A stretch of DNA of 64,000 bases from Liolophura sinensis. Lineage: Eukaryota; Mollusca; Polyplacophora; Chitonida; Chitonidae. The position numbers and the translations under genes are program-made. The notes beneath the pieces were generated by a model, which saw only the letters and a program-made list of their open reading frames with translations, did not search any database and was not told the DNA's origin. Each line of letters starts with the position of its first letter. Position 1 is the first letter of the stretch. Below, one piece after another: positions 1 to 64,000 of this stretch. The DNA is taken from NCBI RefSeq assembly GCF_032854445.1, contig NC_088300.1, positions 21,931,608 through 21,995,607 on the forward strand. Direction: 5' to 3'.

Positions 1-3000
1 CTGACCAATCCAGCCAATCCCCAAAATCAAAATAAAAATGAGCATAAATTGCACTGAAAGTTGATATGCAGCTAGGTTGAGGAATTAGAGTATATGTCTT
101 AGGCAAGTCCTGTAAACCAAAGCATACAGCATAGGACTGCTCAGCTCTATCAGCTACAAAATCGGTGGGCAGCTTTAAGCCGTATTTCCTAATAATCGTG
201 ACATAACAGAAATAATAAACCAAGCAATTAAGTCTAGACCAGTCTTGCTCACATGTAACCTAAGAGTGGCATTACCAATTATGTCTTTTAAAGCCATTCA
301 TACATTTGCATTTTAAAAAAAAATCTTTGCCATGCTTAGTGAATGGCAGAGGAGTCCATGAATGGCTGTTCATACAGAGACATCACAAGACCAACACGTT
401 CAGCTAATATCAGTGAGCATTCCCTTTGACTTGAACACAGCTGCGTTCACATCAATATCATACTTTTTGCTCTGGTTCAAGGCTGCATGTGGGCGGGCGA
501 CAGAGAGTGAGGCTTTTTATACCCACAGTCCTTAATTGACAATCAATTAGCTAGGGCTATCAGTCCTTTTACTGGAGGCCTTGTACACATTCGGTCTATA
601 ACCCAACCGATGAAACATGCTTTAGCATAATCAGAGCAATCAGGCCATCTCATGAAATATTAATTACATTAGCGTTATTTAATATTATAAGTATGCTTAC
701 ACTTTCTATTTTGCAGAATGACTTTGTTTAATAAAACTCATCTTTATATTGTTTACAGAATTAATTATGACACAAATGTAATTAAAATTAGTTGTATTTT
801 TTTTATTACACAGAAATGAGTAAACAGGGTTAATTCCAGATAAATAATACTCAATCATTCATTCTGGTGAATTTCAACTAATATTTTTACCTTTACCCTT
901 TAAACAATCTATAAAGGGTGTAAAATGTACATGTATTTTCCTGCATCAGTTTGGGATTTTTTTTTTTTGGGGGGGGGAAAGTTTCAACAATCCAATTTTT
1001 TAGCACATTTTTGTACTCCTCACAGTGCATCTTGCAACCACTTCGCAGATTTCAACTACTGCAATTTTCCAATCCCTTTTTTACAGCCATTTACATTATT
1101 TGCAAATCCCACTTATTTCATATGTCTTTTTGCACTTTTGGCTTGGAGCCACCAGTGACAAAAGACAAACTCCTACCATACATGTATGTATGTATGTGTT
1201 CTGAGAATAGAAGAAAGATTTGAAGCTCAAAAGGCTTCCGTAGCTATTTGATAACCAGCATGTAAAGAACATTACTCAAAAGTCAAAAGAGACATGTATG
1301 TGCATGTACAGGAATGTGATACTGCACACTATCTGTCACTGCATACTGTTTTATTACCTACTTACGTGTGCATGGTGTACAAACTAATAAATTGTGTGTC
1401 AATAATTATATGTGAATTATGCAATAGCTACAGCATAGTCTGTGGTAATTTACCCTAATTCTTCTAATTTTTGGGACACATGGTCTGCTCATTTTAGCAA
1501 TTTTACGTAATTGCAGCAGGAATATTTAGTTTCACAGGGTTAGTCAATCTAATGCACAACATATTCATATCTTTACTTTTCAAAAAAAAAACTGGACAAA
1601 AGAAGTAATACTTTGCTTTCAGCACTACTGATATCTATTCTAAAAATTTTAAGATATAGTAGGCATATCATAGCTACCAATATGTATAGCTCTGGCTACA
1701 TGTAGTAATGCCTGACCACAGACACAAAATCCCAATACATACAGCCACAAATGCAGTTCCCACACAACCATTACACAATACCCTGTCTCCTCATTCATGA
1801 CACACCCACTGACAATCCTGATGTTACCACCTGCAATTAAGGCTGGTAGTCCATGGGTCAAAGCCCAAAATTTCTTATATTAGTGCTACCCAGGGTGGCT
1901 AAATCTCCTTGCTATTTTTAAGTTGGTAAATGTCTTCAGTTCATGTTTCCATATGACAGCCCTGCCTTATCACTTTTCTTTGCAGCCAGAAAACGACACA
2001 AGACCTGAAGTTTATGTTTTGTAACATTTTAGGGCATTTTATCGCGGTGTGTTAACAAGTAACTGTTGACTTCAAGTGTAAAGTTATTCATCCAACTCAA
2101 TCTGAAACATGATTGTTTGTGAACATTTTAATCTTTATGTTAAATCTGTCACGCACAGCACTTTTTGATTTACAAAGAGAACATCCCTTATAATAAGAGG
2201 TTTTCATTGTATGTTTTCAGTAACTCCTACAGCCTGTTTTAGTTCCTCCCTTGCACTACTTCTGGAAGAATGAATGAATGATTATGGCTTAACACCGCTA
2301 TTTCTAGACTCTTCTTCCTCCAGAGCAATTCTAATGCAGGACTGCAGTACTGAAGGCCATCTTGTGTCGGGCAAAGATTCCTTGGTCGAGTATTTGGATT
2401 GCTATTTTAAGTATGCTGCCATGTGCATCAAGCCAAGCAACACTGGATAGGAGGCTTGTTTGTTTTCGTCCATTAGAGAACAACTGCATCTGCAGGATTA
2501 TCCTTGAGTCATCTTTGTCTGCTCTACTGTTGGGATAGTGTGCAGGCACAATTTCATCTCTAAAGAGCGAATATCTTCACATCTTATTGATACTTTTAGG
2601 GTGAATCCCCCTGTAAGTACATGTAGTTGCTGTATCCTTAGAGAATCATCTGCCTGTGATAGTTACAGGTTAATCACAAGCACCTTTGGATAGTAAGATA
2701 AGTCTTTGTCGTGGTGAAAATACTACTGAACTAGCAGTCAGGTTACATTTGTCCATGATGCCTGAAGTCCACCGCTGTGTGTTCCACGAATATCAAGGAT
2801 TCAGAGTCATCATCACAACAATGAATGACTCCTGGCTGCTCCATTTGCAAAGTAGTGCCCTCATCAATGAATGACGTATCCATTAAGAAATAATTCGCTT
2901 CAGGGTCCATTCAGTTAACGAATTTATGGCTCTATACAAGTATGTCTGTGCATGTTACCGCAGTAGTTTAGCGGTCAGCAGTTAACAAGTGGTAAAAGCC

Positions 3001-5857
3001 TTACGTGAACTTCGTGTTCACAATATGGTCAGAAAAGGCCACTGAAGTATCCAGAATTTTAATAAAAAATTTACTGGGTAGTAAAATCTGAGAAGAAGTA
3101 TTTTGTCTGACAAAAACGTCATAACAGTGTTTTTTTCTTTTTTTTTCTTTAACTTTAAAGTCGACAATTACACTCACAAAATTATTACAGCATAATTTAG
3201 TCCTTAATCATAGTGTTTGGCAGTACTTTTAATTACCAGTACTTCTTAATTAAAAGTCAAAAAATCTGATCCAAGGTCAGTGCTGATATTGTAATTTATT
3301 GACATGTAGACCACAGGTAAGGAAATGACATGAACTGAGGTAATCTACTTTAACTCACCGTAACAATGGACATAAACTGTTAAACTGTTGTGAACCCAGG
3401 TGAAAACCTTGCAAATCTTGCATGTAAATGTGCAGGTCAACTGAATATTCAACTAATAGAGTAAATAAATCCATACCACTCTTTTAAATTGGCCTTACTA
3501 CATTATTAAGTTGAACTGAGAGTCCACAATATACTGACCTTTCTCTTGCTTTCTGTAGTTTGCACAACGCTTTATAAGGTGATTTTTCATTTTATCAAAT
3601 TGCATGATAAAGCTACAATTGCAGAAAGACTACCATGTCTTCATTTACTTCTACTGACCCTATAAGCATGTTAGCACCATTTAAGCTTGGGCACCTCAGG
3701 TTGAACCGATGTCATGTCTGGCCCATGGACTATACAACATGGGAAAAAGAGATTACTTTAATGGAATCATTTTTTTCTCTTTAATCAGCTGTCAGGACTG
3801 GTTAGGAAATTACTAGTAGATTATATTTATTTCATCCTCAGTTAATGTGTAATAACTGGGTCTGGAACGCGTATGCACTCTTCCACTCTCTCTCTCTCTT
3901 CTCTCTTCTCTATAACACTGCAAAGGCTTTCACCCTTAATTAAGTCAGACTGCTATTACTGGAGGCTGATAAGCCAATATAACCAGACTTACCAACAAAT
4001 CAAGTGTATTTTTGCTTTGACTATTAATAAAGTTATTATATCCACTTAACCTTTACTGAAACGCTTACACAAAAGAAAACATAGCTGAAGGCCAATCTTT
4101 CCTTGCCACAATTACATTTGTTATTGTCATTATTACATTTCAAAAGCTAGAAAGAAACTGACCATGAGGTTTTAACCATACATCAGATGAACTACGACAT
4201 CAGTGTGGGCTCCACACTGAAGTTTATGAGAAATGACATAAATAACAGTTTATCCATTTGAGCTGCATATAGTGGCACGCCCCAGAATTTCATTTGGTAA
4301 CGTTGATGAGAATATTTACAAGTACATGAACATACACCAGCATATATTATACAAGTATAAAACTTTTTTTTTGTAAAGCCATTCTTGCGTGTATAAACAA
4401 ATTCTTGTGCCCTGCAGAAATTAACAGAATTTGCAAGTGTGGATAAATTTTCAATTTAAATGTTTGTGTGAAATAAAATGCGAAAAGCTTTGTGATTATA
4501 AAAAAGGTTCCTGTTCAACTAAAATTGCTTCTTTACATAAATTATTCACATTAAAGAATCATATAATCATAGTTGACTGGCAATCTAAAACAGGAAGTGA
4601 CAAGTTTCTTAACACAACAAAAGATTCATGGTACACCTATGCAATTAGCAAAAATTTTGTTGTACAAAATCAAAATATTTTGATCTGAGCAATATTGAAG
4701 TGCTGAACAAAACCATGACAAACATGCAGTGCATGATGACACTAAGACAATTCTGGATGATTAATACATCACAAGCTTCATCCCATACAACAGAAACTTA
4801 TAATTTAATCTGATTCACGAAATTACTGATGCTTTTCAGCAGAAGAAAAGCTATGTAAATGTTTTAAAGCACTGTGGTAACTCCAACAAAAGATATACAT
4901 GTAAGGTAATGCATGAATCGATACCTGGGGTTTTATTTCTCTACTTAAGCTTTACTAAAGCTTATAAGTGGTAACAGAAGTATACAAGAACTTGTTTCTT
5001 TTGTCCCCAAGAGTACTTTGATGGCTTAAAATATTTATCAAGGTAGAAAAGAAGCATGTGCACAAACTAGTCACATTACAAAAGCCAATATAGTGTCAGC
5101 GAGCAAAGGTCAACTGTTCCAGCAGATGACTTTCCTTTCATACTTGCAACCCAACATCATTGACAGTAAGATACATGCAGAGATACTATTGGCAAACAAC
5201 ACAGATATTAAACTAAGATATGTAGAAGACCCTTTGTCCTGTGAATTTTATGTTTCTTTCTTACTACAGAGCTACTACTAGCAACAACTGAATACTAGTA
5301 TTAACCCATGATATAGCTATGACGCTTTTTGTCATCCAACGTTTATGTTTCTTCCCAAACTCTCTAGAATACAAAGTACCATGTTTTTATTTGACTATTA
5401 CACTTTGAAATCACTGACAGCTCTATGTAAACCAAAACAATCCTGTCAATGGTAATACTCGATGCCTTTATGGGGGATTTTGTTGCTCAAAGTACCTCGG
5501 AAATGTTTGGTGGACCATAACACTTAAACAATGATATCTCATGGTTATTATCCTCATACATGAATGCTACCAAACAGTACACAATCTGGTACAATACCTC
5601 TTTGTGCTTCAAGTGCCTTTTCATAGTTCTTCCTTACCCAAAAGTTTTCAATTGTATATGTCACACAGTGTATTATTAAAACAGGGGCACATGGGAAATG
5701 TTGACTAAAGGGAGATAATTTCTGCTGTCATGCACCAAGTTAATAGTCTAACTGTCCCATAAACAAGCCAATCTCTACTATCGTGCATGCATAATTGGAC
5801 CTTCTTTTTTTTTAGTTTTACAGTATCATGTGATAGTTAATATGTAATGTGTCTTAC
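1..5857. other. Non-coding stretch, probably intron of the minus-strand gene
   Basis: I see no convincing coding exon here on either strand; open frames are short and have AT-rich, non-coding composition. If the exon at 5858-5921 is a first exon of a minus-strand gene leaving the window on the left, this stretch is its first intron. It holds a CT-rich microsatellite near 3885-3912 and scattered poly-A/T tracts. Confidence 0.5.
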
Positions 5858-5921
5858 CTTCGTAGAGAGCAATGTCACTTGCTGACGTGAAGAAGCGTCC
5901 ATATTTGCACGCAATATCCAT
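5858..5921 (-). CDS. Putative alternative first coding exon of an unidentified minus-strand gene (downstream promoter)
   Basis: On the minus strand an ATG in good Kozak context (A at -3, G at +4) opens 21 codons, starting MDIACKYGRFFTSASDIALY. They run to a consensus donor (GTAAG) at 5853-5857, leaving one extra base (phase 1). The coding exon at 12852-12978 also ends in phase 1, so both can splice to the same next exon beyond the left edge, as expected of alternative first exons. The same frame stays open about 17 codons upstream of the ATG, so an internal exon is also possible. I do not recognise the peptide; no domain is visible in so short a piece. The gene assignment is inference. Confidence 0.45.
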
Positions 5922-7164
5922 TTTGTGGCACCATCGCGTCGAGTTTCCCAATTCGTCACTATAACTGAATACCGGTACTACTATACACCAGGAAACACAC
6001 TGACCAGGATATGTTGATCATCAGTGGTCAAGTGTGCCGTCAAATCTGCGGTGTGGATACAGTGACCACACAGCACTGCCATGTTTGGCCAGTGTTTATG
6101 GCACCAGGTACACAGGTAAACTGTCCCAGCCCCAGCTATGGTCTACAGGCAAACGGTGAACTCACCTGTGCTGATCTGTCCTAGTAACATTAATCAAGCA
6201 AACACTGGAGAGGCGTGTGGCTACGGCATGATCCTCTCCCATTCTATGTGAATTCACAGACATGATGACATCCACCTCATAGTGCACAACTCCACTAAGT
6301 CCAAAGTCATTAACAATTCAATGGGACAGTTGAAACTTATACACAAGCTCCCATCAAATTTATGAGCTTCCATTTTTCCCTGGTCATCGCCTATTTCCCA
6401 AGGGGCCAGTGTGCCCATGAAGACAAAAAACAAACCAGGAAACTTAACCCTAATGGAGCTCAGTTATTTACCTGTCCTGGAGGAGATCAATTATCAATCA
6501 ATAAATATAGAGAGAATAAGGATCTGTTTACATAAGGCTTTATGAGCAATCTCCTACAGGTGAGAATAAGCATAATCAGCACAGGTAAGTCTTGGATTAC
6601 TGGCTCAAATCTTTTACGCTTACACTAACATTGAATTTTGGACAGGTGCCAAAAGATAGTGACCAAGGATTTTAAGGGTCAGCTCAAACATTCAATGGGA
6701 ATTTGACATGACTGGTGAATTGAAAATGAGCACTGAATCTGATCTCATTGTCAACCACTTTCTTTCTGGGGAGCTGAATTAAAAATTGATTGCTTCTCAA
6801 GAGATTCATTACTGGAATCTCCAAGTCCACGATACTGGATTACCAATGATTGATTTTATTGTTGTGTTCAGGCATGGCAGTGGTGTGGCTGTGTGGGAAC
6901 TGGAGTCAAATGCCAGTCTGTCAAACCTGTTACCAGCCCATTAACACACGTACTGACATAAATATAGCATTAGTACAGCCCTTCTCTGACGCTACACTCG
7001 CAGATAATTATTCTGCCACCCTCTGACATTATAATACCTGTGCCTAAACATTAACAGGGTTGATTCTGAGTTACCAGTGAGTCCATGTGTAAGTTCTGCA
7101 ACTGTCAGGTACAATGGTGGCTATTACATAGATTCCATTCATGATTGCACTATCATTCTTTTTT

Positions 7165-7350
7165 TTGGACTGGTGCTCTATGCTGTGCTTATGAGTTCTT
7201 AACTTATACAATGGCGGCCAGTATCACAGTGGGAGGAAACCTGATAGAGCCCAGGGAAACCCATGACCATCCAAAGTTTGACGGCAGCTAGACCTTCCCA
7301 CGCACAACCAGAGAGGAAGCCAGCATGAGCTGGATATGAACTCAAAGCAA
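7165..7350 (-). mobile_element. SINE family 1, degenerate minus-orientation copy
   Basis: AATGGCGGCCAGTATCACAG, TGGGAGGAAACC and CCAGCATGAGCTGGATATGA, in that order, are the reverse complement of the family body and of the 3' end of its head. Confidence 0.75.
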
Positions 7351-10300
7351 TGCTATATCACTAGCACTAATGTTTTTAATGTCACAGGAATCTCATGATA
7401 AGTCAAATATAACATGCTAGAAATAGTTTTGTACACATTCCACATCTAAAGGCCAGGTATCCAGGTTTTGATGTGCAGATCGCCTTTTCTGATCACAAGG
7501 GGAACTTTAAAAGACTGAAAGAGTTAACTTTGGTCAATTTTGTCCAAGTATGTACATAAAACAAATCAACATTCAACTTTTACATATTCTTTTATACACA
7601 CAGATGACTGAGAGATATGGTCATATTCCATTACAGAGTTTTTGAAAAAGCATGTTTCTATCATACACTTGAAATTTCCAGTAAGAAAGGTAATATGGCC
7701 GTGTGGAAGATAGAATATGTATGCCTTGCCCAGATGTTTTCAGGCCAAGCTATGGGGCAAGGGAGAATACCCTGTCTGCCTTCATCTATCAAGTTAAAAA
7801 GATTTTCCACATTTAGCATTCATGCCGATATTGGTGCTTTTCACTGTGTTGAAAGGTTTAATCTTGTATAGACAGAGAGTATTGTTAAGTAGGTCTGTCC
7901 ATCATGACGCTTCAAATTATAGCCACCTACAGTCATTAAGATCACCAGTCCAGTTATTCCAAATGCTGCATGCTGCACTGGAAATACAACCCTTGCAAAA
8001 ACAATCAAATAAACTTTGTATCACAATTTGTCATGGCTTTCGGGAATTCAAAGACGCAATGTATTCAGTCTAATCAGGTACATTTTTAGTGATCTAAGAG
8101 GTTCATAATTATGTACATGTGTACAGTGTAGAAAACATTGTTAGGGTTAACAGAAACCATGTACAAGTCCCCACATGCCTTGTATCCAGGTACCAGCACC
8201 ACTAAGGTCAGTATTTACTTCAAGTAGACAGAAGCCTTAGTTGTGTTGTATAGCCAAGGTACATGTACAGGTATTTTACCGAGTATAAACATATTAACCA
8301 CCCCACCAGGTGGGACAGTCAGTTGACAGCTTGTGCATAATTACATATCCATGTACATGTGCTATACTCTACAATCTGAAGGAATACATGTCTGTATTTA
8401 CGAGAATGTGTTGGTTCATACAAGTGCAACCAGCCTAATATTCTCACATTCTAAGCACCTCTCTAATTATGACTTGGTGCATGAAAAGGTAACCTGTAAA
8501 TATAACCAACACTTTCCACACATCAAAACATTGTTTAACAGTTCAAAGAAATTAGAGAAAAATATAGACTGAAATGAATCAGCTTCAGGGCAATTACTGT
8601 GGTGATGTAAATATCCTTACAGTTTACAGTTCATAATGATTAAAAGGTGTTCATGACTAGTTTACATGATAATTTCTACAGTTTAATTTCCTCATACGCA
8701 ACTAATTATATGGAAAATAAGCAATTACACAAGGCCTAAAACTAAATTGCATGCAATTCCTTCCTGTATTTATTTTTCATTTTAAGTGCATCAGAATTTT
8801 CAGGCAGAAACCTTATCTGTACAACCCTTCAATGTTAAACTGATAAATGGGCTGATTTTCAAACTTGAACTGAGGTCAAACAAAAGTGAACTTGCAAATG
8901 AAATTTTCATGAAAATAGGAAAATACTGCATGCAGAATTATTGCACAAAAACCAAAATGTGAACTTAATACTTTTCCCAAAAGTATGACATGTTCAATCT
9001 GCAATTTAACTCATTCTTTGTCAGCTACAATGACCAATTTTCTAAGATACCACAATAAACGCCAGATTAAAAGTTTTCTTATTGCAGCCTTGTAGTGTAG
9101 TGTGCAGTAAGCCTGTTTGTTGTTTGCCTGTAGTGCACTCAGAGAATGAACATGATGCACTGTCAGTAAGACATGATCCAGCTGGCTGATTCCTATATCA
9201 ACAGACCACTGCAATATGAGACTACACCCTCAGCAGATGAAGGCTTGGGGAAAGGTCTGCAATGCCTTACTAAACTAAAAATAAGCAAAAGTGAAGACTA
9301 TAGCTGATTTAAGACAGTACTTAATTAAAATTAATTTTCACAATTTCAATGGAAAAATTCATACTAAAGACTAATGAATAACAATTTATTGACTTATTTA
9401 CTTGATCAGTGTTTTACGCCGTATTGAATAACAAAACCCTGTCAGTAATGAACAGGTTTAATCTACAAGTGCTGCAATATATACAGAGTATAAGACCGAA
9501 GGCCCTGCACCACTGTCTAATTGGCCCAGACTAGCTAGACACGATTATTTTGGGATTATACATGAACACAGGGTATATATGAACGTGGCAGTCTTTGCTG
9601 TAAGGAATGTACATAGGAAGACAAAAACAGTACTCCAGAATAAATTGTGCCAAAAGAGTTGAGCCAGTGCCAGAGATCTTGATACTCCATGGTAGGTATT
9701 TTAACACTTGAATCATAAAGGCAGCAAACCGTGAAGGTTGGTGGGTCTTCCCTGGCCCAGATGGCTGAGAAATTTAATCCCTCACACACTGTTTGCACTG
9801 CTTGTAAGCTCCATTAGCTTGGCAATACAGAAGGACCTCTTGACATGGTTTACAAGGCCTATTTCTACCATGTGGATGCATGAGATGGACTAAATACATG
9901 CATCTTACATGTGCTGAACATGTATACTTAACCAGGAGGGTATGTTAACATTTGCCCTTAACACACATACTTGCTTGATCTCAATTGTTATTGTAGTTGG
10001 AAAATTAAGGTGAATTTTGTTCTTGAAACAAAAATCAAAGTCAAACACACAAACCTTCACTTCTTATGTTATACCTGACCCCCACTGTTTAAACAAAAAG
10101 AGAGGTGTGCATATCTGAAAGTGCATACATGCATTTTGGGAAATCAATCCCCAGTTAGGATATCAGTGGTCGCAAATTGGGAAACAGACCACTGGGGATA
10201 CGGACATCTATCAGCCTCTGGAGCATAAGTAGATTAAGCCATGAATTATATCACAGGTTCTAGCGATTAAACTTGGTCATCTTAATGATACTGAGCACAG

Positions 10301-12439
10301 AACAATCTGATCTCTTCCGCTACCAAGCTTAAAGTCTATCAGTCTATCAGCCATTTTCAAGGGAGGCCTATTGGTAGAATGGTCTTGACAGTTGGCCAGT
10401 ATTGCTGACAATTATGAGCCAGACTCTGAGGATGTTGGCACATCCATGTAACTCGGAGTTTTCAGTACTAGAATCTCTGCCAAGAAATGGTGATTTTAAA
10501 CAATAGCAATGTTAATATCTCTGATATTCAGAAACCCAAACTGAAGTAATGCTGTGACAGACTATGCAGACTTCATGAGAGACCAATACACATAATCAGA
10601 AATGTCAGAGAATCAAGAGACTCCAAATGTTCAAATGTTAAAACTCACATTCTTCACAAAAAATCCAAACAGAGTGCTTTTAATATTAAAAACTAGGTTA
10701 ATTCACAAGTGAATAACCTCATGCTGTCATGGCAGAGTGAATAACACACAGAGCTATAAGGCTTGGTGTTCACTACTAAAGTCCACAGGATGACTCCTCT
10801 CAAATTCTTGGGTGAAGTACTTTTTCAAATATAAAGAGGACGTGAAAAACCAATATATCATTAGGTGGGGCATAACCTTGTAAATTAAACATGATGGGAC
10901 TTATTTTCAATAGGAGTCGGATAATGGAGACATTACATATATAACTCTTAGTGAGGCAATTCTGCAGATGCTGAAAGTTTACAGACAGACGCATAAATGG
11001 AGGGTAAATGCCACACCATGACCGAGCCTATAATATGGGATGGGATATAAAAATACAGGCTACATGTACATATTTTTAAGACTACAACAGGACTGAGCAG
11101 CTGAGCAGAAATTTTACTTCCAATTTATTTCAAGCATATGATACCTCACATAATTATTCTATTTCACTAATTAAAAACACTGTCTTATAGTTAACTGTTT
11201 TAATTCCTACATGTACCAACAGGTATATAGCCTTGTGTTTTTAATACTTGTAATCTGAACTGCTAATAAGGCCACTTGGTGCCTGGAAGTCAAGACACCT
11301 GCGATGTCCGCTTTGGCATTCTGGAAACTTGCCAGATACATTTACCACAGGTAAATACACTATCAGGACAGGTATTAAATGCTAGACAGGTGGTTAAGTG
11401 CACCTGAAGAGGACAAGACTGCATTCTTAGCTCTAAGCTACTTGTAAACAAGTTGGCAGTATTTCCCAAGCATTCTGATTCCAAGTATCAGGCAAATTTA
11501 CATGTGCAATGTACAGTGCATAGGTTCTGTGCATGAAAACAAGCCACATGGAGTTAATTTACAGTAACCCATTTTACATTATGTCTTCTTGCATGAAGGC
11601 TGTCAGGGTCATATCTGGAAAAAACATTAAAGGTTTTGATCCCAAACTCTAATGGTGAATTTGTGGTTGTGCATAAAGAAATTTTAAACATGCAACTCAA
11701 AATTAAGCTTTCTAAAAGCTTTTAAGTTTGTGATTGAAAGAAATTTATATGGGAACTTAACTTTTTATTGGTAAACCATAAAAGTGTTGTTTATTTACTT
11801 GTTAGCTCTAATACAGCTTGTTTAGCCTGGGCAGCCAACAGTCTGGGAGCCCAAATGTTTTCCAGAAGCAAAGTGAGTCTACATGTAGATATGGCCCTGG
11901 CTGTAAATATGGTGGATATATATTTCTTAGAAATTGGCATACGCATGAGATTCAAATGCAGCTCAATTCAACTTGACTGGTACCAGAGCTCAGTGGTCAT
12001 ATGGCTAAGACTGAATGGCATACAAGTTAAAATTGCAATATTCCACATGTCCAGTTGCATTGTCATGTCGCATACAAGAGCACTGGAGGTACAAAAATTA
12101 GTTCTTAAAATGTTCAACAGTCAGAAGTGCATATCATTAAGTGAACAAAACATCTACAAATACATGCAAGAGACCAAAATTTGTATTTTTATATATATTT
12201 ATTTCATGAATAAATGAAAGCCCAAGATTGGACTGACTTGCATGAACACTTAAATTTCAAATAAAAACATTCCTGTGTAATGGTGCTTGGCATCTATTTT
12301 ATGAAAGATTAACACACACCACCTCATTTCAATTCAGTCAAGTTTTGCTTAAATAAAAAGCAAAAGCAATATATTTCCCATTGCTTAGAAAAATGAGGGC
12401 CCAGAGACAACAAAAAAAAAACATCCACAATCATACATA

Positions 12440-12545
12440 ATTTATTTATTTGATTGGTGTTTTATGCCGTACTCGAGAATATTTCACTTATACGACGATG
12501 GCCAGCATACCACGCATTATTCCAGGACCACATAAAATACCAGTA
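12440..12545 (-). mobile_element. SINE family 1 tail fragment, minus orientation
   Basis: TTTATTTATTTGATTGGTGT, TTTATGCCGTACTCGAGAAT and ACGACGATGGCCAGCAT match the inverted 3' half of the family, just left of the 12852 exon. Confidence 0.8.
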
Positions 12546-12851
12546 ACATGTATGAGGCAAATACCCAAACTGGGTTAAAGTTTAACCTTCAGGAGAACCA
12601 TAAAGATGTCTGTGACTGCAGGACAGCTAGAGATGCATTTTGAATTGTAAACAATGTGTTTGTCATTGAGAAGAGCTTTTGATACAAGCACAGTTACATG
12701 TACAAGTACAAGTTTTCTGTGAAACTCTTTTCAATAGATAAGAATAACATGTATAAATTCTCTATGATCAAAGCAGATTCTCTAACCTCACCGAAGCAAT
12801 TAACATGGATGTGAAGGTTCATTCATCATGCAAGCAGTCAAAAAATCTTAC

Positions 12852-12986
12852 CTGCTAGGTGTTGAATTGTGGCATGGATGCCCTGACCCCCGACACTCCC
12901 TCCTGGGGCAGGGCTGCCTCCCCTAGGGCTCCACCCACCAGAACTTCCCGCTGAACCCACCCGGCTACGCTTGTCCATGATATACC
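12852..12986 (-). CDS. Putative first coding exon of an unidentified minus-strand gene (upstream promoter)
   Basis: The minus strand shows an acceptor (...TGATTCCCAG) ending at 12987, eight bases of 5' leader, then an ATG at 12976-12978 in good Kozak context. Forty-two codons follow, up to a consensus donor GTAAG at 12847-12851, leaving phase 1. The peptide starts MDKRSRVGSAGSSGGWSPRG and is Gly/Ser/Pro-rich and probably disordered, changing to HATIQHLA at its end. GC content is far above the surroundings, as expected for coding DNA here. The next exon is not in the window. Because the donor phase equals that of the exon at 5858-5921, the two are probably alternative N-termini of one protein. 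I cannot name it. Confidence 0.6.
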
Positions 12987-15029
12987 CTGGGAATCAGGTA
13001 GGTGATGCTACTGAGATGATGAATGAGTTTGTCCGTGCACAGTTAAGTTTGTGGATGGTTAACTGTCAAACACCATTGTCCCACCTTGACGTCTTCGAAG
13101 TGTTAGTTCCACCAGTGGGAGCTCACCTGAAAAATGCAGCAATTCACATGTAATTTGCTCGTGGAAAATTATCAACTGACATTACAACTTCCAATTTTTG
13201 AGTTATGATGAGTCATTGAATACAACTACTACAACTACACAAGCACATAATTACACTCACAAATTGTAAAATATATGTGAGGTCTTAATACATACGATAA
13301 TCATTTTTGGTCAGATAGTTCACAGAATTAAACCCAACATTCTGATTCAGGAGCATTCCTGGCAAAATCTTCAATATGTTCAACTGAATTCCATGATTTT
13401 GAGACAATAAACACAGAAATACATATACAAACAGACTTTCACAGATATTTAATTATTTGAATGGAATTTTTTATTTCAATGATGGCTGTCAACTTAATGG
13501 GAGGAGGAAAACCACAACCTTTGCCAAATACAAACATCATGACTTAGAGCCTCAAAACAGCCCTCTTTAACAGATATAAAAGCTTCGTTACCAAAATTCA
13601 AATGTAAATAATTTAAATTACACCAACAAGTCTCAAGAAAGAAAAACGTTCTTAATGTAATCCAAGCAACTCTGAATTCAGGTAAACTAACAATTAAATG
13701 CTGACACTATATAATTAATATTCAAATAAGTAAAATAATTTAATTTAAAGCGCACTTATCACTGGTGCTCAACTGATATTGTAGGAATTAGAAGATGGTG
13801 TACATACATTACAAATACTCGAATTTAAAAGACATACACATGTGCATCAGAATATTCTATCACAAAGACGAGATAGAGCATGCAGACTTGCAGCTTCTAA
13901 AAAAAACATGCTTATAGAGTGTCTAATATAGATTAATTGTATTTTATATAATAAGAGAAAGAAAAAAATCTGTGTCCAAAATTAACCTAAATACATGTAG
14001 ATATTTATAAACGCTACTCTCATAGCTCTACACCTGAATAGTGCTATGTTTGGAAAGAACTGGTTAGCCAAAAAGGCGTACAGATAAAGTGGCTTTTAAC
14101 AACTTAGAACTTGAGACAAAAGTGGTTGATATGAACAAATATTTTATACATTTGATACATACATGTATACATACAAATAATATCTAAGCTCACAAACTAA
14201 TAACTATCAGCCACATAGTCTTCCATATTTTATTATCAATAACATTTAGGCTGTTTCTTCTCTGTATCTTAGGCCAGTGGAAGCTTCAGATTGTGATATA
14301 TGTGTCAAAGTGACCTAGGCGAGCTTATTTATACATGTTTAAGCCAGATCTATATTAAAACTAATACTGTCAAAAGCCTAAGCCAGTGCATGATAGAACA
14401 TTACATGCTTACCTTTCTGGTGACATAATGCTTGTCATAAGTTTAAATATGCAGCCAGCTAGTGGTAATGCATTGTAATTATTTCTCAAACTTACACCCA
14501 GCAAAAGTTAAACTATTACCTTCAACTTCACAAAAATTTAACCTCTTCTGCGATATAAATTTAATCAACTTTAAATTTACCATAAACCTATTTTTATAAC
14601 TTAGCTCATCATACTTGCAGAGTACAAATATGAATTAAATTATGAGCTGGCAAGCCACTTAAAAACAATCATTTCAAGTTGGTATAATTATATTATTCAC
14701 TTACATTTATGATTTAGAGGGCAAAACATACGCGTAAAACAGAACATATCAACAAAATAACCATTAAATGTGCAAACCTACCTTGGCCTTGGCCAGCGGA
14801 CAAATTAAACAGTTATAATGGAGACGATATTTCGAGGACAATGAGGTTAAGATGAAAAATAACAGCAGCCGGTGGTGGGCAATGTGGGGTGAATGAATGG
14901 TCGCTGGGTTGGTAACCTGCACAGCAAAGGTATGCCATACTGCCACGGGCTCTCCAAGGCAACGTGCTCTAACTTGCCCAAAGCTACATGCAAATGTTTG
15001 CTACAAATAAGATCTAATGAACAGCTTAC
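12987..15029. other. Probable 5' UTR intron of the minus-strand gene
   Basis: AT-rich and without a supported exon. It lies between the acceptor of the exon at 12852-12986 and a possible minus-strand donor at 15025-15029. A second possible donor (AAG/GTAGG on the minus strand) lies near 14780. Confidence 0.35.
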
Positions 15030-15430
15030 CCAGTTAAAAACCAGCTGCATTTGAAAACCCGCTAAGCTAGACATAACTGCATGTTTAGTGGCGCTGTGTG
15101 AGAGGTATGCTGGGCAAAACTGGCAGAAAGTCTGCCGTTCATAAAAGCGTCTGCTTTGACATCGCTCGCGGCTACACTCTCACAGTCACAGGCACGCTAA
15201 ACACAGCGAGCACGGGTAGTTTTTCGAACACAAACAAGCACAGTTTACTTCTTATCACGGTTTAACCGATGAGAACACCGTGTTACTATTTCACATAACT
15301 GCACATCGATGTAACTACTGACCTGAGTGTAATAATTTAGGCCGGTGAAAACTTCTCCAAGTTTAGAAGTTTGCCGCCTTCTCTCACGGGCACTGACTCG
15401 CTTTAATGACAACGTCACACTAAATTTACT
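15030..15430 (-). promoter_or_regulatory. Probable promoter and 5' UTR exon of the minus-strand gene
   Basis: Reading leftwards on the minus strand, this block is noticeably richer in CpG than the flanking DNA. It ends at a good donor (ACTGG/GTAAGC, 15025-15029) that could splice to the acceptor at 12987. No long open frame is present, so it would be untranslated leader plus core promoter. No TATA box is obvious. The start site cannot be placed from sequence alone. Confidence 0.3.
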
Positions 15431-16599
15431 TTCAACACTGGAGAGCTACTTCATTTACATATTGTCAAACTAGCTGGCGTGTTGGTGTTTCCATTAGAGA
15501 TTGATATAGTGAATACCAACACACGATCACTACCCGTATGACTTCTCCAGGGCTGAGATGCAACGAAATAACAAAACTTAAAACAGGGTCTCAATCTATT
15601 GTTTACAAAATCTGACAAGGCTTGGATATGTGAGATTATAGAGATTGAGTATTCTAGCTTCATGGTTAGATATAGAAGAGTTTAATGTGTCGATTAAAGA
15701 GTTCCAGAATATCATTCTGCTGCCATGTTGAGAATTTGACACACGAATTATCTGCTGTATTAACTGATATCTTATCGTCTCATTTATGTATTACACTTGT
15801 TTTCAATTTCCCTATTTACCCCTCATCATCCCCCCAACACACACCTCCCCACGCCTCACGGCTTCCCTTCGCTGTAGGCATATCTTATGTTCATTTCTGT
15901 TGATGACATATGCCTAATTACATGTTCTGGTATATGGCTATTCATTATGTAACATGCCCAAACAAAGCAATGATCTAGACCAGCCCGCAAACTTAATCAT
16001 CTGATCGTCTACCACTGTGAAGTATTATGATCTGCTCCAACATTTAATCAAAGGAGACTTTTTGGCTTATGAGAAGAAACGAGTATGGTTTGGTATCACA
16101 ATGCTAGCGATGAACAAAACGACCAAAAAAAAAAAAACAAAAAAACACTTTGTACAAGCTTTCGGAAGAGACTTCTCCCATCATCAAGTATAGTGGCACA
16201 CTGCAAAGTGGCAATAATGTTACATGATATATACATATAGGGCCTACGGCTTTGAAATGATTTAAAAAAAAAACACATAAAAGCATGCAGTTGAACTACA
16301 GTCGCCTGAGTGAAACAATAACACAGGGCTTACAATTCAGAGTACAAAAGAAAAACAAGGGTATGTAGGCCTACAGACAAAAATTCACCTTGGTCAGCTT
16401 TACATCGTACATTGTACAGAAAAAACAACAACAACAAACAGAAGCTTTAGGCCACATAAGGCGCATAAATTACTTCTAGGCACTGAAATAAAAATAATGG
16501 TGCTGAGGAGATCATGTTGTTCAGGGAAGGCTTCTGTTTGGCTACATACACTGACTCTTTTACTCTTAGTTTCAAATCGGTTGAAGTGTAATCAAGAGT
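15431..16599. other. Intergenic stretch
   Basis: No gene, RNA or named repeat is seen. It contains a C-rich tract near 15820-15860 and an A-rich tract near 16125-16146, and lies between the putative minus-strand promoter and the Penelope-like element. Confidence 0.4.
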
Positions 16600-17400
16600 T
16601 TATTGCGTGAGTTTATGTGGACTATGCCCGGTTTTGAGCCAGTGGTCACCTACAGCAGAAAATTTATATTTAGAGCTGCTGACGTCGTGTTCAAGTAACC
16701 TGTCAGTTGTGTATCTGTATGTTTTACCGATATAGTTTTCAGAACATACCCCACAGTCGATTTTGTAAACAACGTTACTTCTGAGTCCATCATGCTCTCT
16801 GTCTTTGAATAAAAAGAAAGAACTGTTGTCACATTTATTTTCGGAAATTAAAACAATTTTTTTTCAGGGAATGAGCTTGTTAAGAGTTTTCAGGTCACCA
16901 AGAAGATGGTTTGTGATTGGTCCGAGATATGGTAATGTAAGATGGACAAGTTTCTTTTTAGGGCCGAATTGTTTTCATTTCTCTACCGTAGGTTTGAATT
17001 TATTGCCTAGACAATATTTACTGGTTTGGTCAATTACATGTTGTGGGAATTCATTCTGTCGTAAGGTTTTCTTAAAATGTTGTAATTGTGAGTGACAACT
17101 TTTATCTGTGGAGTAATGTCCTGATGAGGGTGATTTTGTGGATTTGGGGGTGTGAAACTACTTCACCTTGTATAAAGCCCAGTGTTAGTGAGTTTCCTGT
17201 GGATAGTTTCAGTTGTGGACTTGGCCTTTTGGATCAGAATGTCTGGGTAAGGAAGAGTTTGGTTAGTTTCAAGTTCTGATGTAAATTTGATACAAAGGTG
17301 ACATGAGTTAAGGTATGCAAGAAATTTGTTGACATCATCTTCTCTGTTGAAAGCCAAGACAGCGTCATCAACATATCGTTTAAATTCAGAATGGGCGAAA
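16600..17400 (-). mobile_element. Penelope-like retroelement remnant (RT end plus GIY-YIG endonuclease)
   Basis: Translating the minus strand gives FKRYVDDAVLAFNREDD (YVDD catalytic motif at 17364-17375), followed by FLAYLNS...IKF...LPYPDILI and HRKLTNTGLYTR, the usual C-terminal run of Penelope-type reverse transcriptases. After several hundred bases with stops come LPYLGPI and then VVYKIDCGVC...YIGKT...R...EH, the GIY-YIG nuclease module, ending at a stop at 16600-16602. The order RT then GIY-YIG defines Penelope-like elements. A TGA replaces the Trp expected after GLYTR, and further stops and frameshifts follow. The 5' part of the RT is absent, so this is a dead, 5'-truncated copy. Confidence 0.85.
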
Positions 17401-17582
17401 GTAAGGTATGTCCTGATTTGCGTTCACTGGCGGATGGTTATGTGAGTAAACATGAACCAGATGTAGAGGTACATATAATCTTACCGTGATATGATATATG
17501 AAACAACTAAACTTTCGTTGAAACTTTCGTTCACCAAACCTGGTGAAAATAATCTTAATTTATTTGCTTATTTGATTGTTTC

Positions 17583-18509
17583 TCAGACCAGTTTACCATG
17601 CATGCAATAAGGGTTATGTTGTGAAATGTACAATTTACCCCAGTTAGGGGTTTATTCAAACTGTTCTTGGAAATGCTTGAAAATTAACAGGTCACACGCC
17701 CCCTACCACCATGGCTTAAGCGAAATTAAGCCAAAAAAAAATGCAGTGATGCTAATTGCAATATTTTTGCCATACATAAGATCACTTTTAGAATGGACGG
17801 GGTAAACCAGCGAACTTTGGAAAGTTACTTAGAATCTTTTCCTCTTCAGACATGCAGATAAGCGTACAACTTTGGTGTAAAGCGGAAAAGTGATCTTCAA
17901 CAAACGTTTAATAAGCAGCGGCAAATTTCATCACGACAAATTAGTGGCTCGACCCGGACGTTTATACTAGGGGAAAATGGTAACTTAAACTAAGACGGCT
18001 CAATTTTGAGCGACTTTCTCGGCTCCCCCCCCCCCCCCCAATTTTGGCAGCCTACATCAGAACGGTTCGTTTTAGTCCGCCATTTTCGTCCGTTTAAAGG
18101 TAACACGCCGGTTGCCGGCTCAGATGTATACAAATCCCCGATGGGACAGGTGCGAGTTTGCGTCTCCTAGGGGCGAATCAAACGTTAGATCGAACAATTT
18201 GACTTCTAGCAGTGTCACGCAGCCATAAATTTGTGAACTGAACGGAACCGGCTCCGAGCCGGTTATTGTATGTGTTAAATGTTGACAACACAGCATATTG
18301 AGCAATTCTAGATCAGTGACGTCAAAAATATTGCAATTAGCATCACTGCATTTTTTTTTGGCTTAATTTCGCTTAAGCCATGGTGGTAGGGGGCGTGTGA
18401 CCTGTTAATTTTCAAGCATTTCCAAGAACAGTTTGAATAAACCCCTAACTGGGGTAAATTGTACATTTCACAACATAACCCTTATTGCATGCATGGTAAA
18501 CTGGTCTGA
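17583..18509. mobile_element. Fold-back (long terminal inverted repeat) element, 927 bp
   Basis: The segment from TCAGACCAGTTTACCATGCA at 17583 to about 17770 is repeated almost perfectly in inverse orientation at about 18322-18509. The arms are about 188 bp each and flank a unique centre of about 550 bp. The arms include an internal palindrome-like run (GGCTTAAGCGAAATTAAGCC). No transposase frame is visible in the centre, so it is a non-autonomous DNA element of the MITE or fold-back type. I could not see a clear target-site duplication. A decayed relative of one arm lies at 31082-31175. Confidence 0.85.
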
Positions 18510-18916
18510 TAGTACACGTTTTTTCCTTTTTTTACACCAAAATATACGAACACTAACTTTCCTTAAAGCACTGTACCATGGCTAAATCAGGTAACACAAC
18601 ATGAATCCAATCAGGATAACACACATTACAGTGATACAACACAATGACCCCCCCATCCCATTCCCGCCACTCTCAACACTGCCATAAGGTCAGGATATTT
18701 ATAACCAGTATAGACGAGAATGCCAAAAATTAATATTGTATTAATAGTTAAAAATTTACACCCATTAAGTTTCTGCATGGCATTTGCTATATTCTGTATC
18801 TAGCTCCTAAAGCCCGTAAAATATACTAAAATATAAAAAAAATTTTTACTTTGGACCTGTCATTTCGAGACGAATCGTCATTCTTTACTCAAATACTTAT
18901 AACAGTGCTATAAATA
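18510..18916. other. Intergenic stretch
   Basis: AT-rich, with no supported feature. It separates the fold-back element from the LINE fragment. Confidence 0.4.
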
Positions 18917-20181
18917 GTGGTTGGACCACACATTGGTTTCCCAATCATAGAGATGTTAAAGAAGGCCGCCCACTGTCGCTGTATGTGTTTTGTTCTTTGC
19001 ACAGGGCTTATAAATCTTACTTTAATCCAAGATATTCAAGGGGTAAACGTTGCAGGGCAACAAGCTAAAGATATATATTTTGCGGATGACACAACACTTT
19101 CGTTAAAGAACTTAGTCTGTAAAGGCCACATTAAAGCTTTACTGCAGGCAGGAAAATATGACTGATCTCCGATTAAATACTAGGAAAACCAACTTGATGC
19201 CTATGCATAAACATTTTCTAGCATTAAATTCAATTCAGGTAAACATTACAACAGGGTGCAAAATGCTTGGAATAGGTATCGGTAAGAGTTTAAACAAATT
19301 GCATAAAGAAAATATTGAACCCAGTATACAGAAGCTAAGCAAGCGCTTAAATACATGGAGTGGAGGAAATTTAACATATTTTGGCAAACTATTGCTATCG
19401 AAGACTGAAGGTGTTTCCAGATTTGTATATCAGACTAGTGTTTTACGTGTTAATAGAGGTCACTGTAATCAAATCAATAAAAAAACTATTTACGTCTATA
19501 TGGGGTAACAAGACGGATACAGTTGAAAGAACAACTATGGTAAATAAGTTGTCTGCTGAGGGTGTATAAGCCATAGATTTTAATATTATGAATAAGGCTT
19601 TGAAGCTCTCGTGGATATAAGGCGTTTTTGGGGAACGAGCACAGTTACTGGGAATTGATGATGAATGATGTGTTTAATCAACCTGGGGCTTTGAGATTCC
19701 TTCTTTATTGTAGCTATAGTTCATCCAAATTAAATATAAAGTTACCTGAGTTCTACAAACAAATGCTAGATGCTTAAAAGGAAATTAGTAATAAAGACGT
19801 TGAACAGCTAATAAAATTCTTTTGGAATAATAAAAATGTCTTCTATTCTAGAAAGTCGTTATATTTTGATACATTGAAATCAGCAGGTACTGTGTTTACC
19901 AGAGATGTTCTGTACAACGAAGGCAAAATTTTATCGTTAAGAGACATAGGCCTACATATTAAACATAAAATCGGCCTTAATTATGACAATTATATTTAAT
20001 GGGATAAGTTGGTCAAAGCATTGAGCTCTTTCCTGCCGAATAAAATTGTAAATTTACGTACCATTAGACCAAAGGATAAGTTTGAAATTCCAGCGGTTGG
20101 AAGGTTATCAATAAATGACCCCAAAGTTTGCAATATTTTTATTCAATATAAAAGAAAAAATCGGCAGCTAGTAAAACTATA
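18917..20181 (+). mobile_element. Decayed LINE (L1/Tx1-like non-LTR) ORF2 fragment
   Basis: The plus strand encodes DIYFADDTTLSL, the F/YADD reverse-transcriptase active site. A frame change near 19160 is followed by LRLNTRKTNLMP, KMLGIGIGKSLNKLHKENIE and LNTWSGGNLTYFGKLLLSKT, then, after another frame change, IWGNKTDTVERTTMVNKLSA. This order is the post-RT 'thumb and connection' block of L1-clade ORF2 proteins. The 5' end begins just before the ADD box and coding similarity fades near 20180. At least two frameshifts and several stops show it is inactive. Clade assignment is by motif appearance only. Confidence 0.8.
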
Positions 20182-20687
20182 GCTGAAGTTCCGAGTGACG
20201 AGTCAATATGACTTATTCCACACGAGACAGTGACAGAAAACAAAGTGAAACAGCGCATTTCACACAAATACGTGCATGCATATGACTGACAGAGTAGACT
20301 CCCTTTATGAGTATGGCATTGCACATATAACATGTACTTGACTCTCAAAACCTGTAGTTTTGGTATTGTGTTTCTTGCACATTATTCACTATTTTATTTT
20401 GACAGATACTTCATCATAGAGTTAGTAAAGCCGATCCTTAGTATTTATTATAGCAAAGACACAGTCCCACGGTGATGTTATTTTCTATTGTGTCACAGAC
20501 CCATTTATGGGCATACGTGTATGTCATATAGGCGTTCATACATACAGTACGTTAAGTTTTCATATGTTTACGTCATTTGATCGAGCAGTTTGTAGTTTGG
20601 AACTGGAATGATAACAGGCGTGGATTAAACAATGAGTGACGAGCGCGCAACAACTACGGACTACGAAATGATTTACATACTGTGTAG
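20182..20687. other. Upstream region of GH10 gene A
   Basis: No coding or repeat feature is supported. It lies between the LINE fragment and the TATA-like site of gene A and probably includes that gene's proximal regulatory DNA. Confidence 0.35.
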
Positions 20688-20694
20688 TATATAG
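20688..20694 (+). promoter_or_regulatory. TATA-like box of GH10 gene A
   Basis: TATATAG lies 111 bp upstream of the chosen ATG of gene A, a plausible distance for a core promoter with a leader of about 80 bases. It is supported only by the motif and its position. Confidence 0.3.
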
Positions 20695-20804
20695 GATGGG
20701 TGGAATGTATTGCGGTATTTGACACTGGAGGGTGAATAAGTCGCAGAAGTGGGAGACCACTGGTCACAGTTTCAGTGTTCCGAAATCTGGACAGAAGGCT
20801 CAAA

Positions 20805-23800
20805 ATGAAATCCGTCATACTTTTATTTTGGCTTCTTCATTTCATTCACGGCGGAGATGGTACAGACTTGCTGCTAGCGAACACTGGATTCGAACTCTTG
20901 TCGGATTGGGACTGTTCATCATTCAGCTGTGAACTCTCACCACACAGTCATACAGGAACATATGCTTACAGAGTCAGTGGCAGGTAAGTCGCTTTTATCT
21001 AGAAAAGCGGTTCCCTAATTACTACTGCACATTAAAGTTTACTATAAAATGAAGTCGCACGTGTGAAAATCAGGCAACGACCTGAGGATGCTCGTGGGTT
21101 TCCTCCGGGCTCAGCCTGGATTCCGCCCACCATAATGCTGGCCACCGTCGTATTAGTGAAGTATTTTTGAGTACGGCGTAAAACACCAATCAAATAAACA
21201 AGTATCGGTACTATAAAATGAAACTGACAACTGCAACATTATCGGCACCGTTATTTTACTGAAGGAGGCCTCCGTGGCTCAGTTGGTTAGCGCGCTAGCG
21301 CAGTGTAATGATTCAGGAGCCTCTAACCAATGCGATCGCTTTCAGTTCAAGTACAGCTCATGCTGGCTTCCTCTCCGGTCGTACGTGGGAAGGTCTGCTT
21401 GCAACCTGCGGATGGTCGTGGGTTTTCCCCGGGCTCTGCCAGGTTTTCTCCGACCATAATGCTTGAGTACGGCATAAAACACCAATCAAATAAATAAATA
21501 AACAAATTTTACTGAAGCATGGATATCTTTTGTCAGTATATTGATGGAAGACAAGTGGCCTTCAACGCATCTTAGACTGCGCAAACGGCCATACGAGAGC
21601 CATCGACCGCTGACTCACACCAAGGCCTTTCAAGCAGTGAGAGTTGGGAATCCAAAAATTCAGGTTAATTTGAAATGAACATAAACGCTGTGATAAAGTC
21701 AGTCTTATTCACTGCACCGTGCAAAAATATATTCAAAACTATTCATTAATTCTGTTTTAGAATTTTTAGTCGAATTTTTGAGTTGAAGCCTCTTCGTTTT
21801 CTGCACCTTATCTATATACACGTGGTTTAGCTTTATGTTCATGTCTTCCTCCCCGGCCGTACATAGGAAGATCTGCCAACAACCTGCGGATGGTTGTGTG
21901 TTTCCCCCGGGCTTTGCAGTCCGTTTAAATCCCACCTTAATGCAGGCCGCCGTCGTATAAGTGAAATATTCTTGAGTATGGCGTAAAACACAAATCAAAT
22001 CAAATAAATAAATGTATAAATAAATAAATATAGTTCATGTCCTGTATAGCCTTTATTAGTGTCCTTGTTACAATACACAGCAATGGTGTTTTAATTGTGG
22101 AATGCACATGTAAGCTATTTTGATTTTCGAACGTCAGCTCTGTCATTTTGTGTACAACACAGACATTCATTAAAACAGCACTGGCCAAAGCTCTCGCCTT
22201 GATGACCCTGTTCAGACTTCATGATACATCACGTAAAAGTACGCCTGACACGCGGTTTCTGGTATGCAGTTGGTATTTGTTGTACAATTTCTGCGCAGTC
22301 ATTGCACCTCGGTAGTTTTAGGGCCTTTTCCCCACAAACCTCACGAACATGATTCCATGTATAGAATCATCAGTGAGGAACGTGTGACACACAAGTAGTG
22401 GAACTCCCGAAAACGAACAGCTTCATTTTGACTCAGTATTTCAGCATTTTTTTTTTGTTTTGCTATCATCATTAATTTTCTGAAAAACGAAAGCTTCAGT
22501 ATGCAGCATTCTGTTTTGCCATCATTATGTGTACCGGAGTAACATTACATGTTCATTACCGGAAATTTATAACTGGGGTTTGTTAAGTTTATTTCTTCAC
22601 TATAGATTTTAGTACGATTTATAGATTTTCTTCACTATAGATTTTAGGACGAAAATAAGCAATGCAACAAGAGTGATGAACTCAACATACTTTTCATATA
22701 GTCTATTAGGTCTATGTTTTTATAAACATATAAACATGAAGGAACTAAACATGTATTATAGGACTCAGACGAACTCAGTATAGTTTTCATTGCGTTGAAT
22801 AGTTGCTTTTCAAGAGTGTTCAAGAGAAGTATGTTTTTTCCCGAATGGGTAAAGTAAGTACAGGAGTCCATTAGTGTTACCTTGAAAAAAACTTGGTTAA
22901 AACAAAGGGGACATTTCGACTTTTCCCCTCCAAATTTTGACTTTCATATGTCATGCAGCTAGTATCGCGATTAGAGAGCAAACCATGTACCTATACCTTG
23001 CGTATTACTGCATACGATGTCTCTGTGTGTCGTCCGAGTGTGTCACTGAAAGAATGCTGAATGTCGAGAAAAAAGCAGAAATTTCGACTTTTGTTACTCC
23101 CAAATTTTTGTTTCACTGTGACACTAATGGACTTCCGTAAGTAAGCGCGACGAAGCAACCATACGATAATCGATAAAAGAGACACATTAAAAATGGCTTT
23201 CATTGTGTTGAACAGATGTAATTTTGTTTCTTCCATAAACACTAAGTAAATGGGAGAAAAAAAGAAATATACTTGACAGATCAACTGCTTCTATGACTTT
23301 TTAGCAATCCGAACTTACTGATATTCATTTCACTTACTACATACAATCCGAGGATTATTATTATTATTTTTATTACTATGAGTATTTTTATTATTCATTC
23401 ATTATTATCTTTCATATACACCGCGGAAAGACAACACGTACCTCGTATACCAAGTTGATATAGCCCCATAGCTGCTTGAGTTAATATAACTTCGCTTACC
23501 AAGAATACATAATGGTAGTTTAGTAAGTTTGCTAGTTTTTCGCGGTCGTAAATTTTGTTAACCGGGGATGCAAGGGTTTTTGTGCATGTACAGTTGTAAA
23601 TGTTTCATATACTTGCCCTTTAGACCAGCTCTAGATGTCTGACGCAACACTGCGATCTTTGTTTCACTGTTTGCGCAGGACTGACCCTGGAGACGGCCCC
23701 AGTCAGGTTGTGACGGTTACTGAAGGAAGTGTCTACGCCGTGGAGATTTTTGTCAAACTCCTTAATGACAATGGCAAATACCAAACCATCATGCTGTCAG

Positions 23801-26800
23801 CAAATTTTGAAATGACTGCAGGTAATTACATGGGATAGGTGCTCATGGGCTCGCTATTGTGTTGCAGATATTTGAAGTGTTGTAAACATTCCCTTGACAA
23901 ATGGGGCCGTGTGTTCGAATCCAGCTCTAATCCAGATTTGTCTGCGATTTAAAGGATACATGGAAGGTCTGGCTTATCTTTCTTAATATGTATATAATAC
24001 CGAAAATTAAGTATAGCCCGTTTTATTGACGTCAACCTTGATAGCTGTCAAAACAACTTTGTTTGGGGTAAAGCTAAGCTGTTCTGGCGTTCCCAGTATG
24101 TTCATGGATGACGTCATATCCGTATATATCCGACCACTGACAGAAACTGTGCATAAATTAGAGGAGTTATTATGAAATAACTCACTTCATAGTATTGCAA
24201 AACATGAACCCAACTAAATTGTATGATTCCACAGCGAGACTATAGTCCTTTTACCGAAGTCTATCTCCTTTATATACACTTTGCATCGAAATTATCGAAA
24301 CGTCCTCTGCTGTCCCCATTTCTAGAGAACCCACAAAATGCAATTAACTTTTTGGGGGGTTATAGTAAAGCATTTTAAGCGTTTTTTGAAAAACAAAAAT
24401 TACATTTACTTTTACCAGAAGAAAACTTAATATAAATCACGTAAGCATGTGGACCGAAGTTTAAATACTGCATTGGTTAGAAAGAAGTATTATCTCTATA
24501 CTGTATTTCTCATCGTCTTAACATCTATGGAATAGTCGTGGATGCGAGCTAACAATTTGTTGATGCGCCGTTATGAGATGTTCTCTATGTTCAGGTGGTG
24601 TTGAACACAGGCCGATAGCTATACGACAAGCGGCCACCGTGAACTCTGGGTGGATATTCCTGGCAGGGGAAGTCACTGCACCGACGGGTAAGACGATGAA
24701 AGAGAATTGCTAAAAAGTGGAAATGAGTTAAAGCTTCAGCTACAAAGGGACTGCAACGTCGTGGATATTTTTAGGGTACAAACTTACCCAGCTCACCCAC
24801 AAAAAGTAATCACAAAAGCAGAAATGAACAGTAGACTCCACAGCTCGAACTCGAATTACTACATGCGACTTTATAAATATAGAATGGAGTGTGGGCTGCA
24901 TGTGTACAGAGTACAAGTTCATTTTATTTTGATGTTTTGGATCACTAGGTGTGCAGTGGTTGTCATGTTGTCAAGAATATATGCATTTATAATATTTTCA
25001 GCCGGTTCTGTCTCAGTCAGATATCTGCCATCAATAAGCTTTGTTCACATAAACACACGAGTGATTGCATCGGGTCAATGTACAGTCAAAGGGGACCCCC
25101 CCCCCCCCCATCAAAACGATCTCATCTTCAGATCGTCTGCAACGATTTATTTACGTGCAGCCGAAGAGCCATTTGATAGAGTGTTGTAGGGCAGATATGT
25201 GTCATTTACGGACCACCACAGACGCAAAATCAGTTGATTCACAAGCAGTGCACTATTCAAAGACGGTATCACAAATTGTCAGACATCAGTATTTCGCCTC
25301 GGCCCAAACTGCATTCCGCTCCCCAGTAAACCATAAGCCTACTAATACACGCTGTTCAAATTACACATGTACATTTTTTGTCGTTCATGTTAGTGTTTAG
25401 TCGGCATGCAGTTGCTACAAATGTCAGAGTCAGTACAAAATTCATTAGGGATACCGAAGGTTTATGGGAATGAGAAGACGGCGTCTCATCGGACAATGCT
25501 TAAAATTAATTAAATCTTATCACATAATATTTTTTCTCTGAATTTATTAAAGCTGAAGAATTTAAATTTTGCCCCCTGTCTTCCTCGCATTCGAAGGTTT
25601 TTTTTTTGTTTGTTTTTGTTTTATTTTACAAAATACAGTAAAATTATCGAAACGCCGTGCTTAAGCCGAGGTGCTTGACGTCCGCGATAACTAGGTCAGC
25701 ATTGCTCTCCTCAAGGAAGCCACCACTACAAAATTAAAGCATGACATCCTGGGATGGCCGAATGCCTCAGTGGTGCTTAGATTTATTTCCATTTGTGTCA
25801 GGATTGAGCCTGAATCCAGCTGTACAACAATCCATTTGTAATTTTGTAAACATTTAATAGGGGGGCAGAATTACTGGTACTAGCACAAGTCTACGAGGCT
25901 ACGACCTGAACCCGGAATACCCGGCCGCATCTGCAGGGCTACTCGTAAACTGTATAAATGATATAGTAGGCAAACTGTATGAACAGTTTCAAGCAGTGGA
26001 AGAAATAGCCTTCCAGTATGTCCAATTTCCAAGAAAGCTATTTATCACCTGATCCTTCACCGCCGAAGTCCACAACTTTAATCTACCACACGGTACTGCT
26101 TACGGCTATTATACGGGAAAAATACCTTCACAGTAGAGAGCCACAGTAAACGTGAGGTCACCTTGCTGTCGACAATGGAGACGTGCTGAAACTGTGACTG
26201 ACGAAGTTTCACTCGACTTTTACTCCATTTGAAAAAAATCTAAAAAAAAATATGTAATGCCGGTTTAAGATACTTTTTGTATGCTAGTCTTTCAGTGGAC
26301 ATAAACATTAGTTAACTGTTGTCTTCCACTGCAACGGTGATAACACAACGTTTAATTATTTTGGCTATAAAGACTCATTGCATTGCATTGCATAGCAGGT
26401 GAGTAGAATCGATCGACGGACTTTTTAACGAAACACCTTTTTTTTGCTAGCTTTCAGCAAGTTATGGCATAAAGTTTCTCTGGAGTTCTCCTTTAACAGT
26501 ATTTTAACTGTTGCCAACGAGAGCGTAATCCGATGGCCACGCACTCTGCTGGACAGAACATCAGTCAATTATTCTCCACCGTGAGAAAATTAGGAATATT
26601 TTCTAGTGTATATTTAATTAGATAGGATACGATCCTGTCATTTCCCCCCAGTTCTTATCATTCTGTCGTAAGTGGGAAGATCGGCCATGATTATAGGTGC
26701 GTTGACCATTTCCTCCCACCCGATCGTGTCCGCCGTCGTATAAGTGGAATATTTTTGAGTACGGCGTAAAATCACCAATAAAAAAAAACAAACAAATCTT

Positions 26801-29625
26801 AACTTGCTGTTTAAGCTATACGTTTATAATGATGAATACAGGATTGTCAGCGACACAAATCATCGTAGAGGGACCGGAAGTTGGAGTGGAGTTCCTTGTA
26901 GATGACGCTCAGACGACCGAGATTGACGTCTCTTTGGCCACTTGGGAGGCTGAGGCTAACGCACGGATAGATACATTACGGAAAAAGTTAATAAATGTCG
27001 TGTAAGTCAAATTATTACCTTATACGTTAAATTTTCCATGGGGAAATAGGAGTTCGCTTCCTTCAATGTAACCAATTTCCGCGGGCTATGTCTGGTTTCC
27101 TTGCACTACAATGCTGATGGCAGTCGTATAAGTCAAACATTCTTGAGTATACGGCGCAAAACACAAATAATAGAAATGGGATAGATCACTAGACAATTGG
27201 CTACATATAACACACCCTGGCTTCCAATCTTTCGTAACCTATGGGGTTTCTAGTTCGAATCTAGCTATCGTGTGAACTCCTCCCTCGTTAAACCAGTCGA
27301 GTACTCAATAAAATACTTCTTCAGAAGAATTTTGAAGAGAAAGTGAAATATTATCGGCTAATCAAATACTGGAATAAACCTGACAATTTAAGTGTAGCTG
27401 TTGATTCTTGTTTGTGGTATGCAGGCAAACTAGTTTACAATTAAATTAAGTTAATTTTGTATAAAATTGCGCTTAAAGCTCTTCCTTACTTGTTTCTATT
27501 TTGCATGGTACTGACTGCTTTCAACCATGCACATAACCATACATTATTTGATCCAAACAGATGACAAATTTTCAAGAACTTTGTGACGTTTCTGTTCTTT
27601 AGAGTACACTCCTGGGTGGACGCGGTGGACCCCAGCAGAATATCAGTGGAAGTAAGCATGTATTTTGTTGCTGATAGCATGTTTTATTGTAAATGTATTT
27701 TTCTTGGAGACGTTTTAATTTTTATTTGCTTATTTCTTCGTGTCTGAATGTCAGGAATTATACAACCATTTATGCAGAAATGTGTGCTATAAAAATGAAT
27801 CGAATAAAAAGCTAATGTACATGTATAAAAAATTATAATAAAACGTTAAACTAAAAAAAATTAATCTGTTACATTTAACAGAAAGTCTGTTGTCTGAGTG
27901 ATGCTAGAATGTATTCTACTAGTGCAGGCAGGTTGTTATAATAGCACATATATTCTATTAATTCAACATACATGCAAGTTCTATTAAACTAACGGGATAC
28001 TATGTTGAATATGAAATAGTGAATACATTCTAGCATCACAGACAACAGACATTATGTTCAAAATTGACGGATTAATTTTTTGAGTGTACAACGCATCATA
28101 TTCTCATGTATATGTACTGGACTGCTATTGTGTATACGTCTTGAAGATTTGGGACCTTGCCTTATTAGAATAATTAATAGAAAATGTTCACTGACAGTCT
28201 GAATATGTTGTATATTAGAAATTAAAATATACTGTCAGAATTACCGAAATAATTCCAAGGACTTGTTTTAAGGATACCGTTTATTTTTGTGTTGATTAAA
28301 ACAGGCCTGCATACAAAAATTATAAAAATAGACATAAACATTATCTTCCAAAATCTGGCTGCAGAAGGTCTATATCTACAGCCTAGAATTTATATTCCCA
28401 TAAAGGACAGGCAATGCAAACCTTTGTCTTGTAAAGACAAATTTCTATGACGACACTATGCACTTTTCATATTGTTTTTGAAAACATTGTAAATTAGAAA
28501 TGATAAATAGGTCTTTATTACTGAAATTCGAAGCAATGGAGTAGATATATAGGATTTTTGGTAACAGAAGTCAGAACAAGTGGCTATGAAATTTATCGTT
28601 CTCGTATTAATTGCATCGACTCACCCAGTTAAACAATCCACTGACGTTACTTTTCATCACAGTGGTGAAACTTTTCTTTTGTCTAACGTAGGTAGTGCAG
28701 GTCAAGCACCGTTTCCGTTCGGGGACTGCCGTCGTTGCTGACATCATGGCTGCCTCTGACGAGGGAGTGGCTCAGGAATATAGGGACTTCGTGTATGATA
28801 ACTTTAACTGGGGCGGTGTTGGAGACAGATATATTGTGGATGAATTTAGAGAAAACTAAGGTGTGTCATTATAATATTAAAAGGGATTGATAAACCATCT
28901 TTTAACAGTAACCCAGCCGTTTCAACTGTTGAATCGAACAAGCCGAACCAACACTTGTCATGCTTTGAGTTCGAACTTCCGCCAAGTCCCGGTAAGGAAC
29001 CCGCTGTCCGTTTGAAAGAAAACCTGTTGACAACGAAATCCAAAATACTATAGTATCCTTAGATTTGAAGGTGCTAAAAAACGAAAAAAAACAACAAATA
29101 AATTCATAACTAAAAATTATGTTGGAAGAAATTTCGAACAGTCAGCAGGTACCTTGCCGCTACTTGGTGAAAGTTCGAATTCAAAACATGGAGGACGTTG
29201 ATTTGGCGTGTTCGAATCAAAAGTTTGAACAGCTGGATTACTGTTGAAAGATGGTTTACCAATGCTGGCTTTGGCATAATTACATTTCGGGCGTTTTAGG
29301 GAATCGGTGGCTACCAAGGTAAGGTAGGATTTGAAGCTGTTATTTTTACGGTAGGAACGTGGAGCTTAGCTTTGGGCTATTGGTCTATTCACTTCTGCTG
29401 ACTTTTAAAGTCTAGGCGTCGATACAAGCATAAAAGCAAAGTTCCAGAGATTCTGAACAAGTTGCTCATATTTCCTTACAAGATGTGACTTTTGTAAAAT
29501 TCAAGAAAGTTAGTGTGGTGACTATATCCTTGACAAGCAAGTTCTTGTGATGTTGATCAAAACACACTCATGACCTATCAGACGGTACAAAAAGACGATA
29601 TATATATATATATAATATATATATA

Positions 29626-29680
<55 letters not shown>

Positions 29681-32600
29681 AAATATATATATATATATAC
29701 CCCATACGCAAAATACTTCGAACCTGGATTTCCCACTGACAGTGCTGACGCTCTAACCCTTTTAACCTACTGAAGCCTTCAACGGAACTCTCACATGAGA
29801 GACAGCATTTTATCCTAACAAAGATCTTTGAGGTAAATACGATATTACAACTCAGACACCAACAACGTCCTCTATTTTTACGCAAGGTTTTCAACTTTTC
29901 GTATATTTCGTACTCTGCACATGGATTTACTTCCATTGAAAAGAAGAGCACAAGACATACCTTGGCCAGTCTTCATTATGGTATTCCGGTGACCAAAAAG
30001 TTATAAATATGTCATCATTGGGACTGACCTGCTACAAGACGACACCCTAGAGATTGATCGAAGTAATGCTGAAAGAACTTTAACCGGAAGAGAACAAACC
30101 TTGGCTACTGAAGAATGAAGGCTAGTAGACTTTGATGATTTGATTGGTCATTTGAGCAATGAAAAGGCACAAAGTACAAACTTACACTTTCTTTCGTTAC
30201 AGCAAACTTTGATGATTAATTGTCCTCTGAGCAATAAAAAACGTACAAGGTACAAAATTATACTTTGTTTCGTTTCAGCAAACTTGATGATTAGATTGGT
30301 CACTTGAGCTATAAGATGTAGAAAATATATATGGGCATGATGGGAAAGGTATGAATGGCTGAATGCCGTTGGTAAATTGTGCCAATCTGAATAATGCTCT
30401 GCAACAGTGTTAGGATGTGTATCACAGGTTGTACTCAATTGTACATCGTGTAATGCGCTACATCTTTCCGTCAAAAACAGCCAAACCATTAAAACAAAAA
30501 TTACATCATGTAAAAATTTTGAACGTTGTATATGACCATCTTGTCAGCTTCGCCCATGCAGTAAATCTTCTCATGTGTGTTATATGTCCTCTGTCTTCTG
30601 TATATGTCCTCTCTGTTACACACTATGATAAACCGAAAGAAACCCAATCACTGGAATCACGGCGACAATTTCCAGTTATAATGTCATTAAGTTAATGAAA
30701 CTGAATATAATGGGAGTCTTGCGAACGAGCTACACAGACGATCCGAATGACAGTAGGACGTTTTCTTCTGTGAAGCTGCAGTGCGTGCGTACTTCATATC
30801 TTTTTTATCAGCACACAATACCGATAATCGTGACGTAATAAAGAAAGAACGTAATAAAGTGAATGAGTTCACAGTTTTGGACCGTCTTGATACAGAAGGA
30901 AAAGGCTTTTACAAGTGTCCCTTTATAGACTTACAGCACAGAGAGTAAAACCAGAGCAGGGACAACGGTGTGAGAGTTACGTAATGGGTGAAATACGCCT
31001 CATTTCAGTTTACCTCAAGTTTTTTTTAACCACACTGATCATGTAAATGGTTGAATAGTAGCAAATTGTTCGCCCCAAGCACCATGGCTTAAGAAGAATT
31101 AGATAAAAAAAACATGCAGCAATTCATAAGACGTCACTGGCCTAGAATTATTTAAAATGCTGTGTTGTTCTGGTGTTACCTATTACACGTTATACTACTT
31201 CCCTTTGTGCTTTTCAGGGGAACGTGGACTATACCCTAGCGGAGACGGCCATTCGGAAACATGAGAGCACAAGGGTATAGTGTTGGACTCTAATTACCAT
31301 TAAATGTATTGTTATAAACTGTCCCTCACTGCTTGCATTAATATCATGATGGATGCACCTCTATTAAATAATGCCTGTAGAGCCAACATATTATGAGGCA
31401 CCTCTATTAAATAATGCCTGTAGTGCCAACATATTATCCAACGTGATAAGTTGTGGTTTCGTCTAACACTGGAATCTAGAATGCATAAAAATTCACTTGT
31501 GAATTTCAGCAGAGATGAACCGAATTCGCATAGTGATTTGCCTTAGTCAACTGAACACTTTTAACGGGTTTAGAGTTATTAATACGCCTAAATTATTTCA
31601 AATTCTTTCGTCCATCACATTCTGAGAGTTTATGGAACTAGAGTACCGTTGTAATTACTTTTAATCCAATTTAAGAGGTAAAAACCCTCGACACTGAACA
31701 TTCCACTGCATATCATTACCATTCTTTATCACATGCTGGTATATATTACTAAAGTCATTATTTTGTCTCAAAGGCAATATTAGTCTTGTTCACGGATTGT
31801 TGTTTTTTGTTTTTTTTTTTGTTTTACCGGTGTAATTAATGATATGTTTTGTTACAAAGACAAAGAAACTGTTCCCTGTTTAAGATTTGTATGCAAGTGG
31901 TTTTGATAATTGTGATTTACAGTGCTATCGGATATACAATTTTGAACATCAGGGTTAGTCAATAATGCTGTGTTTTTCAGACTCCAAATCCATGGCGACA
32001 ATTTGCTGTGGGGATCCTCAGAGGCTTTTGTTCCCCCATGGGTTCCGCCCATGTGCACTGTTGATATCTACTCCGCGACCATCAATCATATAAGAAACAC
32101 CGTCAAGCACTTCCGGGAAATGTGAGTATCTGAAATCCGTTTGGAAGCCCGTTAAGACTGTTGTCACCTGAGCAAGCGATGGAAGCGCTTTGTAATATAT
32201 CCGTGATAATAAATTCTCTCACAATCATAATAAGTGATTGATGTGTCCATTATTTTATAAATGTTTCGACAAAAAGAGAGCCAAGATATACCGACTGTTT
32301 AAAGAAGAGGTCAAAATTGCCTCGGGTATGTGGAGAATAATAATCTAATAGTGTTATTATCAGAGCCGTGTTTGTTTGAGTGCACATATCGCTAAAGCGT
32401 GACTGGCAACATTCTTCATTATCTTATTTGCTTGCCCAACAACAGGGAGTATTGGACTAGGAGTACAAAGTGTATGGAAATATACATCGTTATGAATTCC
32501 TTAACGGGTTCGACACTTGATACAGCACATTAAAGAAGCCATTAAAACGACTGGCTGCTTCCAGTTTCCAGAATACACTTAAAATACTAATCTTGACAGA

Positions 32601-35600
32601 AAGTATGTTGTCTGAGTGATGCTACGATGAATTCTGTTATTATAAGAAAATATTTTGTCATATTCAACAGAATATTGCTGGTCTAATAGAATTTTTTGTT
32701 CAAATAATATGTGTGTTATATTTATCAAAATAAACTGCTGCAATAGCAGAATACATACTCAGACAACAGACTTTCTATTACATTTAACACATTATTTTTT
32801 TCAGTGTATTCTTGTCACCCATAAATCTAATATTTCGCTCAACATAAATCTAAGCGTCAAAACCGGCAGGCATTCGTATACCAGCCGTCAGCCAAAATGG
32901 TCAATCGGGGTCAATAATCGCCGGATCAATTTTCCATTACAAAGTTCAACACAAACCACTTGAGAACTAAGAAAGTATATACAAAGTACAGGTTAGGTCG
33001 GTTTCAAATGTGAGATAAAAATATTCATTCTGCTTTGAACGAGATATTTGGTGCTAATTCTATTAATGAAAAATGACGCGCTTGAAATTTTTACATTGGA
33101 TGTTACTCTTTTTATTTGTTTCCGTTGAATGCTTAGTTTTATATGCAAATTTGTTGCAAAATCTTTGAAGTGTGGACCTATGGGACGTCAGCAGTGAGTT
33201 GCTTCACGGAAATTGGTTTGAGAAAAGGCTGAACGAACCTCGATTCTCTCAGATGGCTTTTCGATTGGCTCGGAACTTTGATGAAGATGTCAAATTAATT
33301 CTTAACGATTTCGATGTGGTTGCTGAAGGAACATACACCGAGGTGAGTGCAACATATATCCCAGTCGAATGACACGTAAGATTCTAACATCAGTAATATT
33401 GGCACTACCTTGCTTGGTGTACAGCATATTTGGAATAGGCCAAGTACTGGTCGAACCGGTGTCAGCATAATGTGACTGTGTGGAGCGTTGTGTCCGATGT
33501 CTTCGTAATGACGTCCCCGTGACTAAAATACTAAAGAATTTAACTGATGTTTAAACGGAACTAAATGGTATATGCTAAGTAGTAGCTAATGTGAACTTTC
33601 CACAAACATCTATAACTTCTCCAAGTTGTATCCCTACAGGTGTCCCTTAACGTATGTTTTGTGGTTCTCGTTGCAGAGTTATCTTTCACAAGCGTATGAT
33701 TTTCTTGCGACCAGAACTGGGATTGATGGTTTGGGAGCTCAGTGTCACTTTACGTCTGAACCTAACCCTATTTTGATGAAGGTAGGAGCTTACGGCAAAT
33801 AGTTATTCCCTTATTAATTTCTGGAATAAACTCAATGGAAATTAACTGATTGTCACAGATACCAAATCTTCGGTTCCTTTGATATAACCAAGAGTTGTTA
33901 CATTAACAACGGGAAACATCTCTATGCTGACAAGAGTTATGAGATGACAAATTGCTATTGAATACTAAATCCCTTTATTTATTACTAGTAACGTCCCAAA
34001 CGAAGTAGATCCAAGCAGATAACAAAGATTCCTTACTACAAGCTATTGAAATCTACATCGAAACCTCTTCATCAATTATAGAGGAGGTAATCATCCTCAT
34101 AAGTATCAGCTTACTTCATCCAGTCATGTCTTGAAAGTCCCTAAGGTAAAATAATACAATTATCATGCTTTATCCCCATGTTGTTCTACACTAATAAAGT
34201 CGTAATCAAAGCAACCACACGCATTAAGTCTACATCGATCAAAAGCGTGTAAGCCCACAGCAGCGGGTGGCAGTTAGTCCATAGTCTTTTGGAGTTAAAA
34301 TTGTGTTGAGTCTTGAGTACACACGCGACACAACTCTTCGCTGAAATTTACATGAGAACTCTTCATTCTTGCTGAGTCATTCATGTTGTCTCTTGGAATA
34401 AAATCAAATCTGAAATCGAGATGGTGTCGAGACACGGGCCAGAGCAGGGCGGGGAGAGATTCCATTAAGACTCAGCACTCGTCTTGATGTCGTAATTTTG
34501 CGTCCTCGATGTAATTTCGTTTTCTCGAATAAGCACCGACCAAGTCTTGACCAAAACTCTACCAAATCTCGTGCTCTGTTTTGATGATCGAATCCATCTT
34601 TTCTGAATAAAATGTTAATAAACTCTAATTAATCCTAAAATATATAACTAACTACCTGCCACTTATGCTCACGTAATTATCCGAGTCCTAGTTGTGTGCG
34701 CCAGATGGAAATGGATATGATTACGAAATCGTTTGGCATATTAATCTTAAATCAATTCTGGACCAGAGTTCGAAGTTGGGAAATTCACGAGTCTTAGTTG
34801 TTTGGACGACAATCCGACATGATACCAATTTATTGACAGGTAGCTTGCCCTATAAACGGAGGGGAAACATACATGCATAACTCAATTGCCATTGGCCTTG
34901 TAGGGCAATATATAGTGAGATTATTATTAAATGATTCGAGAACACAAATTGAAAGTTTATCTTTAAACTGAATTCTGATAAAATTCCCATGGTATACCTT
35001 ACAGCGGCGCCTTGACCGCCTGTATTCTGCCGGGCTGCCAATATGGGTGACTCAGCTTGAGGTTGTCTCCGATGACGTAGACGAGAGGGCGGGCTGGTAC
35101 GAGACGGCTTTACGGCTATTGTTCTCGCATCCGGCAGTAGCGGGCATCACAATATGGGGCTTTTGGAGCGAGGAACATGATTTAGGGGAATCCGCAGCGC
35201 TGGTCTCCGGAGAAAACTTCACGGTAAGACTAAAGATAAAAGACGACAGCACAGAAAGTAAACCAAGAGCAGTAACAACAGTGTGATAGTTGGCAATTGG
35301 TCAGAGGTAACCGGTGAAACACTTACAGGGTAGCATCCTACACGGTGTTCCCATTAGTTAAGCAGAGTTCGATTAATAATGTGCAGTGATGTTAAGTACC
35401 ACGACGCCATCAAAGTAAACTTTAATAATGCGGTTTCGATTAACAGAAAGGAATTGTTTTTGAAACTACCGCGCTTGCCAATAAGGGAAACTGGAGTGCA
35501 ATTTTCCCCCACAAATTCTTATCACAATTGTTCATAATGAGCCATGTTTGTGATAGAGCAGATTAGAAATTAACAAACGCGTACAGTGAGGGAACAGTTA

Positions 35601-37330
35601 CGTTTCTGTGGCAATAGGGTACCTTTTCCCTGCATTGGCAACTCGGGTTCAAACTGAACTTACCATTGTTCCCTGGTAATACATAAGTGTTACGTTACCG
35701 GTTATCGCACCGAACCTTCGCCCGAAGGCAGGATTGCACGATATTTAGTTATTTATATGGTTGGTGTTTTACGGCGTACTCAAGAATACTTCATTTAAAC
35801 GACGACAGTCAGCATTATGGTGGGAGGAAACCGGGCAGAGTCTGGAGGAGGACCCATGAACATCTACAGGTTGTTGGCAGATCTTCCCACGTACGGCCCG
35901 AGAGGTGCGAGGCTCTTGGGTGGAGCGCTTACCTCCTCAGCCCCGGAGGCCTCGGAATGAACAACAGAGTATTACTTTTGGCCCGCATTACTTTTGGCCA
36001 GAAACATTCCTTCTTCTGAACTTTGCTCTTCTCCAGTTTTCTGTACCTATTCATTATCAAACAGTCGCTGTATGAAATCTGGATTGTTTCAGGGGTTCTG
36101 TTTAAAGATAAAGAAGCTTTGAAAGGGAAGTCCAACACATGAATGGCATTCTGACAGCATCGTGATGCCATAATCATAGAGTTGATGTGGAACAAAACAG
36201 CATTTTTCACTCCGAAATTATGAAAATCAACTGACATCATATGTCTTAGTACTATAAGCGAATGGTGTATACTACGTTCACTGAAAGCTGACCATGAAGA
36301 ACCTATCGTTTTTGTTGGCATAGCCCTATGTGTTTGCTCACTGTTGTCATAGTACACTAAAATAATGGGATACCTTCCCCGCTCTAAACTGAGGTCTCGG
36401 CGGATTTTCCTGTCACTATATGGCGCTGAGGTTAATTTGGATGTTACAAGACTTTTGTTGTTTGACGTCAAACATGTAGGGTGCTGTGGATACATCTATG
36501 ACGGGCATGGCCTACTCACTGTGATGTATCGCTGTTGATGCAGTGAAACAGTGTAACGTTTTATGTTACTAAAATGATAATACGTCCCACTCCCGGGTTT
36601 CTGTGCGTATGCCATTGACCTTTGTTCGCTTGTCGTGCATGAGTAATACGTCACCAGTTTACCCACAAAACGTCATCACAAAGGCGTGAATCAACAATGC
36701 ACACTTTGGGCTCGAATTAATTTAGGTGGGAAAGAATTCCCATTTCTTGTATGTTTTTCGTGGTAATACAGTTGACTCAAGCCAGTATTGTTATACACTA
36801 TCAGTCAGATTATACCATTTCCGTGATTGTTTGATTGTTAGGTGTTGATCATTCATACTCAAAACGTACCGACCTTATTCAAGCTAGACAGGTGAACTCG
36901 CCATATTGGTAGAAGACACGAACGCAACGTGTCCTATATGAACCGTTTCAGGACTCGATTATGCTACCAATATTGAGAACATTAAATTTGTCTTTTATTT
37001 GTCGTGTGTGTGGCATTGTCGTATTTATGTTTTTCTTTTTGGTCATAATGATGATTTTTAGGTTTATGGCGGCTACTTGGATTCTCTTGTTACCTTTGTC
37101 AGATTAACGCTGCCGGAGAGCGCTTCGTTGACCTCATTCACAATGAATGGTGGACCAATGATACGCATGCGCTGTCAGACGGAGACGACTACATGCTTCA
37201 GGTTTTCCAGGGGGACTATGTCATAACGGTCAAGCTGGACGGGGCAGTCGAAGAAACAAAACAGTTTACTGTGGGTGATGTGGACATGTTGGTCAACTTG
37301 ACCGTCACTGTGGATTTAACTCCTCCGTGA
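20805..37330 (+). CDS. GH10 gene A: CBM4_9-GH10 protein, nucleophile lost, two frame disruptions (pseudoenzyme or young pseudogene)
   Basis: Exons by alignment to genes C and D: 20805-20983, 23679-23821, 24595-24687, 26842-27001, 27603-27651, 28692-28860, 31218-31274, 31981-32121, 33171-33342, 33677-33781, 35005-35223, 37103-37330. All have AG/GT boundaries. It encodes a signal peptide (MKSVILLFWLLHFIHG), a CBM4_9-like domain (exons 1-4), a GH10 barrel (exons 4-11) and a C-terminal beta domain. The acid/base segment reads WDVSSELLHG: Glu is kept (33196-33198) but Asn is replaced by Ser. The nucleophile segment reads VTQLEV: CAG (Gln) at 35053-35055 replaces Glu. Exon 6 is 169 nt against 168 in C and D, with one extra G in a GGGG run near 28810, giving TAA at 28857-28859. 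Exon 7 is 57 nt against 56. Read literally the product stops after about 263 residues: a secreted carbohydrate-binding module plus a barrel fragment. Confidence 0.8.
21075..21201 (+). mobile_element. SINE family 1, 3' part
   Basis: This is the 3' half of the dispersed SINE: a GGATG.TCGTGGGTTTCCTCC block, CCACCATAATGCTGGCC, then GAGTACGGCGTAAAACACC and an AATAAA-rich tail. It lies in intron 1 of gene A, just upstream of a full copy. Confidence 0.8.
21266..21510 (+). mobile_element. SINE family 1, near full-length with tRNA-like head
   Basis: The head carries an RNA polymerase III A box (TGGCTCAGTTGG, 21275-21286) and a B-box-like AGTTCAAGTAC (21344-21354), as in a tRNA-derived SINE. It is followed by the conserved body (TGCTGGCTTCCTCTCCGG, CTGCGGATGGTCGTGGG) and the tail TGAGTACGGCATAAAACACC with AAATAAATAAAT. 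It lies in intron 1 of gene A. Confidence 0.88.
21843..22030 (+). mobile_element. SINE family 1, 5'-truncated copy
   Basis: The body begins at CTTCCTCCCCGGCCGTAC and runs through the CTGCGGATGGT block to TGAGTATGGCGTAAAACAC and an AAATAAATAAAT tail. It lacks the tRNA-like head. Intron 1 of gene A. Confidence 0.82.
26665..26797 (+). mobile_element. SINE family 1 fragment
   Basis: Truncated copy ending GCCGTCGTATAAGTGGAATA, TTTTTGAGTACGGCGTAAAA and an A-rich tail, 45 bp before exon 4 of gene A. Confidence 0.75.
27072..27172 (+). mobile_element. SINE family 1 fragment, degenerate
   Basis: Retains CGCGGGCTATG.CTGGTTTCC, AATGCTGATGGCAGTCGTAT and TTCTTGAGTATACGGCG, with extra bases in the tail motif. 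Intron 4 of gene A. Confidence 0.65.
27880..28055. mobile_element. Palindromic MITE, copy 1
   Basis: Starts AGAAAGTCTGTTGTCTGAG followed by TGATGCTAGAATGTATTC and ends with the reverse complement (GAATACATTCTAGCATCACA, then GACAACAGAC). It is about 176 bp with roughly 30-bp inverted ends and no coding capacity. A related element of nearly the same size lies at 32598-32776. Both are in introns of gene A (introns 5 and 8). Confidence 0.8.
28884..29275. repeat. Inverted duplication of an unidentified coding-like fragment
   Basis: The left arm (about 28884-29012, read on +) and the right arm (about 29133-29275, read on -) encode similar peptides: both contain GKPSFNSNPAV or DKPSFNSNPAV, then SN.PNQ, then CFEFEL.PS.GK.PA. 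The two arms converge toward a spacer of about 120 bp. Conservation at the peptide level suggests a duplicated piece of a real or transposon gene. I do not recognise the family. It lies in intron 6 of gene A. Confidence 0.65.
29599..29699. repeat. (TA)n microsatellite
   Basis: About 100 bp of almost pure TA dinucleotide repeat with short interruptions, in intron 6 of gene A. Confidence 0.95.
30131..30345. repeat. Degenerate tandem repeat, about 77 bp x 3
   Basis: Three successive diverged copies begin TTTGATGATTTGATT (30131), TTTGATGATTAATTG (30209) and CTTGATGATTAGATTGG (30285). Each is followed by a GAGC(A/T)AT block and a TACAAA.TTA run. Intron 6 of gene A. Confidence 0.7.
31082..31175. 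mobile_element. Decayed partial copy of the fold-back element
   Basis: CACCATGGCTTAAG, an A-rich run, CATGCAGCAATT, GACGTCACTGGCCTAGAATT and ATGCTGTGTTG appear in the same order as in the reverse complement of 18280-18385. This is therefore a second, unlinked copy of part of the element at 17583-18509. It sits about 40 bp upstream of exon 7 of gene A. Confidence 0.7.
31356..31440. repeat. Tandem duplication, 43 bp x 2
   Basis: CACCTCTATTAAATAATGCC...CCAACATATTAT occurs at 31356 and again at 31399 with a single-base difference in the sampled core. Intron 7 of gene A. Confidence 0.9.
32598..32776. mobile_element. Palindromic MITE, copy 2
   Basis: Starts AGAAAGTATGTTGTCTGAG and TGATGCT; ends CTCAGACAACAGACTTTCT, the exact inverse of the consensus start. 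Length is about 179 bp, matching copy 1 at 27880-28055, while the centre is diverged. Confidence 0.8.
33420..33525 (+). mobile_element. SINE family 2 fragment (possible)
   Basis: CGAACCGGTGTCAGCATAAT, GTGACTGTGTGGAG and GTGTCCGATGTCTTCG resemble the body of the copies at 37575 and 48575. Both ends are missing. Confidence 0.5.
35745..35935 (-). mobile_element. SINE family 1, minus orientation, head truncated
   Basis: On the plus strand it shows the inverted tail (GGTGTTTTACGGCGTACTCA), then GACGACAGTCAGCATTATGG, TGGGAGGAAACCGGGCAGAG and TTGGCAGATCTTCCCACGTA, the reverse complement of the full-length copies. It lies in intron 11 of gene A. Confidence 0.85.
35936..36495 (-). other. Hypothetical 188-codon open frame (unsupported as a gene)
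   Basis: A minus-strand frame stays open for 188 codons from an ATG ending at 36495; its last codons run a few bases into the SINE at 35745-35935. It is the longest continuous frame in the window and its composition is not low-complexity. I recognise no domain, signal peptide or promoter. It lies inside intron 11 of gene A on the opposite strand. It could be a fragment of an unknown transposon or a chance frame. Confidence 0.2.
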
Positions 37331-37371
37331 AAATAGTGCTTGCCTTGCTTTCTGTGTTTGTAAATGTTGTC

Positions 37372-37377
37372 ATTAAA
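37372..37377 (+). terminator. Poly(A) signal of gene A
   Basis: ATTAAA, the common variant signal, lies 42 bp after the gene A stop codon and is followed by an A-rich then T-rich stretch. Confidence 0.6.
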
Positions 37378-37574
37378 AGTTGCAAAAAATGTTTTTTGCT
37401 CTTGAGTTTTTGCTGTAAATGTAAGCTGATTTTAGTTTTCTTTAGGTTCAGTTGTTCACAAGGACATTAGGACATAAGCCTGTTTTTAATTTTAGTCCCG
37501 ACTGAAGGACCATTTTCTTTGTATTAGTATGAGACAATGTGACAACTGATAAATGACCAACGGTTTCATGTTTC

Positions 37575-37825
37575 ATGCCTCGCTCAGCGCAGAGAGGTAA
37601 GCGCGAGGAAACAAGGTTGGTTGGCCCGGTGTCAGTATAATGAGACCGCGTAAAGTGTCATGTCTGGTCTCTTCGACATGATGCAGAGGCGGCAGCACTT
37701 TGGTGACATGGATTCGGCTTCCCACAAAAAGACAAAATATAAGAAAGACGCACAATGACTCCTCGTCGTCATATGACTGAAATTGTTAAATACAACGCTA
37801 CAGCCCAAGCATACATACATACATG
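37575..37825 (+). mobile_element. SINE family 2 copy
   Basis: The body GGTGTCAGTATAATGAGACC, GTGTCATGTCTGGTCTCTTC and GACATGATGCAGAGGCGGC is followed by CGTCGTCATATGACTGAAAT and a CATACATACATAC tail. The same order is seen at 48575-48905. The head is truncated or degenerate. Confidence 0.75.
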
Positions 37826-40181
37826 TAATTGGTGTAATGCAGCATCTTGTCGATATACTTCAGATTTTTATTTAAGCCTGGCTTAACTCTAACACTCTGC
37901 TGAACAAGTGTCCCCTAGTGTCTTTTCTACCATGGGCTTCTCTATCATGTATTTACAACCCCAAAGGAATTAGAGGATAAATTTATTCGTACTCAGGTGA
38001 GATCAAGGTTAAAATATAGGACCAGAGAGTATGGATTTATTTATTTATTTGATTAGTGTTTTACGCCGTGCTCAAAAATATTTCCCTTATGCGACGGCGG
38101 CCAGCATTATGGCGCCAGAGTCTCTTGTCAATTTACCTGAATTTTTTCTATCTGTTCGTGTTACCCCTAGCACTATTACTGAAGCAAAATAATATTTCTG
38201 TTCTCTTTATTCAGTCAGGGAGGTAGAAATATTTCTACCTCCATGATTAGACCAATAAAAGTCGAGTCTCTTTCCCTTCGATAATACTGTGTTGTTAGAA
38301 CAAAGGAGGTAACAAGGGTCCAAGTAGTCGACTAGAAAGTGTGACCCTATGGGTGACTTGATGAGTTTACACTTACGTGTCTGCTGGAGTGGATGTGATG
38401 TCTTGTTAAGTAGGAGTACTTGGGGGATGTGGTGCTACTTTTGCCAACTGTGCTGTTTTAGAGGTAATATTTTCTTCGGTGTGTTCGACACCAATTTCAG
38501 AATTTTAGATAAACAATGCCCCGATTTCGGTCGTGTGTTTCACGCCCTTTTGTATTTTGGATAGATTGAGAACAGTGGAACGATGATTTTTGTGCAGTGT
38601 CACAATCGCCGGACTCCGTACACGTGTGGGCTCTAGATGGAACCCTCAAGGCATATGAAATTGGTATATCTGTTTATAGATTTATGCAGAAACATAGCCC
38701 TATATGCAAGCACTGAGTTACGGTGCACTCTTTGGTTCTCAGTGTGATGTCGTCAACGTAATAATATAGTCCGCTGTGTGGCGTTGTTGTCCACCGTCTC
38801 TTGTCCATTTCTACATACGATGTGTGTCAGTTTGGTGATATGCTGGTCCAGGTAGACTGAACCAAAACTTCTCCGTGTGCATGGCTAACAGAACACAGTC
38901 GTAAAAGTGACACGGTTAGAAAAAAATCAAAAAATAAAAAAAAACCATACACACAGTAAAAGTGATGTAGTTAGAAAAAGCTAAGTATAAAAAATAACAC
39001 AACTTTCAGAGTGTCAGGTTTATTTAAGTAAGTCATGCTCACGAGATAATTGACCAATAGAAATGCACAGTTATGTCGTGCGCAGTAAAAACATCACTGA
39101 AACTGAAAATTGTGTTGTTGTTTGTTATTTGCTCTGTTTGCAATTTGTTTTTCTAACCATGCATGTCACTTTTACAGCTCCATACATCCGCCATGTTTAC
39201 TCGGAGACAGCGGCCACGCGAAGTTCCGAACATTGCCTATCACGAAAGGAAATTTCAAACATGGCGAGTGAATGACAGATGATGCTTGTAGATCATGTAC
39301 ACGGAGAAGTTTGGCTTGTGTGTGTGTGTAAGGCGAACCATATCGTTAAACCGAAACAAATATAAACCTCTTTTATCACCAAATTGATGTAAATATAGAT
39401 ATGTTTTTCCGAGTTAGAAACAATTAGAACATATTTACAAGATTGAGAAGGGAAATGACCATACATAGACTCCGTATAGCATAACGCTTTGGCATAGTTC
39501 ACTTTATGTTGTTTAAAGTCGTTTGCTTAGGTGGCGGTTAGCATCTGTTGCATTTATAGCCTTTCTCTCGACATACTCAAAAATATACATATTTTTTTCA
39601 CTTTAACTGTAAACTGTATTGGTTAAACCAGGCTATGTGATTTTGGTATGCCCATAATGTATTTTTATTTATGTGGAGTTTGTTTCAAATAAACTTCATG
39701 GTCATGGGTAGACCGGAATTGATGTTTATTCAAATATAACGAAGCCTATTTAATATTCAAGCACGTTATAGACTGTATGAAATGATCATCAATAAGTAAA
39801 TGTATTATTTGATTGTTTATAAATTAACGACATTATCTGATAGTGAATTCACAGGAATCCTGTCAGTGCTGTATGACTAACTGCCTCCATGGCCTGTGTA
39901 TTAGCATGAAATGTTGACCAGTTGATAAGGTGTTATTAATACTAATTTTTTAATGGTTATCGTATTGTCTGGACTGGAACTTGGTCACCTTATTACGGAA
40001 TATCTTGAGGGTTGTTAGAAACTGCTGAAATCATAACTGGTGCAAATTTTTGAATACAGTGTCTAATGAATGCCAGTTTTGTATTCGTTATAGGGTCCAA
40101 AGCTTACAGAACACACGCGAAACTGTGACTCACACTTGTGTTCGCTCTCCATTTTGTTCAGCCTTTCCGGATGCCGTCATT
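37826..40181. other. Spacer between GH10 A and B
   Basis: No supported gene. It contains a minus-orientation SINE family 1 tail at 38034-38113 (GATTAGTGTTTTACGCCGTG, GCGACGGCGGCCAGCATTAT). No first exon of the pseudogene B set is found here or further downstream before 41774. Confidence 0.5.
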
Positions 40182-40345
40182 GTGATGACTTATAACCTCT
40201 ACAACTTACAGTGATGTCACCGTGATGACTTAGAACATCTACAACTTACAGTGACGTCAATGTGATGATTTAGAACCGCTAAAGCTTATAGTGACGTCAA
40301 AGTGATGATTTAGAACCTGTACAACTTACAGTGACGTCACCGAGT
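40182..40345. repeat. 40-bp tandem repeat carrying CRE-like palindromes
   Basis: Four units begin GTGATGA(C/T)T at 40182, 40222, 40262 and 40302, each ending in ACAACTTACAGTGACGTCA or a close variant. The palindrome TGACGTCA, the consensus cAMP-response element, is exact at 40252-40259, 40292-40299 and 40332-40339, and appears as TGATGTCA at 40212-40219. Whether it regulates anything is not shown by the sequence. Confidence 0.85.
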
Positions 40346-40394
40346 GAAACCTCTACAATAAATAAGGCGAACAGCATAGACAGATAAGGCCAAT

Positions 40395-40955
40395 TTCCAC
40401 TGCACGCAGCCTCCCAAAATCCTCGCAGCACGCTGCAACGTCACGCCACATGGGCAATTTCCACCGCGCGCCGCGCCGCGCCGCATGACAAAGGAGCAGG
40501 TTGTTGATATAAGATGGCTGTCACCGCCAAGCATAGCAACCGCGACGATACTGATGACGACTCAGAAGAATTGCTTCTTTCGCTAATTGTAGCAACGACA
40601 GGAAACGAACTGTTAGAAGCCCCGTTTTTTCCTTTCTTGTATGACCATTTCCACTGTACGCCGCGGGGCTCCGGTGCGGAGCCGCATCATTTTGTGCGGC
40701 GCCGCTCGATAGCTTCATTTCTATTCCCAAGCCGTGCGGCGTCATTTTAAACCAATCATTTGCCAGTGCAATCGTTTGTCCCTTTGTTGTCTATTTCCAA
40801 GAAGGCTTCTCCATCTCGGACCGAAGACGATCTTTTCTCATTAACCTTGTTTCTGAACGATCAGTTTTGTTTAACAAAGCCACTACAAGATTTAAATATT
40901 CGCGACAATGCTTGGCAGTGCATAGCTGAACAGCTAAATACAGCCTCAGGTTAGT
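40395..40955 (+). mobile_element. GC-rich DNA-transposon remnant, possibly PIF/Harbinger-like with MADF-like ORF
   Basis: Three blocks built on (A)TTTCCAC(C/T)G followed by GC-rich CGCGCCGCGCCGC-type sequence lie near 40390, 40453 and 40648. Between and after them are frames from ATG 40514 (acidic DDTDDDSEELLLSLI) and around 40820-40954 (LFLNDQFCLTKPLQDLNIRD, then NAWQCIAEQLNTASG), the latter followed by a GT. The NAW..IAEQL pattern resembles the MADF/Myb-like DNA-binding proteins of Harbinger-type elements. The family assignment is tentative; terminal repeats and target duplication were not resolved. Confidence 0.4.
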
Positions 40956-41773
40956 CAGCCTATGAAAAAAAAAACATGTAGCTCAAAATCAGAACACACA
41001 CCTGCGACCTAATCAGGCCCTATTTCCTCACTCAACTCCTCTTTGCAGGTGATCTTTTAAATCTGCTATGTTCACAGTTTGATTCAAAACCGGTTTGGTT
41101 GCATTCACACCTATACAAATTTAATCACGGTGTGTGTGTATGTTACCAAATTATGGACGGAGTTATTGTGCTGCTCGCAAACAACTGTTTTGGAAAACAC
41201 TCTGCGAACAACAAAGTGCAAGACGGACAGTATTAGGAATATTTGGATTGTTTGCCCTGTATGTATCTGCATGATTCTAATGGAAGAAAAATGTCTTTTA
41301 GATTTTTGGATTTGTCCGCCGGTTTTTGACAGGCAGCTTCAACACAGTAGGGTACAATATAGTAGTAAAAGATATCATTGATGCTAGTGATATCACGGAT
41401 TTCGTTGCGGAGACAAGATGCCATTTTCATGCTAGTTTCCACCAAGGTCTGCCATGAGCTTTTAATGCGATGGAACTTTTTCGTATCGTGGGTGTATTAT
41501 ATGAGGAACATATGAGCACTGTCCCTCCCTTTTCAACTTGACTGACAGAACACAATAAATGTGTTCTTTGCACTAATTAAAAGGTTAAAGATACAGTATT
41601 CCCTATACGACAGAATGTTCTTGAGTTAGCTAAAGGTGTCCTACAGGTTTGGCTTGGACTTAAATATTCGTAGATGAAATATAAGTATGTACCCTGTTTA
41701 ATATTTTTATGTAAAGATCATTCAGCAATGAATGGCAAGAGCACGGTAGCCTAATGTTCCCTTTTGTTTGTAT
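40956..41773. other. Spacer upstream of pseudogene B
   Basis: No gene or repeat recognised. The signal-peptide exon expected before pseudogene B exon 2 was looked for here and not found. Confidence 0.4.
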
Positions 41774-42060
41774 GAAAATATACTATCAAGGTACGGGTCA
41801 ACCAGTGTCTGTTGTCGAAGGCCTCTTGTATCACGTGCAAGTCTGGGTGAAAATGTTGAACGATAAACAGCAGCATCCAGCATATAGGGCTGATGGTGAA
41901 CAACATTCTCAAGAACGATACGTGTATAGGTGGTCCTGTCTCATGTCAGAAGCAAGGTAATTCCAAACTGAATGCTTCAACTAATGCCGTCAATATGTTT
42001 CCATTTTGTATACAAATGTAGAGAAAAACTTTAGTTTGCATAGATATTTTTATTTAATCT

Positions 42061-42200
42061 GACTGCCACAGGTATAGGCATTCATTCTGACCGCAACAGG
42101 TATTTGCATTCATTTTGACCGCCACACGTATTTGCATTCATTCTGACCGAGACACGTATTTTCATTTGATCTGACCACAATAGGTATTTGCTTTTCACAT
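42061..42200. repeat. 28-bp tandem repeat, about 5 copies
   Basis: Units of the type GACCGC.ACA.GTATTTGCAT begin at 42061, 42089, 42117, 42145 and 42173, in an intron of pseudogene B. The last unit runs into a 32-bp stretch that is found again at the exon 4 duplication junction (42816-42847). Confidence 0.85.
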
Positions 42201-42690
42201 TGGACGATCTAAACTGTTACAGTTTTCAATTTCCTTCAGAATAAACATGACTGTTACAATGTATTAAATGGCAAAGGCCATTGCTGATTACGTACATGCA
42301 CATTATCACACCGTCTGATAAAGTACAACTTTTTCATCTTTAGATATAAATCTCTACAATACGATATCAGCGCCGGTTCCTGTTAGCACATAATATGGCT
42401 GGGTCCTCTTGTCTGGAGAAATCACCGCTTCGTCCTGTAAGTAGCCTACCTTCGATTTTTATAAAGATTCAAGCGTTCGTTAATTCGGAAGTGGAAAGGT
42501 GCTCGAAAAGTCGCAACCTCAAGTTTTAAGATGAAAATCCACTCCAGCTTATTCAGCTTCTGTATTAATTCAATACGGAGTTTCCAGTTTTATAGTTTTC
42601 CATAACAAACAGTTATTAACTGAAATGCCAGTAATCTTCTGGGTGTATGACTGATTGCCCTGTGTCATTTGTGCCTTTGTAGCTCTGTCC

Positions 42691-43004
42691 TAGTGCAGAA
42701 GCTATATCCAAGGTCCTGACCCCGGCCTTGGGTTTCTCGTGGACGACGCTTTCATGACTGAGATGCATGTCAACAACAACAAATGGGTGGGAGAGGCAAA
42801 TGCCAGGATAGACAAGGTATTTACTTTTCACATTGGACGATCTAAACTAGTGCAGAAGCTATATCCAAGGTCCTGACCCCGGCCTTGGGTTTCTCGTGGA
42901 CGACGCTTTCATGACTGAGATGCATGTCAACAACAACAATTGGGTTTGAGAGGCAAATGCCAGGATAGACAAGATGCGGAAGAACAACGTCAAGTAAGAA
43001 ATTA
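42691..43004 (+). repeat. 157-bp tandem duplication of exon 4 in pseudogene B
   Basis: TAGTGCAGAAGCTATATCCA begins at 42691 and again at 42848. Both copies carry the VDDAFMTEMHV-coding segment of exon 4. Only the second copy keeps the 3' end of the exon with a donor. The junction (42816-42847) consists of GGTATTTACTTTTCACATTG and flanking bases, closely matching 42183-42215 in the preceding intron. Confidence 0.92.
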
Positions 43005-43075
43005 AAAATGAAATTTTCCTTTAGCCTTATTCATATAATATAATGATGTCAAATTATTTGTCAAGGCTGCGTTAT

Positions 43076-43205
43076 ATTTATTTATTTGATTGGTATTTTT
43101 ACGCCACACTCAAGAATGTTTCACTTACACGACGGCGGCCAACAGTGTTGTGAGAAAAAATGGGGCAAAGCCTGGGGGAAAACCACGACAATCCGACTAC
43201 ATTAT
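43076..43205 (-). mobile_element. SINE family 1, minus orientation fragment
   Basis: TTATTTGATTGGTATTTTTA with CGCCACACTCAAGAATGTTT, CACGACGGCGGCCAACAG and GGGGCAAAGCCTGGGGGAAA correspond to the reverse complement of the family body, upstream of exon 5 of pseudogene B. Confidence 0.8.
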
Positions 43206-44941
43206 ACAGTTTTCAGCTATGGCTTGGCAGTGCTTCAGTAATATGGAGAAGAGAAGCAGGCCTCAGTGATATCAGGAAGACTTTTAATGCGCGGAATCGA
43301 CTTCGTAAAAGTCCGTAGAATACATGGAGAAAGAATTCGTCCAATTACATTTGCTGTAATCAACTTGTCGTTGTAGCTGACAATGGTGACAAGGCGAAAA
43401 TTTCCCTTGAAAGTATTAACGATCTGACAAAGACAATGTTGCCTTCAGACTTTGCAATTCAGGGTGACGACTGACAGTGGTGTGGATGCTAAAAAGTTAC
43501 GGGAAATTCACTATTCGCATATCTTCAAATAGCGTCGAAACTTTCATACTTTGATAAAAGCACTTAGAAAAAGTAACGGTTTCAGATATTGAACGAATGT
43601 ATTATTTATTTTTTCAGATTACACAGAAAAATTGCTCATTTCCGTTGGGGACAGTTGTAAACCCTTGGACCAAACGAGGAGTATCAGCAGATTATTACGA
43701 CAATTAGAACTGGGCGGTGATCGAGAGTGCCATGGAGTGAACATACTGGAACAAAGTATGGTATTTAATGCCTTTAGTGCCTTTTTGCTGCATGCAGCCA
43801 CCTGCTTTACCAGTCTATTTACATCATGTGCGTGCACCTTCATCTTAATTTCTTCTTTATTTTGCTTGCATTGTTCATTCGTGTCCGTATATGGTTTGTG
43901 GCGGACATCATTCAACTGAATGGACATTAACCAACCAGCCAGCCAACAAAAAATAGTGCCGTTTGGCGTTTAACCATCCCGTGAAACGTGTTCCCAGAAT
44001 ATACAAGCCCACGGCAAGTCATAAGGCTCTTTGGATAAAAGAGTGTGTAGAGGAGATGTTGTAAAGAGCACATTATAAGAACAAAAATTTGAATTCTTGG
44101 ATATGGCGTTAAAAAATAAACCAAGGCTTTTTTCATTAGCAGTTTGGAAGAAATTAAGACTTTATTGTTCTTTTATGACGAATTGTTAAAGTTGAATGTT
44201 TCTTATGAATGTAAAATTGAAGACATTCTTTCCGGGTCACTTGGACAATGTCACGTCTGAAAAGGCGATACGACATTTGAGGAGTCACGGTTCGGTCGTT
44301 TATATAATTGTACCTTTAATATTGTCACGCAGAACCTGAACCTTTTATCAGTGTAACTGCTGACTATATCTGTAAGCACACCAACGCGAATTCCAATGTT
44401 AGTCTATTTGTAAAAGCGCTTTCTTCGATTCCAGGGTTGCTCTGTTACGTTCATCACTTTAGATCTTCACCTAAACCAAACAACAAAAATGGAATAGTGT
44501 TAACTAAAATAGAAGTTCACAGCCTATCGGTTTATTTATAAAATCAACACACATTGTCGCTGACAATTTCATTATGCACAATAAAACCTTGAAATGTGTC
44601 ATTGTAGGCTAATGCATTCATACAGAGTGCTGATGCTTATTAGTATGTTCTTCCTGTTCCAGACTGAAGGTTAGAGGTCATAACCTTATTTGGGGCGCCT
44701 CGGCAACTTGACACTGAAAGTGGTTAACTCCCCTACCAGCAAGTGAGAACAAGGCTGAAGTCAAGAAACACATTCAAAACTTAGTTACACGCTCCAAGAG
44801 CTTGTACATAAAGACGATATTGTAAGCAATAGAAATATACTTTTTGCAGGGGAAATCTCACTTAACGTAATTTAATGCGCATATAATATAGAAACTATTA
44901 CAATATGCTTTCTTGAAATATGCACGCCTTGTATAAGCTTT

Positions 44942-45025
44942 GTGAGTGAGTGAGTGAGTGAGTGAGTGCATGGGGTTCAACGTCGTACCTAAACAATTTT
45001 TCATTCATATGACGACGAAGTATAA
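44942..45025 (-). mobile_element. SINE family 2 tail fragment with (GTGA)n
   Basis: A (GTGA)6 run is followed by GGGGTTCAACGTCGTACCTA, CAATTTTTCATTCATATGAC and GACGAAG, the inverted 3' tail seen at 46625-46700. The head is absent. Confidence 0.75.
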
Positions 45026-46624
45026 ACTTTGTGGATGAAACATTGTCGTACTTAACAGTATCACCTAATTCTTTCACAGGGATTATCAGATCAAAAACAG
45101 CTTTTGTGTTGTAGAGCAGAACATTGGGACGTATTCAACGGGTTACTTCACGGCCACTTCTACGCGAACCAATTCCACGATACGGAATACACCCGGAAGA
45201 TTTTCCGATTGGTCCGGCCCTACGACCCGGATGTCAGGGTGTTCCTCAACGATTATTACGTCGTCGCAGGAGGCGGCTACACGCAAGTTAGAAACTAACA
45301 TTTTATGTAGAGTTTTTTTTTTAAATCATAGAATAATAGAAGTTTGATGAGTCTTATGATCAGGCGGATTATGGTATTCTTCTCCACTTTCATACAAGTG
45401 TTTTCATTAATCTGTACTTGATAATCTATACGTTTCAGCAAAAATATTCCCACTTCATGTTACCCATTAACCAGCTTGTGTTGGTAGCCTTGGTCACAAA
45501 TCTTAATGCTTATTAAATGTGATTATATAATGTGGGTACAATCATCTTATTCATAGGCCTACTGACCCCACGGGACGCAACACCCGTCCTTGGGGTTTAA
45601 TGCCACCAGGGGGCATATTTATCAAAAGTCTTAAGACTTAAGGTCAAAAATTCAAACACAGCTAAGATGATTTGCTCTAGGAGACTTTGTACATTGATAC
45701 TATGCTACAGAAGAGTGTACCAACCGTAATTTGGTAATTTTCTTTCCTGTTCTGAGTTTGGCTTATTAAGCACTTACATTTAAGTCTAAATTTTTTGATA
45801 TATACGGGCGCAGTTCTTCATTTAGGCCTACTTACGATAAACCGTTCACTGTTGTGTTTTCTTCTCACCGTGCCAGTGACATTTATTCCTTGTATTTGCT
45901 TTCTGTTTTAAATAGGTTAACTATTGAATGACCTGAAAATGGTGTATACCGGTACACTATTATTCAATTCAGTTTAACAAGATGGATGAATATTAGAGAT
46001 AATTAACTTCCACCGGCGTATATACCCCAACGCAAGGATTTCAAAACGTCGAATACGCACATGTGAGTCATGGGCGTTCAATGTCAGTTTGATTCACCGC
46101 CAATTCCTATGTTAATTAAGGTAAACCACTGATATACACTTGGTGGGTGATTTCATACAATTAACTGATTCGTGATTAACATAAATTTTCTTTGATGAGA
46201 GGGATTGTGAGATCAGGCCTATAGATTCAAGCTGTTGTCAGAGTAAAAGATAAACGCACTCAATGCCCACAGACCCATGGTACAATAGACACAACCACAA
46301 ACATTTTAATCGATGAATTACGTGCAGTCATCAGGTATGTTCATATTTCATCAATTATGTTTACAATATACAACAATGTATATAACTTGCACTCAATATG
46401 TTGTAATGCTTATTTTATGAACTAAGCCGACATTTACTGTACAGTGTTTTTCAAATTTTGAGTCATTACATAGCATTTGTGTGATAATTGGCGAAAATCA
46501 TCGAAACGCATGTCTGTCCTAAAAAGGGTTTTAGTAATAATAATGCAAATTCGCTTCAGCAAAGAGTTGACCGTCTGGCCTAAGCTGTAGTGCCTTTATG
46601 GGTAACAGAGGTGGATGTGATGAG

Positions 46625-46987
46625 AGAGTGAGTGCTTAGGGTTTAACGTCGTGCTCGACAATTTTTCAGTCATATGACGACGAAGGAATTCTTAGGGTGT
46701 ATGTGATGTGCCTCCTTGTTGCAGCGCGGATTTCCACCGCTGTTGGAAATCTAGTGCTGCTTCATTGAAATGACTTACCGGTAAGCCGCCCCGCCCAAGC
46801 GGGCCATTATACTTATACGGGTCAACCAGTCGTTGTATTATCCTAAATATATCCTATATCTTCATGCTCAACGTCAAGCGAGGAAATTACAACTTCCTCT
46901 TTTAAAGTCTTAGGTGTGACTCGACGCAGAATTGATCACGGATCTACCGCTCCCGACCAACCAACTGTGCTATCCGGCCGGTCTGGG
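46625..46987 (-). mobile_element. SINE family 2 inserted in exon 11 of pseudogene B, with target-site duplication
   Basis: Exon 11 is continuous with gene C up to TGTGATGAG at 46616-46624, is then interrupted, and resumes after a second TGTGATGAG at 46988-46996. These 9 bases form a target-site duplication around a 363-bp insert. Read on the minus strand the insert starts with a tRNA-like head (GGATAGCACAGTTGGTTGG, then TCCGTGATCAATTC) and ends with CGTCGTCATATGACTGAAAA, ACGTTAAACCCTAAGCACTC and a short TCACTCTCTC tail. This is a precise retrotransposition footprint. Confidence 0.92.
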
Positions 46988-47595
46988 TGTGATGAGCGAT
47001 GATGAGCATCAGAGGGCTGACCAAGCTTACTGGATGTTATTTTCGCACCCAGCGGTAGAGGGCATCCTGACTTGGGGTTCCTGGAGCAAGCATCGCTGGA
47101 GAAGAAACGGCGCGGCCCTAGTGTCAGGGCGAGATGTCAGGGTATTTCCTTTAGGCATTTTACCGCAAAGTTGAAGTCAAGATCAACCATAGATGAAAGA
47201 CTTTTCATTTTAAGGGAGTTAAAAGTAATAATCAACTAAGAAATTTTGCCGTTTAAAAGATTTATACTCAGAAATGCAAGTTTTGTGTTTTATTTTTAAA
47301 AAGTCAAATTAAATCTGAAACCCGGCAGTCTGTTTAGTCATGTATTGGCCACTGAAACCGCTACATATGAATGAGGGATGCAAAGCATGTCACAATCAAA
47401 ATGGTTGTCTGGAAGATGTCTACAACGTGAACAAAAGGTACTTTCTTCTCGGTCTACTCAGTTTATTTCCGGCTATTACTGTCCTGTTACTACAAATTTC
47501 GAGTAACAGTAAAAGATGGATATGGCCCGTGGCAAGTCAGTGTAGGTCTCAGAAAAATAAGACAACGGATTTAGCTCACCATTCAAATGTGATCA

Positions 47596-47601
<6 letters not shown>

Positions 47602-47673
<72 letters not shown>
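47602..47673. repeat. (TA)n microsatellite
   Basis: Uninterrupted TA repeat of about 72 bp. Confidence 0.97.
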
Positions 47674-47676
<3 letters not shown>

Positions 47677-48574
47677 GCTTAGCAATCTGTTTGCCATATT
47701 TTATTCGTGTACTGTGTCATCGACCTGGCTTTCCATTGAGAGGGCACTACTAGACGTCATTAAAACCTCAAACCCGCAACAAGGTGACACCACGGCGATA
47801 TGATTAATCCAGTGTGGACCGCCAAAAACCAAACCAGAAAAGAATGGAAAAAAGTTGACTGGGGAGAACATTTCGGTAACACTTACATTATTGGTAGTGT
47901 ACACTGATGAGATCCATGTCAAGAAGTCATTGCTAGTTTTCCGTAGATCTTGGATTTCGATTAAACAATTTATGGACCACGGTCCTCGTGTGAACTACAA
48001 ACGCGCATCATGAAACATTAATGTATTAGTTTCAGTAGAAGTCACCACTACCACTTCAGACCTTAGAGGGGCACATTTCAAAACAGCCGATGTAATCGGG
48101 AATATGCGATATTCGACTTCGTTTCGACTGTGGGCAAAACATATCACTACACTGTCGATTTTTCGATTTGACACCACCGTATACTCGTCAGTTATGAACT
48201 GATACCGGAAGACAATTCATTTGTCTTCATCCCATAAAACTGTATTGGTATATAAAGCATCGGAAATATTTTTATTTTGGATTACGTTGATAGATTATCA
48301 TCAAAATAAATACAAATTGAAAAACGCAACTCTCGAGGCTGCATTTCCAGTGTGACGTCTCATTCATCCCTGCAGTCTGTTACGTATTTTCTCTATAGAT
48401 TTCCATGAAGTCGAATGCCCGTTATTGTAATTCCTGTACACACAACACGCCCAAAAGTTCTTAGTCAGGGACACAACGCATACAACGGATGAAAGACTAT
48501 AATATCAACAGAAATCTTCCAACATGAGCTGTAAGAACGCGAAGAACACAAAATAATATGCAAACGTCCTTCTC

Positions 48575-48905
48575 TCCGTTTCAGGGTTTACATGTGACTC
48601 GAGATCTCTTCGGTGGCTTAATAGAACGTCCGCTTCGAAGTCGAAAGACCTGGGAGCAAACCCTGGTCGGATCAGGTTGGCGCTCAGCACTGAGAGGTTA
48701 GAAATCTGACTGGCTGGCCTGCTGTCAGTATAAGGTGACTGGATGGGGTGTCATGTCTGGTGTCTTTGGCATGATGCTTCATTGGCGGCTGTACTATGGC
48801 GGCATGACCCTGACATAACATATGTTAACAGGACTTATGACTTATCGTCGTTATATGACTGAAAAATTAGTGATTACGATGTAAAACCCCGAGCATACAT
48901 ATAGT
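48575..48905 (+). mobile_element. SINE family 2 copy with tRNA-like head
   Basis: The head contains GGTGGCTTAATAGAACGTC (A-box region) and GGGAGCAAACCCTGG (B-box region). The body CTGTCAGTATAAGGTGACTG and GTGTCATGTCTGGTGTCTTT is followed by the tail CGTCGTTATATGACTGAAAA, ATTACGATGTAAAACCCCGA and GCATACATAT. Tail and body match the copies at 37575 and (inverted) 46625. Confidence 0.85.
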
Positions 48906-49529
48906 CGTCAGTCGTATAGAATATTCTCAGTTATTGGCATGAGAGACATCCTACATGTATGTCAACAGGGAACATTTCATATTGAAACAAGTCGATCCAA
49001 GCGATGTAGTCTTTTCCGCTATACGTTATACTTTCCATACAGCAATGTTCGAAAAGCGAAGAGGTAACGGTATTTCACAGGTACTGCTGTGTATCAGACA
49101 CTGATATATTTTCACGCGATTGGGAAGAGTCTTGTTAACGTGGGAAATATAGTAATGTTGAACATATTGTCAAACAGTTGATCAAAGTTAATCAGTAACT
49201 TTTTAACCGTATTTAAATGCACATAAAAGGAAGATTATAAACCAGAAAGAAAGTGTGGAAATTGAACAATAAAACATTTTACTTTCACTTGAGCAGAAAA
49301 CAGAAGAATTTTATCTAAGCTTTAGTGTGTATTCTTATCAAAGCTACGAAATATTTTTTCACTTTACGGTGTACAGAAACATTAGGAAACGCAAAATCAT
49401 ATAGATATGACAAGGTTCCTATGGGAAGTGTACATCTGGTGTCTGCGGTGTAGATTAGACGGTTATTGACACGAAAGATTCCATTTAACTCAACACATTG
49501 GGATCAACAGCTTCTGGCAAATTTTAACC

Positions 49530-52500
49530 ATGACGCTGTGGGTGGTGACTCTGTTGACGGTCATCGTCACTCTGGTCAGCGCACAAGAGCTGCTGAAAAA
49601 TTCCGGATTTGAGACCTTGTCTGACTGGAACTGTTGGTCAATCCACTGTGAGCTGACCACTGACCATCACGTAGGAAGCCATGCACTGAAAGTTACACAG
49701 AGGTCAGTTTAGAAATGAAAAAGAATCCATTTGCATAAAAAAGTCCATTTGCATAAGGTATATCGTATTCCTGACGAAGAAAATCTAAAGGAAACATTAC
49801 GAGTCGAAATATTCAAATAAATTCTTAAATAGAGGAATTAAGATAGATTCTGAGATCCTATATATGCAATACAGATGTACTGGCTTCAGCAGAGTACCAC
49901 CAAATGACCTTGATTCTTTCAGGAAGTTATACTACCAAGGTCCAAGCCAGACGGTCCCTACTGTAGCAGGACGGGTGTATCACTTGGAGGCCTGGGTGAA
50001 AATGATCAATGACAATAGTAACATTCAGCATATTGAGATTGCAGTGGACCATCAGCTTCAGAATGGTATATGTATATCTTACTGTGGGATTTCACATGAG
50101 CATCACTATGGTAGCCTACAGAAAAGAAGAGGGGCTCCACATAAAATACGTCAAAATTACTGGTTCTTTACTTCTGCGACATTGATAAGGTGTTTCCTGA
50201 TGGTGCGGTAAAATATGTCAGTAAGACAAAGGAGAAAGGGCTTAAAAGCACTGACAGTGATTTCACGGAATGCAACGAAACTTTCGGAAGATATTTCGAT
50301 TTACTTTTTAATAAAAGATCGTTACTGTAGCAAGATGTAGTCTCAAGTATACTGCATTGAACTCAGCTCTTGACTCTATCGTGCTGTCTTAGATAACCCC
50401 TCTGTGCCTATAGGATTACTTCCTCTCTGATTGTACGTTGGGGGTGGGAGGGTGGGTTTTAGGGTCAGTAAGCTGCAAGTAATGCCCAGGTTTTAACCAA
50501 AAAATGGATAGTACATCCTCGCCAGGTGGCTTATTCTCTTATATAGATTAACGTTCTTCTTCACTCATGCAATAGTTATGGTTTTCACTGTGGAATTTCT
50601 CACTGACCCAGGAGTTCAAGTCCAGCTTTTTCTGGTTTCCTCTATATGGGACATATAGTATGTCGCAACCTGCGGATGGTCGTGGGTTTCCTCCATGCTC
50701 TGCCTGGTTTCCGACCATAAGTCGTCGTATAAGTGAAATATTCTTGAGTATGGGGAAAAACACCAATCAAGAAAATAAATAGTAATGCCCGTTCTTTCTG
50801 AATGATATAATATGTGGAACAAAGTCCAGTGTTACCGCCATGTAAGTACACAAATATACCTGTGCATATAGTACAATCTGTGTAAGTGCTTACTTATCAC
50901 TGATGCTTTCTCGTCATGTACAGGTCACCATAGTTACGATACGATATCCTCGCGAATTCCCGTCTCCATAAAGACTGGTTGGATACATCTGTCTGGAGAA
51001 ATGGCGGTTCCGCATGGTAAGTTAGTGGCAACAATCTAGTCTTAGCCACTGGAGAAGTTGTATCTATCTAAAAACTTTACGATATTAGTCGTTTACAAGC
51101 ATTGCATCTTTGCGTCGTACATTAGGCTGTAGGTGGCCTCAGCTTGTACTGTGTTGCTTAACCGATCGAAAACAATTCCCACAAGACAAGTTTAAGAAAA
51201 AGTTTAAGGCATTGTGAAGAGTTTTCTTATAGTTACACGGATGTAAGGGTGAAATACTTTTGAGAGTATATTTCGTAAGCATTTCTTACATGTCTAAATA
51301 TGTACTCAAGGCAGCATGCTAAATTGGCAACTACCATTTGCCAGCTGTCACACTGTCATCGCCGCTTTGGTTTTTCTCTCTATGCTGTACGTCTTAATAA
51401 TATATGTCCTCATTTGGTGTTAGAGCTGTTCTCTTTTTTTCCCTTTTCAGAGATGAAGACCAGTCGGATCTACTTCCAGGGCCCTGAACCTGGCCTTGGT
51501 TTTCTCGTTGACGACGCTTCCATGACAGAGATCCACGTCAACAACAACAACTGGGTGGCCGAGGCAAACGCCAGGATAGACAAAATACGGAAAAGTAACA
51601 TTCACGTCAAGTAAGTGCAGTTTTGTTAACAATTACTAAAAACACATTTTTTATGAAGCAATAAATAACCAGTTTTTGGATAGTCGTTTTTTTATACTTG
51701 ATTCTTTGCAATCTTTTTCTACAGATATTACTAAATCATCGTCTGAATTTGACTTTCCGTTGTCTTCATCTTAAATTACAATGCATTGAAGATCACTTAA
51801 ACTTAAACTAGGTACTTTCATTTTAATGTTTATCACAGCTTTACATTTGTTTTCATTTTATTATAGGGTTACTAGAGACAGTGGCGTGGATGCAAATTCT
51901 ATTACCGTTGAAGTAAGCTATTTGGGAAGTCATTTTTACACTATGTTAGAATTACGTTCGTAGGAAATCATTTCGTGAACTGATCTTTGACCTTATACAT
52001 TACTCATTTTCGTAACGAAGGTATGCTCAGTATTCAATCTTGTCACGTTTCGTTAGTGTTCATAGGAATATTCAAAACAATACCTAGAAAAATTCCTAGA
52101 TAATGCAGATGTTAAAACCATATGGTGTCATGGTAGTTCTCAACTTCTGCTTCGAAAACTTGTGAGTTTAAAGACTTAGTCTACTGTTAAAAGGGTCTCT
52201 TATTTTTTCTCATTAGATCAAGCAGAAAAGACACTCGTTTCCCTTCGGCTCGACAGTCGTTGCCTGGTTGATGAATAAAAACAACAGTGGATCTGATCAG
52301 AAATATCGTCAATTTATCTTCGACAATTACAACTGGGCAGTGTTAGAAAACGCCCTGAAATGGCCACAACTAGAGAAATCCCGTGTACGTATTCAGCGTC
52401 AGGGTTCAAACTTGTTACAGAGCGTTTCATTGGTCAAAAACGGATACTTAAGCCCAAACGTTAATAAAGTTGTGCTTATTTGATTAGGGTTTAGGATCAC

Positions 52501-55500
52501 TTTCAACATTATTCTGTCAAAGATCCTATCAGGAATGTGTCTGTTTGTATAAAAGATGTCTCTCTGTATAAAAGACTATGATTCGCTGTAACGACATGGC
52601 AAAGACACTGGGGAAACCACCCGACAGAATAGTTACACTGCCGTGAACAGTACTTGAATTTATCCGTTGATCTCTTACAGGGGCATGTGGATTACAGTGT
52701 AGCAGAAGCAGCTCTACGCAGGATGAGAAGTCACGGGTAACGTATGAATTTGATATGTAGAGAAAGAAGGCTTCATAGTTTTAATAAAACAGAAGCACGT
52801 TTTTACTTCGTACTTCGTCTTGTACAGACACACCCACGACATCCCTTTGTTTCGTCATAACCGATGAAATCGGTTATACATCTACCCACGTTATACATCT
52901 ATTATTCTACGCGGAAGAGTGATTTTTGCGAACATGTTTCTAGGCTTTAGTTTCTCGATAATGCTTCTTTAAATTGCCTTCGTTGTCCAGAAATTTTATT
53001 TATTCTAGTTAATTACACATACATTGTTTAACAAAGAAATCTTTTCAAAATTAGGATCAAAGTTCGAGGCACAACTTTGATATGGGGCGCACAGGAGCGG
53101 AACGTGCCCTCCTGGGTACTTCCCTTGCCTCTAAGCGAGATTCAAGCGGAAGTTAACAAACACATCCAGAACACCGTGACGCATTTCAAGGACCTGTGAG
53201 TATAGTCTACATATACATACCTTGGATAATTTTTCCTCCCTATCTAAGTTATTAACGTCTAATGAGTGTCATGACCGCATAAAGCAGTATTTTTGTCAAA
53301 TAGAAGGTTTCCTAATTGGTGAACAACATTGGAACAATTACATCTGTCATTAGAAGTGTGTGACCGTTCCTGGTACTAAAACGGTTAAAAATGAAATACC
53401 GTCACATTCTCTTGTAAAATCTCCCTCAAAAAACTGTTTTCCCCAAAGGGTAGAACATTGGGACGTGAACAACGAGTTACTTCACGGTCAGTACTACGAG
53501 AACAAATTCCACGACCTGGATTATAGCAAGAAGATTTTCCGTCTGGTCCATCAGTACGACCCGGATGTCAAACTGTTCCTCAACGATTATGACGTCGTTG
53601 CTGGCGGAGGTCATACGGAGGTGAACAATGTTCTTTGTCGCATAAAAAGTGCTTCGCATTGCTGTTTGATGTAAATACAGGTTTCTCTTACAAAGTTCTA
53701 AAATACCGTTGCAACAAGTGATAATTGATTTAATATGTGTACCTGTTGCACCAGTTTTTTTTTTTTTGCTCGACGAAGTCTTTTTTGGTTTTCAGGTGAA
53801 ATTGAACCATAAATATTAGGCGATCACATTTATTTTATTCATTATTCATTTGTATATATTATGCATAGTGCCTGCGCGGATGTAGATTAGTGGACAGACG
53901 TTTGTATATATTGTATGGTTCGGCTGCACCCATAAATCTACACCATCTATTGACAGGCTTACTTCACACAAGCTAAGGACTTCAAAGCATCCAATACATA
54001 CATAGGTGGCCTTGGACTACAGTGTCATTTTAATTCACCACCGGTCCCCACGCTAATGAAGGTATGTACACCATGTATAACGTGATGTAACTTGTTACAG
54101 AGATGGATTCCCATTTTGACTGCATTATCCTAGAGGACTCGATGCATCGGCAATAAAACGCGAATTGGTGAACAAAACTACATGTCACTGTCTTAATCTC
54201 GATTATTACTGATATGCTTTATTTGGTTTCCAAGTTCAAAGCTCAAGTAACAATTTACTCGTGCTTTTGAAACATGATCTGCATATAGAGAAATTCTACT
54301 TATTTATAGTTTGTAAAAGTAATTAAACTCCGCTAAAATGTTTTAAGCTCGCCATTGATATTCCAATTTGTTTCGGGCTGATGATTCCGAATCTGTTTTG
54401 TTTCTCTTTTTTTGGGCTGTATTTATAATTTTTTGAGATATAGTGGAAAAAAAAAGGAATTTATTGCTTTGAAGTTACGCAATTTACATGGCCTGTAAGT
54501 AGAAACAATAAGAGCTAGAATTTGCGATTTGCGCCAAATTCTAGCCCGAAGATATGCTTTTTTCTTGATGGTTGTACCTTTTTAAGTTACCATGAGTAGT
54601 TTTCTAGTTTCAAGCATTTAAATGACATAACCCAATTTCAGAAACAGAAATTTAAGCCCATTCATTAACAAAGAATGAGAAGGTAAGTAGACAAGCATAT
54701 GCTCTTTAACTGCCTAGTTTACTTTCCACGATTTTCCGTCATTTAACTACGCATCTTAATATAACAGAATAACTGCGTTAATGAACGGCTGTTGCAACTC
54801 TGACGTGTCACAAATAGCTCTGTAATGGAGTAAAAGTTGTGAAAGGCCTCACAGCAGGCAGTTCTAATTTATTTATTTGCTTGGCGTTTTACGTTTTACT
54901 TGGCCTTACACGTTGACGATGCATTCTTTTTAATTAATGTACTTTTCTTTATCTAATAGCAAAGACTCGACAGACTTGCAGAAGCTGGAGTTCCGCTATG
55001 GGCCACAGAACTGGATGTGATGAGCGATGATGAGCATCAGAGGGCTGACCAGTACGAGACGGCTTACCGGATGTTGTTTTCGCACCCAGCAGTAGAGGGC
55101 ATTCTGACCTGGGGCTTCTGGAGTGAGCATCACTGGAGAGGGGAAGCCGCGGCTCTGGTGTCAGGACCTGAGTTTAGGGTAAATTGCCTACGTATTAGAA
55201 ACAATTATCCAATCTGGAGCATGGTTGAATCTTTTTTCTCGTGATCCAATATAACTGGTTCGGCGGGTGATAGGCGAGCTGCAGTGTTTTTCTTTGTCTT
55301 AGGTATAGAAACATCTGCAGTCAAAGCGCAGCCGAGACATTTAACGCCATCATTGAAAAGTGTTGAATGCCTCTTTTACTTCCGCGCTTCCGTTTCATTC
55401 AAATAGTTTTTGTAGTTTTTTTTTCTGGATAGGGCTATTATTTATATGTCTCGTTTTGACGTACAGGTGAATGCTGCTGGGCAAAGGGTTCTTCATCTGT

Positions 55501-55685
55501 TGAACAAGGAATGGCGGACCGATGACAGCCGTCCTCTCTCAAATGGTTCCTCCTACACGGTTCGTGGTTTCCATGGGGACTATGAGGTGAAGGTCAAGGT
55601 CAACGGACACACCGTGCAGACAAAGCAGATGATTCTGGGGAAAAGTGACGTGAACTTAAATTTAAACGTGGAAGGCGGTCATTGA
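49530..55685 (+). CDS. GH10 gene C: secreted endo-beta-1,4-xylanase-family protein, complete, 12 exons, 564 aa
   Basis: Exons 49530-49702, 49923-50065, 50924-51016, 51451-51610, 51867-51912, 52217-52384, 52681-52736, 53055-53195, 53449-53620, 53957-54061, 54960-55178, 55467-55685 join in frame (1695 nt) with AG/GT borders. Residues 1-18 are a signal peptide (MTLWVVTLLTVIVTLVSA). Residues about 19-165 form a CBM4_9-like module (GFETLSDWNCW, W.HLSGE, FLVDDASMTE). The GH10 barrel follows (RIDKIRKSNIHVKV, FDNYNWAVLEN, LFLNDYDVV). Acid/base is Glu336 in WDVNNELLHG (53474-53476) and nucleophile Glu436 in WATELDV (55008-55010). The WGFWSEHHW segment closes the active site. Residues about 485-564 are a small beta domain (VRGFHGDYEVKVKVNG). 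The motifs resemble plant-type GH10 more than bacterial ones. The usual RGH before the LIW motif is RGT here. Predicted role: extracellular cleavage of xylan-type beta-1,4 links, probably digestive (inference). Confidence 0.94.
50615..50782 (+). mobile_element. SINE family 1, 5'-truncated copy
   Basis: CCTGCGGATGGTCGTGGGTT, TCCTCCATGCTCTGCCTGG and CGTCGTATAAGTGAAATATT lead to TTGAGTATGGGGAAAAACAC and an AAATAAAT tail, in intron 2 of gene C. Confidence 0.8.
54867..54903 (-). mobile_element. SINE family 1 tail fragment
   Basis: TTTATTTATTTGCTTGGCGT followed by TTTACGTTTTACT matches the inverted 3' tail only, 57 bp upstream of exon 11 of gene C. Confidence 0.55.
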
Positions 55686-55695
55686 AAACGCTACA

Positions 55696-55701
55696 AATAA
55701 A
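55696..55701 (+). terminator. Poly(A) signal of gene C
   Basis: Canonical AATAAA, 11 bp after the stop codon of gene C. Confidence 0.75.
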
Positions 55702-56853
55702 ACTTTAATATCCAAACATTGTCTTGGGGCTGTGATGTCACAAGTGCGAGGCTGTAGTCCAAGTACACTGACTGGTAGATTGAAAAATAGTTGGATACGC
55801 TATGACCATGGCTGCTCAACCTTTAGCCAGATATCTCGCAGTTCGCCGGAGTGATGAAGAACAGACTGTAGCCCGAATGTGCACTCTGTTTATCTCTAGG
55901 TGGTTAAATCCACGCCGTAAGATCCCCTCTTCCATTACCCACTCACATTTAATTTTATAACAAACCGGGCAATGCTCTGCCAAAAACCTGTGTTCCAAGC
56001 AAAGGCTAAAGCCGAGCTGTGTTTGAACAAGCAATCTCAAAGACATGTTAACAGATGTTTAATGTGGCACTTGGGCAGTCAAAGCTACCTTACTCTCCCT
56101 GCACAGCCGTCTTTTTCGACATTCCAACATTTTGCTGAAACATTGCGATCTGCCTATGTTTTGAGTGACTGGTGATGTGACAAAAGGAAGAAAAGCCTCA
56201 CGTGTGGCATGCGTTTACCAAAGTATATTGGTTTTAGCTGAAGTTTACAGTTAGTCATAGCCATGAAAATTGTATGCAGTGCTTTCTATGTGAATACTGT
56301 ACAACATCTCGTGTAAAAAAACAACCTTCCAGCTTGTTGTCAGACATAGAACACAGAATAGGTTATGTTTGCCGGTCGTTAACACTAACAATAATCTGAT
56401 TTGGTACTACTTGCAATAGACGGCTCGTTGACGAATCTTGCTGCAAGAAAGGTTTGTACTCTGCTAGAGGCTTCGTAATCTCCCTTGCTGACTTGAAAAG
56501 CATACTTCAAATTGTTCAGAAGCCCACTCTTTCGACAGCCAATGACACTGCGTCCCGCATACTTCCGTCAGAGGATAAATCATATAAGATTTATGATGCC
56601 CTTCATAAATATATACAGCTACATTTTTTTTTAGTCCAAGGTCACAAATTCATGAAACATTTTTTTATTTATTTTTAACCATGGTGAAACCTAGACGCAG
56701 GCTATAAGGTTGATTTTATAGATAATGTGCGTTTTTATAGATAATATGCGTGGGAAGTTAACAAATGGCAGGTGACACTAGGTTATCGGTGCTGAGAATT
56801 TTGCTAATGTATACGTAGTTCCTCACACATCGGATCAGTTGTAAGATTTGAGA
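55702..56853. other. Short spacer between genes C and D
   Basis: About 1.15 kb with no gene or named repeat. Near 56731-56775 a TTTTATAGATAAT(G/A)TGCG unit occurs twice in tandem. Its TATAGATAA cores lie about 85-120 bp upstream of the gene D ATG and could serve as TATA-like elements; this rests only on motif and position. The closeness of the two genes fits recent tandem duplication. Confidence 0.5.
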
Positions 56854-59800
56854 ATGAGGACCCCACTGCTTTTAGTGGTGATTACCGCCGTTCTTGTTGG
56901 CGGACAAGAGATTCTGAAAAACCCGGGCTTTGAAACCTTGTCTGACTGGGACTGCTGGTCAATCCACTGTGAGCTGACCACTGACCATCACGGAGGAAGC
57001 CATGCGCTGAGCGTTACTGAACGGTAAAGCAAATAGTTTACTGCATGTTGCAGGCAGAATGTACATCACAGATTATAAGTAATACACTATAAAAAGTCAG
57101 TCGACACCACCTCATCGAAAATGGTAAATTAAATTGTGGCACCATTTGTTTATTTAAATCTATGCGTCTAAACAGACATTCATATACCAGTTGTCAACCA
57201 CTAAGGACGTATAACGCAACCAAAGAACTAAGAAAGTCTATAAAGTACAAAAATAGGACGGACTCATGCAAAAAGAAGCAGTCGACAGTTTTCAAAGATG
57301 TTGGAAAGCCATACTGAGCTGAAATTTGACGGATCCGTTGCTCAGACCTGTCGCTTGTCAGTCATTATGTATCAGCTGGTCCAGTTATATACTCCAAGCT
57401 TAAAAAAACTGTTCTTTGTAGCTGGTCGACATGTATGGCAGAGCAAGTTATCTGTCAAAGATAAATGTAGGCTTTATTAGTGACAAGTTTGCATATTATT
57501 ACCAAATAAAAGAGAAAGAATTAATTTGGCGTCGTGGCGAAACTGTCTGCCCGGATTATTGCAGACTAAGGCTACTGATTGGTTAATGTGTGCTGCGTCA
57601 AACATCATGTCATTCTCTGAAAAGTGTTTAAAAGTGTTTCAAAAGTCAAGCAGCTCGATCCAGATTCAAGGCTGTCATATATTTTTGAATTTTTTTTTTG
57701 CCTTCTTTCGACGTCTCCTGACCATTATCTTGCCCATAAGAATGTTGACAAGCAGCCTCCTGAAGTAGTGAAGTAATGGCCGTAAAGAGCGGGGTTTCAG
57801 CTGAAACAGTCTTTGTGGATAGTCATTAGACTCATTCTTGTCTTGGTAGAAAAAAGTATTACCAGGGTCCGAGTCAGACAGTTCCTACGGTGGAAGGACG
57901 AGTGTACCATGTGCAGGCCTGGGTGAAAATGATCAACGACAACAGTAACATCCAGCACATTGAATTGATGGTGAACCACTTACTGAAGAATGGTAAGCAT
58001 TCAGCCAATCAGAATGTCACGAAGTTAGCATGGATTTTCGTAATCTAGTACCTTGATTATTATTATTATTATAATTGTTATATTATATTTGTTCTTGAGG
58101 ATACTGAATAACATCTGATCTTGTATTTATGATTTGTCTTTATAATAGTACTCTTTTGTAAAATCTTGTAAAAGCTCCATCTAGATCCTTTGATGTTTGC
58201 TTAGCAGAATTTCTTTCGATAGTGACTCGTGTAACCTATGCAGATGCTGAAATTTTGATCGATCTGCTTTCATTTACTGTTTGTTCAGGACACAATAACT
58301 ACGACACAGTCTCAGCTCAAGTTCCCATCAGCACCAGATCAGGCTGGGTCTTCTTGTCTGGGGAAATGGTCGTTCCTCGGGGTCAGTATAACACTGCTTT
58401 ACTGAAGGCAGTTTGATTTGAAATGTGTAGCTGCGGAAATCAGATGACATTGCTTGTTGTAAAGGAAGACATTTCAGATAGAAAAGTAAACATTCAAACC
58501 AACAAACACCAAGCAAGCACACACACACATTACATGGACATAAAACAATAATCATGAAAGTAGTCAACGAATAGAAAGAAAAGGAAACATTCAACCCAAG
58601 CATCAAAACAACAGAAAACAACAATAAGCTCACACAGGACACAACAGCAAAATAATAACCATACCAGTAATTGACAAAAGAACAGAAAATTAAACATGCA
58701 GATTAACCAATAAACCATTTATTAGCAATGAAGCAAGAAGAGACCACCAAAAAAAAAGTGAAGTAAAGTGTAATCAGACCTAGCAATGAAACCAAATAGC
58801 GACATAAAACTGTTGGCACAAAAAAACTAACTAAACTAAATCATGGAAAATAACAATTATATTCAAGTAAAGGACAGATACACATGGCAGAGTAACCAGG
58901 CATCCGAACAACGAGAATCAAATAGCTTAAAGACAAAAGGCAAAACTTACGCAATGGTAATCAACTAGCGAAAAGGAACAGAAACTATAAAAATGCATGC
59001 AACTCACAGAAGTAATCTCGAGTTTTTGCAGTCCAAGATGGCAATCAAGCAAACAAACTGCTAAAAGTAAACATGTCTTGGGCTCAAACAACACGCGAAC
59101 AGGAACATGAAGAAAAATGGATCAAAAACAAAAGGGCAAAGGGAAAACAATAATGGCGGACAGAATAACTAAGTAATAAATAACAGGAAAGTACACAAAT
59201 GCAAAATCAAAACGAGTGCTACAAAACTCTATAGGGGGACTCCGTGGCTTAGTTGGTTAGCGCGCAAGTGCAGCGCAATGACCCTGGAGCCTCTCACCAA
59301 TGCGATCGCTGTGAGTTCAAGTCCAGCTTATGCTGGCTTCCTCTCCGGCAGTACGTGGGAAGATCTGACAGCAACCTGCGGATGGTCGTGGGTTTCCACC
59401 GGGTTCTGCCTGGTTTCCACCCACCATAATGCTGGCCGCCGTCATATAAGTGAAATATTCTTGAGTACGGCGTAAAACACTAATCAAATAAATAAATAAA
59501 TAAATAAATAAACAAGACTAAATAAATAAATAAATAGACAGCAACAGAAGGAAGGAAAGATGCAAGTAGGTACAGTTATGTTAATTTGCTATTCAGGATT
59601 GAAGAGAAGCCTGCTTTATTTCCAGGGCCCTGAACCGGGCCTTGGTTTTCTCGTTGACGACGCTTCCATGACGGAGATGCACATCGACAACAACAACTGG
59701 GTGGCCGAGGCAAACGCTAGGATAGATAAGATACGGAAAAGTAACATTCACGTCAAGTAAGCACAAAAATTCAAAGCAGTTCTATACCAAAGACAAAGGT

Positions 59801-62800
59801 AAATTCTCACCAATTTCACAAACGCATTTGTGCGTTCACGTTCAAAATTGTCTGTAACTGTACAGCAAGTTCAACTGAACTTATAACACAGCGTTTCGAA
59901 ATGATGATGGTTGATATTCACCAGCTGTATAGCTTATAACTTTGGAGTAAGTTCAGCTGTAACATATAACCCAGCGTTCCGAATTGATGAAGGTTGATAT
60001 TCACCAGCTGTATAGCTTATAACTTTGGAGTAAGTTCAGCTGTAACATATAACCCAGCGTTCCGAATTGATGAAGGTTGATATTCACCAGCTGTATAGCT
60101 TATAACTTTGGAGTAAGTTCAGCTGTAACATATAACCCAGCGTTCCGAATTGATGAAGGTTGATATTCACCAGCTGTATAGCTTATAACTTTGGAGTAAG
60201 TTCAGCTGTAACATATAACCCAGCGTTCCGAATTGATGAAGGTTGATATTCACCAGCTGTATGATTTGTAACTTTACAGTAGGTTCCACTATAACATATA
60301 ACACATCATTCCAGTGTAAAACACATACAGCGGTAAATGATGTAGGTTAACGTGCATCAAATGTATTATTATAAAAACTTATGCAGACTTACAGCTTCAT
60401 ATATTACAATTACTCACAGCTTCTAAATTTAAAATGAAAAGTTGGTAACAAAATTGTCAGCTGTAAACTGTTATTTTGTTGTTGAGATTAACGTAATTAA
60501 ATGTTGTAATTAAGTATAAACCATTCATTCAATCGTGATTTATTAATTCATATGATCTCTAGAGTTTCAACCGACAATGGCATGGATCCTAGCTCGGTGA
60601 CTGTTGAGGTAAGTTTGCGCTGTCGGTGGATTTCCTCATTATTTCGGTCATGCCAAGAAGGTGCCTTCATGTGGATGGCATGCTTCACTAATACGTCATG
60701 TTAAAGGCAAAGCCCTAGCATTATATACATGTATATGTGTCAGATAAAAGACCATTAAATTCTGTCTCGGAAAATAGTTTGACTTATTTCTTGGAATTTT
60801 CGACCCAGTAAAACTCATTTGAAACTTTGCATTCTATGATAGGCTTTCCTCATACCATAGTGGAACCAGTGTCGTCACATGAGCTTTTTGCCACTTGACA
60901 CACATAGACTACTAGATTTCATCATTCCAAATACTTCATTTAGTTATGAAAGTGTTCAGTAAATGGACCTTGAAACGAAATATTTAAAGCCAAGAATGCG
61001 GCTGCAACCCTGTGGGTCCCAACAGACACCGTAAAATCCTGTTTTAATTGCCCGGTTAGAAAACCTCTAGAAAATTACATTAAACAATTTTCCTGGACAG
61101 TGTTTAATGGTCATTTATCTAATCAATTCTTCATTTTAGTATTTGCCTTTAAAGACACCGTGTATAACGACTCACCTACGGACAATGCATCCTATTATAC
61201 TGAGAGAGTATGACTTTAAGCATCAGCAAATGAATCAAACAATCTTTTGCGGGACGAAAATACTCAGGTGAAGGATCGATATTCTGCTCGCATCAGTTGA
61301 AATATATATATAGTGAAAATCAACTTCAATGAGAGGCCCTAACGGGCTACTGAAAGAGGCTATACCGGTGATTTTTGGCGGAAAATCAATCAGCAGAAAT
61401 CCATTCGAGTTTTAACCATTACTTAAGAAAAGCCCATATAATTACCATCCGCAAAATATCAGCCTTTTATGTGGGCGTTTTACGATCCTCAATCGGGTAT
61501 AAAGTTCCTAAGATTTATACAGCGGGATGCATCATAACGGAAAACAAGAAACTTGTGGAAGTTCTACTGGGATGAACGGAAGAGTGGTTAGAGTTGGACC
61601 GTTTTCTTAAAAACGAAAAGGAGTTTTACGAATTTCCACAATTACATGAAGGTATTGGTCTCTTTTTAGATAACGCAGAAGAAACATTTGTTTCCTTTTG
61701 GCACGGCCGTCGTCGCCTCGTCGATGGGTAAAGATAACAGTGGGTCGGAACAGAAGTATCGACAATTTATATTCGACAATTACAACTGGGTGGTGTTGGA
61801 AAATTCCCTAAAATGGCCCAGCATGGAGAGAACAAGGGTAAATTCTTGTCTTTTACTAATGCTGCAGTTTACGTTATTCCCTGGAATTTTGGTCAGTTTA
61901 AATTTATAAATGATGCAAGGTTATTACTACTGGTAAGCGTTTAGGCACAGACCATTTAAAACCACGTACAAAACTACCATAATAAAATTTGTTTAAGTCT
62001 TATTTGACTGAATACTAGTATAATGTTGTAAACTGTTTGAATTCCAAGGTGAAGCTCTATATGGGTGACATCGACGTCACAGTCTTTTCGTCATCAAAAA
62101 CATCGTACATTACATGTTGGAATGGATCATTTATGTGTAGGAGTAGACATTTGCCAGGTAAATTTCACAACAAAAAGTGGGTTTTACATTACCTTCAAAC
62201 ATTATTTATAGGGTGAACGAAGCCTACGGTGCCATGGAATTCAAGCATTTAACTGCATTCTTTTCAGTCAAAAAATTAATATGGTTAGTTTTGGATATAA
62301 TTTCCACAGGTTTTTCTGCGGATGATTAAATATTTTTTGTTGGTCGTTTCTTTAAATACCATTCAAGTTAGACACTATAATGATGGACAACGCTAGAGGG
62401 AATATATTTTTAGAGGAGATCTGGTCTGGTTTAACATTATCATTATAACATCGATGTTACAGGGTCACGTGGATTACGCCACTTCGGAGACCGCCATTCG
62501 GAGGCTAAAGAGTCACGGGTATGTGAGAGAAAGTCAACATTTGTTTTAATGGATCATTGAAGTTAAGATACACAACAGTAGGCTTAACAGTAACTTTTTT
62601 ATAAACAAAAGTTTTCTGTTTTCAGAATCAAAGTTCGTGGTCACAACCTCATTTGGGGCGCGTCTCAACAGTTCACTCCGTCTTGGTTACTTCCCTTGCC
62701 TCAGAACGAGATCCAAGCAGAGGTTAACAAGCATATCAAAAACACAGTGACGCATTTTAAAGGCCTGTGAGTATATAGGGCCTATCATATAATCAACCAT

Positions 62801-63696
62801 ACGAGGTCTAAATCTCGAATGGATGAATGATTAGGTTTGAACACCCCATTTGTAATATTTCAGTCATATTGTCGTTAGAACATGTTAAAACCAGGAACAG
62901 ACTTTTTTCAACATAAGAAAATCACAACAAACACAAAGCAGACGCTTTTAAAAACAATAACAATAAACCAAAGAAAAAAACTGCTAAAATTCGAAATTTA
63001 ACATAATTATTGTTCCCCCCCCCCCTCGTTATCTCCGATACCGCCAGTAACGCTGTCAAATAGTAGAAATACAACAAATGCAAATACAGAGAGGAATCAG
63101 TCGTCGCTCGAAGAACACATTTTGAGGCATAGTCTTTAAATGTGGAAGACAAGAAGGTGTTTTAAACGACGCGTACCTATTCTATTCACCGACCAACACG
63201 AGAAAGCTCTATAGACTAGTCGTCTTTTACAGCATGCTTGTAGAGGGCCTTCCATTAATTCATTCCGCAGGCCACACGATGAACTAAACTTCGAACCGAG
63301 TCTTGTATTAGACATACAGAAATGACTGATTATAATACAGAATAAGGAAAAATTGTGTTTAGTATAAGTAATACGATTTGCAGTGAAATGACTCATACAC
63401 AGACTGCAAAATATCTAAACTTTTCTCCAACAAGTAACGTTAGGAAAATGAAACACACACATTCTTCGGGGATTAAGATAAGAATGTCTGATTTATGAAA
63501 ATAGACAAATCCTTTTGTTTGCAGGGTAGAACATTGGGACGTGAACAACGAGTTACTTCACGGTCAGTACTACGAGAACAAATTCCACGACCCGGATTAC
63601 ACCAAGAAGATTTTCCGTCTCGTCCATCAGTATGATCCTGATGTTAAACTGTTTCTCAACGATTATAACGTGGTTTCCGGAGGAGGATATACCGAG
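56854..63696 (+). CDS. GH10 gene D: secreted endo-beta-1,4-xylanase-family protein, 3' part outside the window
   Basis: Exons 56854-57023, 57850-57992, 58289-58381, 59597-59756, 60563-60608, 61670-61837, 62463-62518, 62626-62766 and 63525-63696 are open and in frame (383 codons). Lengths are identical to those of gene C from exon 2 on. Exons 10-12 must lie to the right. The start is MRTPLLLVVITAVLVGG (signal peptide), then a CBM4_9-like module (NPGFETLSDWDCWSIHCELT, VDDASMTEMHI) and the GH10 barrel (KKHLFPFGTAVVA, FDNYNWVVLENSLKW, VRGHNLIWGASQQFTPSW, LFLNDYNVV). Acid/base Glu335 lies in WDVNNELLHG (63550-63552); the nucleophile exon is not visible. Unlike gene C it keeps His in RGH. It is very close to gene C in exons, indicating a recent duplicate, while introns differ. 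Confidence 0.92.
59234..59540 (+). mobile_element. SINE family 1, full-length copy
   Basis: A complete tRNA-like head (GGGGACTCCGTGGCTTAGTT, then GTGAGTTCAAGTCC) is followed by the body (TGCTGGCTTCCTCTCCGG, CAACCTGCGGATGGTCGTGG, CATAATGCTGGCCGCCGTCA), then TTGAGTACGGCGTAAAACAC and an extended (AAAT)n tail. It is the best-preserved member here, in intron 3 of gene D, ending about 55 bp before exon 4. Confidence 0.92.
59862..60316. repeat. 83-bp minisatellite, about 5.5 copies
   Basis: TTGATATTCACCAGCTGTAT recurs at 59911, 59994, 60077, 60160 and 60243, an exact 83-bp period. The central units are nearly identical and both edges are degenerate. It lies in intron 4 of gene D. Confidence 0.95.
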
Positions 63697-64000
63697 GTTA
63701 AGAAATGAATAAAACAAACATAATCAAATATGGTTATAAGACATACAGCAGAAAAACCTTAACCTTATATGTGAGCATTTTTGTATTATAATTTCATGAC
63801 AAGCGAGCGGCAACGTCTTTTGGTACAAGTACATATATCGTACTACTATACATATATCATTTGATCTGATCACGTGTCCTTCGAAACTTGCTTCTCATGA
63901 ATTTACAGAATGTTGTTAATTTGTACGAACGGGACGAATGTTTTTCATCACATCTGTAGAATGACCTTTAACATTGTGATGTCACGCCAAACGTTTCTTT

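Follow-up and report, generated by a model that had tools for sequence, protein, structure and literature searches.

Gene A, one of four adjoining glycoside hydrolase family 10 (GH10) genes in and just past the analyzed window (64,000 nucleotides of the polyplacophoran Liolophura sinensis), is probably a GH10 pseudoenzyme that was maintained for a while after the loss of catalysis and has become a young pseudogene in this assembly. It would have begun as a secreted-type CBM4_9-GH10 paralogue. GH10 catalysis would have been lost while selection still maintained the gene (pseudoenzyme phase), and two one-base length changes would have broken it later. By its sequence, gene A belongs to the GH10 family. 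It lacks residues expected of active GH10 enzymes and, in its assembled form, the intact frame of a living pseudoenzyme.

The genome (609 Mb assembly; the window is located on contig C6) was searched with PF00331, the gene C protein, and the gene A protein. Besides the four adjoining genes A, B, C, and D (Table 1), GH10 exons were detected at nine loci on C6, C8, and C9. The models of the twelve exons come from a frame-tolerant alignment to gene D, whose alignment to the solved chain 7d88 extends through the C-terminal exon. Gene A comprises 12 exons, and all 22 inner borders are canonical (11 AG acceptors and 11 GT donors). The CBM4_9 profile PF02018 matched exons 1–5 (E 1.1e-9, 39.2 bits, cut-off 25.9) and the GH10 profile PF00331 matched exons 8–12 (E 1.8e-25, 90.3 bits, curated cut-off 22.1). 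Not a single stop was found across the 558 aligned codons.

Table 1. Exons of gene A and extent of the neighboring GH10 genes (positions are those of the window)
Feature	Position	Strand	Observation
Gene A exon 1	20805-20983	+	Start codon, hydrophobic signal-peptide-like start (by eye), beginning of CBM4_9
Gene A exon 2	23679-23821	+	CBM4_9
Gene A exon 3	24595-24687	+	CBM4_9
Gene A exon 4	26842-27001	+	End of CBM4_9, linker
Gene A exon 5	27603-27651	+	Short exon
Gene A exon 6	28692-28860	+	Start of GH10 barrel; frame break near 28812-28815; Asn68 and Lys71 lost
Gene A exon 7	31218-31274	+	57 bases vs 56 in C and D
Gene A exon 8	31981-32121	+	His104 equivalent is Asp
Gene A exon 9	33171-33342	+	Acid/base Glu retained, WDVSSE
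Gene A exon 10	33677-33781	+	Gln228 and His230 equivalents retained
Gene A exon 11	35005-35223	+	Nucleophile Glu replaced by Gln; Trp308 equivalent is Asp
Gene A exon 12	37103-37330	+	C-terminal extension, stop codon
Pseudogene B	41778-47141	+	Stops and frame breaks; nucleophile Glu kept, acid/base Glu replaced by Gly
Gene C	49530-55685	+	12 exons, free of stops and frame breaks; both catalytic Glu residues (nucleophile, acid/base) retained
Gene D	56854-64000	+	Exons 1-9 inside the window, exons 10-12 past it (L001); free of stops and frame breaks

The codon in the nucleophile column of gene A is CAG (35053-35055), located inside an open frame (35005-35223) that is flanked by ...TTACAG and GTAAGA. 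The first-pass annotation had contrasted VTQLEV in gene A with ATELDV in gene C and VTEVDV in pseudogene B. All three motifs were recovered (WVTQLEV; WATELDV, 54960-55178; WVTEVDV, 46560-46628), and the Asp two residues past the nucleophile column is Glu in gene A, as had been read. Glu occupies this column in 10 of 10 other modelled paralogues (C, D, E, F, G, H, I, J, K, and L) and also in both decayed copies (pseudogene B and the L010 copy), which leaves gene A as the only one of the 13 loci with Gln; the animal GH10 sequences compared are the loci of the window's own genome. Prokaryotic relatives were fetched with the patterns HWDV[NY]NE and WGFW[SN][QE][HAD]H. Since these patterns omit the nucleophile column, the survey is unbiased there, yet it is biased at the acid/base residue and at Trp300. 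Glu was present in 44 of 44 readable relatives (45 fetched) and Gln in none, so that the replacement of the nucleophile, proposed at first reading, withstood both the re-reading of the sequence and the comparison. The solved chain most similar to gene D in the alignment is 7d88. Compared with it, chain 7d89 has both this Glu and that of WDVNNE replaced by Ala, in keeping with a catalytic role of the two residues.

A retaining GH10 enzyme is not expected to function once its nucleophile is missing. In the available part of PMC6163442, GH10 mutants with Gln, Ser, or Cys in place of a catalytic Glu are called inactive, which backs the earlier expectation that gene A should not hydrolyse xylan. 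The laboratory Glu-to-Gln mutants used for ligand crystals carry the same kind of substitution, but as engineered single changes. We infer that catalysis is abolished in gene A.

The loss extends beyond the nucleophile. The available part of PMC6163442 lists 13 conserved residues of the −2 and −1 subsites in GH10. Motifs served to map 12 of them, consistent with the solved-chain alignments (TmxB numbering; TmxB itself was not aligned, and Gln111 is unmapped). Six of the 12 mapped residues are absent from gene A: Asn68 is replaced by Thr, Lys71 by Leu, His104 by Asp, Asn152 by Ser, the nucleophile Glu259 by Gln, and Trp308 by Asp. The Asn68 and Lys71 positions are downstream of the exon 6 break, and their residues were read in the post-break frame. 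The equivalents of Glu67, Trp108, Glu153 (acid/base), Gln228, His230, and Trp300 are retained. The acid/base Glu is present, but the Asn preceding it is Ser (WDVSSE), and the RGHN motif reads HGDN in exon 8. In the paralogues, losses are fewer: D, E, F, G, and I contain 12 of 12 listed residues and H all nine that are readable, C has lost one (His104 to Thr), K two (Glu67 and Asn68), L two (Glu67 and Trp308), and J Asn68 and Trp308, with an alignment gap at Glu67. Lys71, Asn152, and Glu259 are lost in gene A alone (H is unreadable at Lys71), whereas two of its four −1 losses affect positions that vary elsewhere, namely His104 in C and Trp308 in J and L. Of the features that mark active GH10 enzymes, gene A thus lacks the T-E nucleophile motif and half of the mapped −2/−1 residues. 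Exon 11 had been described as otherwise well conserved; this holds for its overall identity to D and C (62–64%), but not for the active site, where further residues are lost outside exon 11 and one inside it. A lectin-like role had also been suggested. As a property of the xylan cleft it found no support, because the −2/−1 sugar contacts were lost together with the nucleophile; binding via the CBM4_9 domain or another surface is possible.

The frame disruptions noted at first reading were confirmed in the assembly, where exons 6 and 7 each show a length change of one base. Exon 6 has 169 bases instead of the 168 in gene D, and the change adjoins a G run. Because exon 7 has one base more than its counterparts, its frame fails to join exon 8, which needs two bases carried over. 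Exon skipping was considered as a rescue and rejected on the exon lengths (169 and 57 bases), as dropping exon 6, exon 7, or both leaves exon 8 out of frame. Since the frame is broken, a full-length product is not expected from the gene A haplotype as assembled. In this assembly, gene A thus combines features of two classes: it is an enzyme homologue without the residues needed for catalysis, as pseudoenzymes are, and it carries lesions blocking a full-length product, as pseudogenes do, instead of the intact gene of a pseudoenzyme.

Second copies of gene A were searched for in its own genome. The DNA around exon 6 gave a single match, which was exon 6 itself. For the DNA around exon 11, 40 of 317 candidates were scored, and the matches among them were exon 11 itself, a dispersed repeat, and partial matches to C and D. 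Within the intron past exon 11, a segment of about 60 bases (35237-35300) matches many contigs, where it occurs in tandem arrays with a spacing of about 81 bases (C9:415743-416769 and C13:2717017-2717949) or 48 bases (C11:30945727-30946064).

Codon analyses covered all twelve exons for A, C, and D, exons 3–12 for E, F, and I, 2–12 for L, 3–12 without exon 5 for J and K, 5–12 for G, and 7–12 for H. The decayed copies B and L010 were excluded. Under the one-ratio model, omega was 0.097 (exons 4–12, eleven genes). An omega of 1 forced on the gene A branch was rejected (2dL 48.2), and over the branch as a whole gene A has therefore not evolved neutrally since the paralogue split, as a pseudogene of that age would. 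Because synonymous change was saturated (pS 0.74, A vs D), the omega of gene A itself is poorly determined, and it was indistinguishable from the background (0.0975 vs 0.0969, branch at its bound). When a neutral tail was added to the gene A branch (three site classes), the best gain was obtained at 0.1 substitutions per site (2dL 3.0), and tails of 0.35, 0.5, and 0.8 fitted worse than a zero tail. A tail of about 0.1 was thus the best one, though not clearly, and it is longer than the absence of stops allows. The codon models are compatible with neutral evolution over a brief recent period.

Simulations of neutral decay started from gene D and used seven tail lengths with 4000 runs each. For a tail of 0.03, the probability of no stop was 0.09 and that of losing at least four of the eight −1 residues 0.002 (eight runs); for 0.05, the values were 0.02 and 0.01, and for 0.1 the probability of no stop was 0.0008. 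The product of the probabilities for no stop, at most two frame breaks, and at least four of eight −1 losses reached at most about 1.2e-4 over the seven tails, with the probabilities treated as independent and an assumed indel rate of 0.05 per substitution. This value suggests that the purging of stops and indels was, most likely, still under way when the active site was lost. The view of the first-pass annotation that the Gln change is older than the frame breaks is favored, indirectly, by the simulation and the codon models, and an order in which the active site was lost first and the frame later appears the most likely one. The gene A protein would then have had a non-catalytic use before the break. 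The likeliest uses are guesses: carbohydrate binding via CBM4_9, or a decoy function beside the active neighbors.

The alternative that gene A is an ordinary pseudogene, which was never a pseudoenzyme and into which Gln and the other active-site changes drifted neutrally after gene death, is unlikely in our opinion, although several results speak for it. Gene A carries two frame breaks, the family is known to decay (pseudogene B, the L010 copy, and single lesions in E, F, and H), and a neutral tail near 0.1 fitted slightly better than none. In addition, the active-site losses are not significantly enriched: of the 73 columns invariant elsewhere, 58 are kept in gene A, and the losses affected 3 of 8 active-site columns vs 12 of 65 others (p 0.35). 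However, zero stops in 558 codons make a neutral phase above about 0.05 substitutions per site improbable, a phase up to about 0.05 is too short for the many active-site changes, and the exon borders are kept.

Relative-rate tests (12 comparisons with two partners and six outgroups) revealed 46 to 96 unique amino-acid changes in gene A vs 20 to 31 in C or D (p 7.6e-3 to 4.2e-13). Fourfold sites leaned the same way as the amino acids in 9 of 12 comparisons, but more weakly (sums 121 and 87). The fast amino-acid change of gene A also fits relaxed constraint. J, K, and L, in which the nucleophile is kept, exceeded D as well (91, 105, and 75 changes vs 23, 18, and 26) with G as the outgroup, which is perhaps not a true outgroup for these three genes.

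A living pseudoenzyme would be obtained if the one-base changes were errors of the assembly or alleles confined to one haplotype, with an intact allele encoding a full-length non-catalytic GH10 protein. One of the two changes adjoins a G run, and gene A is otherwise intact. The scored matches did not contain a second copy of exon 6 or 11, hence no other haplotype was comparable. As a measure of assembly accuracy, seven tandem mitochondrial copies arranged head-to-tail on contig C99 were compared over 5984 columns (41.9 kb). Their substitutions are confined to an AT repeat, and the copies do differ by short length changes, one 8-base loss and one 2-base gain, which lends this explanation some support. 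None of these changes is of one base, though, and two changes per 41.9 kb correspond to a probability of about 0.003 that gene A, with its 1674 bases, would contain at least two, if nuclear accuracy is similar. Heteroplasmy might also be the source of the mitochondrial length differences. As exon skipping does not restore the frame either, we give little weight to a living pseudoenzyme. The 8-base loss lies inside COX1, which reads with code 5, near its end and shifts the frame. An eighth mitochondrial copy, on C632, was left out of the comparison; most of its 50 substitutions fall within the repeat or next to it.

A re-tooled enzyme, in which the new Asp at the place of His104 or substrate-assisted chemistry replaces the nucleophile for a new substrate, is highly improbable: the acid/base Glu and the equivalents of Gln228, His230, Trp108, and Trp300 are kept, an acidic residue was gained in the −1 subsite, and amino-acid change is fast, but the equivalents of Asn152, Lys71, Asn68, and Trp308 are gone as well and the gene is broken as assembled.

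The neighboring genes and paralogues display several peculiarities of their own. In the tree, the placement of gene A next to C and D is weakly supported (50). Exon 4 of pseudogene B is present twice (42703 and 42860; region 42703-42991), and its exon 11 is split into two pieces (46560-46628 and 46983-47141) overlapping by six residues. Gene C reads RGTTLIW (53059-53196) where the other copies read RGHN or RAHN; judged by eye, its change from His104 to Thr could stem from two nearby, mutually cancelling length changes. The synonymous divergence between C and D is low in exon 11 (54960-55178; L001:1118-1336), with a pS of 0.19 vs 0.61 in exons 8–10, a pattern as a gene conversion patch would give. 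One lesion each was found in E (L002/L011, exon 12), F (L003, exon 11), and H (L009, exon 12, a stop). J shows a break where exon 4 ends, which may be an alignment effect. A weak match to the GH10 acid/base exon was detected at C8:20514325-20514456 (43% identity over 44 residues, E 0.003).

Gene A shares the PF00331 family and the equivalents of the acid/base Glu, Gln228, and His230 with GH10 xylanases, but differs from them in the nucleophile Glu and five further −2/−1 residues. In the part of PMC1945033 that was available, Gln is described in place of the catalytic Glu in the insect IDGFs and in three of six oyster GH18 proteins. Like gene A, the GH18 chitinase-like proteins (IDGFs, Ym1/Ym2, and the oyster proteins) have Gln at a catalytic Glu and are duplicated animal glycosidases, and they are thought to be lectins (PMC1945033). 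They belong to another family, however, and have lost the proton donor, whereas gene A has lost the nucleophile. Their genes are intact, unlike the broken gene A.

A second parallel is found in leaf beetles, in which GH45 copies with a replaced catalytic residue had no detectable activity according to the excerpt of PMC6509783. LDE9 and DVI4 resemble gene A as members of a multicopy animal family of plant-cell-wall enzymes with a replaced catalytic residue, but these are GH45 proteins that were expressed and assayed. The third parallel is PsXLP1, an inactive GH12 paralogue of PsXEG1 that was shown to act as a decoy for an inhibitor protein (excerpt of PMC8960721). As an inactive paralogue beside an active one, it might be a model for the use of gene A; it is an oomycete GH12 protein inactivated by a C-terminal deletion, however, and an inhibitor partner is known only there. 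For GH10 itself, a study of an apple-snail genome reports an expansion (accessible part of PMC13336756), and animal GH10 was probably inherited vertically (accessible part of PMC6011409). Titles and abstract openings among the matches listed from the open-licence PMC literature did not mention a natural non-catalytic GH10 protein. In the text obtained from PMC12508864, 'pseudoenzyme' stands solely within a reference title, and the inactive proteins in the portions seen of PMC8960721 and PMC8431085 are of GH12, GH45, and GH18, none of GH10.

By analogy to the chitolectins and PsXLP1, gene A might be the freshly broken copy of a selected nucleophile-less animal GH10 protein, with intact Gln orthologues at work in relatives. 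This is a tentative extension of the preferred pseudoenzyme-then-pseudogene history, possible rather than probable. For example, such a protein could soak up dietary xylanase inhibitors beside the active genes C and D.

The inactive glycosidase-derived proteins in the cited literature belong to GH18, GH45, and GH12. An animal GH10 case, if true, would mean that in a duplicated xylanase the loss of the chemistry can precede that of the gene. Relatives allow a direct test of the proposed sequence, active site before frame. Counts of xylanase genes in such genomes may include copies that are unable to cut xylan.
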